A stretch of DNA of 64,000 nucleotides from Leptolyngbya sp. FACHB-261. Its GTDB lineage: Bacteria; Cyanobacteriota; Cyanobacteriia; FACHB-261. Positions 1-64,000 of the stretch are shown in pieces; the first letter of the stretch is position 1; each line of letters starts with the position of its first letter. The stretch is taken from the NCBI RefSeq assembly GCF_014696065.1, contig NZ_JACJPL010000027.1, positions 124,001-188,000 of the forward strand. The letters run 5' to 3'. The position numbers and the translations under genes were made by a program. Under the pieces are notes generated by a model that was not told the origin of the DNA, ran no database searches, and worked only from the letters and a program-made list of their open reading frames with translations.

Positions 1-711
1 CTCACTTAGTAGCTTTACCGCCGTTTTTTCGCCAATGCCCTTGACGCCGGGAATGCGGTCTGAACTATCGCCGCACAGGGCTTTGTAGTCCACAACCTGG
101 TCGGGCCGGATGCCAAGTTTGGCTTGCACTTGCTCAGGACCATATTCGGCAATTCGGTCTTTGCTACTGAGGTGCAGCACACTAATCCGGCGATCAGGAT
201 CCACTAACTGGAACATGTCCTGGTCGCCGCTCAGCACCTTCACCTGATAGCCCGCCGCGCTGCCTTGAGCCGACAGAGTGCCCAGCACATCATCCGCTTC
301 AAAGCCAGGTGCCGAGCAGGTGGCCAGGTTCAAGCTCCTCAGCAACTCCTTGAGATTGGCCAGGTCACTGATGAACTCCTGAGGCGTCTCAGCCCGCCCT
401 TCTTTGTAGGTGGCGTCCGCTTCGTGACGGAACGTGGGCGTCGACAGGTCAAAGGCAACCGCAACCGCTTTGGGCTTCTCGCGCTCCAACACTTCCAACA
501 GAGCCTTGAGAAAGCCGAAGCAAACGCTGGTGGGAATGCCAGTGGAGGTGCGCAATCCCCCCTCTCGCCCATAGGCAAAGGCAAAGAAGGAGCGGAAGGC
601 CAGGGAATGCCCATCCACCAGCAGCAGAACATCGGAGTTTGCGGCAGGGGTGACGGGGGGCTGTGCCGTAGACGCAGCCGTCAGAGCAGCATCAGAGGAA
701 GATTGGAGCAT
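1..711 (-). CDS. polA: DNA polymerase I, N-terminal part (runs off window)
   Basis: This is the 5'-nuclease (flap endonuclease) domain of DNA polymerase I, which removes RNA primers and displaced flaps during replication and repair. Reading leftward from the ATG at 711, 237 codons stay open to the window edge. After about 24 Ala/Thr/Pro-rich residues comes the start of the nuclease fold (VLLLVDGHSLAFRSFFA), then AFDLSTPTFRHE, the acidic FEADDVLGTL motif, VLSGDQDMFQLV, and the helix-hairpin-helix GDSSDRIPGVKGIGEKTA. These are the metal-binding aspartates and DNA-binding loop expected of the family. The 3'-5' exonuclease-like and polymerase domains would lie beyond the left edge. The gene continues off the window, so it is partial for that reason and not broken. 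Confidence 0.93.
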   Translation of the reverse strand, partial: MLQSSSDAALTAASTAQPPVTPAANSDVLLLVDGHSLAFRSFFAFAYGREGGLRTSTGIPTSVCFGFLKALLEVLEREKPKAVAVAFDLSTPTFRHEADATYKEGRAETPQEFISDLANLKELLRSLNLATCSAPGFEADDVLGTLSAQGSAAGYQVKVLSGDQDMFQLVDPDRRISVLHLSSKDRIAEYGPEQVQAKLGIRPDQVVDYKALCGDSSDRIPGVKGIGEKTAVKLLSE

Positions 712-812
712 ACCTCTATTGTATTAGCGCAGCGTACTGGTGTATTCACACGGCGTACTGGCGGCTGTGCCTCTGCGAACCAGGCGCAGCAAGGCTGTTC
801 AGCTTTGAAAAG

Positions 813-2414
813 CTAGGGAACCAACTGCCAGAGGTCCTTCAGCTTGGCAACAGGCTTGAGCTGATAATTCTGCTCAGTCAACTGCGAACGCATCAGCTTA
901 GAGGGCTGATATAGAAACACCGAGCTGAATGTGTCTAGACCGTCGAGTAGATCCGGTTGGAGCTGCCTAGACTCTAAGGTACAGGTATGACAGGTGGGTT
1001 GTAAGCGCAGGCGGACATGTGGGTCTAGGAGGTAGCTCAGCGAGAGCAACTGGCCCATGCGAGCGTCGCTCAAGATCAGGGGGTTGCTACCCTGATTCAC
1101 GTGTTGCGCCACTTGAGGATTGTCATAACTCTTGCCTTTATTCCACCAAGTTTGGGATTGCGAGTTGACAACACAGGAGAGCAAGCCACCGCTGAGAACC
1201 AGCACCAACATGAGCTGACCCAGCCGCTGTTGCCATTGGCCCCACGGCGACTGATGCCAGGTCGTTAAGTGAGCAGCAATACAGTAGGCCACAGCCAAGC
1301 GAATGCCCAGAAAACAGGGAGCTAAATAGCGGGCAACGCTAGAGCGTCTGCCACCTAAAATCAGATCGGGCAACGCTAGAGCTAGGGCGGTTGTGCCGAT
1401 CAAGGTTAGAACAAACAGCCAAGTCGTTTTAGGGCTAGTTCGGACTAGAACGAAGAGCGAATAGCCCACCAACAGGACAGCGAGCGGGATTAAGAATTTC
1501 AGAGCTGGATCCCGGCCCAGTTCTAGATCAAAATCCACAAAAATCAGGCTCAGATTTAAGGCCCAGCGCTTGACCAAATAGCTCAATTCAAAACTCTTAG
1601 TCTGGGCTTCAGTCGCAACCAGAGCCTGGGACCAATTGCCCAGTAAGACCAGCAACCAGGGTAGAAACGTCAGCGACCCAGCCAGCGAAGCCAGCAAGTA
1701 AGCCCGTGTCGTTTTGCCGCGCAATCCCTGGGTCGCCAGGACATATAGGCCATGCCCTGCGGCAACCAACACCGAGAAAAGATAGGTGTAAAGAGCCAAA
1801 CTTAAGGTGGCAGCATAAAGCCCCCAAGCCAGCAAAGTCTGCAACCTGAGCGCTCGCAACAGGGCTGCACTCGACAGCAAAATAGTCGCCACCCACAGAC
1901 TGTACTGCCGCGACTCCTGGGCCAGGAGTAATTGGAACGGCGAGAGCGCCATCAGCGCCACTGCCAGCCCAGATACCCAGGGCGAATCGAACAGCTCCTG
2001 GCACAGCCAATAGAGGCAGGGAAACGCCAGCAGACTGAACAGGATGGGCAGGAGTCGCATATCAGCAGCACCATCACCAAACTGCCGCATCCAGAAGTGC
2101 GCCAGCACATAGTAGAGCGGCGAATGCTGAGGATCCTCCTGAGCCAGAGATTGCAGAGTCGCCGTTAAGTCTCGCTCAGGTGCTGGGCTTTGGTACTGCT
2201 GAAGTCTCTGCGCTTCAATCTCCCGCCCATCCACGAATTGCTCAACGGCTTCAGCTTCGGTGTAACCAGCGGCGCGCAGTGAGGTAAAGACCTCGTCGTA
2301 CCAGTAGACTTTGTGCTCAACATTGACGAAACGCAGGCATAAGCCCAAGAGCAAAGCGACGACTACCAGACCTCGTAGGCAGGTGAGCTGAAAGTTACGG
2401 ATTGGTAACTCCAT
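813..2414 (-). CDS. GT39-type membrane glycosyltransferase (copy 1)
   Basis: A 533-residue polytopic membrane protein of the ArnT/PMT-like GT-C class, which transfers a sugar from a polyprenyl-phosphate donor on the outer face of the membrane. The first membrane segment (about residues 12-32) is followed by VYWYDEVFTSLRAAGYT, the acidic DE loop typical of the catalytic site in this class. About ten further hydrophobic segments follow, including the conserved PCLYWLCQELF and SPFQLLLAQESRQYSLW stretches. The C-terminus is a soluble domain of about 100 residues. It lies 37 bp downstream of a paralogue with the same layout (2452-4089), and the two are probably co-transcribed. The acceptor is unknown: lipid, polysaccharide or protein are all possible. 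Confidence 0.8.
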   Translation of the reverse strand: MELPIRNFQLTCLRGLVVVALLLGLCLRFVNVEHKVYWYDEVFTSLRAAGYTEAEAVEQFVDGREIEAQRLQQYQSPAPERDLTATLQSLAQEDPQHSPLYYVLAHFWMRQFGDGAADMRLLPILFSLLAFPCLYWLCQELFDSPWVSGLAVALMALSPFQLLLAQESRQYSLWVATILLSSAALLRALRLQTLLAWGLYAATLSLALYTYLFSVLVAAGHGLYVLATQGLRGKTTRAYLLASLAGSLTFLPWLLVLLGNWSQALVATEAQTKSFELSYLVKRWALNLSLIFVDFDLELGRDPALKFLIPLAVLLVGYSLFVLVRTSPKTTWLFVLTLIGTTALALALPDLILGGRRSSVARYLAPCFLGIRLAVAYCIAAHLTTWHQSPWGQWQQRLGQLMLVLVLSGGLLSCVVNSQSQTWWNKGKSYDNPQVAQHVNQGSNPLILSDARMGQLLSLSYLLDPHVRLRLQPTCHTCTLESRQLQPDLLDGLDTFSSVFLYQPSKLMRSQLTEQNYQLKPVAKLKDLWQLVP

Positions 2415-2451
2415 CTGTGGTCTCGGAGCAAAAACACCCTGATGAACATTA

Positions 2452-4089
2452 CTACTTCTGCAAGCGCCAAAGCTTCATATGTTTGGCACTGAAGACAGGC
2501 TCGATCTCATAACCTTGCTGCATTAGGTTGTTGCGAATATCTTCACCCGGTTTAAGGGCGAAAACATCGCTATAGCCAGCAGAGGCAATTGTCGGAATAT
2601 CAGGCCTAACAAAAAACTGCAACTGTACTTTGGAGTCGAGCAGATGGCTCAAGGCCATAATATTGCCGAGATTCGAGAGACCATCGCCAACTAACAAAGG
2701 TCGTTCCGCTTTGTTGATAATCTCAGCGACATCGGGGTTGAAATAGCTGTGATACTTGTTCCACCAAGCTTCTGCTTGCGTGCTAACAGAACAAGAAACA
2801 ATCCCACAGGAGAGAAGGGTCACCATGACCAAGGACCAGGTGCGCCAGGCCCAAGGTTCTCTAGCCGTGAGCTGAGTGGCCAGGAGATAAGCAACGGCAA
2901 TTTGGATGCCTAGCAAACTTGGCATCAGATAGCGGGCGTTGGCGGAGCGCTCGGTTCCAGTTGCGAAATCGAGCAATATTAGGGGCAGGGCAACACTCGC
3001 AATCAGAATCCAAACGAAGAACGAGGCTCGCCTTGGACCATGCCGCTGCAGAAAGTAAATGGCATAACCCACCAGCAGAATAATGGGCGGCATCAGATAG
3101 GCAAACGGCTTATCGTAGTCAAGCTGCACATCGAAGAATAGGTAGCTCAGACCACGACCTAACAATTTCGCCAGGGACAGCGGGGCCATTGCTTCCTCAG
3201 GTGCAGTAGCTAACACCTCAGGCTTGGAGGAAGCCGTGGAAAAAGTCAGGAGCCAGGGCACAAAACAGAGCAGCCCAGCACCCGTAGCTAGCAGATAAGA
3301 CTTGAGCTTCTGACTCCAGCGAAAGCCTTCAGTGAGCAGAATGTACAGACCATGTCCCAAAATGACGGGTACTGCCAACAAAGCCGTGTAAACCTGGAGC
3401 GCAACCGTTACCCCATATATTGGCCAAGGCATTGCCCAGGACCTTGCCCAGGACATCGCCTCAGACTTTGAGCCAGACAAGCGCAGGGCGCGTAAAAAGG
3501 CGAGGCTAGACAGTAGGGTCAGCACCGTCCAGAGGCTGTAATGCCGTGCTTCTTGGGCATACAACACTTGCAGGGGCGAGACCGCAAAGAGGGCGACAGC
3601 GATCCAACTGACCAAGGCCGAACCAAACAGTTCTAGGCAAAGCCAGTAGAGGCAGGGAAACGTGAGCAGGCTGAGGACCGCAGGCAAGGCTCGCTTTACA
3701 GCGATTGAGTTGCCAAACTCTTGCATCCACAGCCGCGCCATCACGAAATAAAGCGGAGGATGCTCCGGTGCATCTAGAGACAGTGCTCGAACCGTGTCCC
3801 CCAGGTTTTTATCTGGATTGACCTGTTGATAGCGGCGCAACTCGCTGATACTCGTTTCCCGACCATTGAAGACATTCTCGATCAGTTCAGCCTCAGTGTA
3901 GCCAGAACTGCGCAGAGAGGTTAGTGCCTCGTCGCCCCAGTAGACCTTGCGGTCTAGATTGACGAAGCGAAAAAAGATTCCCAACGCTAACAGAATGACA
4001 ATGAAAATGCGGAACCAAGGCAAAAGAAGCACACTGCTCTCTGATAACCGAGTAGACACTCGGTTCAATCCTGAACTTGGGCTCACCAT
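2452..4089 (-). CDS. GT39-type membrane glycosyltransferase (copy 2)
   Basis: A 545-residue paralogue of the next gene downstream. It has the same order of features: an N-terminal membrane segment, the acidic loop VYWGDEALTSLRSSGYTEAE, multiple hydrophobic helices containing PCLYWLCLELF and SPLQVLYAQEARHYSLW, and a short soluble C-terminus. It has a local tandem duplication near residues 210-225, seen as repeated Trp-Ala/Ser segments around SWARSWAMPW and encoded by near-identical 12-bp units at about 3430-3460. It is the first gene of the pair, and the 447-bp spacer upstream probably carries the promoter. The family assignment rests on motif and topology. Donor and acceptor are unknown. Confidence 0.8.
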   Translation of the reverse strand: MVSPSSGLNRVSTRLSESSVLLLPWFRIFIVILLALGIFFRFVNLDRKVYWGDEALTSLRSSGYTEAELIENVFNGRETSISELRRYQQVNPDKNLGDTVRALSLDAPEHPPLYFVMARLWMQEFGNSIAVKRALPAVLSLLTFPCLYWLCLELFGSALVSWIAVALFAVSPLQVLYAQEARHYSLWTVLTLLSSLAFLRALRLSGSKSEAMSWARSWAMPWPIYGVTVALQVYTALLAVPVILGHGLYILLTEGFRWSQKLKSYLLATGAGLLCFVPWLLTFSTASSKPEVLATAPEEAMAPLSLAKLLGRGLSYLFFDVQLDYDKPFAYLMPPIILLVGYAIYFLQRHGPRRASFFVWILIASVALPLILLDFATGTERSANARYLMPSLLGIQIAVAYLLATQLTAREPWAWRTWSLVMVTLLSCGIVSCSVSTQAEAWWNKYHSYFNPDVAEIINKAERPLLVGDGLSNLGNIMALSHLLDSKVQLQFFVRPDIPTIASAGYSDVFALKPGEDIRNNLMQQGYEIEPVFSAKHMKLWRLQK

Positions 4090-4536
4090 TGCCTCTTTAC
4101 CATATTCAAAACTACAGAGATGTTTCAGCTCCTAATCCCAACGGGCAGGCCGAAGCAACCTGAATCCAGTGATAGGAACTCAAGTCGCACAGATACTTTT
4201 TAGGGCAGTAGAAAAGCTTGAACAGCAGCGGAGCGAATCTTTCTCCGGGCTTCCAGACCTGCAGTGCTTACCACAATACGTTCAACCTGAACAGAACTCA
4301 AAGCGTTCAACTCTAGCTGAGATCTCAGGACACAGAAAATAGTTGGTTTATCACAGTGGTCCGACAACAAGATACTCAATCAGTAGATGGATTACCTACC
4401 CATCTAGGAGGATGACGTGCGGTACTAAGATCAGATATGTAAGCACAGTCTGTCAGCCTTTATAGACTTTATAGAGAGGTAGCCCTTAAGGGGGCTCTGC
4501 TATGCTGCTGCCAGAAAGTGAGTTCGGGGCACCCGT
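4090..4536. other. Divergent intergenic region
   Basis: This 447-bp spacer lies between the leftward glycosyltransferase pair and the rightward stress-protein gene, so it should hold both promoters. I see no open frame with coding character. A short palindrome (CCCTTAAGGG, about 4483-4492, extendable to an AGCCC/GGGCT stem) lies about 45 bp before the universal stress protein start. It could be an operator or simply a hairpin. No confident -35/-10 pair could be assigned. Confidence 0.4.
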
Positions 4537-5412
4537 ATGTTTCAGAAGCTTCTGATTGCCACTGAACTGAGCGATGGCCTAGACCGGTTGGCCCAATTGG
4601 TGCCAAGCCTAGCTGCAGGCGGCATTCGCGAACTGGTTTTTGTCTGCGCTATTCCTTGGCAGGAAGGTCAAATCCCACGTCCTGACCAGGCTCGCTTGGC
4701 CTTCGCCCAATCCCGTTTGGCAGTTGCTCAGGAGAAAGCCCCACCGGACTGCAAGGTCCATCTGGTGATCGAGACCGGCAAGCCGGTAGACCTGATCGCT
4801 CGGGCAGCAACTGAGCATCAATCCCAGGCGATTATGCTGGGCACACCCATGCGCACTTTGCTGGAGGAGAGACTGTTTGGTAGCACCACGATTGGCCTCT
4901 CTCAACGGCTGCGCCTACCCTTGATTGTGATGCGTCCGCATCTGCTGTCAGCTTTCACCTTGGAGGAACTGGATCTCCGCTGTCGTCACCTGTTTCGCCA
5001 TCTACTGATTCCCTTCGATGGCAGTCCTCCTTCTCAGTCATTGGTGAAGCAGATTGCTGAACGGCTCAAAAGCGGAGGTCGGGGTTCAGTCGAGACTTGT
5101 ACATTATTTCGAGTTGTCGACTCAGGGGGACGGCGAGGCGTTCTGCCCACTGATGCCATCGCACAGGCTGAGCAATCGCTGGCTCCGGTTCAGGCTGAGC
5201 TAGAGACATTGGGATTGCAAGTGCGAACTGATGCGCGTCAAGGCAATCCAGTGCTGGAAATTCTTAAAATTAGTCAAGAGCAAGATATTTCAGCCCTGGC
5301 GGTTTCTTCAAGCCGAGCAGGCACAGTTTGGGAGCTATCAGTGCAGAGCGTTTGTGGGGAATTGCTGCGTCGCAGTTGGCATCCCGTGATCTTCTTCTCA
5401 TCCAAGTCTTGA
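4537..5412 (+). CDS. Universal stress protein, two UspA domains
   Basis: A 291-residue cytoplasmic protein made of two UspA-type alpha/beta domains, about residues 1-140 and 150-290. The first begins [18 protein letters not shown] and ends [11 protein letters not shown]. The second begins [19 protein letters not shown] and ends [10 protein letters not shown]. The ATP-binding G-x2-G-x9-G(S/T) signature is only partly kept: the first domain has [17 protein letters not shown] and the second a Ser-rich variant, so nucleotide binding is uncertain. Tandem Usp proteins are usually stress- or energy-responsive regulators. The stop codon lies 10 bp before the aldolase start, so the two genes probably form an operon ending at the hairpin near 6534. 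Confidence 0.85.
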
Positions 5413-5422
5413 GGCCATCTCT

Positions 5423-6505
5423 ATGACTGCTACCGTCTCGGCCCGCCGCACCATTGAGTCTTCGCTCGGTGCAGAAGCGGAAGATTTGCTGTCCTATACA
5501 GCCAAGGTTCCCAAGAGCCTACTCCATTTGCCCGGTCCCGATTGGATCGACCGCAGTTTTGCCCTAACCGACCGACCGCCTCAAGTGTTGCGCAGTCTGC
5601 AACAGCTGTATAGTACTGGGCGTTTGGCTAATACCGGCTATCTCTCGATTCTGCCGGTGGATCAGGGCATTGAACACTCGGCAGGCGCCTCTTTTGCGCC
5701 GAACCCAATCTATTTTGATAGCGAAAATATTCTCAAGTTAGCGATTGAAGCGGGCTGTAATGCCGTCGCTACCACGCTAGGCGTGTTGGGCAGTGTGTCA
5801 CGCAAATACGCCCATAAAATCCCCTTCATTATGAAGCTCAATCATAATGAGCTGCTGACCGCACCCAATCAGTTTGACCAGATTATGTTCGCCTCGGTCG
5901 AGCAGGCCTGGAACCTGGGCGCAGTTGCCGTGGGCGCAACTATTTACTTTGGTTCGCCTGAGTCTACGCGTCAGATTCAAGAGGTCAGTGCTGCCTTTGC
6001 CCGTGCCCATGAGTTAGGGTTGGCAACGATTCTCTGGTGCTATACGCGCAATAATGCCTTTAAGCAGGATAAAGACTACCACTTGGCAGCGGATCTAACC
6101 GGGCAGGCCAATCACCTAGGCGTGACGATTGAAGCCGATATCATCAAGCAGAAACTGCCTGAAGTTAACAATGGCTACGCAGCAGTTGCCCAAGCCACGG
6201 GCCACAGCTACGGCAAAACTGACCCCAGAGTTTATTCAGAACTCACTACCGATCATCCAATTGATTTGACGCGCTATCAAGTGCTCAATTGCTATGCCGG
6301 TCGCGCTGGTTTGATCAATTCGGGTGGGGCTTCGGGCAAGAATGATTTTGCTGAAGCAGTCCGAACTGCCGTGATCAATAAGCGAGCGGGTGGTACTGGT
6401 TTGATTTCGGGTCGCAAGGCGTTCCAACGTCCTTTCGATGAAGGCGTTGAGTTGTTCCGCGCGATCCAAGAGGTTTATCTCTCGCCTGAAGTGACGATTG
6501 CCTAG
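5423..6505 (+). CDS. fbaB: Class I fructose-bisphosphate aldolase (FbaB/DhnA type)
   Basis: A 360-residue class I aldolase of the bacterial/archaeal DhnA family, which cleaves fructose 1,6-bisphosphate in glycolysis or forms it (and sedoheptulose bisphosphate) in the Calvin cycle. Visible motifs are [19 protein letters not shown] (about 73-91), the [11 protein letters not shown] strand, and ADIIKQK, whose lysine near residue 242 is in the position expected for the Schiff base. The phosphate-binding INSGGASG and [13 protein letters not shown] loops near the C-terminus are also present. The length fits the longer E. coli FbaB type. It shares a transcript with the upstream universal stress protein by spacing and is followed by a terminator hairpin. 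Cyanobacteria usually also carry a class II enzyme, which is not in this window. Confidence 0.93.
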
Positions 6506-6533
6506 TTGCTTCGTTTTACCGAAGGTCTTATAG

Positions 6534-6568
6534 AGGGTGGAGCTAATAGCTTCACCCTTTAGTTTTGG
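6534..6568 (+). terminator. Rho-independent terminator after the usp-fbaB pair
   Basis: The arms AGGGTGGAGCT and AGCTTCACCCT (6534-6558) pair with one G-U and a 3-nt loop and are followed by TTAGTTTT. The hairpin begins about 30 bp after the aldolase stop codon. Confidence 0.7.
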
Positions 6569-6630
6569 CCCTACCCCACCGCCTACGGCTCTCCCCTTGC
6601 TAAGGGGAGGTCGGGAGGGGTCATGTAGCG
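6565..6630. repeat. Interspersed palindromic repeat, family B copy
   Basis: A C-rich element reading CTACCCCACCGCCTACGG, then CTCCCCTTGCTAAGGGGAG, then GTCGGGAGGGGTCATG. It contains the short palindrome CTCCCCTTGCTAAGGGGAG. A related element in the opposite orientation sits at about 13917-13976, sharing the GACCCCTCCC, CCCTTG and CGTAGGCGGTGGGG blocks in the same order. It lies between two genes and encodes nothing. Confidence 0.6.
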
Positions 6631-6662
6631 ATTCAAAAGTGAGTTGACTTTATGTTCTAGCG

Positions 6663-7001
6663 CTAGGCTCGCCTCAGGTTTAGGGCATGGCGCAGTAGAG
6701 ATTCCGATAGGTTGTAGAGCGTGACCGGCGGACGACCGGCGACTTCGGCAGGAACCAGGCTCTTTTCGACCCATTGATTAGCTTCGAGGTTGACTAATAA
6801 ACGGCTGATATCGGATTGGCTCAAGCCACCATGAACCACAATTAGCGAGATGGGAATGCGGGCTCTGAGGCTGCGCGGGTCGGTGAGGTTAGCAATGACT
6901 TGCAAGATGCTTTTGCTGGAGGCGGGTAATTTGATTTCGCGGCTGATGTAGTCCCACAGCATGAGGCGAATTTGGGAGGGAGAAAGGTGAGAGGTATTCA
7001 T
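6663..7001 (-). CDS. Small winged-helix DNA-binding protein
   Basis: A 112-residue protein with the order helix / helix-turn-helix / wing. The recognition region is around HGGLSQSDISRLLVNLEANQ, followed by WVEKSLVPAEVAGRPPVTLYNL, which looks like a beta-hairpin wing. This resembles ArsR/MarR-like transcription regulators. There is no metal-binding cysteine pair and no extra effector domain. No target is evident: the nearest genes on the same strand are the Uma2 remnants upstream, and the aldolase is convergent. I do not recognise a named family, so the function beyond probable DNA binding is open. Confidence 0.65.
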   Translation of the reverse strand: MNTSHLSPSQIRLMLWDYISREIKLPASSKSILQVIANLTDPRSLRARIPISLIVVHGGLSQSDISRLLVNLEANQWVEKSLVPAEVAGRPPVTLYNLSESLLRHALNLRRA

Positions 7002-7522
7002 TAGGATGGGTTGTAGGAAAGAAGGGAAAAAAGCGCGAATGCCTGATGGGGAAATGGGAATTGTTAGGGGCTAATTGCTCGCGTTTGCGGGTATGTTGCA
7101 CCGCGCAGGGAGACCCTGCCCCTACGAAATTGGTCATTGAAAATTGAGGGGTTTACCATTCACGGTCGTGGGTAGGGGCAGGGTTTCCCTGCCCTTCAGG
7201 GAGGCCTCAAAATGCGCCTCTAAAACACGGCCCGTGGGTAAGGGCGAGGCAACCTCGCCCTTACCGGACCGCCAAGGAGTTAGCCACCCCAGAGAGCTTT
7301 TTCATAGCAAGCCGGGGTGGCTAGGTAGGTGTTAAAATCACCTGTCAGCCGCCGGACTGCGCACTTTGCAGTTAGGGGGTTAGCTATCTAGAAGTTGGTT
7401 CAGCTTCTAGGTAGCGCTTAAGTTGTTCGGGCTTTTTTTGAATAGGCGAAACCTCCTGCATTGTCGATTGAATCAAGGTATCAGAAGCGATGGCGCTGTG
7501 CAATACCTGACTCGCTGAGATG
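7002..7522. other. Repeat-rich spacer without a supported gene
   Basis: This stretch of about 520 bp holds three copies of a palindromic repeat (7103-7130, 7169-7195 and 7236-7264) and the decayed 3' flank of the Uma2 pseudogene. Short open frames on both strands have no recognisable product and run through the repeats. I see no convincing gene here. Confidence 0.5.
7103..7264. repeat. Three copies of a palindromic repeat, family A
   Basis: The copies are 7103-7130 (GCGCAGGGAGACCCTGCCCC plus TACGAAAT), 7169-7195 (GGTAGGGGCAGGGTTTCCCT then GCCC) and 7236-7264 (GGGTAAGGGCGAGGCAACCT then CGCCCTTACC). Each is a perfect or near-perfect stem of 7-10 bp with a 2-4 nt loop. The shared core is GTAGGGGC-AGGG-N-CCCT-GCCC. 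The same family recurs at 19217-19243 and 47270-47383. Confidence 0.65.
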
Positions 7523-7845
7523 TTAAAGGCTCTTGTCTGTTTCGCTTGAGTCTTCTGCACTAAGGCCAATAGAGGCAAGCTTGCTCAAGTCCACATCTTC
7601 GTAAACTGCTGCGAGGGAATGCGAAAGTCAAGGCTTGTTAGATGCAGCTCGTTGGTGTGAGTGTAATCGTGGAGAACTCAATCGCTTGCAGCGTTGCGAC
7701 GGAAGCATTCGACTCGCTGTTTTTCTGAACTGATCGGCACGTATTCTTGAAGAGAATCGAGCTGTCGATAATCTGCCAGTTTCTCGCCTCGGTCGAAGCC
7801 TTCTGTAGAAGCAGAAAGCACTTCGATTCGGTGTCCGGTAGCCAA
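7523..7845 (-). pseudogene. Uma2-family endonuclease fold, C-terminal remnant
   Basis: This reads as the C-terminal half of a Uma2-family (DUF820, PD-(D/E)XK-like) protein: IEVLSASTEGFDRGEKLADY, then RQLDSLQEYV, then SSEKQRVECFRRN. Past the glycosyltransferase insert it is clearly broken. A stop at 7678-7680 sits where a Trp codon would be expected (AASD*VLHDYT). After ELHLTSLDFRIP the frame slips near 7605-7615, and the natural ending (VYEDVDLSKLASIGLSAEDS) is found in another frame and stops at 7523. The N-terminal half lies at 9090-9281. The central part, with most catalytic residues, is missing. Confidence 0.75.
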
Positions 7846-7849
7846 GGCA

Positions 7850-9001
7850 CTAGGCGGTAAGGGTCGCGAGGACCGCGTCCTCATCCGGCATTGTTGCTAT
7901 CTCGCCCTGAGCAGCTCGACACCGCTGGCGGAGAGCCGGGTCCTTCAGAAGCTGGTCAACCGCGGTTGTTACGGTGTCTGGCGTGAACTGTGGCGGGGGC
8001 AGTACGAGCGCCATCCCCGCGCGCTCGGCGGTTGCGGCATTGTGGAACTGGTCGGCCCCCTGCGGCAGGATCAGGTGGGGCAGCCCGTGGCAGAGGGCGG
8101 CGACTATCGTACCCGCGCCACCCTGGGTCACGAGTGCGTCGCAGCGTGGCAGCAAAAGTGCGTGCGGTGCGAAGTCAGTGACCAGAACGTGGTCCGGCTG
8201 CGGCCCAAGGCAGTGGGGGTCGGCCCCCGGCCCGACAGTGACCAGAACGTTGACCGGCAGTTGACGGAGTCCGGCCAGAGCGGTCACGAACACTTCGGTC
8301 GCCCCGTTGAACAGCGTTCCAAGAGTCAGGTGCACGGTGTGCTCGTACGGCAGCGCTGCCAGCACGTCCTCGGCCCACGGCAGTCCTTCGCCGGGCAGGA
8401 CCTCTCCGGATGTCGGCCTGAGCGCGCGGCGGTTACGGAAATCGTTAACCGCGTCGGCCTGCAGCATCGGTGGGCAGTTGTCCAGGTAGACGCGGTCGAG
8501 GATATGCTCGGTCAGGTCGGGCACATCCCAGTCCCGGCAAAGGTCGCCGAACCGGGAACCGAACCATTCCCATGCCTCGACGGGCAGCGGACCGAGGCCG
8601 TGGACGACATGACGGGCACCCGTGCGCGCCGCGACGACTGCCCCAGCCAACTCGGTGATGGGATGGACGACCAGATCGGGCCTCCACTGATCGGTCAGGG
8701 GCAGGAGTTCCACGATCCGCCGCGCCGCAGCCGCCCCGAACACCCCGGAGACGACGGTGGGTAAGCGCTCGGCAGGCGGAATCATGCCCAGGTCCGGAAC
8801 GAGCAACCGGAACGCTGCATTGGCCTCGGCGCGGCTCGGACCGACATTCCAGGTCGGCAGGCTCCGGCGCTGCGCTTCGGCTACACCCTCGCGGCCGGAG
8901 GCGACCACGATCTCGTGTCCGGCACGCTGAGCCGTCCGGATCAGCGGCAGCATCGGGAGGAGGTGGCCGTGGGCGGGCCAGGTGGTGAACAGAATGCGCA
9001 T
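7850..9001 (-). CDS. Macrolide-type (GT1) glycosyltransferase, likely transferred gene
   Basis: A 383-residue GT-B enzyme of the UGT/macrolide glycosyltransferase class, using a nucleotide-sugar donor. It has an N-terminal acceptor domain starting MRILFTTWPAHGHLLPMLPL, and a C-terminal donor domain with TLGTLFNG, DALVTQGGAGTIVAAL and the donor-loop LPQGADQFHNA. I start at the ATG at 9001 because the family begins with MRILF; the reading frame also extends upstream through Uma2 sequence. The gene is far richer in G and C than its neighbours and uses G/C-ending codons almost throughout, as in actinomycetes. It replaces the middle of a Uma2 gene. No transposase or integrase flanks it. Substrate is unknown. 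Confidence 0.85.
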   Translation of the reverse strand: MRILFTTWPAHGHLLPMLPLIRTAQRAGHEIVVASGREGVAEAQRRSLPTWNVGPSRAEANAAFRLLVPDLGMIPPAERLPTVVSGVFGAAAARRIVELLPLTDQWRPDLVVHPITELAGAVVAARTGARHVVHGLGPLPVEAWEWFGSRFGDLCRDWDVPDLTEHILDRVYLDNCPPMLQADAVNDFRNRRALRPTSGEVLPGEGLPWAEDVLAALPYEHTVHLTLGTLFNGATEVFVTALAGLRQLPVNVLVTVGPGADPHCLGPQPDHVLVTDFAPHALLLPRCDALVTQGGAGTIVAALCHGLPHLILPQGADQFHNAATAERAGMALVLPPPQFTPDTVTTAVDQLLKDPALRQRCRAAQGEIATMPDEDAVLATLTA

Positions 9002-9089
9002 GGTATCTGTCCTATGGGCGGGTCTGAGCGGGGATCTTGACCTGCGGATTCCGGTGGGGCAGCCGACCGCTCGTCCCGCTACCGCAAAC

Positions 9090-9281
9090 ACGGCAGACGC
9101 CTCCCCAAACCTGGTTGCGCAGGGCAAAAGCCAGATTGAGCGTGATGGTTACGTGGGCATCGCTAGCCCCAGCCATTGCATAGACCTGCCCTCGACTGTA
9201 CTTGTGCTTGAGGGGACTGGTCTTTTCAGCTTCTAAATATGCTTCTGGAGAAAGGAAGGAGCTGCTTTGGCTAGCAATCAC
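9090..9281 (-). pseudogene. Uma2-family protein, N-terminal remnant
   Basis: From the GTG at 9281 the frame reads as a typical Uma2 N-terminus: SPEAYLEAEKTSPLKHKYSR, GQVYAMAGASDAHVTITLNL, AFALRNQVWGG. At about 9090 the similarity stops and the frame enters GC-rich sequence unrelated to the family. The matching C-terminal remnant resumes at about 7845 in the same orientation. Uma2 proteins of this kind usually run about 190 residues, and here the middle of roughly 60 residues is gone. The fragment has no function of its own that I can support. Confidence 0.75.
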
Positions 9282-9339
9282 GGTGCTGACTCCCTAAGCC
9301 ATGAAGTTCAGGCTACCGATCAAGTTTATGCTTGGCGGC

Positions 9340-12300
9340 TTAAGCGTCACTTGCAGGATTGAGCAGCTCATGAATCTTCTGCCAGTTTGGACTCACCCAG
9401 CCAGCAATGCGAACAGCCTCTCGCAGAACTTTTGCCGATAGCCTTGGCTCGACCTTCTCGAAGGCAGACACCCACTTTGCCAACGCAGACAATAGCTCGC
9501 TTAACTCTCGCAGTCTTAGCGTAGGAAAAGCATCTACAAACTTCATTGTCGTTGCCAGAGATTGAGCTAGCTCCCTGAATGCCCCTGCCCGCCAGTCACT
9601 GTCCTCAATGCCTACAGCCACTTCCTGAGCTTGGCGAAACTGTCCCACTTGAGCCAGGGCCTTAGCGAGATCCCTGAATGCCTCTTCCCGACTGTGACTG
9701 TCCTCAATGCCTTGAGCTACTTCCTGAGCTTGGTTAAACTGCCCGGCTTGAGATAGAGCTGTAGCAAGCTCACTGAATGCATCTTCCCGCCTGTAACTCT
9801 CCTCAATGCTTTGAGCTACTTCCTGAGCTTGGCGAAGGACTGCTGCTGCATCTTGCGCTTGACCCGCTTGAGCCAGGGCTGTAGCGAGCTTACTGAATGC
9901 CCTTGCCCGCCTGTGACTGTCCTCAATGCTTTGAGCTACTTCCTGGGCTTGGTTAAACTGCCCGGCTTGAGCCAGGGCCTTGGCGAGCTCACTGAATGTA
10001 TCTTCCCGCCTGTAACTCTCCTCAATGCTTTGAGCTACTTCCTGAGCTTGGTTAAACTGCCCGGCTTGAGATAGAGCTGTAGCGATCTCCCTGAATACCT
10101 CTTCCCGCCTGCCACTGCCCTCAATGCTTTGAGCTACTTCCTGAGCTTGGCGAAAGACTGCTGCTGCCTCCTGCGCTTGACCCGCTTGAGCCAGGGCTGT
10201 AGCGAGCTTACTGAATGCCCTTGCCCGCCTGTCACTGTCCTCAATGCTTTGAGCTACTTCCTGAGCTTGGCGAAGGATTGCTGCTGCATCTTGCGCTTGA
10301 CCCGCTTGAGCCAGGGCTGTAGCGAGCTCACTGAATGCCCTTGCCCGACTGTGACTGTCCTCAATGCTTTGAGCTACTTCCTGAGCTTGGCGAAACTGCC
10401 CGGCTTGGGCCAGGGCTGTAGCGAGCTCACTGAATGCCCTTGCCCGACTGTCGCTGTCCTTAATGCCCTGAGCCATTTCTTGAGCTTGGCGAAACTGTCC
10501 CGCTTGAGCCAGGGCTGTAACGAGCTCCCTGAACGCCCATGCCCGACTGCTACTGTCCTCAATGCCTTGAGCCATTTCTTGAGCTTGGCGAAACTGTCCC
10601 GCTGCCTCCTGCGCTTGACTCACTTGAGCCAGGGCTTTGGCAAGCTCCCCGAATGCCCCTGCCCGACTGCTACTGTCCTCAATGCCTTGAGCCACTTCTT
10701 GAGCTTGGCGAAACTGTCCCGCTTGAGCCAGGGCTGTAACAAGCTCCCTGAATGCCCATGCCTGCCAGTCCCTCACCTCAATGCCTTGAGCCACTTCTTG
10801 AGCTTGGCGAAACTGTCCCGCTTGAGCCAGGGCTGTAACAAGCTCCCTGAATGCCCATGCCCGACTGCTACTGTCCTCAATGCCTTGAGCCATTTCTTGA
10901 GCTTGGCGAAACTGTCCCGCTGCCTCCTGCGCTTGACTCACTTGAGCCAGGGCTTTGGCAAGCTCCCTGAATGCCCCTGCCCGACTGCTACTGTCCTCAA
11001 TGCCTTGAGCCACTTCTTGAGCTTGACGAAACTGTCCCGCTTGAGCCAGGGCCTTAGCGAGATCCCTGAATGCCCTTGCCTGACTGTCCCTGTCCTCAAT
11101 GCCTTGAGCTACTTCCTGAGCTTGGCGAAACTGTCCCGCTTGAGCCAGGGCTTTAGCGATCTCAATGAATGCCTCTTCCCGCCTGCGACTGTCCTCAATG
11201 CCTTGAATCACTTCCTGAACTCGCAACTGCCCAGCTTGAGCCAGGGCTTTAGCGATCTCAATGAATGCCCTTGCCTGATTGTCACTGCCCTCAATGCTTT
11301 GAGCCACTTCCTGAGCTTGGCGAAGGACTGCTGCTGCATCTTGCGCTTGACCCGATTGAGACAGGGCTTTGGCAAGCTCCCTGAATGCCTCTACCCGCCA
11401 GTAACTGTCCTCAATACCTTGAGCCACTTTGTGAGCTTCTTGGAGAAGGCTAGAGTTAGGCTCTCCTTTCTGGCAAAGCGCTTGGTAAACCGCCAGTAAG
11501 CTATTAAATCTGCTATTTGCATCTGCTTTCAGGCGGGCATGGCTGAGGGCTTCTGCTTCTCGTCCCAGCCAGACCAGCGTTGCTAAATCAGTATTTGTGT
11601 AACGGCTGACGCGTTGCTGTACAACCTGCCGTGCTGTGTACAGTTGGCTGAGCGTTAGGAGTTGATTGGGCTTTAGTGGGTCAGCAAAGTCGCCTATTGC
11701 CAGTTCCAGGTCGGCAACATAAGCACTGTCTCCAGTGCAAGCTGCGAACTTGGCTTCCATCCAATCCGGCGACTCGGTGAGCAACCGATAAAGCTCCTCA
11801 CTCCGTCCTGCTGCTTTCAGGTGATGGGCCAAATGCTCAAAGAAATAGCCATCGTTAGGGCCAGAAGACCAACCCTGCGGGCATCGAGCAGCATAGGTAT
11901 TCACCAACCGTTCGTGCAGAGCCGCTAAATCCCCTGCTAATGAGCGCACATAATCCCGCTGAAGGTCGTGCAGACTCAGCCGCCCCTGCTCATCTCGCCG
12001 CAGAAGCGAACGATCCACCAGCCGCTCCAACACATCCTGCGTGTCATACTCATCCAGCCCTTGCGGCTGCCAAAGCGTCCGCAACACCGCCTCCGGCAGC
12101 AACACATCTTCTGGAAACACCGCAAAGTCTAGATAGCACTGCCGCTCTTGTGGCTCCAACACCTCCACACTCACCGCCATCGCCTTCAGCAAGTCTGGAT
12201 AGGCATAACCGGGAAACTCCTGCCGCAGCTTCGCCAGATCCGCACTCTGCAACCGGTGCAGCGCAGCCCCCCAGCGATTCAGCTTGCCCCGCACCATTGC

Positions 12301-13506
12301 GCCCACCATCGCCAGTGCCAGCGGCAAATAGCCACACTCCCGCGCCACCGCTTGGGCCTGCTCAGGTAACCCTGCCAACCCCAACCCTGACCAATCCGCC
12401 AGCAACGTCAGCGCTTGCTCCTCGCTCAGCAGATCCAACCGATGCTCCGTTGCCCCCAGCAGCGTAATCGGCTCCAAGTTGCGCGTCGTGATCACCAGTT
12501 GGCAACGCGGTCCCACCACCTCAAATGCCGCCGCATGTCTGGCTTCCCACACATCATCCAGCACCAGTAGACAAGCCCGCTCTGCCAGCAACTCACTCAA
12601 CCGAGCTTTGCCTTCTCGCTCAGACGCTAGCGTCTGAGCACTGCCACCTAGCGTCCTTACTGCTTCTAACTGCAAGGATGTGAGCACAGGCTCTTGCCCC
12701 AACGTCAACCACAACACCCCATCGGGAAACTGCCGCCGAATCTCTTCATCCCGTGCCAGAGCAGTTGTTAGCACCGTCTTGCCAATACCACCCATGCCTT
12801 GCACGCCCAGCCGCTGCCCCTGCCCAATCACCGCAACAGGCTTTTTGGCCTGCGCCAGAACTTTGTCTTTGAGCGCTCTCAGGTTATCAGGACGCGGCAA
12901 AAAGTGAGGAGGCAAAGTGGGTACAGCGGTCAAAAACTTGCCCAGACCCTCAAACGCTCCGGGACCTAACCCCCCAACCCCCTTCCCTACAAGGGAAGAA
13001 GAAAAATCCGTCCCCCCTCCCCTCGCAGGGGAGGGGCCGGGAGAGAAGTCCCTCTCCCCTTCGCCCCTCAGTCCCTCAATCGCCTCACGAATCCCCTGAG
13101 CAATATCTGTAAACGCCTCATCCCGGTTAGCCCAGCTCATAACTGGTCTGCCATCCTTGGGCAACGCTTGCAACCTTGCAAATGGGGCACCTCGCCAATC
13201 CACCGAACGCAAAATCACCGGAATCACTCGTGCTGTGCCTGCCTCATGCCGTTCTATGGCTCGTTGCAACTGCACGTCGTAGCAATCATCAGAAGCCAAA
13301 AAGTCAGAACTGACCAGCAGCAGAATGACCTGAGCTGCATCCAGACGGGTTTCAATCTCAGCTTGCGTGTCCTGCCCTGCCTGAATCAAGTGGCTGTGCC
13401 ATGCCTGAATGACACCCTGCCGCCTCAGAATCGACAGGTGGTTCTCTAGCTCCTGCCCCAGTTCTTCATCCTTGCGGGCAAAGGCAATAAAAACTTCAAC
13501 GCTCAT
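9340..13506 (-). CDS. TIR / NB-ARC / TPR-like repeat protein (STAND NTPase, NLR-like)
   Basis: A 1388-residue signalling NTPase with the architecture of plant disease-resistance proteins. A TIR domain (about 1-145: VEVFIAFARKDEELG, then VILLLVSSDFLASDDC, then ARVIPVILR) comes first, then a low-complexity linker (150-200). The NB-ARC ATPase follows, with Walker A GMGGIGKT near 238-244, Walker B CLLVLDDVW near 312-320, and the GYLPLAL GxP motif near 392-398. After a winged-helix region come about 18 helical repeats (692-1323). Family members oligomerise on sensing a ligand, and bacterial ones are candidate anti-phage abortive-infection systems. Odd points: the position normally held by the catalytic TIR glutamate appears to be Gln79, and the linker is encoded by a palindromic repeat. 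It is a single gene, with no partner effector beside it. Confidence 0.88.
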   Translation of the reverse strand: MSVEVFIAFARKDEELGQELENHLSILRRQGVIQAWHSHLIQAGQDTQAEIETRLDAAQVILLLVSSDFLASDDCYDVQLQRAIERHEAGTARVIPVILRSVDWRGAPFARLQALPKDGRPVMSWANRDEAFTDIAQGIREAIEGLRGEGERDFSPGPSPARGGGTDFSSSLVGKGVGGLGPGAFEGLGKFLTAVPTLPPHFLPRPDNLRALKDKVLAQAKKPVAVIGQGQRLGVQGMGGIGKTVLTTALARDEEIRRQFPDGVLWLTLGQEPVLTSLQLEAVRTLGGSAQTLASEREGKARLSELLAERACLLVLDDVWEARHAAAFEVVGPRCQLVITTRNLEPITLLGATEHRLDLLSEEQALTLLADWSGLGLAGLPEQAQAVARECGYLPLALAMVGAMVRGKLNRWGAALHRLQSADLAKLRQEFPGYAYPDLLKAMAVSVEVLEPQERQCYLDFAVFPEDVLLPEAVLRTLWQPQGLDEYDTQDVLERLVDRSLLRRDEQGRLSLHDLQRDYVRSLAGDLAALHERLVNTYAARCPQGWSSGPNDGYFFEHLAHHLKAAGRSEELYRLLTESPDWMEAKFAACTGDSAYVADLELAIGDFADPLKPNQLLTLSQLYTARQVVQQRVSRYTNTDLATLVWLGREAEALSHARLKADANSRFNSLLAVYQALCQKGEPNSSLLQEAHKVAQGIEDSYWRVEAFRELAKALSQSGQAQDAAAVLRQAQEVAQSIEGSDNQARAFIEIAKALAQAGQLRVQEVIQGIEDSRRREEAFIEIAKALAQAGQFRQAQEVAQGIEDRDSQARAFRDLAKALAQAGQFRQAQEVAQGIEDSSSRAGAFRELAKALAQVSQAQEAAGQFRQAQEMAQGIEDSSSRAWAFRELVTALAQAGQFRQAQEVAQGIEVRDWQAWAFRELVTALAQAGQFRQAQEVAQGIEDSSSRAGAFGELAKALAQVSQAQEAAGQFRQAQEMAQGIEDSSSRAWAFRELVTALAQAGQFRQAQEMAQGIKDSDSRARAFSELATALAQAGQFRQAQEVAQSIEDSHSRARAFSELATALAQAGQAQDAAAILRQAQEVAQSIEDSDRRARAFSKLATALAQAGQAQEAAAVFRQAQEVAQSIEGSGRREEVFREIATALSQAGQFNQAQEVAQSIEESYRREDTFSELAKALAQAGQFNQAQEVAQSIEDSHRRARAFSKLATALAQAGQAQDAAAVLRQAQEVAQSIEESYRREDAFSELATALSQAGQFNQAQEVAQGIEDSHSREEAFRDLAKALAQVGQFRQAQEVAVGIEDSDWRAGAFRELAQSLATTMKFVDAFPTLRLRELSELLSALAKWVSAFEKVEPRLSAKVLREAVRIAGWVSPNWQKIHELLNPASDA
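9538..11433 (-). repeat. Coding repeat array, about 18 units of 33 or 40 codons
   Basis: Repeats inside the TIR/NB-ARC gene. The unit consensus reads QAQEVAQ-IEDS--RA-AF--ELA-ALAQAGQFR, a TPR/SEL1-like helical hairpin of 33 residues. Some units carry a 7-residue extension (AQ-AA---) to make 40. Two blocks of three units (33+33+40, 318 bp) are nearly identical: the sequence beginning GCCCGACTGCTACTGTCC recurs at about 10541 and 10859. This shows a recent tandem duplication. The array also creates a long open antisense frame, which is an artefact of the repetition. Confidence 0.85.
12955..13070. repeat. Palindromic C-rich repeat lying in frame inside a gene
   Basis: The stretch CTAACCCCCCAACCCCCTTC / CCTACAAGGGAAGAA / CCCCTCCCCTCGCAGGGGAG is typical of interspersed intergenic repeats. 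Here it lies in frame within the TIR/NB-ARC gene and encodes the Gly/Pro/Ser-rich linker (about residues 152-183) between the TIR and ATPase domains. Confidence 0.7.
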
Positions 13507-13992
13507 CTACTGGTAGAACCCAGGCAGCTTAAGCCCCAGTGTACTCACTGACCACCAGTCCCCCTACAACCCAAGCAAATCAGGCAGTTTCTTCAACCTC
13601 AAGCCAACTCACCCTTCTCCGCTAGGCATTGATGCTTCTTTGCTATGCCTCCCACCCCTCCCCGGAGGGGTCTAACCCTTCCCCGCCTAGCACCTGACCC
13701 CTCCACGGAAGGGTTCAACCCTTCCCACCAAAGGGACCAACCCCTCCACGGAAGGGTCTAACCCTTCCCACCAAAGGGACCAACCCTTCCCCAACAAGCA
13801 CCCTCGCCTCCGAGCCAACCCAGCTCAAGCCCAAAAGCATCAAGCCCAGACAAAGGCGTATTGACCCAACCCATCCAGGCTCGACTGCTAAGCAGTGAGG
13901 AGTCATATCGCTACACATTTGACCCCTCCCAACCTGCCCTTGCCACGGAAAGGTACCGTAGGCGGTGGGGTTTTGGGGCTCGTGCTTTGGGG
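13507..13992. repeat. Spacer with tandem GAAGGG/CCCTTCC repeats
   Basis: This 486-bp spacer lies upstream of the TIR/NB-ARC gene. Between about 13650 and 13795 it holds at least two near-identical copies of a unit reading CCCCTCCACGGAAGGGT, then TAACCCTTCCCACCAAAGGGA, at about 13699 and 13741. Degenerate flanks such as CCCCTCCCCGGAGGGGTC surround them. At 13917-13976 lies a family B element related to 6565-6630 in the other orientation. No gene is supported. The promoter for the leftward gene should lie nearest 13507, but none is obvious. Confidence 0.65.
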
Positions 13993-15675
13993 CTAGTCTT
14001 CAGGATCGCTGGGAATTCGCCGCTCCAGCATCAGCTGCCGGTCACGATTGAGCGTGGGAACGCAGGCATTCAAATTCAGCCAGCCCTGAAGCCGCGCCTG
14101 CTGATAGCAATTGCTAGTGGCCACATAGATCGAAGTCTGGTCACTGCCCACCGCCAAATCCGTCACTGTGACCTCGCCCTCCAGGGTCAGATGGTCGCGC
14201 AGATATAGCCCCTCCTCGCGCAGATGAAACGTGCGCTCGTAGCGGATTGGCAAAGGGTCTTTGCGGGTAATCAAAATCTTCTGGAGCAGCTTGCGCACCC
14301 GCTGGCTCCCGGCATGGCTGCGGGCCAGAACCAGCAGCCCCAAGCGAAACAGAATTTGCTTCAAGGGTGTGGCGTATTTGAAGCTCTTGACTTGGGCACG
14401 TCCCTGCACCGTGACCTGCCGCTGGTCAGACGAGACATCGACCTTGGCTGCTGGGTCAATCAGGTTGCAGACAAACACCCGGCCATCGCTGAGTTTACCT
14501 GTCAACCCCGTGTCACTTAGCGCCAGTTCGTGCCCCTGGAACAGCTTGCAAACGCCGCCCTTGGCTAGACCAGCAACGCCATACAGTTCCCCTTCTTGAA
14601 ACACCCACATCTGAGCCAGCGGAAAATAGAGCCGCTGCTGCTGGGGCGGCTGAGGCTGCGAACGCACAGGACAAACCTGAAGCGCTGCTTGCAGGCAACT
14701 GTTAACGAAGTGGCAGTAAATGCGGTCGTCTTCCCAATACATGCGCGTTCCAGCTTTCATCGCCCGCACATAGCCATCAGCAATCTCAACCGCCTCGGGA
14801 ATCGCTTCGCCCAGCAGTTCCAGCCCTAGCGGATAAAAGTTGCCCGTGTTGCGGCTGCCATATTCGCCACCAAAGCTGCCATCCGGGTGCAAAAAGTAGC
14901 GGGCAAAGCGTACTGCGCGTTGCAGCGGTGCTTGCAAGCGCACGTCCTGGGTATGGCGCTGATACTGAGCCAGAAAGTTGATAGTGGCGGTGAGATAACC
15001 CGGATCGCAGCCTTCGTACTCCTGGAACCAGCCCTCTGGCGACTGCCAGTCGAGAGCCCGGTCGATGCGCTCACTCGCTCCTTTAGCAAAGCGCTCTTCA
15101 CCCGTGATCCGGTAGACGTTGTAGAGCGCACTAGCAGCCAGGGCCTGGTGGTTCGAGAGCTGCCCAGTTTCGTCGCACTCCAGCAGCCAAATGCCGCGCA
15201 ACTTGAAGAACTGCTCCAGGTCTGGCTGAGGCTCTGGATCCTGGGCCTGCAACAGCAAATAGGCCTCAGTGCAGGCATGAAGCGCATAGACCACCGCCCC
15301 CAAGGCCCGCTCGCCAGGGTAATAGTCATCGCAACTGCCGTCTTTGTGGCTACTGCGCGCCGCGTAGCGAATGCCAGCCAGAACCAGTTCACGCAGGCGT
15401 GACTGCTGGTAATAGGGGTTCACGATGCCCTCGTCCAGCCGCTCGGCATAGGCAATCGCCAGTGCCAGGACTGCCTCCTGATACATGCCGCTAGGAAAGT
15501 CCATCGTCTTGTAGTGCCAGAAGCTGCGGTCAAAGCAGCCATAGGTCGGGCTGAAGGGGTCGGTGTCCAGCAGCGTTAACACCCGAGGCAAGTACGATAA
15601 ACCCACCTCAGCGTAGGTTCGACGAACGGTCTGGGCATCAAGCGGCGATTGCCAGGGGCTAGGGTGCAAGTCCAA
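13993..15675 (-). CDS. Heparinase II/III-like or alpha/alpha-toroid protein
   Basis: A 560-residue soluble protein without a signal peptide. The N-terminal 330 residues look like an alpha/alpha-barrel of the kind found in polysaccharide lyases and glycan epimerases: repeated helices with SFWHYKTMDFPSGMYQEA, HKDGSCDDYYPGERALGAVV, ETGQLSNHQALAASALYN, GWFQEYEGCDPGYLTATINF and FGGEYGSRNTGNFYP. The C-terminal 200 residues look beta-rich, as in the beta-sandwich of heparinase II/III proteins. Asn/His/Tyr pairs (SNHQAL, CDPGYL, YGSRNTGNFYPLG) resemble the active-site cleft of that group, but I cannot name the substrate. It is divergent from the lipid kinase gene at 15770. Confidence 0.5.
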   Translation of the reverse strand: MDLHPSPWQSPLDAQTVRRTYAEVGLSYLPRVLTLLDTDPFSPTYGCFDRSFWHYKTMDFPSGMYQEAVLALAIAYAERLDEGIVNPYYQQSRLRELVLAGIRYAARSSHKDGSCDDYYPGERALGAVVYALHACTEAYLLLQAQDPEPQPDLEQFFKLRGIWLLECDETGQLSNHQALAASALYNVYRITGEERFAKGASERIDRALDWQSPEGWFQEYEGCDPGYLTATINFLAQYQRHTQDVRLQAPLQRAVRFARYFLHPDGSFGGEYGSRNTGNFYPLGLELLGEAIPEAVEIADGYVRAMKAGTRMYWEDDRIYCHFVNSCLQAALQVCPVRSQPQPPQQQRLYFPLAQMWVFQEGELYGVAGLAKGGVCKLFQGHELALSDTGLTGKLSDGRVFVCNLIDPAAKVDVSSDQRQVTVQGRAQVKSFKYATPLKQILFRLGLLVLARSHAGSQRVRKLLQKILITRKDPLPIRYERTFHLREEGLYLRDHLTLEGEVTVTDLAVGSDQTSIYVATSNCYQQARLQGWLNLNACVPTLNRDRQLMLERRIPSDPED

Positions 15676-15769
15676 TCAACCTCTCTACTGTCTTGCTTCA
15701 CTACTACCTAGACCACTATCTAGATAAGTGACGGTACGATGCAACCATCGCCCCAGCCTGGAGGACAGC

Positions 15770-16687
15770 ATGGGTCAACGCGCACTGTTGTTGGTCAATC
15801 GTCATGCCCGTCGCGGTCAGCAAAGCCTAGATAATGCTATTCAGCAGTTGCAGAAACTGGGATTTGAGCTGATGGAAGAGTCCACGGCTCATCCCCAACA
15901 TCTGAGTGACGTAGTGCGGGGCTATCGGGACAAGGTGGATCTAGCGATCATTGGCGGTGGCGACGGTACACTCAATGCCGCAGTCGATGGGCTGGTGGAT
16001 GCCGGTTTGCCCCTAGGGATTTTGCCGCTAGGCACGGCCAACGATCTGGCTCGGACCCTGGGCATCCCCAACGCTCTGAACCAGGCTTGCAACATCATCG
16101 CTGCCGGTCGCACCCAGAAAATTGACCTGGGCTGGGTCAACGGCACTCATTTCTTCAACGTGGCCAGTCTTGGGCTCAGCGCTCAGATTACACGGCAATT
16201 AACCAAAGAAATCAAACGGCGCTGGGGTGTGCTGGCCTACGCCATGACCGCTGGCCAGGTACTCTGGCAAACCCGACCCTTTAGTGCGCTGATTCAAATT
16301 AACGGCGAGAGCACACGGGTGCGCACCGTGCAGATCGCTATCGGCAATGGTCGCTACTATGGTGGCGGCCTAGCCGTGGCACACGATGCCACGATTGACG
16401 ACCAGCGCTTGGACCTCTACAGCTTGGAGCTGAAACACTGGTGGCAGATGCTGCCGCTGCTACCCGCCATGAGCCGAGGCCGACATGGCAACTGGCCCAA
16501 CGTGCGCACCTTGCAAGCTCAGGAAATCAAGATTTATACCACTCGTCCCCGTCCGATCAACACTGATGGTGAACTGCTGGTCGAGACCCCCGCGCACTTC
16601 CGCGTCGTGCCAGGCGCACTATCGGTGTTTGTGCCCGATGCGCCAACCCCTGGTTTGCAACAGAGTGAGGATGAAACCAAGCCCTAA
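15770..16687 (+). CDS. YegS/BmrU-type lipid kinase (diacylglycerol kinase family)
   Basis: A 305-residue ATP-dependent lipid kinase, thought to phosphorylate diacylglycerol or a related lipid at the membrane. Visible motifs are LLLVNRHARRGQQ near the start, the nucleotide loop IIGGGDGTLNAAVDGL, and ILPLGTANDLARTLGIP, the hallmark of the family. Then come GNGRYYGGGLAVAHDATIDD, and TDGELL near the C-terminus. I choose the ATG at 15770, which has GGAGGA at 15760-15765 and gives the usual N-terminus; an upstream GTG at 15728 adds 14 unlikely residues. About 80 bp separates it from the following small genes. Confidence 0.88.
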   Translation: MGQRALLLVNRHARRGQQSLDNAIQQLQKLGFELMEESTAHPQHLSDVVRGYRDKVDLAIIGGGDGTLNAAVDGLVDAGLPLGILPLGTANDLARTLGIPNALNQACNIIAAGRTQKIDLGWVNGTHFFNVASLGLSAQITRQLTKEIKRRWGVLAYAMTAGQVLWQTRPFSALIQINGESTRVRTVQIAIGNGRYYGGGLAVAHDATIDDQRLDLYSLELKHWWQMLPLLPAMSRGRHGNWPNVRTLQAQEIKIYTTRPRPINTDGELLVETPAHFRVVPGALSVFVPDAPTPGLQQSEDETKP

Positions 16688-16770
16688 AGCCTTTCTGTCC
16701 ATTGATTGATTTTTGTAACGATTCTCTCAGCCATCGTGGCAGTAATACCAGCTGAGATGAGAGCAAAGCA

Positions 16771-16986
16771 ATGTCTGAAGAATTGAAAAAAGGCGACCAC
16801 GTCGAGTGGAAAACTTCCCAAGGCAAGACCACAGGCGAAGTCGAAAAGAAACTAGAAGAGCCCATTGAAATCAAAGGGCATCATGTCGCCGCTTCCCCTG
16901 ACAACCCGGAGTATCTAGTCAAGAGCGACAAGACTGGCAAAGAAGCGGCTCACAAGCCAGAGTCGCTCAAGAAGGTCAAGGATTGA
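16771..16986 (+). CDS. DUF2945 (HVA1/TUDOR-like) small protein
   Basis: A 71-residue, highly charged protein with the full DUF2945 pattern: KKGDHVEWKTSQGKTTGEVE at the start, a middle GHHVAASPDNPEYLVKSDKT, and AAHKPESLKKV at the end. The fold is a small beta-barrel related to TUDOR/SH3 domains. The molecular role is unknown. The stop lies 9 bp before the DUF3140 gene, a pairing that suggests a joint function. Confidence 0.85.
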   Translation: MSEELKKGDHVEWKTSQGKTTGEVEKKLEEPIEIKGHHVAASPDNPEYLVKSDKTGKEAAHKPESLKKVKD

Positions 16987-16995
16987 GGCGGTGCC

Positions 16996-17337
16996 ATGAG
17001 TAGCAAGCACGACGATCCTCAAACCGTGATTCAAGAGTTCCGCGACGCGGTGAACATGACGCCCAAGGAACTTGAATCCTGGCTCAAAACCGACGAGTCC
17101 AAGGAAGTCGGCCAGAAGCTTAAAGAAGGCGCAGAATCAATTGGTCATCAATCGGGCGAATCCATCGTTGAGTTATTGCACAAAGGCAAAACTGACTACA
17201 ACGACGATGACCTATCCCAGATGAAACGAGTGGTTAGCTATGTGCATCGCCACATGGCCCAGCGCCCCGGCGGAAACATTGAAAACAGCCGCTGGCGTCA
17301 CTCTCTGATGAACTGGGGCCACGACCCGCTGAAGTAG
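16996..17337 (+). CDS. DUF3140 protein
   Basis: A 113-residue protein matching DUF3140. It has an N-terminal VIQEFRDAVNMTPKELESWL helix, the SKEVG motif, SIGHQSGESIVELL, and a C-terminal VSYVHRHMAQRPGG...W-HSLMNWGHDPLK. The conserved C-terminal Trp/His/Asp cluster is typical. Its function is not known. Small HVA1/DUF3140 pairs are widespread in bacteria and are possibly stress-related. It is in one unit with the DUF2945 gene (9-bp gap). Confidence 0.85.
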   Translation: MSSKHDDPQTVIQEFRDAVNMTPKELESWLKTDESKEVGQKLKEGAESIGHQSGESIVELLHKGKTDYNDDDLSQMKRVVSYVHRHMAQRPGGNIENSRWRHSLMNWGHDPLK

Positions 17338-17428
17338 CTTGCTCAGGATACAGCGGCTCATCACCGGCACACAAAGGCAAAAGTTCCGACCAGCAATCAG
17401 GCCGACAATCAGACCAGAGATTAAGTAA

Positions 17429-17446
17429 GTCTCACGGTTCTGAGAC
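17429..17446. other. Short inverted repeat upstream of ilvD
   Basis: GTCTCA-N6-TGAGAC, about 55 bp before the ilvD start. This could be an operator or a leader hairpin. No T-run follows, so it is unlikely to be a terminator of the upstream pair. Confidence 0.25.
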
Positions 17447-17500
17447 AATCGGAAGAGGGATGACCCCACTCCTCACTGCTTGCATGGAAAGGAATCGAGA

Positions 17501-19186
17501 ATGCCGGACAACCTCAAGAGTCAAGTCGTCACACAGGGCGTGCAGCGCTCTCCCAATCGAGCCATGCTGCGGGCGGTCGGGTTTGGAGATGAAGACTTCA
17601 CCAAACCGATTATTGGCCTAGCCAACGCCTACAGCACGATCACGCCCTGCAACATGGGCATCAACGACTTGGCAGTGCGGGCAGAAACGGCAATGAAAGT
17701 CGCTGGAGCCATGCCCCAGATGTTCGGCACGATCACGATCAGTGACGGCATCTCGATGGGCACCGAGGGCATGAAGTACTCACTGGTATCCCGCGATGTG
17801 ATCGCTGATTCGATTGAAACCGCCTGCATGGGTCAAAGCATGGATGGCGTACTAGCGATTGGCGGCTGCGACAAGAACATGCCCGGCGCCATGATCGCCA
17901 TGGCCCGCATGAATATCCCCGCCATCTTTGTCTACGGCGGCACAATCAAACCCGGTCACTACAACGGGCGTGACCTGACCGTAGTGAGCGCTTTTGAAGC
18001 CGTAGGCCAATATAGCGCTGGCAAAATTGGCGAAGACGAGTTGCTGGCCGTTGAGCACAAAGCCTGCCCCGGTGCTGGTTCCTGTGGCGGCATGTTCACC
18101 GCTAACACCATGTCCTCGGCTTTCGAGGCGATGGGCATGAGCCTGATCTACTCGTCCACGATGGCCGCAGAAGACGAAGAAAAGGCTCAGAGTGCCGAGC
18201 AGTCTGCCAAGGTACTGGTCGAAGCCGTGCGCAAGCAAATCTTGCCTCGCCAGATCCTCACGCGCCAAGCCTTCGAGAACGGCATCTCCGTGATCATGGC
18301 CGTAGGTGGCTCAACCAACGCCGTGCTGCACCTGCTGGCCATTGCCCATACGGTGGGCGTGCCTCTGACCCTCGACGACTTTGAAACGATTCGCGGCCGG
18401 GTGCCGGTGCTCTGCGACCTCAAGCCCAGTGGCCGCTATGTAGCCACCGATCTGCACCAAGCGGGCGGGATTCCCCAGGTGATGAAAATGCTGCTGGCGC
18501 ATGGCCTGCTGCATGGCGATGCCCTGACGATCACTGGGCAGACCATTGCCGAACTCCTGGCCGATATTCCTGAGGAGCCCCGCGCTGACCAGGATGTGAT
18601 TCGGCCCTGGAGCAACCCGATGTATGCACAGGGACACCTGGCCGTTCTGCGTGGCAACCTGGCAACTGAGGGCGCCGTTGCCAAAATCACGGGTGTCAAA
18701 AACCCCAAGATCACCGGCCCAGCGCGTGTCTTCGAATCGGAAGAAGCCTGTTTGGAGGCCATCCTGGCTAACAAGATCCAGGCGGGTGATGTGGTCGTGG
18801 TTCGCTATGAAGGTCCCAAAGGTGGCCCAGGCATGCGCGAAATGCTCTCACCCACCTCAGCACTGATTGGGGCTGGCCTCGGTGATTCGGTGGGACTGAT
18901 CACAGACGGGCGCTTCTCCGGCGGTACCTACGGCATGGTCGTCGGCCACGTCGCACCTGAAGCTGCGGTTGGCGGCACGATTGGCCTGGTCCAGGAGGGC
19001 GATTCGATCACCATCGATGCCCACGCTCGCCTCTTACAGCTCAACGTTCCCGAGGACGAACTAGAGCAGCGTCGTGCCAAATGGCAACCGCCCAAACCTC
19101 GCTACACAGCGGGTGTCCTGGCGAAGTATGCCAAGTTGGTGTCTTCCAGCAGCCTGGGCGCTGTGACCGATTTGGGCCTGGGCTAA
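17501..19186 (+). CDS. ilvD: Dihydroxy-acid dehydratase
   Basis: A 561-residue iron-sulfur enzyme that dehydrates 2,3-dihydroxy-acids to 2-keto acids, the third common step of valine, leucine and isoleucine synthesis. The cluster cysteines are seen in [11 protein letters not shown] (about 50-60), [13 protein letters not shown] (about 119-131) and [18 protein letters not shown] (about 187-204). [19 protein letters not shown] near 470 is the expected C-terminal substrate/Mg site. I start at the ATG at 17501, which has GGAAAGGA upstream; a TTG at 17480 would add 7 residues lacking family support. It appears to be a single gene. Confidence 0.95.
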
Positions 19187-19216
19187 CTCAGCTTTGACCC
19201 TTCTGATCTGAACCCT

Positions 19217-19275
19217 GGTAGGGGCAGGTTTTCCCTGCCCTACAGACTTCTAGCTTTAGACTTCTAGCGCTAGAA
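19217..19275. repeat. Palindromic repeat, family A copy, plus TTCTAGCGCTAGAA palindrome
   Basis: 19217-19243 reads GGTAGGGGCAGGTTTTCCCT then GCCCTAC, the same core as the repeats near 7170. It is followed at 19262-19275 by the perfect 14-bp palindrome TTCTAGCGCTAGAA, just beyond the end of the leftward GST gene. A similar TTCTAGCGCTAG lies at the end of the leftward winged-helix gene near 6655. Confidence 0.55.
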
Positions 19276-19277
19276 AT

Positions 19278-19886
19278 TCAAGCTTGAGGAACGGTTGAGC
19301 GCACTGACTCGCGCTGGTGCAAAGTCTCATACCATTGCCCCACCCGGGGATACCGTTGCTGCCAGTCTTGCCCAAAGCGCAAGCTGTAGTAGCCTAAGGC
19401 CGAGACAGCCGCGACATCGGCAGCTGTCCAAGCGTCCCCAAGGAGACAGGCTGCTGAGTTCAGTTGGCGCTCTAGAGCCGGGAGCAAACGGTCAAGCATT
19501 GCTTGAGATTTAGCAACCTCAGCAGGGTCAGCAGCATTACCCTTACGCTTCTGCTGCCAGAGCGCCACAGCAGTATCGCCCAGAGTATCAGCCAGGTCTT
19601 CCCACTGGCGACAACGCAAGCGTAGACGCGACTCCTCTGGGTAAAAGCGCGGTGCTGGATAGGTTTCGTCCAGGTACTCCACAATTAGGGTTGAGTCCCA
19701 GAGGCTGGTGCCATCCTCATCAACTAAAACTGGAACCCTGCCGATGGGAGACAGGTTAAGCAGTTCCGCTGGTTTATTGACAATGTCGGTTTCCTTCAGG
19801 TCACAGGCCAACGCCTTCTCTGCCAGTACGATGCGCACCTTGCGGGCGTAGGGAGAGCGCTGAGCGTAGTACAGAGTTCGAGTCAC
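19278..19886 (-). CDS. Glutathione S-transferase family protein
   Basis: A 202-residue soluble GST. The N-terminal thioredoxin-like domain starts YYAQRSPYARKVRIVLAEKA and carries the cis-proline loop IGRVPVLVDEDGTSLWDSTL, whose Asp-Ser binds the glutathione gamma-glutamyl group. The all-helical C-terminal domain follows, with LLGDAWTAADVAAVSALGYY as the N-capping box region. The N-terminal SPYARK has serine where some classes carry the catalytic Ser/Cys/Tyr. Substrate is unknown, detoxification being the usual role. It is flanked by a family A repeat at its 3' end. Confidence 0.85.
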   Translation of the reverse strand: MTRTLYYAQRSPYARKVRIVLAEKALACDLKETDIVNKPAELLNLSPIGRVPVLVDEDGTSLWDSTLIVEYLDETYPAPRFYPEESRLRLRCRQWEDLADTLGDTAVALWQQKRKGNAADPAEVAKSQAMLDRLLPALERQLNSAACLLGDAWTAADVAAVSALGYYSLRFGQDWQQRYPRVGQWYETLHQRESVRSTVPQA

Positions 19887-20007
19887 AGAACGCGCAAATT
19901 AGTATCAGGGTGAACAGTCCCAAAATTACTGTATGCCGTGACATCCTGCAACGAAGGAGCTTGGTGTTTGGGACTTGAAGCCTGACCTCAGGTGAGACCC
20001 GTGACCG

Positions 20008-21258
20008 TCAGACAATCACCGCCTTTGCCCGGTTGTAGTAAGAGACCCGGTCGCTGTAGCCGTTGTAGCCACCATTGATCCGGCGGGTAATCTCTCGGAA
20101 CTTACCAATATCGGCAAGCGGATTCAGGCCCCGGCTTTTCCAAAAGTAAGCAGCCGAGCGAGCTGAAATCACTGGGTCGAGCAGTTTGAGCGGATTGGCC
20201 TCTAGATTCACCCCCAAGGCTCGCCCAACTTCGCGGTAATTGCTCCTACCCGTAATCTGAATGAGGCCCCGGCCCTTGTAGCGACGACCATCGCCGGCGT
20301 AGACATTGCCCAAGTCGCGACGACCTTCATAAGCAGCGCCTGAGGCAATCTCTTGCTTATAACGAAAGGCGCCACTCTCATGGGCTAGTTGCGCAATAAA
20401 AGCCCGTTGTCGGTTCGGCGTCGTGATGCCAAACTCCTGCATAGCCTGGTTCAGGGGTGACAGATAGGTGTTGATATCTGAGGTCCTGGCGCTCGGCATA
20501 ATCGCCTTAAGCTGGGCTGCCGAGAGGGGCCGGGATGCAGGCCGATTTCTGACGTTTTGCTCCAGAGCGACCAAGGTGGTTGGTCCAGCCTCGCCCGGAC
20601 CCGTAAGCCCATAAGCTGCTTTCCAGCGGTTGAGCGCTTGGGTTGTGGTCGGACCGAACTTGCCGTCCTCAGTCAGGCGGGGGGTAGCCGGGGGAACCGC
20701 TCGATTGAGCAAGTACTGCAGGCGTTTAACATCATCGCCACTGAGGCCCTGTCTCAAGATGCGAGTGGTCCCGGTGGCAGGCGGTTTATTGCGGACCTGC
20801 TGTTCTAGAGCGGCCAAGGTCGTGGGACCTGCCTCGTTAGGGCTAGTTAGTTTGTTGGCCGTCTTCCAGGCGCTGAGGGCTCGGGTGGTGGCAGCGTCAA
20901 ATTGGCCGCTTTCGGCTAGCTTCGGGTTCGCTGACGGCGTGGCGTTATTCAGCAGATACTGCAAGCGTCTGACATCATCCCCACTCAAGCCCTGCCTGAG
21001 AATGCGGGGAATTTGTCGTGCCAGAGTCGCTAGGGTCGTTGGGCCTGCCTCGCCAGGATTACTAATGTTGTTAGCAGTTTTCCAGGCATTGAGCGCTTGG
21101 GTCGTAGCGGAGTCAAACTGACCGTTCTGCACGAGTTGGGGGTTGGCGGGCGGCGTAGCGTGGTTGAGCAGGTACTGTAGGCTTCTGACATCATCGCCGC
21201 TCAGACCCGGCTTCAGAATCCGGGACCCCAGTGCATTAGTTCCCTGTGCGTTGGTCAT
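20008..21258 (-). CDS. GH19-type muramidase/chitinase with three peptidoglycan-binding domains
   Basis: A 416-residue protein. Three PG_binding_1 repeats come first (about residues 8-70, 82-145 and 165-230), each starting ILKPGLSGDDVRSLQYLLN or a close variant and ending near AGPTTLAALE. A C-terminal lysozyme-like/GH19 domain follows, with AFIAQLAHESGAFRYKQE providing the catalytic Glu, then RRYKGRGLIQITGRSNY and ITRRINGGYNGYSDR. It should cleave peptidoglycan or chitin. No signal peptide is visible, so export would need a holin, another route, or lysis, and a phage-derived endolysin is possible. I prefer the ATG at 21258; a TTG at 21288 preceded by no clear SD adds ten residues. Confidence 0.85.
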   Translation of the reverse strand: MTNAQGTNALGSRILKPGLSGDDVRSLQYLLNHATPPANPQLVQNGQFDSATTQALNAWKTANNISNPGEAGPTTLATLARQIPRILRQGLSGDDVRRLQYLLNNATPSANPKLAESGQFDAATTRALSAWKTANKLTSPNEAGPTTLAALEQQVRNKPPATGTTRILRQGLSGDDVKRLQYLLNRAVPPATPRLTEDGKFGPTTTQALNRWKAAYGLTGPGEAGPTTLVALEQNVRNRPASRPLSAAQLKAIMPSARTSDINTYLSPLNQAMQEFGITTPNRQRAFIAQLAHESGAFRYKQEIASGAAYEGRRDLGNVYAGDGRRYKGRGLIQITGRSNYREVGRALGVNLEANPLKLLDPVISARSAAYFWKSRGLNPLADIGKFREITRRINGGYNGYSDRVSYYNRAKAVIV

Positions 21259-21290
21259 CTTTGAGTTATCACGCCTCCCAATAACCAAAA

Positions 21291-21317
21291 GCCCTTCAGA
21301 TTACTTGAAGGGCAGTT
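21291..21317 (-). terminator. Rho-independent terminator after the small HMA-like gene
   Basis: The arms GCCCTTCA and TGAAGGGC (21291-21313) form a perfect 8-bp stem with a 7-nt loop. On the minus strand the hairpin is followed by TTTTGG. It lies downstream of the leftward 71-residue gene and just before the GH19 gene. Confidence 0.7.
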
Positions 21318-21411
21318 TGAACAAGTCTAAAGTTGCACCTGCGCTAAAAGCTAGCCAGCAGCTGCAAAGTGGCGAACTTGCTTAGCAGAAGATTGGGCGA
21401 GCAGCGTTGCG

Positions 21412-21627
21412 CTACTCCACCTTGTCAGCAGGATTACCGGTGGCTGTGATTGCTTGGGCAATTGACTCGTCAGAATCTTCGCTCTTTACTTCGACTGTCT
21501 TAGATTTGGGGTCAGCAGTCACTTGGGCTTGTGGGTCAGTGGTCTTAACCGTGTCTGCGATGTCTTCTGCGCTTTCAGCCCCATCCATGCTAGGAACATT
21601 AAACTTCTTGTTGTCTTTGTCGCTCAT
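21412..21627 (-). CDS. Small acidic HMA-like protein lacking the metal-binding cysteines
   Basis: A 71-residue acidic protein. About the last 50 residues (ESAEDIADTVKTTDPQAQVT, then VEVKSEDSDESIAQAITATG) look like the beta-alpha-beta end of a ferredoxin-like heavy-metal-associated domain, where helix-strand-strand-helix follows that spacing. The CxxC copper-binding loop is absent. The ATG at 21627 is preceded by a purine-poor leader, and a clear terminator follows, which supports a real gene. Function is unknown. It may act as a protein-interaction version of the fold. Confidence 0.55.
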   Translation of the reverse strand: MSDKDNKKFNVPSMDGAESAEDIADTVKTTDPQAQVTADPKSKTVEVKSEDSDESIAQAITATGNPADKVE

Positions 21628-21748
21628 AATTATGGAGTTTTAGGATACGTCACTTCTTAATCTGCGCTTGGTTTGGCTTGCTAGCATCCCCAGAACGATA
21701 GAACCTGTCTTAGCGCCTGCTTAGCAGGCTCACATTAAGCATGCTGAG

Positions 21749-22693
21749 TTAAGCATCTAGAGCTAGTAAGAAGCGCCGAATCAGGCCAATCGTAACGGCG
21801 GGCAGTTCCAATTGTGGGGTTAAGCCAACGTCCTCAAGCTGCTGAAAAAAACGAACCGCTTGAGGATTCAGGTTAGCGAGACGCCGACCGATTTCTGGCC
21901 CTGTAAACTGGGATTTTTGCCCCCAGATAATCGCAGTTGGCACAGTCAATTGCGGCATGTATTGCGCAAGATCGAAACACAAGTCACCGCGCACAAAAGC
22001 CAGGGCTGCATACTCGGCATTCGGTTGCTGCGCTGACTGCAAATAAGCTTCTACAATTTCTGGATAAATACGCTCAGGCCGAGCAAATTGGCGTTGTTCT
22101 AGAAAGCCCTGGATACCGAAACTAGTGGCAACGCCTGCACTGTAGAGCAGCCGATCTAAAATTGGCGTGCTCACCACTTGGGCGAAGAGGCTGCGCGTAT
22201 AATTCTCGCCAAAATCAGACAGTCCCGCAGGCGTAGTCAAGATTAAGGATTTGAACAACTCAGGACGCTGAATCGCAGCCCGGATGCTAAACGCAGCCGT
22301 CAGCGAAGAGGCAATTACCGGCGTGGGACCCTCGCAAGTTTTCTCCAGGAACTCAATGATCGTATCGGTATAGTCATTGATTTGATAATTGCGGACTGGA
22401 TGGTCAGACCGTCCCCAGCCGATCAAATCCGGCGCTAAAACCCGGTATTCGGCGGCGAAAGCAGGATAAACCTTGGACCACTCATAAGCCGAAGAACCAC
22501 CGCCGAAGCCATGCAGAAACACTAAGGTTTGTTGCTTTAGGGTTTGTTGGTCTAGGGTTTGCTGGTCTGGGTTTTGTTGGCCCGAGCCAAGGCTATCAGC
22601 CGCAGGCCATAACTCTCCCTCTGCCGTGTAATAAACCATAGAGCCAAGCTTGGTCAGGACCGAACGCTGGCTAAAGCCGGGAGGCTGAAGCAT
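21749..22693 (-). CDS. Alpha/beta hydrolase
   Basis: A 314-residue alpha/beta-hydrolase-fold protein. The oxyanion motif is VFLHGFGGGSSAYEW (about 56-70), followed by YRVLAPDLIGWGRSDHP and the nucleophile region PVIASSLTAAFSIRAA. In that region the second serine sits where GxSxG is usual but the flanking glycines are Ala and Thr, a variant I associate with cyanobacterial members. PTAIIWGQKSQFTGPE supplies the late acidic residue. The N-terminus carries a tandem pentapeptide (DQQTL-type, about residues 38-54) encoded by 15-bp repeats. There is no signal peptide. The substrate cannot be inferred. Confidence 0.8.
   Translation of the reverse strand: MLQPPGFSQRSVLTKLGSMVYYTAEGELWPAADSLGSGQQNPDQQTLDQQTLKQQTLVFLHGFGGGSSAYEWSKVYPAFAAEYRVLAPDLIGWGRSDHPVRNYQINDYTDTIIEFLEKTCEGPTPVIASSLTAAFSIRAAIQRPELFKSLILTTPAGLSDFGENYTRSLFAQVVSTPILDRLLYSAGVATSFGIQGFLEQRQFARPERIYPEIVEAYLQSAQQPNAEYAALAFVRGDLCFDLAQYMPQLTVPTAIIWGQKSQFTGPEIGRRLANLNPQAVRFFQQLEDVGLTPQLELPAVTIGLIRRFLLALDA
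22525..22584 (-). repeat. Four tandem 15-bp units inside the hydrolase gene
   Basis: The units are AGGTTTGTTGCTTTA, GGGTTTGTTGGTCTA, GGGTTTGCTGGTCTG and GGTTTTGTTGGCCCG. On the coding strand they give NPDQQ-TLDQQ-TLKQQ-TLVFL, so the number of units can change without breaking the frame. Confidence 0.75.
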
Positions 22694-22990
22694 AGAAACC
22701 TCTCTTGCAAGACAACCGTCTCAGCGAATGAGTTCAGTTGTAGCATAGCTAAAACGCCATACCAACGTGGCAAAAACACCATAGCAACGCTACAAACGTT
22801 ACCTATGCTGGGCAAGATCCAACCTGAACTATTATTATGGCCCTGTCCTTGGCAATCCTCCTAGCTTTGGAATTAATACTGCTCTGTAGCGCCGCAATTG
22901 CTATTAATTGTTCATTCCCACGCCGTAACTAGATTGAGAAGTCTGCTATGTTTCCTGGTCTGAGACTTAATTTCTCTTGAGAAAAAAACT

Positions 22991-24064
22991 TTAAAGATAT
23001 AGCTTAAGCACCTCATTTGTAGCCTGCCCAGTTTTGGCCCAACTAAATTGACTGGCCCTCGCTAAACCCGCCGTGCGCAGGCGTGAGCGCAGGGTAGCAT
23101 CACTAGCAATCGCTCGCATCGCATCCACGAGCTCAGCCACGTTGTAGGGGTCGATCAACAAGGCCGCATCGCCAGTCACCTCTGGCAACGAGGACAAGTT
23201 GGAGGTGATAACCGGGGTGCCACAAGCCATCGCTTCCAGAACGGGTAAACCAAAGCCTTCCCACAGGCTAGGGAACACCAAAGCCAGCGCCTGGTTCAGC
23301 AGCTTTGGCAGTTCGTTGGAGGGAACATACTCTAAGAATTTGACTTGGTTAGTCACCCCTAGCTCCTGAATCTGAGCCATGAGTTCGGGGGTATAGCGCC
23401 GGTCTAAGGGGCCAGCAATCCAAAGCTCAGTCTCAAACTGTCGCTGAACTGCGGCAAAGGCGCTAACCAACCGACCTAAATTCTTGTAGGTATTGTGGCG
23501 ACCAATATAAAGAAAATAGTTTTGCTTAGGCAGCTTTAAATCAGTGAAGTGCTGGCTATCATGGGCCAGCAGAATTGGCGTAATTTTTTGGGCAGACACT
23601 TGAAAGAAATCGTTTAAGTCTCTAGCAGTTGCCAACGAATTGCAGAGAATGTGCTGAGCTTGCGCTAACAGTTGCGGAACGTAGTAGCGAAAGTAGGCGG
23701 TGAGGGGAGAACGCTGGTTAGGAAATCGGATCGGAATTAAGTCGTGGACCGTAACAATATAACGGCAGCCTAAAAAAATAGGGGCTTCAGGAATCGGGGA
23801 GAACAGGAGGGGTGACCCCAGGCTTCTATAAATTTTGGGCAACTGCCACTGAGTCCAGGCCAAGCGCAGAAAATGTCCCTTAGCACCCTGCTCAGCAGTC
23901 TGATTGGCAGGCACAGAATAACAGTTGTAAGTTGGTAAAGGCTGGGCACTCAGTAGGGTAGGGTTGAGCGGGCGCAGCCAGGGCAGGAGATTAAGCGCGT
24001 AGGTCGAGGTGCCTGTCGGTTGGGCTAGCAGAAAGGAAAGGTTGACCAGCAAGGAATCCGTCAC
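22991..24064 (-). CDS. GT4 glycosyltransferase
   Basis: A 357-residue GT-B retaining glycosyltransferase. The N-terminal acceptor domain holds FLLAQPTGTSTYALNLLPWL and IVTVHDLIPIRFPNQRSP. The donor domain follows, with NYFLYIGRHNTYKNLGRLVS, ETELWIAGPLDRRY and the EX7E motif LWEGFGLPVLEAMACGTPVI. This enzyme group typically uses GDP-mannose or UDP-sugars. It is the last gene of the polysaccharide cluster, 36 bp after the GT2 gene, and no terminator could be confirmed after it. Confidence 0.88.
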   Translation of the reverse strand: MTDSLLVNLSFLLAQPTGTSTYALNLLPWLRPLNPTLLSAQPLPTYNCYSVPANQTAEQGAKGHFLRLAWTQWQLPKIYRSLGSPLLFSPIPEAPIFLGCRYIVTVHDLIPIRFPNQRSPLTAYFRYYVPQLLAQAQHILCNSLATARDLNDFFQVSAQKITPILLAHDSQHFTDLKLPKQNYFLYIGRHNTYKNLGRLVSAFAAVQRQFETELWIAGPLDRRYTPELMAQIQELGVTNQVKFLEYVPSNELPKLLNQALALVFPSLWEGFGLPVLEAMACGTPVITSNLSSLPEVTGDAALLIDPYNVAELVDAMRAIASDATLRSRLRTAGLARASQFSWAKTGQATNEVLKLYL

Positions 24065-24100
24065 TCAATTGAATTTTTATTAAATATCTATCTAAACTTT

Positions 24101-25066
24101 CTAAACTTTTTCTAGAGCCTTGTGCAGAGCTAGCCCTGCGGCATACCCAACCTGGAAACCTGCCATAGCCTCCCGGAGGTACTGAGTCAAGACGGCATTT
24201 GATAGACCGTGGGTGAGCTTGAGTCGCAGAATTCTGAGCAAGCAGCGACGCGTAAGCAGCAAGGTTAAGCGAGACATTAAGAGAGCAGTTGGCAGCTGCT
24301 TAGAAGCATGTTTCAAAGCAAAATAGCTCGTATTTTTAGCTAGTTCATACCAGCAGGTTAAATGCTTCTGGTCCTGGCGATTGTGGCTCTTAGCCGGATA
24401 ATGGTCAACAACAGTATCAACATGGCAGACTTCATAACCAGATTGAATAAGGCGTAGGCAGGCGTCGGTTTCTTCCAAAAAATACTCAAAAAACTCATCA
24501 AAGCCGCCAACTTCTAACAGGGCATGCCGTCGATAAGAAGCATTGGCTCCCATCACTCCCTTAAACCAGTAGGGACTGGCCAAATACTGGCTCTGCGTTT
24601 GCTGATCTAGGATGGGTCTAGACTCACTCAAGAGGCTGTTAACACCTTGGCAAAACTGCAAGGGGGCTGTTGGCTTCGTCTTGTCTCTAACCGCTCCAGC
24701 AACACAGCCACATTGCTTTCCTTCAGCCGTGTAGACCCCAAGATGGGCGCTTAACCAATCGGGTGGCGGCACCACGTCATCATCTAAATAAAGAACGATC
24801 TCCTGAGATGCCGCTTTGAGTCCCAGGTTTCTAGCAACGCTAACATTCCTACTGCTAGTAGAAATGATTTTGTCGATGATCGGTTGGAATGCGTCAAGAA
24901 CGGTTACGGTCGTGTCTTGAGAGGGGCCATGAACAACGATCAATTCTTGGAAAGAAGCACGCCACTTCGAGACGGCTTCTAAAGCGCTACGCAGTGATTC
25001 ACACCGGTCGACTGTGCAAATGACGACAGAGACAGGGTAAGGCTCTGAAAGTAAATTGCTGTTCAC
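24101..25066 (-). CDS. GT2 glycosyltransferase
   Basis: A 321-residue inverting GT-A enzyme. The nucleotide-binding start is VSVVICTVDRCESLRSALEA, the metal DxD motif is IVLYLDDDVVPPPDWL (about 92-107), and FDEFFEYFLEETDACLRLIQ (about 194-213) carries the catalytic ED region. This is the Wcm/rhamnosyl-like GT2 layout. The C-terminal 80 residues are helical. Its start overlaps the end of the upstream GT4-GT2 gene by 4 bp (ATGA), so translation is coupled. The donor is not predictable. Confidence 0.88.
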   Translation of the reverse strand: MNSNLLSEPYPVSVVICTVDRCESLRSALEAVSKWRASFQELIVVHGPSQDTTVTVLDAFQPIIDKIISTSSRNVSVARNLGLKAASQEIVLYLDDDVVPPPDWLSAHLGVYTAEGKQCGCVAGAVRDKTKPTAPLQFCQGVNSLLSESRPILDQQTQSQYLASPYWFKGVMGANASYRRHALLEVGGFDEFFEYFLEETDACLRLIQSGYEVCHVDTVVDHYPAKSHNRQDQKHLTCWYELAKNTSYFALKHASKQLPTALLMSRLTLLLTRRCLLRILRLKLTHGLSNAVLTQYLREAMAGFQVGYAAGLALHKALEKV

Positions 25067-27327
25067 TTCGGCCCGGAGCTAGGCAGCAGCGATTTTGTCA
25101 ACTTGGCAATCCGATTGAAAATTAGGGATGAGCCTCCGTCCTTGTAAACCCTTTTCAGCTTGTTCACCAATAGGGTTACGATCTCCATGCCCGTCATATC
25201 AGTACTGCCATACCCTGAATCCAGAGAGGGATTTTCCCACAACCAGGACGCCCCATTCTGGTTCAAGAGATTGTAAATCTCAGTGGCGTATTTTTCATAG
25301 AGCTCAGAATGCAAGGAAGCGATCACATCGTAGAGGTAGAGCAGTTGATCGCGATTGCTATTTCTGAGACGGGAATCTGAGCGAATTCGATAGAAATAGT
25401 GGGGTTCAGGAATGATCACGCCTAGCCAGCCCTGCTTCGATAGATTGATCCAGCATTCGTAATCTTCTAGATTCTCTTCGAGCACTGGGTTCATACCACC
25501 ACAAGCCAGGTAAGCCGCTTTACGAACGACTGTGCACACTCCCAGAGTGTTGTGGCACAGCAAGTAGGGAAATTCGGTATTCCAAGCAACCCAGACCTTC
25601 TGAGAATCGCCAAACTCTTTGATCCAAGACGCGACGAAACCAACGTTAGTGTACTGATCCAAAACCTTGGCAGCTTCTAGGTAGAAACTTGCTGAAACCT
25701 TGTCATCTGAATCGAGGAAAGCTAGGTACTCACCTCTAGCCAGCTCAGCCATTTGATTGCGGGCAATGGCAACTCCCTGATTCTTACTATGAATAACTCG
25801 GAGACCTGGATATTGCTTCTCGACCTCAGCTAAGGTCTGCAAACTACTGGGATCGGTGCTGCCATCGTCTAGAATCAAAACTTCTAGATTGGGATGACTA
25901 GAAGCATATACAGCCTCTAAAGTTTCTCTAATATAGTTGCCGTTGTTATAGAAAGGAATGCAAACAGAAACAATTCCTTTTTCTTCGGGCAAAGTCTGAA
26001 TCTCAGATGGATAAGCAATCTTGCCATGGGGGGGATAATTGACAGAGGGAAACAGAGTTCTCTGGCCGCTCTTTTTAGCCTCAATCATGCGTTGAAAGTG
26101 GCTAATACGCTTCTCCAAGACATTTTTATGGCCAGAGATTCGAGCGATTAGAGCTTGGGATTTCTGTCCCAGAGCTAGATTTTCAGCTTCAGATAAGCTC
26201 AGAATTTGCTTCAACTGATTGCTGAAATCTCCCTGAAGGTTCCAATCGAAGATAAAGCCTGTTTGCTGCCCCTCCGCTTGGAGCATCTCAACATGGCCCA
26301 TGCCTGCCGACGCCAGCACAACTTTGCCTAAAAACATCGACTCTAAGCAGGTGTTGGGGAAGTTCTCCCATAGCGAAGGAATGACAACACACCAAGCCTG
26401 AGCAATTCGGTCAAAGAGTTTTGGCGATTGGATGGGCGGCGAAAGGACTAATCGGCCTTTGTTAATGTATTGCCTATATTTCTGATTTAAGTACTCTTTG
26501 ACGTGACATCCCTGTGAGTAATACCAGGTATCGCCACCAATAGCAGTCAGGTTAAAGTCAAGCCCTTCATCCCACAATTGACGACAGGCTTCGACTAGAG
26601 GAATAATTCCCTTCCGGACCTCCAAACGGCCATAGTAGACAATATCCTTTGGCGTCGGCCTGGACTTGGGCAGTTCATCGCCTTGTAGTAGATTTCTAGG
26701 GGCTGGCAGTGGAATGATCTCAATGTCTAACTGCGGACCTAGCGCATCAGTTGCTTGTTTAGCAATGTAGCGAGTGGGGGCAACCAGACCATCCGCAGCT
26801 AGGGTGCAGAATTTCTCCATTCGGCCCACCCAGTAATTTGAGAGCTGATAGCTCGCCATCTTATTGGCTGGATAAAGCATGTATTGAGAACTGTGCAGGG
26901 TTAGCACAATTGGAATGCCTGCGAGTTCTGAGCATCCTAACAACTTCCGTTGTAGTAAGAAGTATGCTAACCCGCTATATTCCTCACTCTCAATAACGTC
27001 TGGCTTGCCGTGGCTACGAATATATCGAATTACTTCATCAGCCAACTGATAACTCAAAGCCCCCCAGAAGCCCATCACATTGTAGGGAAATGATGAGTGC
27101 TTCTCGGAGAGCGGGGGAGCCCCATCTCTGGCTAAGCGATTAATGTCTTTGGTTGCGATCTTAATGAAGCGCAAGTTGCCTTGCTGCTCTACTTCAGCTT
27201 TGTGGCTACGAGCAAAAACGGTTACCTCATGCCCTGCCTCTGCAAACATCGAGGCAGTATTTCCGACATAGCTAGCAATACCACCAGCGACAGGTGGGCA
27301 TTCACTAGCAATCAGAAAGATTTTCAT
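25063..27327 (-). CDS. Bifunctional GT4-GT2 glycosyltransferase
   Basis: A 754-residue fusion. Residues 1 to about 395 form a GT4 enzyme: MKIFLIASECPPVAGGIASY at the start, PKDIVYYGRLEVRKGIIPLV, and the EX7E region around LWENFPNTCLESMFLG. About 410-700 forms a GT2 enzyme: GIVSVCIPFYNNGNYIRETL, LEVLILDDGSTDPSSLQ, and DxD EYLAFLDSDDKVSASFYLEA. It probably adds two successive sugars, and the two active sites may hand over product. Its mirror-image neighbour (27357-29651) has the order GT2-GT4. It does not carry the SKFWKLR tail found in the four genes upstream. Confidence 0.88.
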   Translation of the reverse strand: MKIFLIASECPPVAGGIASYVGNTASMFAEAGHEVTVFARSHKAEVEQQGNLRFIKIATKDINRLARDGAPPLSEKHSSFPYNVMGFWGALSYQLADEVIRYIRSHGKPDVIESEEYSGLAYFLLQRKLLGCSELAGIPIVLTLHSSQYMLYPANKMASYQLSNYWVGRMEKFCTLAADGLVAPTRYIAKQATDALGPQLDIEIIPLPAPRNLLQGDELPKSRPTPKDIVYYGRLEVRKGIIPLVEACRQLWDEGLDFNLTAIGGDTWYYSQGCHVKEYLNQKYRQYINKGRLVLSPPIQSPKLFDRIAQAWCVVIPSLWENFPNTCLESMFLGKVVLASAGMGHVEMLQAEGQQTGFIFDWNLQGDFSNQLKQILSLSEAENLALGQKSQALIARISGHKNVLEKRISHFQRMIEAKKSGQRTLFPSVNYPPHGKIAYPSEIQTLPEEKGIVSVCIPFYNNGNYIRETLEAVYASSHPNLEVLILDDGSTDPSSLQTLAEVEKQYPGLRVIHSKNQGVAIARNQMAELARGEYLAFLDSDDKVSASFYLEAAKVLDQYTNVGFVASWIKEFGDSQKVWVAWNTEFPYLLCHNTLGVCTVVRKAAYLACGGMNPVLEENLEDYECWINLSKQGWLGVIIPEPHYFYRIRSDSRLRNSNRDQLLYLYDVIASLHSELYEKYATEIYNLLNQNGASWLWENPSLDSGYGSTDMTGMEIVTLLVNKLKRVYKDGGSSLIFNRIAKLTKSLLPSSGPK

Positions 27328-27356
27328 TTACCCGGGCAGTTCCTTGTACTTTTTCG

Positions 27357-29651
27357 TCAGTCTTCGTCAGCCAGACCTAGTTTACGCTTAAGATCGATCC
27401 AAGCCGTGCGAATTTTCCAGAATTTGGAAGATTCCATAGCCAGCTTTCGGTCTTCAACCAGTTTCTTTTCCCATCTCAAATCCGAGAGCTCACGGTAGAG
27501 TTCTTGTTCAAGCTGCTGGCGTCGTTGCTCACTCTCGGAACATTCTCGCTCCTTGTTGAGATACTCCAGCCCCAAAGTCAGGATCTCTTCAGCGAAGTGA
27601 GGATCAATCGCGGGCTGAGGCTGACTTCTACGTTGCTCTAGGGCCTCAGTAAAGATTGCCTCCATTCGGTCTCGCATGATCTCTAGGGAAAACGCCTGCG
27701 CAACTCGTTGGCGAGCGGCTGTACCAATAGCTTTTCGCAGTTCGGGGCTCTGAATCAGCTCTACCAAAACCTCCACATAGCTGTGAGCCTCTTGGGCATC
27801 ACTACCTCCTTTAGCAATTAGATAACCAGTACCCGGTATGACCAGTTCTCTCTGCCCCCCGACATCAGAAGCAACAACGGGTAGTGACATCGCCATGGCC
27901 TCATAGATGGACAGGGAGACTCCCTCATATTCAGAAGGCAGCAGCAGAATGTCCGCCGCTGAGTAAAATCCTTGCATTTGTTCAGGGCTGGCTGGTGGTA
28001 AAAGGTGAAAAGTTGATTCTAAACCCAGAGCCTGAATTTGGGTTTGATAGTCAACCATGAAACGCCCTGTTCCTAGAGAAACAAGGACTACCGGCTGAGA
28101 ACGTTGCACTAATTCTTTGATAATTTCAACCAAGAACAGTGGCCGTTTTTGAGGCTCTATGCGCGCCGGAAACAGTAAGACAATTGCATCCTCTGCAATC
28201 TTGAGTGATTGTCTAATTTCACGGCGTTGCTCTGGGTCGAAAGTCCACTGATTGACATCAATGTTCGTGTAGCAAACCTGCGTCTTTTTTTTAGTTTCAG
28301 GATTCAGCGTCCAATAGAACTGAGCCAAGTCTTGGGAGGAAACAACTTGAGCATCCAAAAACTGGCTGGATTGGCAGGAAATACGTGGAAAACCACTGCC
28401 CCGCCAGCCCATATCCTTGGTGTGAATATAGTCAACAAACGCAACTTGAGGAAACTCTGAGCGGAGCAGAGGCAGAAGGTAATAGGCTGCGTAGGCGTTA
28501 GAAATCAATACCAAATCGATGCGACGAGATTCAATTAGATATCGGGTCGCAGCTAGCCAGTATTCATCTGACAGAATATTGGGTAGATGAAAAATATCAG
28601 GCGTCAGAGCATAGAAATATCTATACCAGGGATGGTCAGACTTCATCGTTGTAACGATGGTGATGTCATATCCCTGCTCAGATAATAAAGTCAGTAAATC
28701 TAAGTTAAATCGATCAGCACCCCCGACTGTTAACCAGGGGAAAAAGCAGAGAAGACGCCGAGATCCAGGGCTGCGAGCAATCTGGTTTTCAATCTTCAGT
28801 TCAACTTGTCTCAGACTCCACTCAAAGCAAGGACGCCGTACCAAATACGTCTCTTCTTCCACCAGATTTTGAGCAAACAAAGGCTGGTAGCGTGAACGTA
28901 CTAGTTCAGCAGTTTGTTTGTCCTCAGGCGTATTTTTTCTCGAAGTTTCTAGAAGACCCGACTGGGTGCGACGATAACAGTCTAAGTATTCTGGGATAGT
29001 CCAACCTTTTTGACCGCTGGTAAATGCCCTAAGCCATCGTTCCCAGTCTTCATAGCATCTCAGTTGCTCGTCGTATCCTCCCAACAGTTCAAAGTCCGTT
29101 TTTCTGTAGAGCAGCCTCCCTGTAACCCAATTTTGCTCGATAAATCGAATCGGTTTATCAAAGCCAAACTCCCACCAATATTCCTGAGCTTGAAAACCAA
29201 CCGAATAGGAATTAACCAGAGAAAAATCAGGATGGCTTTCGAGAAAAAGAACACATTTTTCGATGTAGGTCAGGGCAATTAAATCATCCAAATCCATGAA
29301 AAAGAGGTGCTTACCGCTGGCCTTAGAAATCGCAGTATTTCTACCAGCTGAAGGCCCTCGGTTACTCTCATGGTGATAGATCTTGATCTTGGCCGAGCGC
29401 TCGGGTAAGAGCTTGAGACATTCGATAGACTCTGGATCTGTAGAGCAGTCATCAACAATGATCCATTCAAAATTTTGAAAGGTTTGATTGATGACACACT
29501 GATAGGCTTCCTCAAGGTATTGGTGCTGGTTGAAGAACGAGGAGATAATCGAAACGAAGGGATTCTCAGACTCAACGGGATTGTAGAAATTGAGCTGTTT
29601 AGTCTGTAGGAGAGAATGGACAAACTCCCCAACGCTGGGATAAGGCTTCAT
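27357..29651 (-). CDS. Bifunctional GT2-GT4 glycosyltransferase with SKFWKLR-type tail
   Basis: A fusion of about 764 residues. The N-terminal GT2 (about 35-250) has FVSIISSFFNQHQYLEEAYQ and the DxD HLFFMDLDDLIALTYIEKC. The GT4 domain (about 300-670) has LLCFFPWLTVGGADRFNLDL, PARIEPQKRPLFLVEII and the EX7E stretch LLPSEYEGVSLSIYEAMAMS. A coiled coil (about 700-745) follows, then AMESSKFWKIRTAWIDLKRK at the C-terminus. That tail is shared with the next three genes upstream. I start at the ATG at 29651; a TTG at 29678 is possible. Neither has a good ribosome-binding site. Confidence 0.85.
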   Translation of the reverse strand: MKPYPSVGEFVHSLLQTKQLNFYNPVESENPFVSIISSFFNQHQYLEEAYQCVINQTFQNFEWIIVDDCSTDPESIECLKLLPERSAKIKIYHHESNRGPSAGRNTAISKASGKHLFFMDLDDLIALTYIEKCVLFLESHPDFSLVNSYSVGFQAQEYWWEFGFDKPIRFIEQNWVTGRLLYRKTDFELLGGYDEQLRCYEDWERWLRAFTSGQKGWTIPEYLDCYRRTQSGLLETSRKNTPEDKQTAELVRSRYQPLFAQNLVEEETYLVRRPCFEWSLRQVELKIENQIARSPGSRRLLCFFPWLTVGGADRFNLDLLTLLSEQGYDITIVTTMKSDHPWYRYFYALTPDIFHLPNILSDEYWLAATRYLIESRRIDLVLISNAYAAYYLLPLLRSEFPQVAFVDYIHTKDMGWRGSGFPRISCQSSQFLDAQVVSSQDLAQFYWTLNPETKKKTQVCYTNIDVNQWTFDPEQRREIRQSLKIAEDAIVLLFPARIEPQKRPLFLVEIIKELVQRSQPVVLVSLGTGRFMVDYQTQIQALGLESTFHLLPPASPEQMQGFYSAADILLLPSEYEGVSLSIYEAMAMSLPVVASDVGGQRELVIPGTGYLIAKGGSDAQEAHSYVEVLVELIQSPELRKAIGTAARQRVAQAFSLEIMRDRMEAIFTEALEQRRSQPQPAIDPHFAEEILTLGLEYLNKERECSESEQRRQQLEQELYRELSDLRWEKKLVEDRKLAMESSKFWKIRTAWIDLKRKLGLADED

Positions 29652-29709
29652 ACCAACACTCAAAACACTGACACTCAAAATACTGAGGGCAACTGAGCGA
29701 GAAGGTTAG

Positions 29710-30657
29710 TCAATCTCCCTGAATGCCAACTGCATGTCTCAGTTTAAACCAGGCCGCTCTCAGCTTCCAAAACTTGCTGCTCTCCATCGCCTCAAGCCTG
29801 GACTTGGTGGTTGACAAAGACTCTTCTAATCGCTTCATCTGCACCCGCAAGCGGTCACACTGCTGCGCATACTCATCCATGCTGTAAGTCAGCTGAGACG
29901 GGGTTGCTCTAGCTGGGGCATCATCAGGAGGTTGATAACCCAGTTCTCGACAGAGTTCAAAGGTCTCTTCCGACAGCTCTGACCAAAACATCGGTGGTCG
30001 CCCACTCTTAGCTTTACCGCGCATTGACCGTGAAGCGTTATACTCCCGATTCAGCTCGTCTACAGATAGAGGAATCTCTCTTAGCCCTGTGAACTCTATA
30101 AATCTCTGCCAAACTTCAACCGGATTATTCTGAATTTCTTCTTGATGAATCGCAAGGTAAGGCGCGCCAGTATCCCGCATAGCTAAGGCATCGCGATGTG
30201 CATCAATATAGTGACGCTCCGACGATTCTATGGTGCTAAACATTGGTACAGTACCCAGGTACTCCACAATTGATGGCAGTGCCGTGAGCGGGCTTCTAAT
30301 TAAATGAATATAGCGGGCATCTGGAAAAACTTTGCGCATAAAATCCACTGGCAAATAACCAATGGCTTTCGCAAACCAGCGGGGTTGGTCAGATGGAAAA
30401 AGTTCATAGAGAAATGCTCTGACAGCAGCAGCAGCTTTACGATCATGCTCCTGGCTCTGCTCGTTACAATCTCTGATGATATGGCTTTCAACCCACCAAC
30501 TCTCGTACAGTTCCCGTTGTAGGGTCGATAGGATACTGGTTTCAATGACACACTGAACATCAGGATGCTTGGCCAGGGTTTCGAGCATCCAGGAAGAACC
30601 TGAACGCCCAGGTCCAATCAAGAGAATAGGCGCTGTTACATTGTTGGGATTAGGCAT
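29710..30657 (-). CDS. Sulfotransferase-family protein with SKFWKLR-type tail
   Basis: A 315-residue member of the PAPS-dependent sulfotransferase superfamily. The 5'-phosphosulfate loop is ILLIGPGRSGSSWMLETLAK (about 11-30), and the 3'-phosphate loop is ARYIHLIRSPLTALPSIVEY (about 130-150). The body is followed by a short coiled coil (QCDRLRVQMKRLEESLSTTK) and the tail AMESSKFWKLRAAWFKLRHA. In this context it probably sulfates a sugar of the exported polysaccharide. The family also contains stearate and tyrosyl enzymes, so the acceptor is inferred from context only. Confidence 0.82.
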   Translation of the reverse strand: MPNPNNVTAPILLIGPGRSGSSWMLETLAKHPDVQCVIETSILSTLQRELYESWWVESHIIRDCNEQSQEHDRKAAAAVRAFLYELFPSDQPRWFAKAIGYLPVDFMRKVFPDARYIHLIRSPLTALPSIVEYLGTVPMFSTIESSERHYIDAHRDALAMRDTGAPYLAIHQEEIQNNPVEVWQRFIEFTGLREIPLSVDELNREYNASRSMRGKAKSGRPPMFWSELSEETFELCRELGYQPPDDAPARATPSQLTYSMDEYAQQCDRLRVQMKRLEESLSTTKSRLEAMESSKFWKLRAAWFKLRHAVGIQGD

Positions 30658-30741
30658 CGGCGAGCTTCGACTTGGACTAGAGCAACGTCAGTAAAACCTT
30701 AGCAAAAAATGTGCAGCGCCCAACTTGAGCTGCCTAGGTTG

Positions 30742-32730
30742 CTAGCTCCTAACTCGCTTGAGGCGAAGCCAGGTTTCCCGCAGCTTCCAAAACTTACTGC
30801 TTTGCAGCTCAGCAACAGTCGCCTGAGAATTCTGCAATTCTTCCTGGCAACGCTGTAACTCCTGTTGCGAGGATCGAAATTTCTGCCAAAAGCGCTTTGC
30901 TTCTTCCTTTTGTTTCTGCAATTCCTGCTCGCGCTCCAAAAGCTCAGCTTCAGCTTTTAGAAGTGAGTGCCAGCGGGCAAAGCTAATCCTAAAGGGAAAG
31001 CCCTGAGAACTCATGATCTTCTCAATTCTACGGATGGCTTTTTGCCAAATTTGGCCTTCAGGGGTTGAATCTTCGCTGACAGGTTGGTCATGAGATTGGG
31101 TGACATCATAACTGAAGACGAGACGAGTCTTTGTAGTCAAATACAACAAGAGGAAGAACTCTTCAGCAACCTCAAGTTTGGGATCAATAGCAATGTCACT
31201 GTCTTGAAGCAGCGAAGATTTAGCAATAAAGCTACCTAAACCTAAAAGCTTGTCTGATTCTATTGCATCTACCAAATCAGCCTGCTCAAAGAATCGAAGT
31301 GAAGTGACATCCGCGCCATTCTGTTCATCAAAATCCTTTTGAGAGCTATTACAGTCATCAGTATTTACCTCCTGAGCCAGAACAGAACCAGAGTAGGCTA
31401 GGCCAAAGTTCTCATAGCGCTCTAGAAGCTTGACTAAAGTATGAATATGGTTTCTATGCAGCAGGCTGCTACTTAGAACACCAAAGTATTCTGAGGTAAC
31501 TGCGCTCAATCCTGCCCACAAGGTACTACTACCGTATCGGCACTGCACGCTATCCAAAGCAATGATTTTTATCTCGAATCTGGTTTTATACAGCTCTAGT
31601 AAAGCATCAAGCTCTGAATCTGCATCTGATTTCACTAAAACCAGTGAAAAATCTTGATAACTTTGATTTGCCAAACTGTCGAGGTGTTGTTTAAATTCTG
31701 AAGCCGAGTGGCTATTGGCTCTGAGAATAAGCTGGACATGCTTGGGCTGTTTAGTTACAGCAGCTTGGACACCCAGAGATGGTGCGAAACCCTTTTCAAG
31801 CACTATTTCTTGGTGATAATCTTTGAAAGATCGAAGTAGATTCTCTAGGGAAAAACGCTCAACAAAAATGCGATGTGCTTCCCTAGACATCTCTAGAGCT
31901 GTTTCGGGATTGTTCTTAATCCAGGCAATGTGACTAGAGATCTCTTCTACTTGCTCAGATAGGCTGAGATTTTGCGACAGATATAGAACACAATCACCAA
32001 AATTCTCTCGAATAAAGGCGTGTTCTCCGCAGATCGCTAGAGCACCAGACGCAGCAATTTCAAAGATACGCATCGTTGGCGCTTCAGACTCAGTATGCAC
32101 CTCAGTGTGCAAGCATAAAGCCACTCCAGCCCGGTTTAACTTGTCTAGCAGGCTAACCCCATCGAAGGGAATCGAGCCTCGATAGGAGGATTCTAGATAC
32201 TGCCAGCCTTCTTGCCTGCCATAAAAATCTACATAGTCTTTTTTATCCAGCTCTAAGAACAAGTCTTTAAATCTCACCGTGTCCCAATTGGAACCGATAT
32301 AAACTAGCCTGGGCTCCGCGAGTTCAGGTTCTCGATATTGAGTTTCATTACTGCTAGGGTAAAAGGGAAGAGTACCAACTTTGTTGGGTAAGAAATACAA
32401 AGTATCTTGCACCCAGGTTTTGACCACACTTGAACCGCAAAGATAGCCGTCGTAACTTAGGATATTTTTGATCAGTTCGTTAGACTTGTTTGACCTCTCA
32501 AAATGAGCAATCGGATTCCACATGCAGCCATAAGTTGGGTAACCAGTAACTTTTGGCACATAGTGGTGAAGCACAAGAACAGCATCCGGCTGAAGCTCAT
32601 TGATCTCGCTTCTCCCTGCAACCTCAACTGCCTTCCAACCCAGACTTTTAGCCGCTAAGCCCAAGCGACGACACAGCTCTTTTTCAGCAAAAAGGCCCCC
32701 GTAGAACGGATTATGAATTGCAATTCGCAT
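30742..32730 (-). CDS. CgeB-like glycosyltransferase with GT2-like second domain and SKFWKLR-type tail
   Basis: A 662-residue protein. About 1-325 resembles CgeB/spore-protein-like GT-B enzymes: MRIAIHNPFYGGLFAEKELC at the start, PRLVYIGSNWDTVRFKDLFL, and TESEAPTMRIFEIAASGALA, which fills the donor-binding EX7E position. About 330-560 follows the GT2 pattern (VQLILRANSHSASEFKQHLD) but shows LSSSLLHRNHIH where DxD is expected, so this domain may be inactive. A charged coiled coil (about 590-640) and the tail LQSSKFWKLRETWLRLK close the protein. It is the third of the four tail-bearing genes. Confidence 0.75.
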   Translation of the reverse strand: MRIAIHNPFYGGLFAEKELCRRLGLAAKSLGWKAVEVAGRSEINELQPDAVLVLHHYVPKVTGYPTYGCMWNPIAHFERSNKSNELIKNILSYDGYLCGSSVVKTWVQDTLYFLPNKVGTLPFYPSSNETQYREPELAEPRLVYIGSNWDTVRFKDLFLELDKKDYVDFYGRQEGWQYLESSYRGSIPFDGVSLLDKLNRAGVALCLHTEVHTESEAPTMRIFEIAASGALAICGEHAFIRENFGDCVLYLSQNLSLSEQVEEISSHIAWIKNNPETALEMSREAHRIFVERFSLENLLRSFKDYHQEIVLEKGFAPSLGVQAAVTKQPKHVQLILRANSHSASEFKQHLDSLANQSYQDFSLVLVKSDADSELDALLELYKTRFEIKIIALDSVQCRYGSSTLWAGLSAVTSEYFGVLSSSLLHRNHIHTLVKLLERYENFGLAYSGSVLAQEVNTDDCNSSQKDFDEQNGADVTSLRFFEQADLVDAIESDKLLGLGSFIAKSSLLQDSDIAIDPKLEVAEEFFLLLYLTTKTRLVFSYDVTQSHDQPVSEDSTPEGQIWQKAIRRIEKIMSSQGFPFRISFARWHSLLKAEAELLEREQELQKQKEEAKRFWQKFRSSQQELQRCQEELQNSQATVAELQSSKFWKLRETWLRLKRVRS

Positions 32731-32832
32731 TGATGCCTTCTAGGTAATGCACCACTAAGAGCTGATCGGGATCTTGAAATTCAGTGGCTCAAAGGTTGTC
32801 GGAATTAGGCCTCTAGTTAGAACTCTGCTACG

Positions 32833-33978
32833 CTAGTCATCAATTTTCAGGCCCAAAGACTTTTTCACTTTAAACCACTGGGTGCGCAACTTCCAGAACT
32901 TGCTCGTCTTCATTGCGGCCACTTCTGCTTGGGTTTGGTGAACTGCGGCCTGTGAGCGGTCTAGTTCTCTCTGAGTTTGCTTAAGCTGATTTTGCAGTTG
33001 TTCAAAACCACTGAATTCTAGTTCCAGGGAGCGCTTCAGGTATTCCGGATAGATAGTCCTCGCTCCTTCTGTATTCAAATCTCTAACGTCAATTTTATAG
33101 AGAATGTGATCGCCGCTAATGCCCTTATAACGAGTGATTTTAGAGGAATCGACGCCAATCAAGCCAAGGAAATCTGTAATTAGACCATCACTAATCTGGA
33201 AGCTATGGTAGATAAATCTATTCTCCTCTTTACTCCAACCTGTGTGCAAGTTCATAGTGTGACTAGCTGTATCAATCACACCCGTGTCAAATATGACCAT
33301 CTCCTTGGCCAAGCTTATAATTCGAAGCAGCCCATAGAAGGGAAACAACAGGTGGTTATGAACTTCTGAGAGGAAAACAATGTCGTGTTTTGGGATACTG
33401 AGATCAAACAGAATGTCTGAATTTACAAAAGTAACATTCTGATGGCCAAGCACTTCTTTCGACCAGACTGAGCTTTCGTGCTGACGTTTAAGCACTTCTA
33501 CCCCAGTCACCTGTTTTGCACCTAATTCAGCGAAGCGAAAGCTAAAGAAACCATTGGAACTGCCAATCTCTAGTACCGACTTACCCTGCACTTCTGGAAA
33601 AGTCGGCTTAATGTATAACCACTTAGGCCACGGACGAAGAATAGATGCTTCGCGGCTAGTTAACCTTTTACCTAAAGTATTTAACCCACCTTCATCAATA
33701 TAAGCCCAATCGTGATTAGAGGTTGAAGTGATGTTGTGCGCAGGATAATCAATCCGCTGAAACCAATTGCCCCCAAAGTCTTGTATCCCTTTCGCTACAT
33801 TACCCTTGAGTGCTGATTGCACCTCTGGAGAGCCATCATTCTGGAGCATCTTACGTAGCTCAGCAACCATATTCTCAAGCTGTTGCTCTGAGCAAAGTGG
33901 AAAGCTGTTAGCCCCAAGGTTCTGTTGCCCTGCCCCGTGACGAACTGTGTAGTTACCAAAATCAATTGTACTCTCCAT
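32833..33978 (-). CDS. Class I SAM methyltransferase with SKFWKLR-type tail
   Basis: A 381-residue protein. The methyltransferase fold spans about 120-290: motif I VLEIGSSNGFFSFRFAELGA, GVEVLKRQHESSVWSKEVLG, then HDIVFLSEVHNHLLFPFYGL. The layout is like the tRNA-mo5U34/Methyltransf_9-type enzymes that are also found in sugar clusters. A helical C-terminal part (LKQTQRELDRSQAAVHQTQA) leads to AMKTSKFWKLRTQWFKVKKS. From context it probably methylates a glycan residue. It is the leftward-transcribed head of the tail-bearing block, directly after a GT4 gene. Confidence 0.82.
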   Translation of the reverse strand: MESTIDFGNYTVRHGAGQQNLGANSFPLCSEQQLENMVAELRKMLQNDGSPEVQSALKGNVAKGIQDFGGNWFQRIDYPAHNITSTSNHDWAYIDEGGLNTLGKRLTSREASILRPWPKWLYIKPTFPEVQGKSVLEIGSSNGFFSFRFAELGAKQVTGVEVLKRQHESSVWSKEVLGHQNVTFVNSDILFDLSIPKHDIVFLSEVHNHLLFPFYGLLRIISLAKEMVIFDTGVIDTASHTMNLHTGWSKEENRFIYHSFQISDGLITDFLGLIGVDSSKITRYKGISGDHILYKIDVRDLNTEGARTIYPEYLKRSLELEFSGFEQLQNQLKQTQRELDRSQAAVHQTQAEVAAMKTSKFWKLRTQWFKVKKSLGLKIDD

Positions 33979-34016
33979 ATCTAGCTTCCCTTATCTTCCA
34001 AGAATTGAATTCTGTT

Positions 34017-35291
34017 CTAAACAAGCTGTCCACTTGTGGCCAATACCGAGTTCTCTATGTAGTTCATCCAATTCTCGCCTTGACGTTTAAGCGTGAATTC
34101 TGCTTCTACAATCGTTCTGCCTGCTTCTCCAAAATCATGGCATTTAGTTGGATTAGCCATTAAGAATTTGATTTCTCTCAATAAACCTTTTGTGTTTGTC
34201 TCATTAGACAGGCGAGCATTGACATTGTGTCTTGCAATCTCTGATACACCTCCAACATTAAAGGCCGCAATAGGTAGTGAACAGGCAGCCGCTTCACAAA
34301 AAGTTTGGCCGAAGGCTTCTTCTAGGGAAGTTCCAACGAAGATATCAGCAGCACTAAAAACCAGAGGCATCTTCCGATAATCTCTTAAAAAGCCGGTTCC
34401 ATGCACCTCTTTGAGCTGTTGAGATTCAGAACCAAACACCAAAAAGTAAGCCTCCTTACCCAACTCCGCGACAACTTCCTTGAACATATGTCCCCCTTTG
34501 CGATAGTCCTCCATATTGACTGCCCCACCAAGAATGACAAAGCTATCTTGGGGGATGCCTAGAAGGCGACGAGCTAGGGCTTTGTCAACTTTCTTAAAAA
34601 GTTGCTCGTCTACTCCACAATAGATATGGTCAACATTGCAAAGCCCTTTCAGAGCTTTTTGAGCCATGCTTTGAGTCCAGCAGCTATTGGCGACTAGCGG
34701 AATGCCTTCAGAACCACAGAAAATTTCTCGGCGTAAAGCCCATTCGTCAAATATTTCGTTTGGAGGTAGAGTTGGATACTGATCCCAGGTTGGACAACTA
34801 GAGTTACAACCCTTCTCATAGAGAGAGCAATTACCAGTATAGGCACAACGTCCCGTAAACAAGTAACAGTCATGCATGAAGGCAATGACCATTATGTCTA
34901 ATTTCTTAAGAGCAGGTAGTAACTTAAGCGACCATTTAGACCCGTGAAGATTACCTACGATGATGATATCCGGAGATTTACGTTTCACCTCCAAAACAAT
35001 GTTATCTATGATTCTGGATTGGCTTAGGTTTTGCCTGGCATCTAAATACGACAGTTGAGTCAGACCTAACCAATGACCTGTCGCATCATCTGGAACAAAA
35101 GGGATATCCCCTTCAATGGGTCCCTGACACCAACAAAGGGCTTCCACTTCCTGCCCCATCAACAGAAAAGACTGAATTTGACGTAAAAAGGCAATTCCAG
35201 CCCCATATTGAAATCCTAGATCGTTAAGAAAAAGAACGCGCAATCTTTCTCTTTTTACCAGTTTATTTCTAAGTCTACGATAATTAACCAT
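34017..35291 (-). CDS. GT4 glycosyltransferase
   Basis: A 424-residue GT-B enzyme. The N-terminus is RLRVLFLNDLGFQYGAGIAF. A cysteine-rich middle stretch (CYLFTGRCAYTGNCSLYEKG, then CNSSCPTWDQYP) resembles the metal-site insertion seen in some cyanobacterial GT4 enzymes. The donor domain has DSFVILGGAVNMEDYRKGGH and the EX7E motif TSLEEAFGQTFCEAAACSLP. There is no SKFWKLR tail. It is 38 bp upstream of the methyltransferase gene and 45 bp downstream of the GT39-like gene, so it lies in the same operon. Confidence 0.85.
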   Translation of the reverse strand: MVNYRRLRNKLVKRERLRVLFLNDLGFQYGAGIAFLRQIQSFLLMGQEVEALCWCQGPIEGDIPFVPDDATGHWLGLTQLSYLDARQNLSQSRIIDNIVLEVKRKSPDIIIVGNLHGSKWSLKLLPALKKLDIMVIAFMHDCYLFTGRCAYTGNCSLYEKGCNSSCPTWDQYPTLPPNEIFDEWALRREIFCGSEGIPLVANSCWTQSMAQKALKGLCNVDHIYCGVDEQLFKKVDKALARRLLGIPQDSFVILGGAVNMEDYRKGGHMFKEVVAELGKEAYFLVFGSESQQLKEVHGTGFLRDYRKMPLVFSAADIFVGTSLEEAFGQTFCEAAACSLPIAAFNVGGVSEIARHNVNARLSNETNTKGLLREIKFLMANPTKCHDFGEAGRTIVEAEFTLKRQGENWMNYIENSVLATSGQLV

Positions 35292-35336
35292 CTTGAGTCT
35301 TCAAATACTATAAATCCCTGAGGAGTCCAATTATCG

Positions 35337-37385
35337 TCACTTACTCTCTTTTCTCATATAAACCGCAATGGCAGGGGAAGAGGAAACTACTGTATTTGTC
35401 CAATTCCCTGTAATCTGTAGTAGTTTATTCACATCTTCAGAGTTTGTGACTGCTATAACACCACACATCTCTGTGTCTGAAAACTCTGGTTCAGCTCTCT
35501 CCGATTCATTTCGAACTTCTACGTGTTTGAACTTGAATGAGTCGATTTTCTGCTTTAGAAGAACCCAAAGAGGATATTCCCAGATCGCAGAGCCACGAAC
35601 GAGGAAACCCCAGGATTTACATCGAGTTCTAGTAGTAATAAGATTAACAACTTCGTGGTAAGGCACCTTTAGTTCCTTGCGAGAACCGCTAAAGTAGATG
35701 TCTTGCCGTGCCAAAGACAAAATGGACTGAGATTGTTCAAAACTAATCCGCCCAGTGAAACTGGCAGGCAGAGTAAGTATAGGATGTCTCATGGGAGTTA
35801 GGGCATAGAAAATCGCGACCCCAGCTATCAAAATAGCTAAACCCTCCCAAACTTTGTTCTGTATGTAGGTACTAATATGGTGAGCGATTAATGGTGAGAA
35901 TAGGATAAATTCTGGAAGCAGCAAACGATTCCCCCATATCTGCCACTTTAGCAAGAAGCAAAATAAGGCGATCCCTAAAAAGTTCACAACCGAGAGTTGA
36001 AATAGAGCCATATCTCCTCGTCGGGATCCCTTTGATGCTTTGCTACTGAGTCTAAACAGCAAAGCTATTACGGATAGCATAATTAAAATAGAATGAATAG
36101 GATTAGCAACGGTGTCTTCATGAGGAACGAGCAGAGTAAGTGGAGTTCCTGCTGGTCCTTGAAAGAACTCAGTTGCGAAAGAAAGGCTTAAATCGGAATC
36201 CGACAGGGACACTCCTAACAGATTCTTGTGAATGTTAACCACCCACTCCCTAAAGCCAGGGACCGTTAAGTTTAAAGCCGTATTTTTTAAAACATTAGAA
36301 ATAAATTGTGGCAACCCAAACTCTGTACTCCTCGTGCCTGTATCTGTGCCAAGGAAAGAACCAAGAATTTGATAATTTCGCCAGTAGCTTGGGATAGAGA
36401 GGCTAATCCCCCCCACTAAAACAACAAGAAGCGTTACAGCACGTGTGCGTAAAAACTCAAACAGATAACGGTTTCTCAAACCGAGAGCATCATTTAATAT
36501 TCGGAACGCAAGAAGTAAAAACAGCGGTGCCCCAAAAATAATTGCTGTAGGTTTAGTGACTAAGCTTAGACCAAGTGAAGATGCCAGCCAGAATACATCT
36601 GACCCTGAGAAATTATTAGTAGAAAAGATAAAATAGGTAAAACAGGCTAGCCAGAAGGATACAACTAAATCTGTCTGCGTAGTAGTGGACTGCATGATTC
36701 CCATGGGGATTGTAGCACAAACCAGCATGCTAATGAGAGATGCTCGTTTGCCAGCAATAATATCAGTGATCAGAGAAACAGCTATAATACTGCCTAAGAA
36801 AGCAAACCACTGCACACAATTAGCGAAACGATCACTACCTGAGAGTATTTGAAACTGGGCAACAATATAGCTAGCCCCTGGAGGAAATGAAATTTGGCGT
36901 AAATCGTAGGTCGGGTAGTGAGCAAGGCTACGATTTTGGATCCAGTGCATCACTCTGGGCATGTGGTAATCCATTGAGTCCCAGTTATTTGGTGGTGCAA
37001 CTAGAGCTATAAGCAAACTAACACTTAAAATTAAAACAATTGGAGCAATGACAATAAGATCAGAAAGTCTCGGGAGTCTTTCTAGGTAAAAACCAGCCCA
37101 AGGCCAAAAGAAGTTAGCGCTTCTATACGGCTGAAAACCAACATGGTTCAGGCGGAGCAGAACAACAAAGCTTATGATTGAGATAATTGCCCAGAATAGA
37201 GTGACATGAACATAATCCAGTGATCTTCCTAAGCTTAAGCTTTCAGTTGAGATGGAAATCAGTAAACCCAAAAAAACAGAAGCTTTTACAAAGGCAAGTC
37301 TAAACAACTTTTGCTCGGGTTGCGCTTGCCAGTAAAATATTGCGAGGATTAATAGAAATGAAGCAAAGAGTAAAAGGATTGCCAT
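35337..37385 (-). CDS. Membrane GT39-like glycosyltransferase
   Basis: A 682-residue polytopic protein with roughly a dozen membrane helices. After the third helix, PPNNWDSMDYHMPRVMHWIQ matches the external loop of cyanobacterial GT39/PMT-like proteins, where an acidic residue is catalytic. FPPGASYIVAQFQILSGSDR follows. The C-terminal 120 residues are soluble. It would act on a lipid-linked sugar at the outer face of the membrane, for example adding a side branch to the polysaccharide. It has little similarity to the two GT39 proteins at the left end of the window beyond the class. Only 7 bp separate it from the upstream GT2 gene. Confidence 0.75.
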   Translation of the reverse strand: MAILLLFASFLLILAIFYWQAQPEQKLFRLAFVKASVFLGLLISISTESLSLGRSLDYVHVTLFWAIISIISFVVLLRLNHVGFQPYRSANFFWPWAGFYLERLPRLSDLIVIAPIVLILSVSLLIALVAPPNNWDSMDYHMPRVMHWIQNRSLAHYPTYDLRQISFPPGASYIVAQFQILSGSDRFANCVQWFAFLGSIIAVSLITDIIAGKRASLISMLVCATIPMGIMQSTTTQTDLVVSFWLACFTYFIFSTNNFSGSDVFWLASSLGLSLVTKPTAIIFGAPLFLLLAFRILNDALGLRNRYLFEFLRTRAVTLLVVLVGGISLSIPSYWRNYQILGSFLGTDTGTRSTEFGLPQFISNVLKNTALNLTVPGFREWVVNIHKNLLGVSLSDSDLSLSFATEFFQGPAGTPLTLLVPHEDTVANPIHSILIMLSVIALLFRLSSKASKGSRRGDMALFQLSVVNFLGIALFCFLLKWQIWGNRLLLPEFILFSPLIAHHISTYIQNKVWEGLAILIAGVAIFYALTPMRHPILTLPASFTGRISFEQSQSILSLARQDIYFSGSRKELKVPYHEVVNLITTRTRCKSWGFLVRGSAIWEYPLWVLLKQKIDSFKFKHVEVRNESERAEPEFSDTEMCGVIAVTNSEDVNKLLQITGNWTNTVVSSSPAIAVYMRKESK

Positions 37386-37392
37386 AAAGCAG

Positions 37393-38163
37393 CTATTCTG
37401 TCCGGCCGCGTACTAACACACCCTCACTACCTAGCTCATCGCTTCTGAGCTCTTGCTTCTCAAACGGCCTCACCGTAGAAAATAGATTATATTTGACGAT
37501 GCAAATAATAGCCCAAATGCCATCACGCCAACCTATCTTCTTGCCTTCCTTGTAAGTCCGACCATAGTAAGATATGCCAACCTCATAAATCCGGCATCCT
37601 GCTTTCGCGACCTTGGCAGTAATTTCAGGTTCGAATCCAAAACGATTCTCCTGTATCTCTATGCTCTGAATTACCTCACGTCGGAATGCCTTATAGCAGG
37701 TTTCCATATCTGTGAGGTTGATATTGGTAAACATGTTAGAGAGCATCGTCAGAAATCGATTTCCTACCATATGCCAATAGTAGACAACTCTATGAGGATG
37801 ACTCCCTACAAAACGTGAACCAAAAACCACATCAGCTTTGTCGTCCAGAATTGGTTTGATTATTTCTGGGTACTCTTGTGGGTCATACTCCAAGTCAGCA
37901 TCTTGAACAATTACAACATCACCTGTGGCTGCCCCAAAGCCGCTGCGCAGAGCCGCCCCTTTGCCACAATTCTTGCGATGGTAGATTATTTGATCAACTT
38001 GGGCTTCTAGCTTTGACTTTAATATCTCTCGTGTGCCGTCAGTTGAGCAATCATCAACGATGATGATTTCTAAATTCTTAACAGGAGAGGCCTTCACTGC
38101 TTCAACAACTCGAAAAATTGTCCCAAGCTCGTTGAAACAAGGAATAACAACAGAAAGTTTCAT
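37393..38163 (-). CDS. GT2, polyprenyl-phosphate sugar transferase type
   Basis: A 256-residue GT-A enzyme of the dolichol-phosphate mannosyltransferase type. It has [60 protein letters not shown] and the metal motif [20 protein letters not shown] (about 85-104). It has no C-terminal membrane helices, so it is the soluble type. It plausibly makes the polyprenyl-phosphate sugar donor used by the adjacent GT39-like membrane enzyme: the pair is abutting (7-bp gap), and such pairs are functionally linked elsewhere. Confidence 0.88.
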
Positions 38164-38219
38164 TAGAATTTTACCTATTTTGTGAGGAGTGTTGACCGGT
38201 TCAAAAGACCATTAACTCG

Positions 38220-41200
38220 TCAGATTTTTTCCCTGAACGTAGCATTGACTTTTCTCAATTCCGGTAAAAATGGAATATTATCACCGTAGGTTTTCTGTTT
38301 TTCATGAACACGAAACAGGGTCAGTGCATCTGGAAGGTGGACAATCTTTGCCTCTTGATAAGCCATACGCACCCAGAGCTCGTAGTCCATGCTGTAGAAA
38401 AGACTCTCATCAAGTCCTGCGCCCGAACGCTCCCATAGCTCCTTGGTCCAGAATACTTCTGGCTGATAGAAGAACTCACCCTTCTGCCAGCAACCATCGA
38501 TATCCAATAAGCGTTCTAAGGGGAGGGGGACAACTTTACCAATTGGCATAGCGTTGTGATGCGTATGGAAAGGTTTTTGTGCATTGCCTTTAACCAGTGA
38601 GCAGCCACCAGCCACCATATCTGAGCCGTAATTCTCAAACGCCAGGGCTACCCGGAACAGAGTACCGGGTAAATACCTATCGTCACTATTTAGCCACGCC
38701 AGAATCTCACCTGTCGCCCGACTAAAGCCTTTATTCAAGGCATTAGATTGGCCTTTATCCGGCTCACTGGTCCAGTAGGTAAGTTCAGAGCTATAGCGCT
38801 CTAAAATCTCCAAAGTATTATCACTAGAGCCACCATCAAGCACAATATACTCAAGGTTTGGATAGCCTTGTAGTAATACAGAGCGGATAGTCTCCTCAAG
38901 GTAGTCACCTTGATTTAGCGTAACGGTAACTATAGAGATCTTGGGCCAAGGCTTACCTGAGGGCATCGTTGCTGCTACCCTTGGAAGCCGGTAGTTCCAA
39001 GGCCACTGCAAGTGTTCATTGCGCTGAGACTCCTGCCAGAGCGGATCGACCCAGGTTAGGTCAGGAGCCTTGTAAAGAGATAAATTGCCAATCTCTGCCC
39101 ATGCTGGTCCCCAGTTTAATTGAGACAAACGATCATTTGAGCTTGCGCCACTGAACAAAACCTTAGTGTTGGGCGACAAACGACCTTTCAGAAGTTTGAA
39201 TACCTCAGGAGGCGCTTGAGCATCCAAGATTAGAAGATCCAGAGTATGAAAATCCAGTTTGTTCGTCTTCGCTAAGTACTCACCTAATTCCAACTCCACA
39301 AGATCCAGGTGGCTACTAGCAGAAATTTCGACCTTTTGCTCCTTAGAGCTCACGCAAGTTGTCTTTACCTCTAGGTCGGAGAGCAGAGGCAACAACTGCT
39401 TGGTAGCCTTCGCAGGATAAATGCAGAGAGCATTAGAAACCCCCGCTAAGAAGTCTTGAAAAGTTTCTATCGCTTGAAGACTGGCATCCTCAGCGAAATT
39501 TCTAAGCGTGACGAAGACTTCTGCCGTCGGTGAGTTGACACCAACCGTCCGTAAGTCTGGTTGACTGCTGGAAGCCTGTGGGGATGAGGTAGGGACTAAA
39601 GCACCTTGAGTATCAGCCTCAACAACCGCTTGAGGGATCGTTGCTGGACGCCAGCGATCGCGGAACAGAGCATTATAGACAGGAACAAAAACCCCATAAT
39701 TGCTGTACGCAAAATCATACACGCGGAGCTTTTTCAGCAAAACCTTAATTAGGGTTCTAAGGGCTGCTCTGCCCGTTGCCAGAGATTCAACTTCTCGCTG
39801 TAAATCGCTGTTTGCCTGCAGAAAGTGGTTTCTGGTTTGCCAGAGTTGGTCAGCTTTTTGCTTCAGAAAGAGATTGTGGTGATACAGCTCATTGTTTAGG
39901 CGGGCGCGGGTCAGCTCAGCTTCTCGAAAATCATCTCGAAGGCGATCATTCACCTGTTGCAAATGGGTAGTTGTTTGCTCTGCCGTTGCTAGAGAAGCTT
40001 CCAATGCCTGAACTCTTTGCTCTAGCTCCTGAGCTGCTTTTTGAGCTGCTTGTTGTGCCGCTTGTTGAGCTGTTTGTTGAGCTGCTTGTTGTTCAACTAA
40101 AGTTGTCTCTGCTTCTTCCGCTCGTTGACGTAACGTCTGAGCAGTTTGCCTTTCCTGCAATGCTGTAAAGCACCACCGAGTTCCTCGCACTGCCGTATCC
40201 CACTTAGCAATGATGTCCTTGGCTTTGTCTAGAAACTCAGCTTCAGCAGTCGCCAGACGCTGATTGACAGCTTCAATATCGGCAACCGCAAACAAATTAT
40301 CGTAAGGATATTGTTGCTTCTGTACTTCAGGTACAACTCGTAAGCGAGTGGCATCAAAACGACACAGCGTATAGCCAAAACCCTCGACCAGAGAATATAG
40401 CTCTCTCGTGCTACTGCCAGCTACCGCCGCATTCGCTTCAGTGAACTCAATCATCCAGAGCGGGAGTTTTCCAGCACGGATTGATTGGCTCGCACCCTTA
40501 AGCACAAAGCTCTCCCAGCCTTCAACATCCAGTTTGACAAAGTCAACCTTGTCAATGTCCAAATTGCGAATTACATCATCTAAGCTGGTCTGCTCCACTC
40601 GGAAAACTTCGTCACCCACGGTTGGGCTACTCTTGGCCCCCTCCGCAAAGGTACTAAACGCAGACATACCTGGCTTGCCCAAAAGCAGGTTGGAGTAGCC
40701 ACCTGTTTCAGCTAGACCGAGATTGAAGGCTGTGAAGGACTCGTAGCCTAACTCTGTAAGATTTTGCTCATACAGACTGAAGCACAGCGGATTGGGGTCA
40801 AACCCTACAATCCTGCCACTGTTCCCCAGTCGTTTCGCGGCAAGGCAAGAGAATAAACCGGCGTGAGCCCCACAGTCAAAAAATGTGTCTCCAGGTCTCA
40901 AGTACAACCACAAGAAAGCTTGCTCAGCCCCTTCAAAAGTACCCTCCTCTAGGAGCTGGCCCACATGATCATTCTTTGGCATTTGCAAGAGACCAACATG
41001 AGGCACTTCAACTGCAAAATGTTCTGCTTGCTGGTTATTGATCGAATATCGACTAATCCTGTCGAACTCTAAATTTTCTTCTGAGCCTGCACTATATGAA
41101 GCAGTATGGATTAAACGAAACCCTCTGTTGGTCAAGATCTCTATAACTTGTTCCTTGCCTTTTCGACTTTCCGCTGAGGACACAGTCTGGGCTTCGATGA

Positions 41201-41561
41201 AAATCTTCTTGATGCAATGCACATACTCGCCTGCACTGTTCAGAACCTGCAGCGCATCGTGGGTTCTGCCATCTATTCTAAAGAAGTCAATTTCTACAAT
41301 GGCGTTCTTTTCAAGCAAAGTATCGAGACGAATGATCGGAGTCTTGGCTGAGTCTGGATGACTAAACTTAGAATCAAAGGCCTGCTCTCCATCCCCTACA
41401 GCGAGACAGAAAACATTAAGGTTAGGCAGCTGGTGAGAGCGGAGCTGCTCTGCTAATTCCGATATCGGTTCGGTTGCATAGACAATATTACTACTATCGT
41501 CTTGCGCAAACGGTATTGAGAATGCTTGACCGTCTTTAGCACCGATATCAACGATGATCAT
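38220..41561 (-). CDS. Fusion of FkbM methyltransferase(s), coiled coil and GT2
   Basis: A 1113-residue multidomain protein. Residues about 1-160 look like a degenerate FkbM-type methyltransferase (MIIVDIGAKDGQAFSIPFAQ). About 205-425 is a fuller FkbM domain: GDTFFDCGAHAGLFSCLAAK, VDFVKLDVEGWESFVLKGAS. About 440-620 is a Gln/Ala-rich coiled coil. About 620-860 is a segment I do not recognise. About 875-1113 is a GT2 enzyme with KISIVTVTLNQGDYLEETIR and the DxD ILAWLNSDDRYLPGTLF. It should O-methylate and extend the same glycan, with the coiled coil separating or oligomerising the units. There is no SKFWKLR tail. It is separated from wzt by 341 bp, so it may have its own promoter. Confidence 0.82.
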   Translation of the reverse strand: MIIVDIGAKDGQAFSIPFAQDDSSNIVYATEPISELAEQLRSHQLPNLNVFCLAVGDGEQAFDSKFSHPDSAKTPIIRLDTLLEKNAIVEIDFFRIDGRTHDALQVLNSAGEYVHCIKKIFIEAQTVSSAESRKGKEQVIEILTNRGFRLIHTASYSAGSEENLEFDRISRYSINNQQAEHFAVEVPHVGLLQMPKNDHVGQLLEEGTFEGAEQAFLWLYLRPGDTFFDCGAHAGLFSCLAAKRLGNSGRIVGFDPNPLCFSLYEQNLTELGYESFTAFNLGLAETGGYSNLLLGKPGMSAFSTFAEGAKSSPTVGDEVFRVEQTSLDDVIRNLDIDKVDFVKLDVEGWESFVLKGASQSIRAGKLPLWMIEFTEANAAVAGSSTRELYSLVEGFGYTLCRFDATRLRVVPEVQKQQYPYDNLFAVADIEAVNQRLATAEAEFLDKAKDIIAKWDTAVRGTRWCFTALQERQTAQTLRQRAEEAETTLVEQQAAQQTAQQAAQQAAQKAAQELEQRVQALEASLATAEQTTTHLQQVNDRLRDDFREAELTRARLNNELYHHNLFLKQKADQLWQTRNHFLQANSDLQREVESLATGRAALRTLIKVLLKKLRVYDFAYSNYGVFVPVYNALFRDRWRPATIPQAVVEADTQGALVPTSSPQASSSQPDLRTVGVNSPTAEVFVTLRNFAEDASLQAIETFQDFLAGVSNALCIYPAKATKQLLPLLSDLEVKTTCVSSKEQKVEISASSHLDLVELELGEYLAKTNKLDFHTLDLLILDAQAPPEVFKLLKGRLSPNTKVLFSGASSNDRLSQLNWGPAWAEIGNLSLYKAPDLTWVDPLWQESQRNEHLQWPWNYRLPRVAATMPSGKPWPKISIVTVTLNQGDYLEETIRSVLLQGYPNLEYIVLDGGSSDNTLEILERYSSELTYWTSEPDKGQSNALNKGFSRATGEILAWLNSDDRYLPGTLFRVALAFENYGSDMVAGGCSLVKGNAQKPFHTHHNAMPIGKVVPLPLERLLDIDGCWQKGEFFYQPEVFWTKELWERSGAGLDESLFYSMDYELWVRMAYQEAKIVHLPDALTLFRVHEKQKTYGDNIPFLPELRKVNATFREKI

Positions 41562-41587
41562 GTGTCTCGACTCACTCGAATTTCTAG

Positions 41588-41603
41588 ATTGTCAAATGAC
41601 AAT
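41588..41603. promoter_or_regulatory. Candidate operator, inverted repeat ATTGTCA-N2-TGACAAT
   Basis: A perfect 7-bp dyad with a 2-bp centre, 27 bp before the FkbM-GT2 start codon. It is the right size and position for a dimeric repressor site. There is no experimental or comparative support here. Confidence 0.3.
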
Positions 41604-41608
41604 TTACT

Positions 41609-41640
41609 CTGTAGCCCTGTAGCCCTGTAGCTCTGTAGTG
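41609..41640. repeat. Four tandem 8-bp units
   Basis: CTGTAGCC, CTGTAGCC, CTGTAGCT, CTGTAGTG, directly upstream of the dyad at 41588-41603. They are non-coding. Confidence 0.7.
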
Positions 41641-41902
41641 AGCAGTCAGAGCCATTCGAACTGGAAAGCTACACTATTGCAACCGACCTCTATTAATAGT
41701 CTTTGTTTATCTCTATCTGGCTCTTCTGGAGTCTTGTTCCTAGAAATTGATTGTGAACCTAATAGACATCTCAAGATAGTCTTCCTGACTACACTGTGCA
41801 ACAACAGGATAGCAACAGAACACAGCTACAGAGCATCAGGTCGTTGATTGCCCGACACTTTGACGCACAATCTCAATAACTGAGGAACGAACCGAAAAGC
41901 AC

Positions 41903-42655
41903 TTACAGCTTGGGCGACCTGCTTTTCACTTCACTGAGATAGCGGTCTACCGCCTCGTTCGTTTCACCCGAAAACCGAATCTTACCTCTCTCCAACCAAA
42001 TGGCCCGTTCACAAGATTCCCTTATGAATCTCAAGTCGTGAGAGACCACTAGAACGGTTGCGTCAGCATTCCAGAACTGTTGGATTCGCTGCTTACACTT
42101 ATTCCTGAAACTCTCATCCCCCACCGACAGAATTTCATCGAGAATTAGAATGTTTGGCTGCACATCCGTGGCAATCGCGAAGCCCAAACGGGCAACCATA
42201 CCGGAGGATAGCGATTTGACTGGTGACAGAGCGTAATCTTCTAAATCTGCAAATTCCAAGATGGATTTGGCTCTCTGCTTCATCTCTGCTTGAGAGAAGC
42301 CCAGCATGACTCCATAGAGGACGATATTGTCCATTGCTGAAATCCCTGGGTCAAAACCTGCGCCCAGTTCGATCAGGGGGGCAATACTCCCTCGAACTCT
42401 CACTGAACCGCTAGTTGGCTTGAGGATGCCGCAAATGACTTTCAAGAGCGTTGATTTACCCGCTCCGTTCGCACCAATGATGCCAAGTTTTTCGCCAGTT
42501 CCTACCACTAGATCAATTTGGTCGAGCACCAATCTTCTAGCCGGTTTTGTATATTTGCCCTCCAGAAATGACAGGACGGTTTTCTTCAGGTCATAAGAAA
42601 ACTCTTCCTGTGTGCGCCGCCACAGCGAGACTTGGTCTAGGCGAACGATTTCCAT
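41903..42655 (-). CDS. ABC transporter ATPase, polysaccharide export (Wzt type)
   Basis: A 250-residue ATPase of the ABC-2 polysaccharide/teichoic-acid export family. It has Walker A IGANGAGKSTLLKVICG (about 58-74), signature SLSSGMVARLGFAIATD (about 150-166), Walker B NILILDEILSVGD, and switch VLVVSHDLRF. It ends shortly after the ATPase fold, so it lacks the C-terminal carbohydrate-binding domain seen in longer Wzt proteins. Together with the permease it flips undecaprenyl-linked glycan across the inner membrane. Its start abuts the permease stop. Confidence 0.92.
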   Translation of the reverse strand: MEIVRLDQVSLWRRTQEEFSYDLKKTVLSFLEGKYTKPARRLVLDQIDLVVGTGEKLGIIGANGAGKSTLLKVICGILKPTSGSVRVRGSIAPLIELGAGFDPGISAMDNIVLYGVMLGFSQAEMKQRAKSILEFADLEDYALSPVKSLSSGMVARLGFAIATDVQPNILILDEILSVGDESFRNKCKQRIQQFWNADATVLVVSHDLRFIRESCERAIWLERGKIRFSGETNEAVDRYLSEVKSRSPKL

Positions 42656-43483
42656 CTACAGCAGGTCCATGAATTGAGGGCGCCACCAGCGAAAGCAAAC
42701 CCACCCTAATCCTAGGACGACCACCCCACTGAGAAGTGCCTTGGACGCGATCAGGAAATCTGGCGATGTTCCCGACAAAGAGATCTGGCGCAAACTTTCG
42801 ATGATCGCAGAGAGCGGGTTCAAGCCCAAAAAACGTTTTACTTGCTCCGGGACAATGGCAGCGGGATAAAAAACGGGGCTACTAATCCACAAAGCGAACA
42901 CGACCATCTCATAGAAGTAAGACAAATCTCTAAAGAATACGTATAAGGCGCTGACTAAAAAGCCAATACCTAAAGAGACTAAAACTAAAGCGCTACAGGG
43001 CAGCAGCAGAGCCAGGACATTGACCAGGCTTTCTGAGTTAATGAACGTGACAATCGCGAGCAACGGCAGAACGCCAACGGAGAGTTGGAATACGTTGGCT
43101 GCAACCATTGACACGGGAAAAACACTAACAGGCAAACGGATCTTATTTAGGACAGACCCATTACTCACTACGCTACCCAAAGCTTGAGAGGTAGAAGCTG
43201 AGAAGAAGTTAATGACAACCAGCCCTGTGAAGGCAGCTAAGACATAGTTAGCAATTGAGTTGCCATAGTAAGAAGCAAAGGCAGCGCCAAAGATAGCCGT
43301 ATAGACCCCCGTCATGATCAGAGGGTTTAAGAGCGACCAGTAGACACCTAAAAACGAGCCTCGATAGCGAATTTTCAGATTGCGTACAGCCAGTACGTAA
43401 AGCAGCTCCCAATAGCGGTGAACCTGCGGCCAACCCGGCAGAATCTTCAGAGACAGGGTCATAAAAGCTTCAAGGCGCTCCAC
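42656..43483 (-). CDS. ABC transporter permease, polysaccharide export (Wzm type)
   Basis: A 275-residue ABC-2 permease with six hydrophobic helices. The cytoplasmic N-terminal amphipathic part contains RNLKIRYRGSFLGVYWSLLN, the classic signature of polysaccharide-export permeases. SSPVFYPAAIVPEQVKRFLG and NPLSAIIESLRQISLSG follow in the C-terminal half. It is the first gene of the 20-kb leftward cluster and pairs with the abutting ATPase. An internal ATG at about 43465 (MTLSLKILPGWPQ) would also serve as a start. The main promoter of the cluster should lie upstream, between 43484 and 44176. Confidence 0.92.
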   Translation of the reverse strand: MERLEAFMTLSLKILPGWPQVHRYWELLYVLAVRNLKIRYRGSFLGVYWSLLNPLIMTGVYTAIFGAAFASYYGNSIANYVLAAFTGLVVINFFSASTSQALGSVVSNGSVLNKIRLPVSVFPVSMVAANVFQLSVGVLPLLAIVTFINSESLVNVLALLLPCSALVLVSLGIGFLVSALYVFFRDLSYFYEMVVFALWISSPVFYPAAIVPEQVKRFLGLNPLSAIIESLRQISLSGTSPDFLIASKALLSGVVVLGLGWVCFRWWRPQFMDLL

Positions 43484-44176
43484 ACACTGATCAACTCACA
43501 CCGGACCATTCAGACCAGACCACTCACACTAGACTACTCAATTGCTCTGGCTGCACCTTCTGGCGATCCGAGTTGCTAGCAATCTGAGCTAGCAATCTGA
43601 ATTCATTGTCCTAACTCTTCCTTGGCCTCTTGCCCTTTTGGCGCTAAAACACGCTAAAACAGGTCAGCACTGGGTGCTTAGGTTGCTTGAGATGTCTGAG
43701 CAGTTACTTGACGCAACTGTGCAGAACGCCTCGCGACAGGTGAAGAACGGCAGAGCCTAGATGTCAGCTACTGCGAATTTCCCTGTAACTATTGATGCAA
43801 GGCTCCGAGTCTACCAACTGTGTAAAAAAGGCTGTGTCAGCAAACTACCTATATTTACCGAGCAGTTTGACTACATTGATGCCTTAGACATTAAGCCTTA
43901 GACAATCTGGAAGCTCTTCAACACCAACAACCTAGAAGTTCAAGGCTATTCAGTTAAAAACCCTGCGATCTACGGGGCTAAAACGCGATACAGAGTCAAA
44001 TAGGGCAAGGCAATTCTGTGATTATTACTCCTCATGAGACTCCATCCACACTCCCAATACTCTACATTCGGCGGTTAAGTCTTGCAACCGGGGTAAACCC
44101 CCTGCAATAGAGCCTGTAGCAGAGGCAATTACCCTAAAATTTCTGGGGTTTTGTCGTTCAAATTTTGGGGCTCAAT
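43484..44176. other. 693-bp spacer upstream of the polysaccharide cluster
   Basis: There is no convincing gene. A 46-codon open frame at 43761-43901 on the plus strand has no family resemblance or ribosome-binding site. A perfect tandem duplication of the 13-mer GCTAGCAATCTGA lies at 43575-43600, about 90 bp upstream of the permease start. The 43500-43545 stretch is an imperfect GACCA/CACTA-rich repeat. A small GGGG-TAAA-CCCC hairpin lies near 44095, beyond the end of the leftward small membrane protein gene. The promoter of the leftward cluster must lie here, but I could not fix it. Confidence 0.4.
43575..43600. repeat. Tandem 13-bp direct repeat upstream of the exporter genes
   Basis: Two perfect head-to-tail copies of GCTAGCAATCTGA. 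They may be a duplication accident or a paired regulator site for the polysaccharide operon. Confidence 0.55.
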
Positions 44177-44473
44177 TCAGGTCCGTTCGCGGTATTCAGC
44201 CAACTTACGTTGCGCCCAGCTGAGGATGCCGCTGACTAGTGCTCCGGCCATCAAAATGCCAATTGCTGGGGTAAACAAGGGCTGCCATAGACTTTGCCAG
44301 AGGTTCCAGCCCAGGGGAATGCCTGAACGGTCACCGATCACCGCTACCACTAACCAGGCAAAGCTGAGGAATACCAGTAGGGTGTCCAGCATCAAAAAGG
44401 TATTGAGCCAGTTGCCTAAAACGGCGGACCAGGAAGTAGACCCAGAGGGCTTGGTTGCAGCATCAGGGGACAT
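44177..44473 (-). CDS. Small two-helix membrane protein
   Basis: A 98-residue protein with a hydrophilic N-terminus and two predicted membrane helices (about FLMLDTLLVFLSFAWLVVAV and PAIGILMAGALVSGILSWAQ), ending in a positively charged tail (RKLAEYRERT). The spacing of the helices and the lack of motif residues allow no functional call. It resembles conserved hypothetical cyanobacterial membrane proteins. It is divergent from the GDP-mannose enzyme gene. Confidence 0.6.
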   Translation of the reverse strand: MSPDAATKPSGSTSWSAVLGNWLNTFLMLDTLLVFLSFAWLVVAVIGDRSGIPLGWNLWQSLWQPLFTPAIGILMAGALVSGILSWAQRKLAEYRERT

Positions 44474-44686
44474 GGAAAACGAAGTCGATAATTGGGGCGT
44501 GCATAGGCATTCTATCGGAGTCTTGAATACACTTGCCTCAACAGCAGCACTGTACAGTGAATCTAGACAAGCTGGATAGGTCTAGCCTCTGGCGCTCTCA
44601 TTACGCAGGGAGAGGGCCAGAACCCTTGATTGTGGGAGACTGAACGCTTGTCTACAGGTGCATTTCTGTATGTCTAGGAGGCTCTA

Positions 44687-47209
44687 ATGCGAGCAGTGCT
44701 GATGGCGGGGGGCTCGGGAACGCGTCTGCGTCCTCTCACCTGTGACCTACCCAAACCAATGGTGCCGGTGCTCAACCGCCCTATTGCCGAGCACATTATT
44801 AATCTGCTCAAGCGTCACAGTATTACTGAGGTGATCGCTACCCTGCATTATCTACCAGATGTGATGCGGGACTACTTCCAAGACGGCACCGACTTTGGCG
44901 TGCAGATGACCTATGCCGTGGAGGAAGATAAGCCTCTAGGCACCGCCGGCTGTGTGAAAAATATTGGCAGCTTGCTGGACGACACCTTCCTGGTGATTAG
45001 CGGCGATAGCATTACTGATTTTGATCTGACCGCAGCCATTCGCTTCCATCGTGAGCGCGGTTCTAAAGCAACTTTGATCTTGACGCGCGTGAACGAACCG
45101 ATGGAGTTCGGCGTGGTGATTACCGATGTGGAGGGACGAATCACCCGCTTCTTAGAAAAGCCTTCTAGCAGCGAAATCTTTTCAGACACGGTCAACACCG
45201 GCACCTACATTTTGGAGCCCGAGGTGTTGAGCTACTTGCGGGCCAACGAAGAGTCTGACTTCTCAAAGGACTTGTTTCCCTTGCTCCTGGCAAAGGACGA
45301 GCCGATGTACGGCTATGTAGCTGAAGGCTATTGGTGTGATGTCGGCAGCTTAGACACCTATCGGCAGGCCCAGTACGACGGCTTGATGGGCAAGGTGAAG
45401 ATCGAGTTTGCCTATCCAGAGCGTTCTCCGGGGGTGTATGTCGGCTCTAACACCTCAATTCATGGGGAGGCTCTACTAGAACCACCCGTTTTGATCGGAG
45501 ATAACTGTCGCATCGGGGCTCGGGCTCAGCTGAGCGCAGGTACGGTGGTCGGAGACAACGTCACGATTGGTGCTGATGCGGATCTGAAGCGCCCAATTAT
45601 CTGGAACGGGGCAATTGCCGGTGAAGAGGCTCATCTACGGGCTTGCACGATTGCAAGAGGGGCGCGGGTAGACCGACGGGCTCATGTCCTCGAAGGGGCT
45701 GTGGTCGGGCCTTTGTCCACCGTGGGGGAAGAAGCTCAGGTCAACCCAGGTGTGAGGGTTTGGCCTAGCAAGAAGATTGAATCGGGGGCAATTCTCAATA
45801 TCAATTTGATCTGGGGCGCGATGGCCCAGCGCAACCTGTTTGGCCATCGGGGTGTCTCCGGTTTGGCCAATGTCGATATCACGCCTGAGTTTGCCGTGAA
45901 GTTGGGGGCAGCCTATGGCGCGACCCTTAAACCCGGAGTTCAGGTCATGGTGTCGCGCGACCAGCGCAGCATTTCACGGATGGTGTCTCGGTCGCTAGTC
46001 TCTGGCTTGATGTCGGTGGGAGTGAACGTCCAAAACCTGGAGGCGACTTCAATTCCAATTGCCCGCCTAATGGCACCGATTTTGAATGTGTCTGGCGGCA
46101 TTCATGTGCGGGTCCATCCTGACCGTCCAGATCATGTTCTGATCGAGTTTTTCGACGACAAGGGCATTAATCTCTCCAAGTCCAAAGAGAAAAAGATTGA
46201 AGGCGCTTACTTCAAAGAAGACTTCCGCCGCTGTCGGGTTGAGGAGATTGGCCAGATTAGCTATCCCTCGCGCACGTTGGAATACTACAGCACAGGTTTC
46301 GAGCGGCACTTGAATGTGCGGGCGGTGCGCTCCAGCAAGGCACGGGTGGTGATCGACTATGCCTATGCCTTATCTGGAGCGGTGCTACCGCAATTGATGG
46401 GTAAGTTTGGCTGCGATGCGGTGGTGCTCAATGCCAGCCTCTCGCAGATTGCACCGACAGTCGAAGAGCGCGAAAAGCTGCTAGATCAGTTAGGTCGGGT
46501 GGTAGAGGCCTTGGGTGCAACCTTTGGCGTGCAGGTTTCGGGCAACGGCGAACAGTTTGTCTTAGTGGACGATACGGGTGCGCTGGTTCGCAGTGAGATT
46601 CTGACCGCGCTGATGGTGGATATGGCCCTGACGGCTAACCCTCGCAGTACAGTGGTGGTGCCGGTTCATGTTTCGGGTGCGGTAGAGCAGATTGCCCGTC
46701 GCCACGATGGTCAAGTAATCCGCACCAAGGCCAGTCCTACGGCAATTATGGAAACTTGCTACGAGGCGGCTAACGTGGTGCTGGGTGGTTCAGCAGAGAT
46801 GGGCTTTATCTTCCCAGAGCTGCACCCAGGCTATGACGCGATGTTTGGAGTTGCCAAGATTATCGAGTTCCTGACTGTGCAGGAGCGGACTCTGGCCCAG
46901 ATTCGCACCGATTTGCCTCGGATCTACCATCGGGCTCAGGTGGTTCGTTGCCCTTGGAGCGCCAAGGGAGCCCTGATGCGCCACTTAGTCGAAACTCACT
47001 CAGCTGATCAAATAGAGCTAGTGGATGGCGTCAAGATTTTCGACCCTTACTTAGCGGATAGCTGGCTGCTGGTCCTGCCTGATGCAGGCGACCCTCTGGT
47101 TCACATCTATGCCAACAGCGCTGACCGCACCTGGGTTGAGGAAAATAACCGTAAATACCGCACCTTAGTGCAGAACTTCATCCACCACTCTCAAGACGCC
47201 GAGGATTAG
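44687..47209 (+). CDS. Mannose-1-phosphate guanylyltransferase-like / degenerate phosphomutase fusion
   Basis: An 840-residue protein. The N-terminal nucleotidyltransferase (about 1-235) has the signature AVLMAGGSGTRLRPLTCDLP and DTFLVISGDSITDFDL. A left-handed beta-helix (about 245-370, with GDNCRIGARAQLSAGTVVGD) follows. From about 380 to the end comes a phosphoglucomutase/phosphomannomutase-like region. The mutase region has lost the phosphoserine loop (GIHVRVHPDRP where TASHNP is usual) and the metal loop (GNGEQFVLVDD where DxDxDR is usual), so only the first enzyme seems active. The likely reaction is mannose 1-phosphate + GTP to GDP-mannose. The ATG at 44687 has AGGAGG at 44676-44681. 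It is a supplier for the neighbouring cluster. Confidence 0.85.
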   Translation: MRAVLMAGGSGTRLRPLTCDLPKPMVPVLNRPIAEHIINLLKRHSITEVIATLHYLPDVMRDYFQDGTDFGVQMTYAVEEDKPLGTAGCVKNIGSLLDDTFLVISGDSITDFDLTAAIRFHRERGSKATLILTRVNEPMEFGVVITDVEGRITRFLEKPSSSEIFSDTVNTGTYILEPEVLSYLRANEESDFSKDLFPLLLAKDEPMYGYVAEGYWCDVGSLDTYRQAQYDGLMGKVKIEFAYPERSPGVYVGSNTSIHGEALLEPPVLIGDNCRIGARAQLSAGTVVGDNVTIGADADLKRPIIWNGAIAGEEAHLRACTIARGARVDRRAHVLEGAVVGPLSTVGEEAQVNPGVRVWPSKKIESGAILNINLIWGAMAQRNLFGHRGVSGLANVDITPEFAVKLGAAYGATLKPGVQVMVSRDQRSISRMVSRSLVSGLMSVGVNVQNLEATSIPIARLMAPILNVSGGIHVRVHPDRPDHVLIEFFDDKGINLSKSKEKKIEGAYFKEDFRRCRVEEIGQISYPSRTLEYYSTGFERHLNVRAVRSSKARVVIDYAYALSGAVLPQLMGKFGCDAVVLNASLSQIAPTVEEREKLLDQLGRVVEALGATFGVQVSGNGEQFVLVDDTGALVRSEILTALMVDMALTANPRSTVVVPVHVSGAVEQIARRHDGQVIRTKASPTAIMETCYEAANVVLGGSAEMGFIFPELHPGYDAMFGVAKIIEFLTVQERTLAQIRTDLPRIYHRAQVVRCPWSAKGALMRHLVETHSADQIELVDGVKIFDPYLADSWLLVLPDAGDPLVHIYANSADRTWVEENNRKYRTLVQNFIHHSQDAED

Positions 47210-47269
47210 AGCTTTCGAGCGGGCGAGGAGACAGGCGCGGACAAGGGGACAGAGCGGGGATAAGGGGAC

Positions 47270-47383
47270 AAGGGCGGGGAGACCCCGCCCCTACCAGTCG
47301 TGTGTGTTTTGTGGGGTGGGGGCAGGGTCCCTCTCTACCCAAATCCCAATGCATTCCCGGTAGAGGCGGGGTTTCCCCGCCCA
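47270..47383. repeat. Family A palindromic repeats, three more copies
   Basis: The copies are 47270-47295 (AAGGGCGGGGAGACCCCGCC then CCTACC), 47320-47340 (a degenerate GGGGTGGGGGCAGGGTCCCT) and 47360-47383 (GGTAGAGGCGGGGTTTCCCC then GCCC). They match the copies near 7170 and 19217 in the GTAGGGGC-GGGG-CCCC-GCCC core. Confidence 0.6.
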
Positions 47384-47419
47384 GCGCCAAGCCCCCAACC
47401 TCGCGAGCAGAAGTTTGTC

Positions 47420-47608
47420 AAAGCTGAGCGCTAGTTTTCCAAGTCTGAGCAGTATTCCTACCAACCCGAGCGACAAGGCCACCAACTTGAGCGCAGTTCC
47501 CTACGGGCTGAGCGCACATTCCCACAACCTGAGAGACAGCGCTACCAACCTGAGAGACAGCGCTACCAACTTGAGCGACAACGCCGCCAAGTTGTGCCAG
47601 GTCGCATT
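47420..47608. repeat. Nine-unit 21-bp minisatellite
   Basis: Nine contiguous units of exactly 21 bp (47420, 47441, 47462, 47483, 47504, 47525, 47546, 47567 and 47588), consensus about CAACCTGAGCGACAGCGCCAC. Units 6 and 7 are identical, and the outer units are more diverged. There are no spacers, so this is not a CRISPR array. Confidence 0.8.
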
Positions 47609-47649
47609 TCAGGGCTAGGCACAGATCTCACGCAAGCAGGGCGCTTGCA

Positions 47650-48285
47650 CTACGCCAACTCCAGAAACGACCGACTGTACGCCCAAATCTCAGCCAGGCA
47701 ATCAGTCAGAGCATGGTCACTGTCCAGCAGCTTCAAATCCACCCAGGGTCGAGACTGGGCATAGTCCACACTCACCCGATAATCGATCACATCATCGGTG
47801 CGGCCATGCACGATCAAGGTCGGGACAGAGCGCGTGAACTCGGCATCTTCGTAGCTCAGCGCATCTTCTAGAAAGCCATATTCCAGTAGTCGGTTGCGCC
47901 CCTGGCTGTAATGAAACACCTCGTAGGTGCCCTGCCGTTGCCACTGGGCGATCACCTCTGGCCCCAACCGCGCCTGCCAGTAGCGGGCAAACTTAAAGGC
48001 CGGAGCTAGCAAGATCATCTTCTCAACTCGTGGGTCCCGCTCGGCGTAGAGGGCAGACAACAGCCCTCCCAGGCTAGAACCGATCAGCGTCACTGGCTCC
48101 TCAGAGCCAGCCAACTGTTGCTCCACGTAAGCAAGATGACGGCTCAAGCTAATCCGTGAAAAATCATCGAGATTCAAATCGGGTAGATGCAGCTCCAAAC
48201 CCAACGCTGCCAACTGTTGCTGAAAGAACACTGCCTTCTGCGACTTAGGGCCAGAGGCAAAACCGTGAAAGTACCAATACTGCAT
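47650..48285 (-). CDS. YqiA/YcfP-type esterase
   Basis: A 211-residue alpha/beta-hydrolase of the UPF0227/YqiA esterase group. The oxyanion start is YWYFHGFASGPKSQKAVFFQ, the nucleophile elbow is VTLIGSSLGGLLSALYAERD (Ser near 91-92), LIVHGRTDDVIDYRVSVDYA supplies the acidic residue, and LLDSDHALTD carries the catalytic His. Soluble, with an unknown physiological ester substrate. It lies 27 bp after coaE on the same strand, so it is probably the last gene of a cobA-hemD / coaE / esterase operon. Confidence 0.85.
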   Translation of the reverse strand: MQYWYFHGFASGPKSQKAVFFQQQLAALGLELHLPDLNLDDFSRISLSRHLAYVEQQLAGSEEPVTLIGSSLGGLLSALYAERDPRVEKMILLAPAFKFARYWQARLGPEVIAQWQRQGTYEVFHYSQGRNRLLEYGFLEDALSYEDAEFTRSVPTLIVHGRTDDVIDYRVSVDYAQSRPWVDLKLLDSDHALTDCLAEIWAYSRSFLELA

Positions 48286-48312
48286 AGGCTGGAGGTCATC
48301 GTTAGAGGGGAG

Positions 48313-48909
48313 CTAGATCTCTAAGGCTCGATCAACTTGGCTATACAGATCTTCCAACGCCCCTTGATTCCACAAGACCACATCGGCATGGGCAACTTTT
48401 TGAGCCAGAGGCATGTGAGCGGCAATCCGGGCTTGGGCCTGGGCAGCATCAAGCTGATCTCGGTTCATTAAGCGCTGGAGTTGCATCGGCTCCGGGCAGA
48501 ACACCACCCAGGTTTCGGTTGCCAGATCATCCATACGCGCTTCAAACAACAACGGCACCACCAACACCGCCAGTGGACAGGTTGCCAGTCGCGCCAGTTG
48601 TGTCTGCATCTGGTCACGCACATAAGGATGAATCTGCTGCTCCAACCAGGTCCGCTCCGGCATCGTCGCGAACACAATCTCGCCCAAGCGTCGCCGGTCC
48701 AGTTCACCATTAGTGAGCAAGATACTGTTGCCGTAGCGCTCAACAATTTGCTGGAGGACTGGGCTGCCAGGCCTCACTGCCTCACGAGCCAGCAAATCAG
48801 CATCAATAATCGGCAGTTGGTGCCTCTGGCTGAGATAGGCTGAAACCGTGGATTTGCCAGTGCTCACGCCGCCGGTTAAGCCAATAATCCGGCCCGGTCG
48901 CTCAGGCAT
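48313..48909 (-). CDS. coaE: Dephospho-CoA kinase
   Basis: A 198-residue P-loop kinase for the last step of coenzyme A synthesis (3'-phosphorylation of dephospho-CoA). It has Walker A IIGLTGGVSTGKSTVSAYLS, then LPIIDADLLAREAVRPGSPV (the acidic DADxxAR motif), and VLVVPLLFEARMDDLATETW. The ATG at 48909 is chosen because the frame upstream of it lies inside the previous gene's coding sequence. It overlaps the cobA-hemD stop by 8 bp (ATGCCTGA), indicating translational coupling. Confidence 0.92.
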   Translation of the reverse strand: MPERPGRIIGLTGGVSTGKSTVSAYLSQRHQLPIIDADLLAREAVRPGSPVLQQIVERYGNSILLTNGELDRRRLGEIVFATMPERTWLEQQIHPYVRDQMQTQLARLATCPLAVLVVPLLFEARMDDLATETWVVFCPEPMQLQRLMNRDQLDAAQAQARIAAHMPLAQKVAHADVVLWNQGALEDLYSQVDRALEI

Positions 48910-50467
48910 GAGCTTCAGACCTCGGCTCAGAGGCCCCAGCCACAATCACCTCGGTGAGCCCCTCCAGCGTGTACTCCGTTGCCTCCAAATCAACCCGCCC
49001 CAGTAACTCAATACAGGTCTGGGAGGTCTGCGGTCCAATCGAGGCAATCGTCACAGCCTGCAACCAGGGTTGCCAATTGTGAGGAGACAGCAATTTGACA
49101 AAGTTACGCACCGTCTTAGAGCTGGCAAAGGTGACAAAATTTACCTCCCCAGCTTGCAGCGCCGCGACTGCCTGCGGTTCTGCCTGGTCGGGACAGCTCG
49201 ATTGGTAGCCCGCCACTTCCACAACATCGGCGCCTCTCTGCCTGAAGCCTGCCACCAACGCATCGCGGCCACCACTCTCTACTCGTGGAAACAGGAGCCG
49301 CACCCCCTGTAAATTCGCTTCCGGAAAGTGCTCGACCAGCGAGTCCGCAACAAAGTCAGGCGGCACAAAGTCAGGATTGAGATTCCAGGCTCGCAGCGAT
49401 TGAGCTGTCTTTCGTCCCACGACGGCAATTTTGAGGCCAGCCAGAGCCCGAGCATCCAGCCCACAAATGGCTAGTCGCTCAAAGAACACCTCCACCGCAT
49501 TGGTAGAAGTCAGAATCAGCCATTGAAAACTGGCCAGCTCAGCAATTGCTTGGTCCAAAGCCTGACACTCATCAGAAGGAGGGCCGATCACCAGTGCTGG
49601 CATCTCTACCACCCGCGCCCCCTGCTCTCTCAGGAGCTCCGTAAACTGGCCCGATTGTTCCACAGAACGAGTGACTAGCACCGTCTTGCCAGAAAGGGGC
49701 CGCGCATCATACCAGCGCAGCCACTGCCGGTACTTCACAACTTCACCCACGACAATCACCGCCGGTGAGAGTTGAATGCCCTTAGTTTGCTCCGCAATAT
49801 CGGCCAGCGTGCCCGTCCAGACCTGTTGCTGCGGACGTCCACCCCAACGCACAATCGCCACTGGCGTCGAGGCAACTCGACCTGACGCGACCAAACGAGC
49901 CGTGATTTCTGCCAGTTGCCGCGTGCCCATCAAAATCGCCAGGGTATCCAGTTGCGCCAGAGCAGACCAGGGCAACAGCTCCAAATCATGGCCGCTCAAA
50001 ACTGCAAAGCAGCGGCTTGAGTGTTGCTCAGTCAGCGGCAGGCCCGCAAACAAAGGCGCAGCCAAAGCTGAAGAAATCCCAGGCACCACTTCAAAAGCAC
50101 AACCCGCCTCGACCAAGACCTGCACTTCCGGCACCGCCCGCCCAAAGATAAACGGGTCGCCGCTTTTCAGCCGGACGACTTGTGCACCCGTTTGGCAGTG
50201 GCTGACTAGCAACTGATTAATTTCCGCTTGAGCCGCGCTCTCTTCACCGCCCCGTTTGCCAACATCCAAATGCAAACAACCCGGCTCAGTCAGGCGCAAA
50301 AGTTCTTGATCGGCCAGAGCATCATAGATGACGACCGTAGCTTGGGCGAGAAGCTGCTGAGCCCGTAGTGTTAGGTATTCGGCACCTCCTGGCCCAGCGC
50401 CAACCAAATAGACCTTACCCGCTTTGGCCCTACGAGTTTTGCCACGCCGTTCTTCGCCCACAGCCAT
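48902..50467 (-). CDS. cobA-hemD: Uroporphyrinogen-III methyltransferase / uroporphyrinogen-III synthase fusion
   Basis: A 521-residue bifunctional tetrapyrrole enzyme. About 15-255 is the SAM-dependent methyltransferase making precorrin-2: KVYLVGAGPGGAEYLTLRAQ, VVRLKSGDPFIFGRAVPEVQ, VPGISSALAAPLFAGLPLTE. About 260-510 is the cyclising synthase HemD: KTVLVTRSVEQSGQFTELLR, WLILTSTNAVEVFFERLA, VNFVTFASSKTVRNFVKLL. The enzyme closes the linear tetrapyrrole and then methylates the product toward sirohaem or cobalamin. The promoter must lie in the 62-bp gap before the FHA gene or in front of that gene. Confidence 0.9.
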   Translation of the reverse strand: MAVGEERRGKTRRAKAGKVYLVGAGPGGAEYLTLRAQQLLAQATVVIYDALADQELLRLTEPGCLHLDVGKRGGEESAAQAEINQLLVSHCQTGAQVVRLKSGDPFIFGRAVPEVQVLVEAGCAFEVVPGISSALAAPLFAGLPLTEQHSSRCFAVLSGHDLELLPWSALAQLDTLAILMGTRQLAEITARLVASGRVASTPVAIVRWGGRPQQQVWTGTLADIAEQTKGIQLSPAVIVVGEVVKYRQWLRWYDARPLSGKTVLVTRSVEQSGQFTELLREQGARVVEMPALVIGPPSDECQALDQAIAELASFQWLILTSTNAVEVFFERLAICGLDARALAGLKIAVVGRKTAQSLRAWNLNPDFVPPDFVADSLVEHFPEANLQGVRLLFPRVESGGRDALVAGFRQRGADVVEVAGYQSSCPDQAEPQAVAALQAGEVNFVTFASSKTVRNFVKLLSPHNWQPWLQAVTIASIGPQTSQTCIELLGRVDLEATEYTLEGLTEVIVAGASEPRSEAHA

Positions 50468-50529
50468 GCGGCTCTATAACCTCTGTACTTGCCGTTCTAC
50501 AGACGACTGTACAGGTGTGGCAGGTCATT

Positions 50530-51153
50530 CTAGCAAGCAGACTGAGGCGAGGTGAGGACAAAAAACTGAACCTCTTGCCGTCCGAAACACAGAAGGTCCC
50601 CATTCTTCAGGGCTAGGCGCTCACTGTGCAATCGACGGTAGTTAACGAAGGTGCCATTGTGGCTGTCCTGGTCAGTTAAATAAAAGACATTGGCATCTTC
50701 TGCATGGGCTCGTCCCCGCTCAATGGTGGCGTGATGGCGAGAGACCAAGCGACTGGTTAGAGCAATGGCATTAGCGCGTCCTCTACCCAAACGCCATTGG
50801 CGCCCGAGTCTAGTGCAATAAACCCTTGGGACTTCAGGCTCAGGTTGTTCTAGAGGCTCAAGTGGCTCTGCCCCTTCGCCAGGCGGTAGGTTCGTCATCA
50901 AAAAAGCGGTCTCGCGAGTGCTGACCGCCTGAAGATAGAACTGAGTGCGACTGTTGAGCCGTGATTCTGCCGACAACAGCGCCTTCATCAACAAAGCAAT
51001 GGCGCGCAGATCAAACTCACAATCGGCCAGTAGCGCCCGATATAAATCTGGATAATGCGTTAGAAATGCCCGAGTCTGCTGGACCAGAGGACGCGTGGCG
51101 GCAGAAGTCATCGAAGAACCGGTGTCTGGCCCTAACTTCAGCGAACTGCCCAT
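50530..51153 (-). CDS. FHA-domain protein
   Basis: A 207-residue protein. The N-terminal half is helical (LVQQTRAFLTHYPDLYRALL and the following) and not recognised. The C-terminal half is a forkhead-associated domain, a phosphothreonine-binding beta sandwich: WRLGRGRANAIALTSRLVSR, HHATIERG, and DSHNGTFVNYRRLHSERLAL. The Gly-Arg, Ser-Arg-His and Asn-Gly-Thr phosphate-binding residues are all present. It probably reads out a Ser/Thr kinase, but no kinase is nearby. A second ATG at 51111 could be the start. Confidence 0.88.
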   Translation of the reverse strand: MGSSLKLGPDTGSSMTSAATRPLVQQTRAFLTHYPDLYRALLADCEFDLRAIALLMKALLSAESRLNSRTQFYLQAVSTRETAFLMTNLPPGEGAEPLEPLEQPEPEVPRVYCTRLGRQWRLGRGRANAIALTSRLVSRHHATIERGRAHAEDANVFYLTDQDSHNGTFVNYRRLHSERLALKNGDLLCFGRQEVQFFVLTSPQSAC

Positions 51154-51365
51154 ACAGTACTGGGTAGCGATAGTTACCTAGTTCTTCCCAGCCATCTGCC
51201 CAAGATCCGGATGGTTGGCAAGATACTCAGCACCAGATACGCAACTGCTGCTGTCTAGTGCAGCAGTTCCAGCTCAATTCCAGCCCCGAAATTATATAAA
51301 TGCAAGCAGCCGCAAACTTGCACCGCAAGAGTTTTGTCGCTAGATCAACAGAGCAACGCTAAAGC

Positions 51366-51896
51366 TCAACGCAAGATACTCAGCGCAGCCTGTACCCGGT
51401 CGATTACGCCTTGGAAACGGGTGTAGGTACGCTGAATCTGGCGCCCGTCCACGTAGACTTCCTGAGTCGGATAGTTCTCAATCACATCAACCAGGCTAAA
51501 GGGTTGGCGTTGGCTAGCAGACAATACCAGGGCAGCTCGCAGCGCTTGCGGGTTGGGACGATTTGGAGCCGGTCGAATGCCCTCAGACAACTCACCCAGT
51601 GCCGCTTCTCCTAAAGGATTATTTAGCGCCTGGTCCAACACCCGGGGCTGCACTGCAACGCCTGAGTTCAAAAGTTTCTGAAAATCTTGAGGGTCTTTTC
51701 CCGCCGTCCGCAGTAATGCACCAAGTGACGGTGAAGCCTCACCCGTGTCTGCCAACTGCCTCAACTCCGAGACAGGAAAGCTACGGCTGAGGGGACCATA
51801 GGTCAGAACCAATTGTTCAGCCGCGCTGGCTGGCAGCGTGAAGGCTAATAGACCCAACAGACTAAATGACAGCTTGAGCGAAAACTTGAGCAGCAT
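51366..51896 (-). CDS. Exported DUF1400 protein
   Basis: A 176-residue protein with a clear signal peptide (MLLKFSLKLSFSLLGLLAFT, cleavage after ASA near residue 26), followed by a DUF1400 domain (LVLTYGPLSRSFPVSELRQL to the end). In cyanobacteria DUF1400 normally precedes an alpha/beta-hydrolase domain in one longer protein, and here the hydrolase is absent. The protein ends naturally, so it is either a stand-alone domain or a truncated gene. It acts in the periplasm or outer layers, with an unknown role. Confidence 0.8.
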   Translation of the reverse strand: MLLKFSLKLSFSLLGLLAFTLPASAAEQLVLTYGPLSRSFPVSELRQLADTGEASPSLGALLRTAGKDPQDFQKLLNSGVAVQPRVLDQALNNPLGEAALGELSEGIRPAPNRPNPQALRAALVLSASQRQPFSLVDVIENYPTQEVYVDGRQIQRTYTRFQGVIDRVQAALSILR

Positions 51897-51967
51897 GGCT
51901 CTTTGGCTTAAAGCCCTCTAGGCTACTTGTACCCTGACCAGCTTCCCACGCCAGAGTTCCCGTTACT

Positions 51968-52672
51968 TCAGCCTGCAGTTGGATCCCGCCCTTCAATTGG
52001 CAACAGGTCTAAGCCCAGCACGGTTGCGAAGGCAGTGGCCATTTGCTGCTGCACCACTTCTAGTCGCACCTCCGGGCAAAACTGAGCCAAACTGCCCACC
52101 GGACGGTCAGCAATGCCACAGGGCACAATCTGCGTAAAGCCAGTCAAGTCAGGGTCAACGTTGAGGGCAATGCCATGCATCGTCAGCCAACGACTGACTT
52201 TGATACCAACAGCGGCGAGCTTACGACCCTCTACCCAAACTCCGCTTAGACCGGGAATCCGTTCGGCTGGCAAGCCATAGAGAGCTAGAACCCGAATCAC
52301 CACTTCTTCCAGAATCCTTAAGTACCAGTGCAGGTCACGCTGATAGAAGTTCAGGTTCAAGATCGGGTAAGCCACAAGTTGCCCTGGGCAGTGGTAAGTA
52401 ACCTCTCCCCCCCGCTCTACCCGATGCAGTTCGACTGTGGAGTCAGTCTGGAACTTGAGGAACTCAAGACTGGCGCCCTGCCCCAAGGTATAAACAGGCA
52501 AGTGCTCTAGCAGCAGCAACACATCCGGCAAGCCAGGATTTTGCTTGCGCGCTTCTACCAGTTGTCGCTGCCAGTTCCAAACCTCTAAATACGGAATCTG
52601 ACCCAATTGGTAAAGATAGCAACGCCGACGTAGAGCCGTGCTTGTAACTGAGTCACTAGAAATAGTGTTCAC
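51968..52672 (-). CDS. lipB: Octanoyltransferase
   Basis: A 234-residue LipB, which moves octanoyl from acyl carrier protein to lipoyl-domain lysines (first step of lipoate synthesis). Visible are [40 protein letters not shown], the lysine in [20 protein letters not shown] (about 158-177) and the catalytic cysteine in [14 protein letters not shown] (about 192). It is transcribed leftward and divergent from the hpf gene. Confidence 0.92.
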
Positions 52673-52850
52673 AAAATCAAGCTGGAATTTGCGGAACTTA
52701 GGCTATAGATTATCAAGATAAATCAACGAGCGTAATCACTCATTTTCTAGAATCTGAAGAAAGTTGAAGCGTGTCTGTTCTCCAGAATACGAAGTGTTAG
52801 GGTTAATTCACGACCTTCACCGCTCACCACACTTAGGGGAGGCAAACTTT
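52673..52850. promoter_or_regulatory. Divergent lipB/hpf control region with possible long hpf leader
   Basis: A 178-bp region without genes. The hpf (lrtA) gene has a good ribosome-binding site (AGGGGAGG, 52835-52842) before the ATG at 52851. In other cyanobacteria lrtA transcripts carry long untranslated leaders that govern light-dependent message stability. The length upstream here would allow one, but I cannot point to a start site or structure. Confidence 0.35.
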
Positions 52851-53507
52851 ATGAAGCTCGTCATTCAGGGCAAAAACATCGAGATTACAGATGCGATTCG
52901 CGAGTACGTCAATCAAAAGATTGAAAAAGCCGTGAGTCATTTTCAAACTCTCACCACAGAAGTCGATGTTCATTTGTCCGTTGCTCATAATGCTCGGACT
53001 GCACCGCAACAAGCTGCCGAAGTTACTATTTTTGCCAACGGTACAGTAATCCGAGCTGAGGAGTCGAGCGAGAACCTTTACGCCAGTATCGATCTGGTTG
53101 CCGATAAGATCCAGCGGCAATTGCGTAAATATAAGGAGAAAAAGCAGGCTAAACCGCAACCTAGCAAGCTAGACACACTGAGCTTGCCGGATGTAGTGAC
53201 TCTGCCCAGTACAGATCGGCCAGTTGAGCTGCCAGGGGCTGTCGTTCGCACCAAATACTTTGCTATGCCTGCAATGACACCGCAGGAAGCGCTAGAACAG
53301 CTTGAACTTGTGGACCACGATTTCTATATGTTCCGCAATGCTCTCACTGGAGAGATTAATGTCATCTATGAGCGCAACCATGGCGGTTATGGTTTGCTAA
53401 TGCCCCGCGACAGTGTAATTGCTAATGGGGGAAATAATAGCAACCACAATGGGCAAAATCATAGCCACGGCAAGAGCCATCAGCCAGCTAGCAAAAATCG
53501 CCATTAA
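52851..53507 (+). CDS. hpf: Long-form ribosome hibernation promoting factor (LrtA type)
   Basis: A 218-residue protein. The N-terminal S30AE domain (about 1-100, [20 protein letters not shown] onward) blocks the decoding site of resting 70S ribosomes. A linker (about 105-140) and the C-terminal dimerisation domain (about 145-195) follow: [40 protein letters not shown]. The long form joins two 70S particles into 100S. Cyanobacterial LrtA is light-repressed. An Asn/His-rich tail of about 27 residues follows the domain. I start at 52851, not at an upstream start at 52764, because the domain and the ribosome-binding site begin there. It ends at a strong terminator. Confidence 0.92.
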
Positions 53508-53528
53508 TTAGGGCCACAACCTACTAAA

Positions 53529-53588
53529 ACTCCCCCTGATTCGGTGCTTTGAGGAATTGATTCAAGCACTTAAGAATCAGGGGGTTTT
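53529..53588 (+). terminator. Rho-independent terminator after hpf
   Basis: The arms CCCCCTGATTC and GAATCAGGGGG form a strong stem (53532-53584) with an inner TGCTTTGAGGAATTGATTCAAGCA structure, followed by TTTTG. Confidence 0.75.
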
Positions 53589-53651
53589 GATCAACTTTCA
53601 CTTCATTAAACTCTAGAAGCACTTCTTTTCTAGGACCTGCCTGCGTTGCCT

Positions 53652-54059
53652 ATGGGATTAACATTGAGTGCTTGCCTAATGACACTGGCAGCGGCCGATT
53701 TACCCAAACTTCGAGATTTCTACCAGCAAGTTTTAGGCTGTCAACCTCAGATTGATCAGCCCTTTTACATTGAATTTCAATTACCAGGTCTGCGCCTAGG
53801 CATTTTTAAACCAGAACAAGCTGCCGCACCATTGACCACTACACCTAACTCTCCAGCCAGTCCTTGCCTAGGTAGTCTTTGCCCAGTCAGTCTTTGTTTA
53901 GAGGTTGCAGACCTGGAAGCGGCAATGGCCCATCTGGCTACTTTAGGCTTACAACCGAGCAGCTCTCTCCGTCAGCCCAGTCACGGACGAGAAATCGACT
54001 ATTATGATCCGCTGGGTACACGCTTGATTCTGTACCAGCCAATTGCTCGCTTATCATGA
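53652..54059 (+). CDS. VOC (glyoxalase/dioxygenase) superfamily protein
   Basis: A 135-residue protein with the two beta-alpha-beta-beta-beta units of a VOC domain. The first is LTLSACLMTLAAADLPKLRD, FYQQVLGCQPQ, IEFQLPGLRLGIFKPEQ. The second is PVSLCLEVADLEAAMAHLAT, HGREIDYYDPLGTRLILYQP. A metal ligand such as Glu or His is conserved near GREIDYYDP. A tandem Ser-Pro/Leu-Cys segment (PASPCLGSLCPVSLCLE) separates the halves. Function is unknown. I start at the ATG at 53652, three codons inside a TTG-initiated frame. It lies 4 bp before the upp frame. Confidence 0.75.
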   Translation: MGLTLSACLMTLAAADLPKLRDFYQQVLGCQPQIDQPFYIEFQLPGLRLGIFKPEQAAAPLTTTPNSPASPCLGSLCPVSLCLEVADLEAAMAHLATLGLQPSSSLRQPSHGREIDYYDPLGTRLILYQPIARLS

Positions 54060-54086
54060 GGGGTGCCTTTCCTTCTAGATCACCTT

Positions 54087-54746
54087 ATGACCCTGCAGCT
54101 GCGTGTGTATGTCAAAGAACATCCCTTGATCAAGCACTGGCTGGCAGTGGTGCGAGACCAAGATACACCCAGCTCCATCTTTCGCAGCGGCATGACCGAA
54201 TTGGGGCGCTGGTTGACCTATGAAGCGATTCGAGATTGGCTGCCTACTCGAGAGGGCACGGTACAAACGCCACTCGCCGAAACTCCAGCCACCTTTATTG
54301 ATGCGGAAATTCCGATTGCGATTGTGCCAATTTTGCGAGCAGGTCTAGCGCTCCTGGATGGCTGCCAACCCCTACTGCCTCTGGCCTCGATCTACCACTT
54401 AGGTTTTGCTCGGGATGAGGAGACTTTAGAGCCCCATTGCTACCTGAATAAACTGCCAGAGCAATTGGACCCACGCACTCGAATTTTGATCCCAGAGCCG
54501 ATGCTAGCGACCGGCGGCACTATCGTGGCAACCATGGCTGAATTAACACGCCGAGGCATCAATCCTGATTTCACCCGCATTATTGCGGTAGTTTGTGCTC
54601 CCCAAGCACTTCAGAAGCTAAGTAATCTCTACCCAGGCCTGAGTATCTACACAGCGATGATTGATGAGGGACTCAACGAGCATGGCTTCATTGTGCCGGG
54701 CCTGGGTGATGCCGGTGACCGTACCTTTGGTACTGGATTGGGATAA
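54087..54746 (+). CDS. upp: Uracil phosphoribosyltransferase
   Basis: A 219-residue type I phosphoribosyltransferase that salvages uracil to UMP with PRPP. The family N-terminus MTLQLRVYVKEHPLIKHWLA fixes the start at 54087 (a GTG at 54063 would add 8 residues). Motifs are FRSGMTELGRWLTYEAIRDW, AIVPILRAGLALLDG, ILIPEPMLATGGTIVATM (PRPP loop; the usual first Asp is Glu) and the flexible C-terminal loop VPGLGDAGDRTFGTGLG. Confidence 0.9.
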   Translation: MTLQLRVYVKEHPLIKHWLAVVRDQDTPSSIFRSGMTELGRWLTYEAIRDWLPTREGTVQTPLAETPATFIDAEIPIAIVPILRAGLALLDGCQPLLPLASIYHLGFARDEETLEPHCYLNKLPEQLDPRTRILIPEPMLATGGTIVATMAELTRRGINPDFTRIIAVVCAPQALQKLSNLYPGLSIYTAMIDEGLNEHGFIVPGLGDAGDRTFGTGLG

Positions 54747-54919
54747 AGCCTAAGAGTTTGTTGATTGGAATCAAAGAGTCAATCTGATGACTCTCAAGGC
54801 CCTGACTCAGGACTTTGGACTGAAATCCTGATAACTCGCCATAAAATCTCTGAACACTGGCATAGACGGGTTTTCGCACAACTCGCTATGCTGAATGAGC
54901 TGTTATACAGTAGGGGTCC

Positions 54920-55258
54920 ATGAAAGAGCGTTCAGATGGCTTTCTCGCGGGGGTAGCCTTGGGAGCAGCAGTCGGCGGCGTTCTCGGTGGTCTAATCGGG
55001 GTGGTCGTGGGCTCCCGCATAACTAAGGCGGGTAGTGAAGAGAATTTGATTACCGAAGCTTCTAGCCCAGAGCTGAACGGTGCTGCGCCTCAGCCGCGCC
55101 AGGTCAGGCCGCGTCGGGTCGAGGACCCCCGACGCGGCCTGGAGGATAAAATCGCTCAGCTCAACGAAGCTATTGATGCGGTACGAGACCAGCTCTCCAG
55201 TCCCACTAATCCGCCCAAAAGCGATTCAACTCCAGAGAATGGTGGCCAGTACAGTTAG
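54920..55258 (+). CDS. Glycine-zipper membrane protein, YtxH-like
   Basis: A 112-residue protein with one N-terminal glycine-zipper membrane segment (DGFLAGVALGAAVGGVLGGL, then IGVVVGSRI, about 6-34), followed by a basic Arg/Pro-rich stretch and a short coiled-coil helix (EDKIAQLNEAIDAVRDQL). This resembles YtxH-type small stress or envelope proteins. The basic region is partly encoded by palindromic GGTCGAGGACCCCCGAC-type DNA. Function unknown. The gene is close to the yggT gene but separated by about 100 bp. Confidence 0.65.
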   Translation: MKERSDGFLAGVALGAAVGGVLGGLIGVVVGSRITKAGSEENLITEASSPELNGAAPQPRQVRPRRVEDPRRGLEDKIAQLNEAIDAVRDQLSSPTNPPKSDSTPENGGQYS

Positions 55259-55361
55259 GCCAGTACAGTTTGGGAAGTAATAGCTAGCAGCAGAGCTTGA
55301 CTTTGTTGCAGTACGCTAGAGTTGTAAGCGTTGCTGTCACTTGAGAGGACGCAGAGCGAGT

Positions 55362-55634
55362 ATGGAACCCGTCAGTTTTTTAGTTCAGAGCCTGTCCAGC
55401 TTCGTGTCAATTTATTTGGCTCTGCTGTTTATTCGGGTCATCTTGTCCTGGTTTCCGACCATTGATTGGTCAAACCCCTTCTTCTCAACTCTGTCTCAGC
55501 TCACCGATCCTTACCTGAATCTGTTTCGCCGCTTCGTTCCGCCGCTTGGTGGAATTGATTTCTCGCCACTACTGGCTTTTTTGCTGCTTCAGTTCCTGCA
55601 AAGCGCCTTGAGTAGCGCTGTGGGAATGGCTTGA
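55362..55634 (+). CDS. YggT-family membrane protein
   Basis: A 90-residue membrane protein with two helices flanking the conserved WFPTIDWSNPFFSTLSQLTD / PYLNLFRRFVPPLGGIDFSP motif of the YggT (CCB3/YlmG) family. Cyanobacterial and plastid relatives have been linked to cell division, nucleoid distribution or cytochrome assembly. I choose the ATG at 55362; the frame extends to 55341 without motif support. The stop overlaps the possible TTG start of the next gene. Confidence 0.85.
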   Translation: MEPVSFLVQSLSSFVSIYLALLFIRVILSWFPTIDWSNPFFSTLSQLTDPYLNLFRRFVPPLGGIDFSPLLAFLLLQFLQSALSSAVGMA

Positions 55635-56566
55635 GTCAAGGCTCTCCGGTGCGGATAGTCTCGCTCCTGCCTAGTATTACCGAGGCAGTAGCAGCCTTGG
55701 GTGCTGAGGATGAGCTAGTTGGCGTCACTCACGAATGTGACTATCCAGCTTCAGTTCGCGGCAAGACAGTGGTAACGTCTAGCCCCTTGAGTGAACCTGA
55801 ACTCAGTAGCTCACAAATTGATACTCGGGTTCAAGAGCGCTTTGAGCAGGAAACTAGTTTATACACGCTCCGAGCCGAGGTTCTAGCAGAGCTTCGGCCC
55901 GACGTTGTATTTACCCAGAGACTCTGTGATGTCTGTGCAGTTTCCTACTCACAGGTAGAGCGCGTCATCTCCCAACTCAAACCGGTACCCCGGTTGATCT
56001 CTCTGGAGCCAACCCGCTTAGGGGAAATGCTCTCGGATTTGCGTACTATTGGTTCAGCCCTTGACCGGACGGACCAAGCTGAGGTGCTTATTGCTAAGCT
56101 CAATCAGCGCATCGAACAGGTCAAGCAGCAAGCTGCTCAAGCCAAAACTCGACCTCGAACCTTTTGTTTAGAGTGGCTTGAGCCAATATTCGTCTCTGGT
56201 CAATGGATGCCAGAACTCGTGGAGTTAGCTGGAGGAACCTGGTATGGTCCTGGCCTTGGCGAGCCCTCTCACATGATGAGCTGGGAAAGGGTACGCGAGT
56301 TCGATCCAGAAGTGTTGGTGATCTTGCCCTGTGGCTTTGAGATCCCGCGCACCCTTCAGGAAATGCAGCTTCTAACAGAGCGACCCGGTTGGAGCAACTT
56401 GAGCGCTGTTCGCAAAGGCCGTGTTTACGTTACCGACGGCAATGCTTACTTCAACCGCCCCGGCCCTCGCTTAGTTGAGAGCTTAGAAATCTTGGCTGAG
56501 TTGTTGCATCCTGAGATGTTTGCGGGACTGGCCCCGACAGAAAGTTTTCAATCCTGGTTGCAGTAA
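55631..56566 (+). CDS. Cobalamin-binding-type periplasmic-binding-fold protein without signal peptide
   Basis: A 311-residue (or 305 from a GTG at 55649) type III solute-binding-fold protein like the 'cobalamin-binding protein' relatives of BtuF. It has RIVSLLPSITEAVAALGAED, the HECDYP motif, RPDVVFTQRLCDVCAVSYSQ, ISLEPTRLGEMLSDLRTIGS, and ELVELAGGTWYGPGLGEPSH. There is no secretion signal, so it acts in the cytoplasm or was recruited from a transport role. Start codon choice is ambiguous: TTG overlapping the yggT stop, or GTG. No transporter genes adjoin it. Confidence 0.8.
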   Translation: MSQGSPVRIVSLLPSITEAVAALGAEDELVGVTHECDYPASVRGKTVVTSSPLSEPELSSSQIDTRVQERFEQETSLYTLRAEVLAELRPDVVFTQRLCDVCAVSYSQVERVISQLKPVPRLISLEPTRLGEMLSDLRTIGSALDRTDQAEVLIAKLNQRIEQVKQQAAQAKTRPRTFCLEWLEPIFVSGQWMPELVELAGGTWYGPGLGEPSHMMSWERVREFDPEVLVILPCGFEIPRTLQEMQLLTERPGWSNLSAVRKGRVYVTDGNAYFNRPGPRLVESLEILAELLHPEMFAGLAPTESFQSWLQ

Positions 56567-56808
56567 GTCTCAGCTGTACCAGCTTCTACACAAGCTCCCA
56601 GGGTATCTATCATGCTCATGCTTGCTTGTCAATTTGTCAAGGGTTAGACTCGACTAGATCTGGGGCTACCGTTCTTCAGGATCTATAGATAATCGAATAC
56701 ATTTCTTAATGACTATTTCGCATATACTCAGTTTGTTTTGGGAAAGTTGGTTGACTAGCCCCCGTTTGGCCAACGCCCAAGCTGATTCCTGTGGTGTGCC
56801 CCTTGGAT

Positions 56809-57156
56809 ATGATGAGCGTAACCAGCATGACTGATCTCAGACTGAATCGTTTGGAAGATCTGACGCAACAAATAGCCCAAACAGTTCTGGCAACCACCGA
56901 AAATTTGGACCGTTTGACTGAGCGCGTAGACACTTTGACCCTACACGTGCAGCAGCAGAGCTGGCAGATCCAGGAGCAGGGGCACCAAATCCAAGAGGTC
57001 ACTGCCCAGTTGCAGCAACAGGGTCAACAGGTATTACTGCTCAGCGAATCCGTACGCACTCTGGCTCAAACCCAAGACGAAGGCTTCAAGCGGATTGACC
57101 AGATCACTGAGGCTCTGCAAGCCCTAATCACCACCTTGGAGTCGGGTCTTGGGTAG
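56809..57156 (+). CDS. Small coiled-coil protein
   Basis: A 115-residue protein that is almost wholly helical and Gln-rich: LTQQIAQTVLATTENLDRLT, VDTLTLHVQQQSWQIQEQGH, QIQEVTAQLQQQGQQVLLLS. The heptad-like spacing of hydrophobic residues suggests a long coiled coil. It has no membrane segment or signal peptide. A related ORF type is common beside cyanobacterial regulatory genes and retroelements, but I cannot name this one. Starts at 56809, 56812 or 56827 are all possible. Confidence 0.55.
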   Translation: MMSVTSMTDLRLNRLEDLTQQIAQTVLATTENLDRLTERVDTLTLHVQQQSWQIQEQGHQIQEVTAQLQQQGQQVLLLSESVRTLAQTQDEGFKRIDQITEALQALITTLESGLG

Positions 57157-57181
57157 TCAGAGCCGTCTCAGTGACTGACAG

Positions 57182-57931
57182 CTAGTTGTGAGGAAAGGCT
57201 AGCTCAGAATTGTGGCTAACCACGTGACCATCCTCCATGTAGATAATACGGTCGGCAACATCTAGAATTCGCGGGTCGTGGGTGACCATTAATACGGTTC
57301 GGTTCCGCTCACGCGCCAGAGTGCGCAACAGGTCAACGACAGCCCGACCAGTTTGCGAATCCAATGAGGCAGTTGGTTCATCAGCCATGATTAAAGGTGG
57401 GTCGCCAGCGAGGGCTCGGGCAATGGACACCCGCTGCTTTTGCCCCCCGGAGAGGTCGCGAGGAAAACTGTGAATTTTGTTGCCTAGCCCCACTTGCTCC
57501 AGCAGATCTTGCGCCTCAAGACGAGCCTCACGCCCCCGGATGCCTTTCAGATTCAGGACAACTTCGACATTCTCCTGTGCTGTTAAAGCGGGCAAGAGGT
57601 TAAAGCCTTGAAAGACAAAGCCGATATTTTTGAGCCGGAAGCGAGCGAGCCGCTCAGAAGACATTTCATTAATTTCTTCCCCTAGCACCTCGACACTGCC
57701 GCTAGTAGGAGTGAGAATGCCTGCCAGGATCGACAGTAGCGTCGTTTTGCCCGAGCCTGAAGGCCCCATTAATAGGACAATTTGACCAGCATCAATATTA
57801 AGGTCCACGCCCTGCACTGCCCGGATCGTCTCAGAACCACTGCCATAAGTCATAAAGACCCGGCTGGTAGAGATGACTTCAACGGGCTCCTTCAGACGTG
57901 GGACTGAGGTGGCCTGGATTAACGTGGTCAT
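57182..57931 (-). CDS. DevA/LolD-type ABC transporter ATPase, isolated
   Basis: A 249-residue ATPase of the MacB/LolD/DevA group. It has Walker A MGPSGSGKTTLLSILAG, signature DLSGGQKQRVSIARALAGDP, Walker B LIMADEPTASLDSQTGRAVV, and switch VLMVTHDPRILD. DevA works with a membrane-fusion protein DevB and a permease DevC to export glycolipids or other compounds. Neither partner lies within the window beside it, so it may have been separated from them or may serve a distant permease. It is convergent with the coiled-coil gene. Confidence 0.9.
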   Translation of the reverse strand: MTTLIQATSVPRLKEPVEVISTSRVFMTYGSGSETIRAVQGVDLNIDAGQIVLLMGPSGSGKTTLLSILAGILTPTSGSVEVLGEEINEMSSERLARFRLKNIGFVFQGFNLLPALTAQENVEVVLNLKGIRGREARLEAQDLLEQVGLGNKIHSFPRDLSGGQKQRVSIARALAGDPPLIMADEPTASLDSQTGRAVVDLLRTLARERNRTVLMVTHDPRILDVADRIIYMEDGHVVSHNSELAFPHN

Positions 57932-58447
57932 GGCGCGGCGATCCTAAAAGGTTGGGAATAAATGTTAGGGAACAACGGAAAAATCAGGGCCTTAATATAA
58001 GTTTATCTTGTTCCTCTACCTAAAGAAGTAAGGGAATGATGCAGAACACAAGCCTAGGAGCTAGTAGTTTTAGAAGTTGCTGTGAACCAGGCCTCTAACT
58101 GCTTTTTTCCTCTACTTTTCCAAGGTACTTAGAAAGTTGGCGCAGGTCACGGGGGGTTTGTGACACTTGGCTTTCCGGTTTAGGAAAACCACCGACTCAC
58201 TAACGGATCATGCTATTCACAATGACGGAAAAGTGTCTGGCGTAACATCACCTTAGTGGGCGATCTTATCGTTTATGCAGTCCTACTGAGGTTTTGGAAC
58301 CAGCCTGTTGCAGTAGCCCGTTCAAAGGATTGCGAGCATAACATCAGTCAGGAATCTCTAGTAAATCTCTGTTTGGAGGGTTGTCTATTTTGTCTTTTGC
58401 AGTAGAGCTTCAATGACAAAGACGCTGAACCAAATAGTAGAGTTCCA
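57932..58447. other. 516-bp spacer without a supported gene
   Basis: This lies between the start of the DevA-like gene and the end of recD2, both leftward, so it holds the DevA promoter and any recD2 terminator. The GC content is lower than in the flanking genes, with a T/A-rich stretch near 57990-58015. No RNA gene, repeat or credible frame was seen. Confidence 0.4.
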
Positions 58448-60700
58448 CTAACCGGGATGGCCACGGACAAGACGTTTGTTAAGGGCGGTGTAGCGCTCAC
58501 TGTCTTTAACCTGGCGGACTGCCATACCAATCGCCTTACGGGTACCGACCAGTACAGCTAGACGTCGGGCTCGGGTTAGCCCGGTATAGAGCAAGTTACG
58601 GCTGAGCATCGTGTAGTGCTGTGTATGAATCGGCAAAATTACGACCGGACACTCACTCCCCTGCGCTTTATGAATGGTGATTGCCCAGGCCAAAGTCAGG
58701 GTATTGAGGTCAGCACTGTCATAAGTCACCAGCCGTTTGCCAAAACGGACCGTGACCTCCTGCTCTTCAAGATCAATGGCGGCAATGATGCCGAGATCGC
58801 CGTTAAACACCTCGCGGTCGTAGTCGTTGACCTGCTGGATGACACGGTCGCCCACCCTGAGAGTCAGCCCTCCTCGTTGCACCTCAGCCCGTCCTGGACC
58901 CGCAGGGTTAAGCTGCGCTTGCAGCACCTGATTAAGGTTGCGCGTACCCACCTGCCCTCGGATCATGGGCGACAGTACCTGCACATCCTGATTAGGAATA
59001 AAGCCCAAGTCGGGGATCAAGTGCTGCAACACGTCCTGAATACCCTGCACAACGTGCTCAGGTTCATTAGCCTGCAAAAATAGGCAATCGGAGCTGGGCT
59101 GCGCCCGAATCGGTTCAAGCTCAGGATAATTGCCCTGGTTAATCTGGTGGGCATTAGTAATGATGCGGCTACTGGCAGCTTGACGAAAGACGGCGGTGAG
59201 GCGAACGACTGGCAATTGCTCAGAGGCAATCAGATCTTGCAGAACCTTGCCAGGGCCAACGCTGGGCAGTTGATCAATATCGCCGACCAGCAGCAACTGA
59301 GCGTCCAAAGCAATCGCCCGGACCAGAGCGTAGGCCAGAGGCAGATCAAGCATGGACGCTTCATCGATTACGAGGGCATCAGCCTCGATTGGGTTCTCCC
59401 GTCCCCGCTTGAAGTCAGCGGTTCGAGGATCGAATTCGAGCAGACGATGTAAGGTTTTGGCCTCCTGCCCGGTCACCTCAGCCAAACGTTGAGCCGCTCT
59501 ACCTGTAGGAGAAGCTAAGGCCAGTTTGCGTCCCATCGCCTTCCACAGAGCAACGATTGTGCGGGTGGTAGTGGTCTTACCAGTCCCAGGACCGCCGGTC
59601 AGGATCAGAACCCGACTGGAGGCTGCCAGCTCGACCGCCTGACGCTGCTGTTCGCTGAGCTGGATTTGATACTTGGCGGTGAAGCGGTCGAGCCAGTTCT
59701 GGACCCTTTGACTATCGACACTCAGAGGTAGCGCTGCCCACTGACGTAGTCGGTTCGCCAGGTTTTGCTCGGCGTGGTAAAGCGAAGGGCGGTAGCACAC
59801 CATTTCGCCTTCTAGCCCCTGCATGACCAGCTCATCGCCAATCGCCATTTCGTAGAGCAAGGCTTTGATCGCCTCAGCATCGGGCGTAAAGTCCTTGAGG
59901 GACAGCAGGGCAATACCGCGCTCCACTAACTCGGCAATGGGCAGATAGCAGTGTCCCTCTTCTGTAGCGGTAGCGAGGACGTGGACCAGACCAGCGCGGT
60001 AGCGGTGCTGGGAGTCGGGGGCAATGCCTAGATTACGAGCAATGGTATCAGCAGTGATAAAGCCGATTCCCCAGATATCTTGAGCCAATCGATAAGGGTT
60101 CTGGCTGACGACAGTAATCGCCTCATCGCGGTAGGTCTTGTAAATCTTGACGGCATGGGTTGTTGAAACGCCGTGCCCCTGCAGAAAGACCATCACTTCC
60201 TTGATAATCTTTTGCTCTTCCCAAGCACTGGCGATCATCCGAACGCGTTTTCTGCCAACTCCCGGTGCTTCCCCTAGGCGTTGGATATCATTTTCAATGA
60301 TTTCTAAAGTCTGTAGGCCAAAATGCGCAACGATTCGCTTGGCAGTGACTGGACCAACCCCCTTGATCAGCCCAGAGCCCAGATACTTCTCGATGCCGGT
60401 TAGAGTTGCTGGTTTAGTTTCCCGATACTGATTGACCTGAAATTGCGGTCCGAACTTGGGATGGTCTCGCCACTGGCCCTGCAACTGCAGAGTCTGTCCT
60501 GCCTGGATATTAGGAAAATTGCCAACGATGGTGGTCAGCTCACGCACGCCCCGGACTTGTAAGCGAGCCACCGTGTAACCATTCTCAGCACTATGGTAAG
60601 TCAGGCGCTCAACCACACCCTGTAGAACTTCGAGCGGCTGAGTTCTTACCTCGGGGCTGGGGGCGGCGCTAGACTCAGGCTCGGTCCTGTATGAGGCCAT
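58448..60700 (-). CDS. recD2: RecD2-type ATP-dependent DNA helicase
   Basis: A 750-residue SF1B 5'-3' helicase of the long RecD2 group (RecBC-independent). The N-terminal OB/helix-hairpin-helix part (about 25-160) includes GIEKYLGSGLIKGVGPVTAK and APGVGRKRVRMI. The helicase core follows: Walker A VLILTGGPGTGKTTTTRTIV, Walker B DALVIDEASMLDLPLAYALV, LVGDIDQLPSVGPGKVLQDL, AVFRQAASSRII, and motif V/VI with LAWAITIHKAQGSECPVVIL and LLYTGLTRARRLAV. It acts in DNA repair or fork processing. It is the leftmost gene of a divergent pair with the TM2 protein. Confidence 0.93.
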   Translation of the reverse strand: MASYRTEPESSAAPSPEVRTQPLEVLQGVVERLTYHSAENGYTVARLQVRGVRELTTIVGNFPNIQAGQTLQLQGQWRDHPKFGPQFQVNQYRETKPATLTGIEKYLGSGLIKGVGPVTAKRIVAHFGLQTLEIIENDIQRLGEAPGVGRKRVRMIASAWEEQKIIKEVMVFLQGHGVSTTHAVKIYKTYRDEAITVVSQNPYRLAQDIWGIGFITADTIARNLGIAPDSQHRYRAGLVHVLATATEEGHCYLPIAELVERGIALLSLKDFTPDAEAIKALLYEMAIGDELVMQGLEGEMVCYRPSLYHAEQNLANRLRQWAALPLSVDSQRVQNWLDRFTAKYQIQLSEQQRQAVELAASSRVLILTGGPGTGKTTTTRTIVALWKAMGRKLALASPTGRAAQRLAEVTGQEAKTLHRLLEFDPRTADFKRGRENPIEADALVIDEASMLDLPLAYALVRAIALDAQLLLVGDIDQLPSVGPGKVLQDLIASEQLPVVRLTAVFRQAASSRIITNAHQINQGNYPELEPIRAQPSSDCLFLQANEPEHVVQGIQDVLQHLIPDLGFIPNQDVQVLSPMIRGQVGTRNLNQVLQAQLNPAGPGRAEVQRGGLTLRVGDRVIQQVNDYDREVFNGDLGIIAAIDLEEQEVTVRFGKRLVTYDSADLNTLTLAWAITIHKAQGSECPVVILPIHTQHYTMLSRNLLYTGLTRARRLAVLVGTRKAIGMAVRQVKDSERYTALNKRLVRGHPG

Positions 60701-60854
60701 CGTCAGGCAAGGTCAGGAAAATCAGTTAAGGCAGTACCTCAACTCCAGGTTAACCTCTGCAAGGTCAGCTAATCTAAGGCTCAAAATTTGGGGCTCGAAG
60801 GCGAGAGATAGCCTGAGCTAATCTGAACACAGCGCTAACCCAGATTAATCGACC

Positions 60855-61370
60855 ATGAGTGCTGTCAAATCCTCAGAACGCTCAAAAAGTACAGCCTATG
60901 CTCTATGGTGTTTAGGGTTTATTGGGCTATCGGGATTCCATCGGGTTTATACCGGCAAGTATCTAAGTGGAACAATCTGGCTTCTGACTTGGGGTGTATT
61001 TGGACTGGGTCACTTAGTCGATCTGCTGCTGGTTCCCGGTATGGTCGACGAATACAACCTCAAACAGCGCCTGCTCTATGGCTCAATGACAGCTCCTCGG
61101 GAGCTAGTACTACGGCCTGGTGAACAGGCAACCTACCAGCTCCAAACGGATCCGGAAGCAGAGCATAACCGCTTAGTGCAACAGTTGCTGGCTGTTGCGC
61201 AGCAAAAGAGCGGCATGATCACAGTCACTCAAGGCGTTCTTGCCACTGGCAAAAGTTTCAGAGAAGTTGAGGCTGCCCTCAAACGCCTACACGCTGAAGG
61301 CTATGCAGCCATTACCAACCACCCAGTCAGTGGGGCAGTGGTGTATCAGTTTGATGAGCTGATTGAGTAG
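60855..61370 (+). CDS. TM2-domain protein with winged-helix-like tail
   Basis: A 171-residue protein. The N-terminal TM2 domain (about 12-65) is two membrane helices joined by a short loop: YALWCLGFIGLSGFHRVYTG, KYLSGTIWLLTWGVFGLGHL, VDLLLVPGMVDEYN. The remaining 90 residues are soluble and include VTQGVLATGKSFREVEAALK, LHAEGYAAITNHPVSGAVVY, a small alpha/beta or winged-helix-like segment. Possibly a membrane-anchored regulator, with function unknown. Its stop lies 55 bp before the hairpin at 61425. Confidence 0.75.
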   Translation: MSAVKSSERSKSTAYALWCLGFIGLSGFHRVYTGKYLSGTIWLLTWGVFGLGHLVDLLLVPGMVDEYNLKQRLLYGSMTAPRELVLRPGEQATYQLQTDPEAEHNRLVQQLLAVAQQKSGMITVTQGVLATGKSFREVEAALKRLHAEGYAAITNHPVSGAVVYQFDELIE

Positions 61371-61424
61371 GGGCTAGTCCCCCAAAACGCTCTGCATCAT
61401 CTGCACAAACAAGTGCACAAACAA

Positions 61425-61456
61425 AGCGCCCAACAGCTAATCATGCTGTGGGCGCT
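61425..61456 (-). terminator. Hairpin between convergent genes
   Basis: AGCGCCCAACAGC (61425-61437), a 7-nt loop, then GCTGTGGGCGCT (61445-61456): a 12-bp stem with one bulge. On the minus strand it is followed by TTTGTTTGT, so it most likely ends the leftward cupin gene. It may also serve the rightward TM2 gene. Confidence 0.65.
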
Positions 61457-61492
61457 CCTATGTGACCTGGAGGAATGCTTTAAACGGGCTGG

Positions 61493-61924
61493 CTACTTCT
61501 TCTTACCGTTGCTGCTAGCTTTTTCTTCGGTGCGAGCATAATCATCCTGGAAGCGAATGATGTCATCTTCGCCCAGATATTCACCATTCTGAACCTCAAT
61601 GAGGACCAGGGGGATCACGCCAGGGTTCTCCAGGCGGTGGTTGGTGCAGGGGGGAACATAGGTCGACTGGTTGTGACCCAGTAAGGTCTCTTGATCACCA
61701 CAGACAACCCGGGCGGTTCCAGAAACCACAATCCAGTGCTCACTGCGGTGGTGGTGCATCTGGAGACTAAGACGGTGACCGGGCTTGACCTCGATCCGCT
61801 TGATCTTGTAGGCTCGGGCTTCTTCTAGGATCGTGAAGGAGCCCCAGGGACGCAACTCAGTTGCGGCCTTGGCTGAAGTCACCGATACTGCAGCAATCGG
61901 CGGCATTTCTTGAGCTTGGGCCAT
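61493..61924 (-). CDS. Phosphomannose isomerase type II C-terminal-like cupin
   Basis: A 143-residue single-domain cupin equal to the C-terminal half of the bifunctional GDP-mannose enzymes. It has ATELRPWGSFTILEEARAYK, the metal-binding SLQMHHHRSEHWIVVSGTAR, and NQSTYVPPCTNHRLENPGVI. The likely reaction is fructose 6-phosphate to mannose 6-phosphate, first step toward GDP-mannose. I start at the ATG at 61924; the frame extends upstream without family support. With the ManC-like gene at 44687 it could provide GDP-mannose for the polysaccharide cluster, though it lies about 20 kb from it and is a separate unit. Confidence 0.85.
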   Translation of the reverse strand: MAQAQEMPPIAAVSVTSAKAATELRPWGSFTILEEARAYKIKRIEVKPGHRLSLQMHHHRSEHWIVVSGTARVVCGDQETLLGHNQSTYVPPCTNHRLENPGVIPLVLIEVQNGEYLGEDDIIRFQDDYARTEEKASSNGKKK

Positions 61925-62091
61925 GACGTTATCTCCCGTTCCGACGAGGGATAACATAACAGATGGATTCTGAGCTGACCTCCGCATAGACGTCCAACTC
62001 CATCAATTCACGCGAATTCTTCATGTTCTGACCTGCAACTTCAGAGCAGCTTAATGTTGATCTTCTTCTGAGTCTTCTGGTTCGAATTGCG

Positions 62092-63171
62092 GTGAGTTCT
62101 TTGGTTAATCCAACTTGTGATGTCCTCATTGCGGGGGGCGGTATCGTGGGTCTGGCCACCGCCGTTGAACTGGCCCTGCGCGGGGCTCAAGTCACGGTGT
62201 TGGAACGGGGGCAATGTGCGCGGGCCGCTTCTTGGGCGGCGGCAGGCATGCTGGCACCTCAGGCAGAAGCATTACCCTCTGGCCCCTTGCTCGAGCTGGC
62301 CCTGCGTAGCCTGAGTTTGTATGCGGATTGGACAGCCAAACTCGAGACACTGACTGGCCTCAATACCGGTTACTGGCCCTGCGGCATTTTGGTTCCGCTG
62401 CTGGCTGAGCATCAAAACCAACTATCCTGCCAAGAACGGCCTCAAGATTGGTTGAGCGCTGATGCGATTCACCAGTTACAGCCTGGTCTGAGCGCTCAAG
62501 TTATCGGTGGTCGCTGGTTAGCGCAAGAGGGACAGGTAGACAATCGCCTCCTAGCTCAAGTATTGCTCGCGGCAGCTCTGCAACTGGGTGTTGACGTCCG
62601 AGAGCAAGTTGAGCTTGAACAGTTTCAGAGTGATGGTGATCAGGTTAGGCAGCTGCTCACCACAGCAGGAGAATTTCGAGCTGACCATTACGTGCTGGCA
62701 ACTGGAGCCTGGAGTTATGAGCTACTTAAGCTTCCGGTGACCCCACGCAAGGGCCAAATGCTTGCCTTGCAAGCGCCAGAGCCGCCCTTTAAACGCGTTC
62801 TCTACGGGGAGGACATTTATCTGGTGCCTCGGCAAGATGGACGGGTTGTGGTCGGGGCAACCAACGAAGCGGTTGGTTTTACAAAAGGCAACACAGTTGC
62901 AGGCATTTCTGCCCTGTTGAAGGGCGCCACTACTCTGTTTCCAGCACTGGCAGAGCTGACAATCGCTGAGTTGTGGTGGGGGTTTCGACCCGCTACGCCC
63001 GACGAAGCACCGATTTTGGGACCTAGCCCTTGGCAAAATCTTGTGCTAGCAACCGGACACTACCGCAACGGCATCCTATTAGCGCCGATCACAGCTCAGC
63101 TCATTGCCGATTTTTTGCAAACAGAAGCTGTTGACCCCTTGCTCTCCGCTTTCCGTTGGGATCGTTTTTAA
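62092..63171 (+). CDS. thiO: Glycine oxidase ThiO
   Basis: A 359-residue FAD-dependent amine oxidase that converts glycine to iminoglycine (dehydroglycine) for the thiazole half of thiamine. The Rossmann motif is CDVLIAGGGIVGLATAVELA (about 8-27), then LERGQCARAASWAAAGMLAP, WLAQEGQVDNRLLAQVLLAA, VLYGEDIYLVPRQDGRVVVG and ELWWGFRPATPDEAPILGPS. The length fits a stand-alone ThiO; some cyanobacteria fuse it to ThiG, but here a stop follows. The GTG start at 62092 gives the usual N-terminus. Confidence 0.88.
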   Translation: MSSLVNPTCDVLIAGGGIVGLATAVELALRGAQVTVLERGQCARAASWAAAGMLAPQAEALPSGPLLELALRSLSLYADWTAKLETLTGLNTGYWPCGILVPLLAEHQNQLSCQERPQDWLSADAIHQLQPGLSAQVIGGRWLAQEGQVDNRLLAQVLLAAALQLGVDVREQVELEQFQSDGDQVRQLLTTAGEFRADHYVLATGAWSYELLKLPVTPRKGQMLALQAPEPPFKRVLYGEDIYLVPRQDGRVVVGATNEAVGFTKGNTVAGISALLKGATTLFPALAELTIAELWWGFRPATPDEAPILGPSPWQNLVLATGHYRNGILLAPITAQLIADFLQTEAVDPLLSAFRWDRF

Positions 63172-63291
63172 GCAGATTTTTCAGCTCATTTCGCAGCAAA
63201 GCGTGAATAAAGTTTGGGATTACGCGATTGCCTTAGAGAAGCTAGGCTAGAATCTGAAAATTAGGCTTTACAAAAAGACATAAAGGGTCAA

Positions 63292-64000
63292 ATGGCAGTC
63301 ACTTACCCCCGCAAGCTGCGCAACCAACTTGGCGCTCGCGACATCCTGAGCCAGGTTGTACGCGACCGAGAAATCCACCTGATTACCCTCAATCGCTATC
63401 GCTATAACGAGCAGCGCTCCTGTAAAGATTTAACAGATCTGATCGAAACCCTTAATGGTCAGCCCCGTGAACTGGTTCGCGACCTGTCGCATCACGTGGC
63501 TGATGAAGCTCGCCATGCTATGTGGCTCACAGATCTGTTGTACGAACTGAATTTCGACATTGGGACTCCCCCTGGCTCATCCTACATTGATGAATTCGAG
63601 CGTTTAATCGACCGAAATCTGAGCTTGGAAGACGGGATCATTGAAGCGTTAGCAGCGATCAATGTGACCGAAAAGCGGGGCTGTGAGTATTTCTCTGCTC
63701 ACATCAAAGCCCTCAAAGATGCGCCTCAAACCGAGGAGAACATCAAGATCCGTGAAACGATCGAAAAGATCATGCCGGAGGAGGCCGGGCATGTGCGCTG
63801 GGGCACCCGTTGGTTGGCCGAAGTTGCTCGGCAGAGCCCAGAAAAGCGCCTCAAGGTTGAGCAGGCTAAGCAAAAGTATGCGGCTATTGAGCAAGCAGCC
63901 TTTGAGGCAGGCATGGATATTACAATTGGCGCTGAGTTACGCCGTGTCGAGAAGTTAGTGAGCGTTGCCAATACTATGCCCCTGTGGGAGCGTCCGGCCT
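63292..64000 (+). CDS. Ferritin-like diiron protein, start (runs off window)
   Basis: From the ATG at 63292 at least 236 codons stay open to the right edge. The fold is a helical bundle of the ferritin-like type. Two ExxH pairs typical of a diiron-carboxylate centre are visible, in ADEARHAMWLTDLL (about 68-80) and EEAGHVRWGTRWLAEV (about 165-178), with further Glu in ITLNRYRYNEQ and EKRGCEYFSAH. I cannot tell whether it is a ferritin-like oxidase, a tRNA hydroxylase or another diiron enzyme, as the 3' end is missing. Confidence 0.75.
   Translation, partial: MAVTYPRKLRNQLGARDILSQVVRDREIHLITLNRYRYNEQRSCKDLTDLIETLNGQPRELVRDLSHHVADEARHAMWLTDLLYELNFDIGTPPGSSYIDEFERLIDRNLSLEDGIIEALAAINVTEKRGCEYFSAHIKALKDAPQTEENIKIRETIEKIMPEEAGHVRWGTRWLAEVARQSPEKRLKVEQAKQKYAAIEQAAFEAGMDITIGAELRRVEKLVSVANTMPLWERPA

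What the first reader, a model, noticed from the sequence alone, without database searches (positions are those of the whole stretch)
27357..33978. A shared C-terminal SKFWKLR tail on four consecutive enzymes of unrelated families
Four adjacent genes (GT2-GT4 fusion, sulfotransferase, CgeB-like glycosyltransferase, class I methyltransferase) have nothing in common catalytically, yet all end in a charged coiled coil followed by the same element. The elements read AMESSKFWKIRTAWIDLKRK, AMESSKFWKLRAAWFKLRHA, LQSSKFWKLRETWLRLK and AMKTSKFWKLRTQWFKVKKS. The shared pattern is roughly [MQ]-x-[ST]-S-K-F-W-K-[LI]-R-x-x-W-x-x-[LV][KR]. The other enzymes of the cluster lack it. A small aromatic and basic amphipathic helix after a coiled coil fits a docking or membrane-tethering tag that gathers polysaccharide-tailoring enzymes. 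I know of no named family for it. The docking role is my inference; the motif itself is plain in the sequence.
Basis: partly seen in the sequence, partly recalled or inferred. Interest (0 to 1): 0.85.

Follow-up and report, generated by a model that had tools for sequence, protein, structure and literature searches.

The report
Shared end-of-coil tail on sugar-polymer enzymes
Four neighbouring cyanobacterial sugar-polymer enzymes of unrelated types end in the same coiled-coil stalk and short tail, which appears to be the cyanobacterial version of an unnamed element that caps the chain-length ruler WbdD in E. coli, so it probably mounts different enzymes at one assembly site on the membrane.

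Summary
Four adjacent genes (GT2-GT4 fusion, sulfotransferase, CgeB-like GT, methyltransferase) end in coiled coil + SKFWK[LI]RxxW. A profile built only from other genomes finds exactly these four in the window (E 4.5e-18 to 7.6e-12; next 0.75). Their codons differ, so they are not fresh DNA copies. No Pfam, NCBIfam or PDB entry covers the tail.

It is not a local oddity. It occurs in 36 of 146 sampled genomes of the phylum, on glycosyl-, sulfo- and methyltransferases; 21 of the 36 have a Wzm exporter gene nearby. Elsewhere in bacteria the same place, in the same heptad register, on homologous enzymes, holds SxSWR[LIV]TxPLR. Both E. coli WbdD rulers (O9 and O8) carry that form where the coiled-coil ruler meets the membrane- and polymerase-binding region. 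The motif can be followed by a stop, a WbdD-type C-terminal region, or further GT modules.

Best reading: a conserved cap at the membrane-proximal end of a coiled-coil stalk, here mounting four enzymes on one assembly/export site. WbdD kinship is well supported through the SxSWR form; membrane or partner docking is inferred. The tail is helical and basic, but not measurably amphipathic beyond composition. New variant of a known kind.

The parts
32836..32904 (-). tail of the class I methyltransferase: SKFWKLRTQWFKVKKSLGLKIDD
   Evidence: external-tail HMM E 4.5e-18
32905..33030 (-). coiled coil (about 42 aa of heptads in register with the tail) of the methyltransferase
   Evidence: heptad count
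32833..33978 (-). class I SAM methyltransferase (381 aa) carrying coil + tail
   Evidence: Methyltransf_25 E 3.1e-6
30745..30798 (-). tail of the CgeB-like glycosyltransferase: SKFWKLRETWLRLKRVRS
   Evidence: E 7.6e-12
30799..30966 (-). coiled coil (about 56 aa of heptads in register) of the CgeB-like protein
30742..32730 (-). CgeB-like / Glyco_trans_1_2 protein with weak GT2-like second half (662 aa), coil + tail
   Evidence: Glyco_trans_1_2 E 7e-8
29713..29778 (-). tail of the sulfotransferase: SKFWKLRAAWFKLRHAVGIQGD
   Evidence: E 1.6e-14; AF2 with 36-row alignment: coil helix, break at Ser-Ser, then 15-residue helix, mean pLDDT 90.8
29779..29883 (-). coiled coil (about 35 aa of heptads in register) of the sulfotransferase
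29710..30657 (-). sulfotransferase (315 aa) carrying coil + tail
   Evidence: Sulfotransfer_3 E 8.6e-19
27360..27428 (-). tail of the GT2-GT4 fusion: SKFWKIRTAWIDLKRKLGLADED
   Evidence: E 1.4e-13
27429..27512 (-). coiled coil (about 28 aa of heptads in register) of the GT2-GT4 fusion
27357..29678 (-). GT2-GT4 fusion glycosyltransferase (773 aa) carrying coil + tail
   Evidence: Glycos_transf_2 E 2.2e-26, Glycos_transf_1 E 2.1e-29
41903..42655 (-). Wzt-like ABC exporter ATPase (250 aa, short form) of the same cluster; no tail
   Evidence: ABC_tran E 9.9e-23; related genes in 20 other tail loci
42656..43483 (-). Wzm-like ABC exporter permease of the same cluster; no tail
   Evidence: relatives at 60-78% identity in about 30 genomes; homologue in 20 of 40 tail loci

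Best explanation
The tail is a cap element at the membrane-proximal end of a coiled-coil stalk, the cyanobacterial form of an element that bacteria place at the end of such coils in polysaccharide-assembly enzymes and that E. coli WbdD carries at the end of its ruler. The coil most likely oligomerises the enzyme (WbdD is a trimer). The helix breaks at the invariant Ser, and a short basic Trp/Phe-rich helix follows that most likely binds the cytoplasmic membrane surface and/or a shared partner of the polymerase-exporter machinery. In this cluster four enzymes (methyltransferase, CgeB-like GT, sulfotransferase, GT2-GT4) use the same cap, so their active sites would be held at one site, each at a distance set by its coil, to act on the lipid-linked chain before export through Wzm/Wzt. 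Shown: shared coil + motif, fixed heptad register, counterpart on homologous enzymes elsewhere, presence in two WbdD proteins, frequent exporter neighbourhood. Inferred: oligomerisation, what the cap binds, co-localisation, any ruler effect.
For: Motif real and independently recovered. 66 tails in 36 of 146 genomes, on GT2, GT4, CgeB-like, sulfotransferase, FkbM and other methyltransferases. Wzm within about 15 kb of a tail in 21 of 36 genomes; Wzm and Wzt-like genes are the only untailed families recurring in about half of 41 loci. SxSWR[LIV]TAPLR occurs in the same position after coiled coils in many phyla. Hydrophobic positions upstream (-20,-17,-13,-10,-6,-3) coincide in both sets: r 0.94 at shift 0, at most 0.51 at any other shift. 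hhalign of the two profiles aligns in register, E 4.9e-6, score 22.6 against a maximum of 13.1 for column-shuffled and 9.1 for coil-only controls. Homologous enzymes (30-48% identity over 220-500 aa) carry one or the other form. E. coli WbdD of HS (O9; 708 aa) has IEKIHRSRSWRMT at S592 and the IAI1 (O8) WbdD has ADLHNSRSWRITQPLR at S308, in the same register; SxSWR-profile E 2.4e-4 and 1.7e-9. Published: WbdD is a trimer with a coiled-coil ruler and a C-terminal membrane/WbdA-binding region (PMC3482155, PMC5082667, PMC11231755, PMC6286764). AF2: coil helix, Ser break, second helix, mean pLDDT 90.8. Net charge about +5.
Against: The direct score of WbdD against the cyanobacterial profile is not significant (E 17 for O9): the link runs through the SxSWR form, and the tail columns alone do not reach significance. 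The tail is not more amphipathic than shuffles of itself. 15 of 36 genomes have no Wzm nearby. The cyanobacterial tails lack the roughly 110-aa region to which membrane and WbdA binding map in WbdD. The near-invariance of SKFW.LR..W is more than a plain membrane anchor needs. No binding, localisation or oligomer data exist for this element.
Confidence: 0.6

Rival explanations
1. Plain membrane anchor: the tail is only a basic, aromatic interfacial helix that holds each enzyme at the anionic inner face of the membrane, with no protein partner.
For: Net charge about +5.4 in 19 residues, two conserved Trp plus Phe and Leu; WbdD and its relatives are membrane-associated through the region that follows the coil (PMC3447403, PMC11231755); no strong cluster-specific sequence code within loci.
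Against: Hydrophobic moment not above composition-preserving shuffles (mean z 0.58). S, K, F, W, R and W are 94-100% conserved across unrelated enzymes, far more than lipid binding needs.
Confidence: 0.3
2. Specific docking peptide: the tail is recognised by a conserved protein of the assembly/export machinery (for example Wzm/Wzt or the priming or polymerising enzymes), with lineage-specific forms because the receptor differs between phyla.
For: Near-invariant identities within the phylum and a different near-invariant form elsewhere; SKFWKLR not found in 100 Pseudomonadota, and SxSWRTAPLR absent at convincing score from 146 genomes of this phylum; homologous enzymes switch form with the phylum; Wzm/Wzt frequent neighbours.
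Against: 15 of 36 genomes lack Wzm near the tail; no other universal neighbour was found. A Melainabacteria bin holds both forms, though it may be chimeric. Tails of one cluster are only marginally more alike than tails of different clusters (p 0.05-0.08).
Confidence: 0.35
3. Oligomer cap: the tail is the end of the coiled coil itself, a Trp/Phe-rich clasp that closes homo- or hetero-oligomers, so that sister enzymes co-assemble through their coils.
For: Coil register is locked to the motif; hydrophobic positions 2, 5, 9, 12, 16 continue a 3-4 spacing with a one-residue slip; WbdD trimerises through its coil (PMC3482155).
Against: AF2 breaks the helix at the Ser and starts a separate helix (monomer only). 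In WbdD the helix at the start of the coil, far from the motif, already gives the trimer (PMC3482155).
Confidence: 0.2
4. No function of its own: a mobile coiled-coil cassette spread among neighbouring genes by recombination.
For: Appears on many unrelated enzymes and in tandem (L063, two copies 50 aa apart).
Against: Codons differ at most shared residues and the motif columns stay near-invariant over distant genomes: purifying selection.
Confidence: 0.04

Closest known systems
WbdD of E. coli O9/O9a and O8 (coiled-coil molecular ruler and chain terminator of ABC-exported O antigen)
   Same: Catalytic domain, heptad coil, then S-x-x-W-[KR]-[LIM]-[TR] in the same heptad register (S592 in HS, S308 in IAI1); methyltransferase as one of the enzymes; cluster with Wzm/Wzt.
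   Different: WbdD has about 110 aa after the motif (membrane and WbdA binding region); the cyanobacterial tails stop 18-25 aa after the Ser. Here four enzymes, including a sulfotransferase and GTs, carry it. Motif letters are SKFWKLRxxWF, not SxSWRxTxPLR.
Unnamed SxSWR[LIV]TAPLR C-terminal element of bacterial glycosyltransferases/methyltransferases (no Pfam match found; identified here by pattern scan)
   Same: Same position after the coil, same register, homologous catalytic domains.
   Different: Different letters from position 6 on (TAPLR against R..WF); essentially absent from the sampled cyanobacteria.
Multi-module terminator-polymerase proteins with a coil between modules (K. pneumoniae O12 WbbB, O7 ORF6)
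   Same: Coil between a terminator module and GT modules; the internal tails found here sit at such junctions.
   Different: Their sequences were not at hand, so whether they hold the motif was not tested (PMC11231755 read only for architecture).
KpsC-, LpxB- or PglH-type amphipathic membrane helices of GTs
   Same: Short basic/aromatic helices placing GTs at the membrane (general knowledge).
   Different: Those are parts of single families; this tail is shared by enzymes of several folds and is not measurably amphipathic beyond composition.

Membership tests
WbdD-type coiled-coil terminators | N-terminal terminating enzyme domain (methyltransferase and/or kinase) | tested here: met
   Met for the methyltransferase at 32833-33978 (Methyltransf_25 E 3.1e-6); the other three are GTs and a sulfotransferase
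WbdD-type coiled-coil terminators | coiled coil after the catalytic domain | tested here: met
   28-56 aa of in-register heptads in the four proteins; AF2 helix. Shorter than the WbdD coil region (residues 460 to about 591)
WbdD-type coiled-coil terminators | S-x-x-W-basic-aliphatic cap in fixed heptad register at the end of the coil | tested here: met
   Same register in SKFWKLR tails, SxSWR tails and both WbdD proteins; a direct profile hit between the SKFWKLR model and WbdD is not significant
WbdD-type coiled-coil terminators | about 110-aa C-terminal region binding membrane and polymerase | tested here: not met
   Only 18-25 aa follow the Ser in the window; present in SxSWR proteins with 100-135 aa after the motif
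WbdD-type coiled-coil terminators | ABC exporter Wzm/Wzt in the same cluster | tested here: met
   41903-43483
WbdD-type coiled-coil terminators | coil length sets polysaccharide length | not testable with these tools
   needs coil insertion/deletion mutants
Named Pfam, NCBIfam or PDB family for the tail | match of the tail to a model or solved chain | tested here: not met
Amphipathic membrane-binding helix | high hydrophobic moment as a helix | tested here: inconclusive
   mean moment 0.356 (Fauchere-Pliska), mean z 0.58 against shuffles; strong positive charge
SxSWRxTxPLR coil-end element | same position and register on homologous enzymes | tested here: met
SxSWRxTxPLR coil-end element | T-x-P-L-R letters after the Trp | tested here: not met
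   cyanobacterial form reads R-x-x-W-F

The most novel reading that the evidence does not exclude
Bacteria share an undescribed assembly tag: a coil-end cap, written in phylum-specific dialects (SKFWKLRxxWF in cyanobacteria, SxSWRxTxPLR elsewhere), that is recognised by a conserved component of the polysaccharide assembly/export site and is bolted onto any enzyme that must act there, so WbdD is one special case of a general recruitment code.
Probability: 0.3. Interest if true: 0.85.

Novelty: new variant of a known kind. Interest (0 to 1): 0.62.

Why it matters
It would turn a loose architectural remark (terminators have coiled coils) into a sequence-defined element that can be searched for, deleted and swapped. 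That would help predict which enzymes of a polysaccharide cluster work together at the membrane, in cyanobacteria where such pathways are poorly assigned and in bacteria generally. It also gives WbdD, the best studied ruler, a conserved landmark at the junction of coil and membrane region, for which no annotation or text mention was found here.

Tried and rejected
Text search for the motif letters: no paper. Pfam, NCBIfam and PDB searches with the tail: nothing relevant; Pfam on SxSWR tails: only spurious coiled-coil matches. tblastn in plasmids: one record with the cyanobacterial tail (Nostoc sp. C052, a glycosyltransferase), and none with my recalled SxSWR query. Viral contigs: 46 pattern matches, none confirmed. 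A cluster-specific docking code (tails of one cluster more alike than others): weak, p 0.05-0.08. Recent DNA duplication: rejected by codon differences. A free C-terminus being needed: unlikely, as 14 cyanobacterial tails are internal in multi-module proteins. Wzx-type alternatives in loci without Wzm: the transmembrane-rich neighbours tested gave DsbD, MFS, Mem_trans, TPR or no family. Single-sequence AF2 of the whole sulfotransferase was poor (pLDDT 43.5) but showed the same helix-break-helix at the C-terminus. A laid copy of the whole genome was not available.
Full report
WHAT WAS CHECKED. The four tails are in the sequence as described. On the minus strand, in transcription order, the cluster reads Wzm (42656-43483), Wzt (41903-42655), FkbM-coil-GT2 (38220-41561), GT2 (37393-38163), a 682-aa membrane protein (35337-37385), GT4 (34017-35291), methyltransferase, CgeB-like protein, sulfotransferase, GT2-GT4 fusion, then GT4-GT2, GT2 and GT4 (22991-27327). 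The methyltransferase, CgeB-like protein, sulfotransferase and GT2-GT4 fusion end in SKFWK[LI]RxxW within 18-25 aa of the stop. No other protein of the cluster has it. A profile from 61 tails of other genomes recovers exactly these four from all six frames (E 4.5e-18 to 7.6e-12; next 0.75), and a reversed-tail decoy finds none. Shared residues are mostly written with different codons, so the resemblance is kept at the protein level.

DISTRIBUTION. A profile of the four tails finds matches in 36 of 146 genomes of the phylum, all in the window's class, which makes up about 64 of the sample, often two to four on one contig (the class size is my count from the listing). The window's own genome has five: these four and a GT2 protein on another contig. 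Of 66 tails read in 41 loci, 51 lie within 32 aa of the stop and 15 are followed by more protein; one protein carries two copies 50 aa apart. Carriers match GT2 (25 of 65), GT4 (about 18), Sulfotransfer_3 (13), several methyltransferase families and FkbM. Conservation is extreme at S0 (94%), K1, W3 (100%), F2 (98%), R6 (97%) and W9 (95%).

NEIGHBOURHOOD. Among 41 loci the only untailed gene families found in about half are Wzm and Wzt-like ATPases (21 loci each; the Wzt cluster also takes in another ABC ATPase of the window). A Wzm-family gene lies within about 15 kb of a tail in 21 of the 36 genomes, and 35 of 36 have one somewhere (my tally). In the remaining loci no Wzx/Wzy was recognised among the transmembrane-rich neighbours tested. 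The association is strong but not obligatory.

THE COUNTERPART OUTSIDE CYANOBACTERIA. I recalled, as a lead only, a SxSWRLTAPLR tail in proteobacterial glycosyltransferases and tested it. The relation to SKFWKLR rests on four results. (a) Upstream heptad positions coincide: hydrophobicity correlates r 0.94 at shift 0 and at most 0.51 at other shifts, and these columns were not part of the DNA pattern. (b) hhalign aligns the profiles in register, E 4.9e-6, score 22.6, against maxima of 13.1 (all columns shuffled), 20.0 (only tail columns shuffled) and 9.1 (coil-only windows). (c) Homologous catalytic domains, 30-48% identical over 220-500 aa, carry SKFWKLR in cyanobacteria and SxSWRxTAPLR elsewhere. 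(d) The distributions are complementary: SxSWR has no convincing hit in 146 genomes of this phylum, SKFWKLR none in 100 Pseudomonadota, while about a tenth of those carry the SxSWR form. A Melainabacteria bin holds both SxSWRLTAPLR and SSGFWKMRNRW, each on a GT2 protein. Caution: the tail columns alone give no significant profile match.

THE CHARACTERISED RELATIVE. E. coli HS, taken as an O9 strain (its exporter is annotated as O9 family), encodes a 708-aa WbdD; it reads ...NENQQLRQEIEKIHRSRSWRMTKGYRYLG... with the motif Ser at residue 592. E. coli IAI1, with an O8-family exporter, has a 425-aa methyltransferase at the wbdD position with ...HQQMADLHNSRSWRITQPLRWL..., Ser at 308. Both keep the register (-3, -6, -10, -17, -20 hydrophobic, -13 Asn). 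The SxSWR profile scores them at E 1.7e-9 (O8) and 2.4e-4 (O9) for a 4500-protein search; in the 50-kb HS region WbdD is the only hit. In WbdD the motif therefore marks the junction between the coiled-coil ruler and the C-terminal region that binds membrane and WbdA (PMC3482155, PMC3447403, PMC11231755, PMC5082667, PMC6286764). The soluble construct WbdD 1-600 (PMC3447403) ends eight residues after the Ser; this fits, but does not prove, a role of the following helix in membrane binding. The SxSWR proteins fall into three groups by what follows: a stop within about 40 aa, a roughly 110-aa WbdD-like region, or further GT modules. The cyanobacterial proteins use the first and third arrangement.

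STRUCTURE AND PHYSICS. AF2 on the sulfotransferase coil + tail with a 36-row alignment gives helix 8-47, a break at the Ser-Ser, and a second helix 50-64 (KFWKLRAAWFKLRHA), mean pLDDT 90.8. This is a monomer prediction; oligomer and partner are not modelled. The tail carries about +5.4 net charge, but its hydrophobic moment is not above that of shuffled copies (mean z 0.58); the averaged profile peaks near 108 degrees, closer to a coiled-coil spacing than to a classical surface helix. So the wording 'amphipathic helix' should be used with care.

MECHANISM. The most economical reading is that the element is the membrane-proximal cap of a coiled-coil stalk. In WbdD the stalk keeps the terminator about 200 Angstrom from the membrane and the polymerase (PMC5082667). 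In the present cluster the stalks are shorter (about 28, 35, 42 and 56 aa of in-register heptads), so the enzymes would sit closer in, and all four share the cap. I infer that the cap docks on the membrane, a common partner, or both, and so co-localises the enzymes at the polymer before export. Near-invariance favours a specific partner; charge and aromatics favour the membrane; marginal within-cluster similarity argues against a private code for each cluster. Internal tails in multi-module proteins show that a free C-terminus is not required.

VERDICT. Real, conserved, unnamed and widespread; related through the SxSWR form to an element in WbdD that I found no description of. New variant of a known kind rather than a categorically new system.

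Noticed in passing
window 38220-41561: The FkbM-coil-GT2 protein of the same cluster has a long coil but no SKFWKLR; its coil ends in LIKVLLKKLRVYDFAYSNYGVFVPVYNALFRDRW, which by eye resembles the WbdD stretch LHKLGLYQPAYRLYRR. A regular-expression search found no second copy in the 41 loci.
   Followed up: partly
window 41903-42655: The Wzt of this cluster is short (250 aa), without room for a carbohydrate-binding C-terminal domain, whereas the related ATPases in tail loci have a median of 452 aa.
   Followed up: no
L063:7544-10672: A GT4 protein with two SKFWKLR tails in tandem, 50 aa apart, at its C-terminus. L085 (Falsiroseomonas) likewise has two SxSWRVTAPLR copies.
   Followed up: no
L074:6365-7513: Coil + SKFWKLR at the N-terminal side of a methyltransferase, so the order of tail and enzyme is reversed there, or a fusion or frameshift is involved.
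   Followed up: no
L145 and L198 (same Melainabacteria bin, G151): One genome bin holds both dialects: SxSWRLTAPLR and SSGFWKMRNRW, each on a GT2 protein; a chimeric bin is possible.
   Followed up: partly
L208:17967-20093 and L210:8457-9734: The WbdD C-terminal region after the motif resembles the roughly 110-aa region of SxSWR proteins in other phyla (O8: E 2.1e-4; O9: 7 bits, not significant): possibly an unnamed small domain.
   Followed up: partly
window 9340-13506: A 1388-aa protein with a TIR-like start, an NB-ARC-like middle and many repeats of about 38 aa (ALAQAGQFRQAQEVAQGIED...), reminiscent of STAND-type defence or signalling proteins.
   Followed up: no
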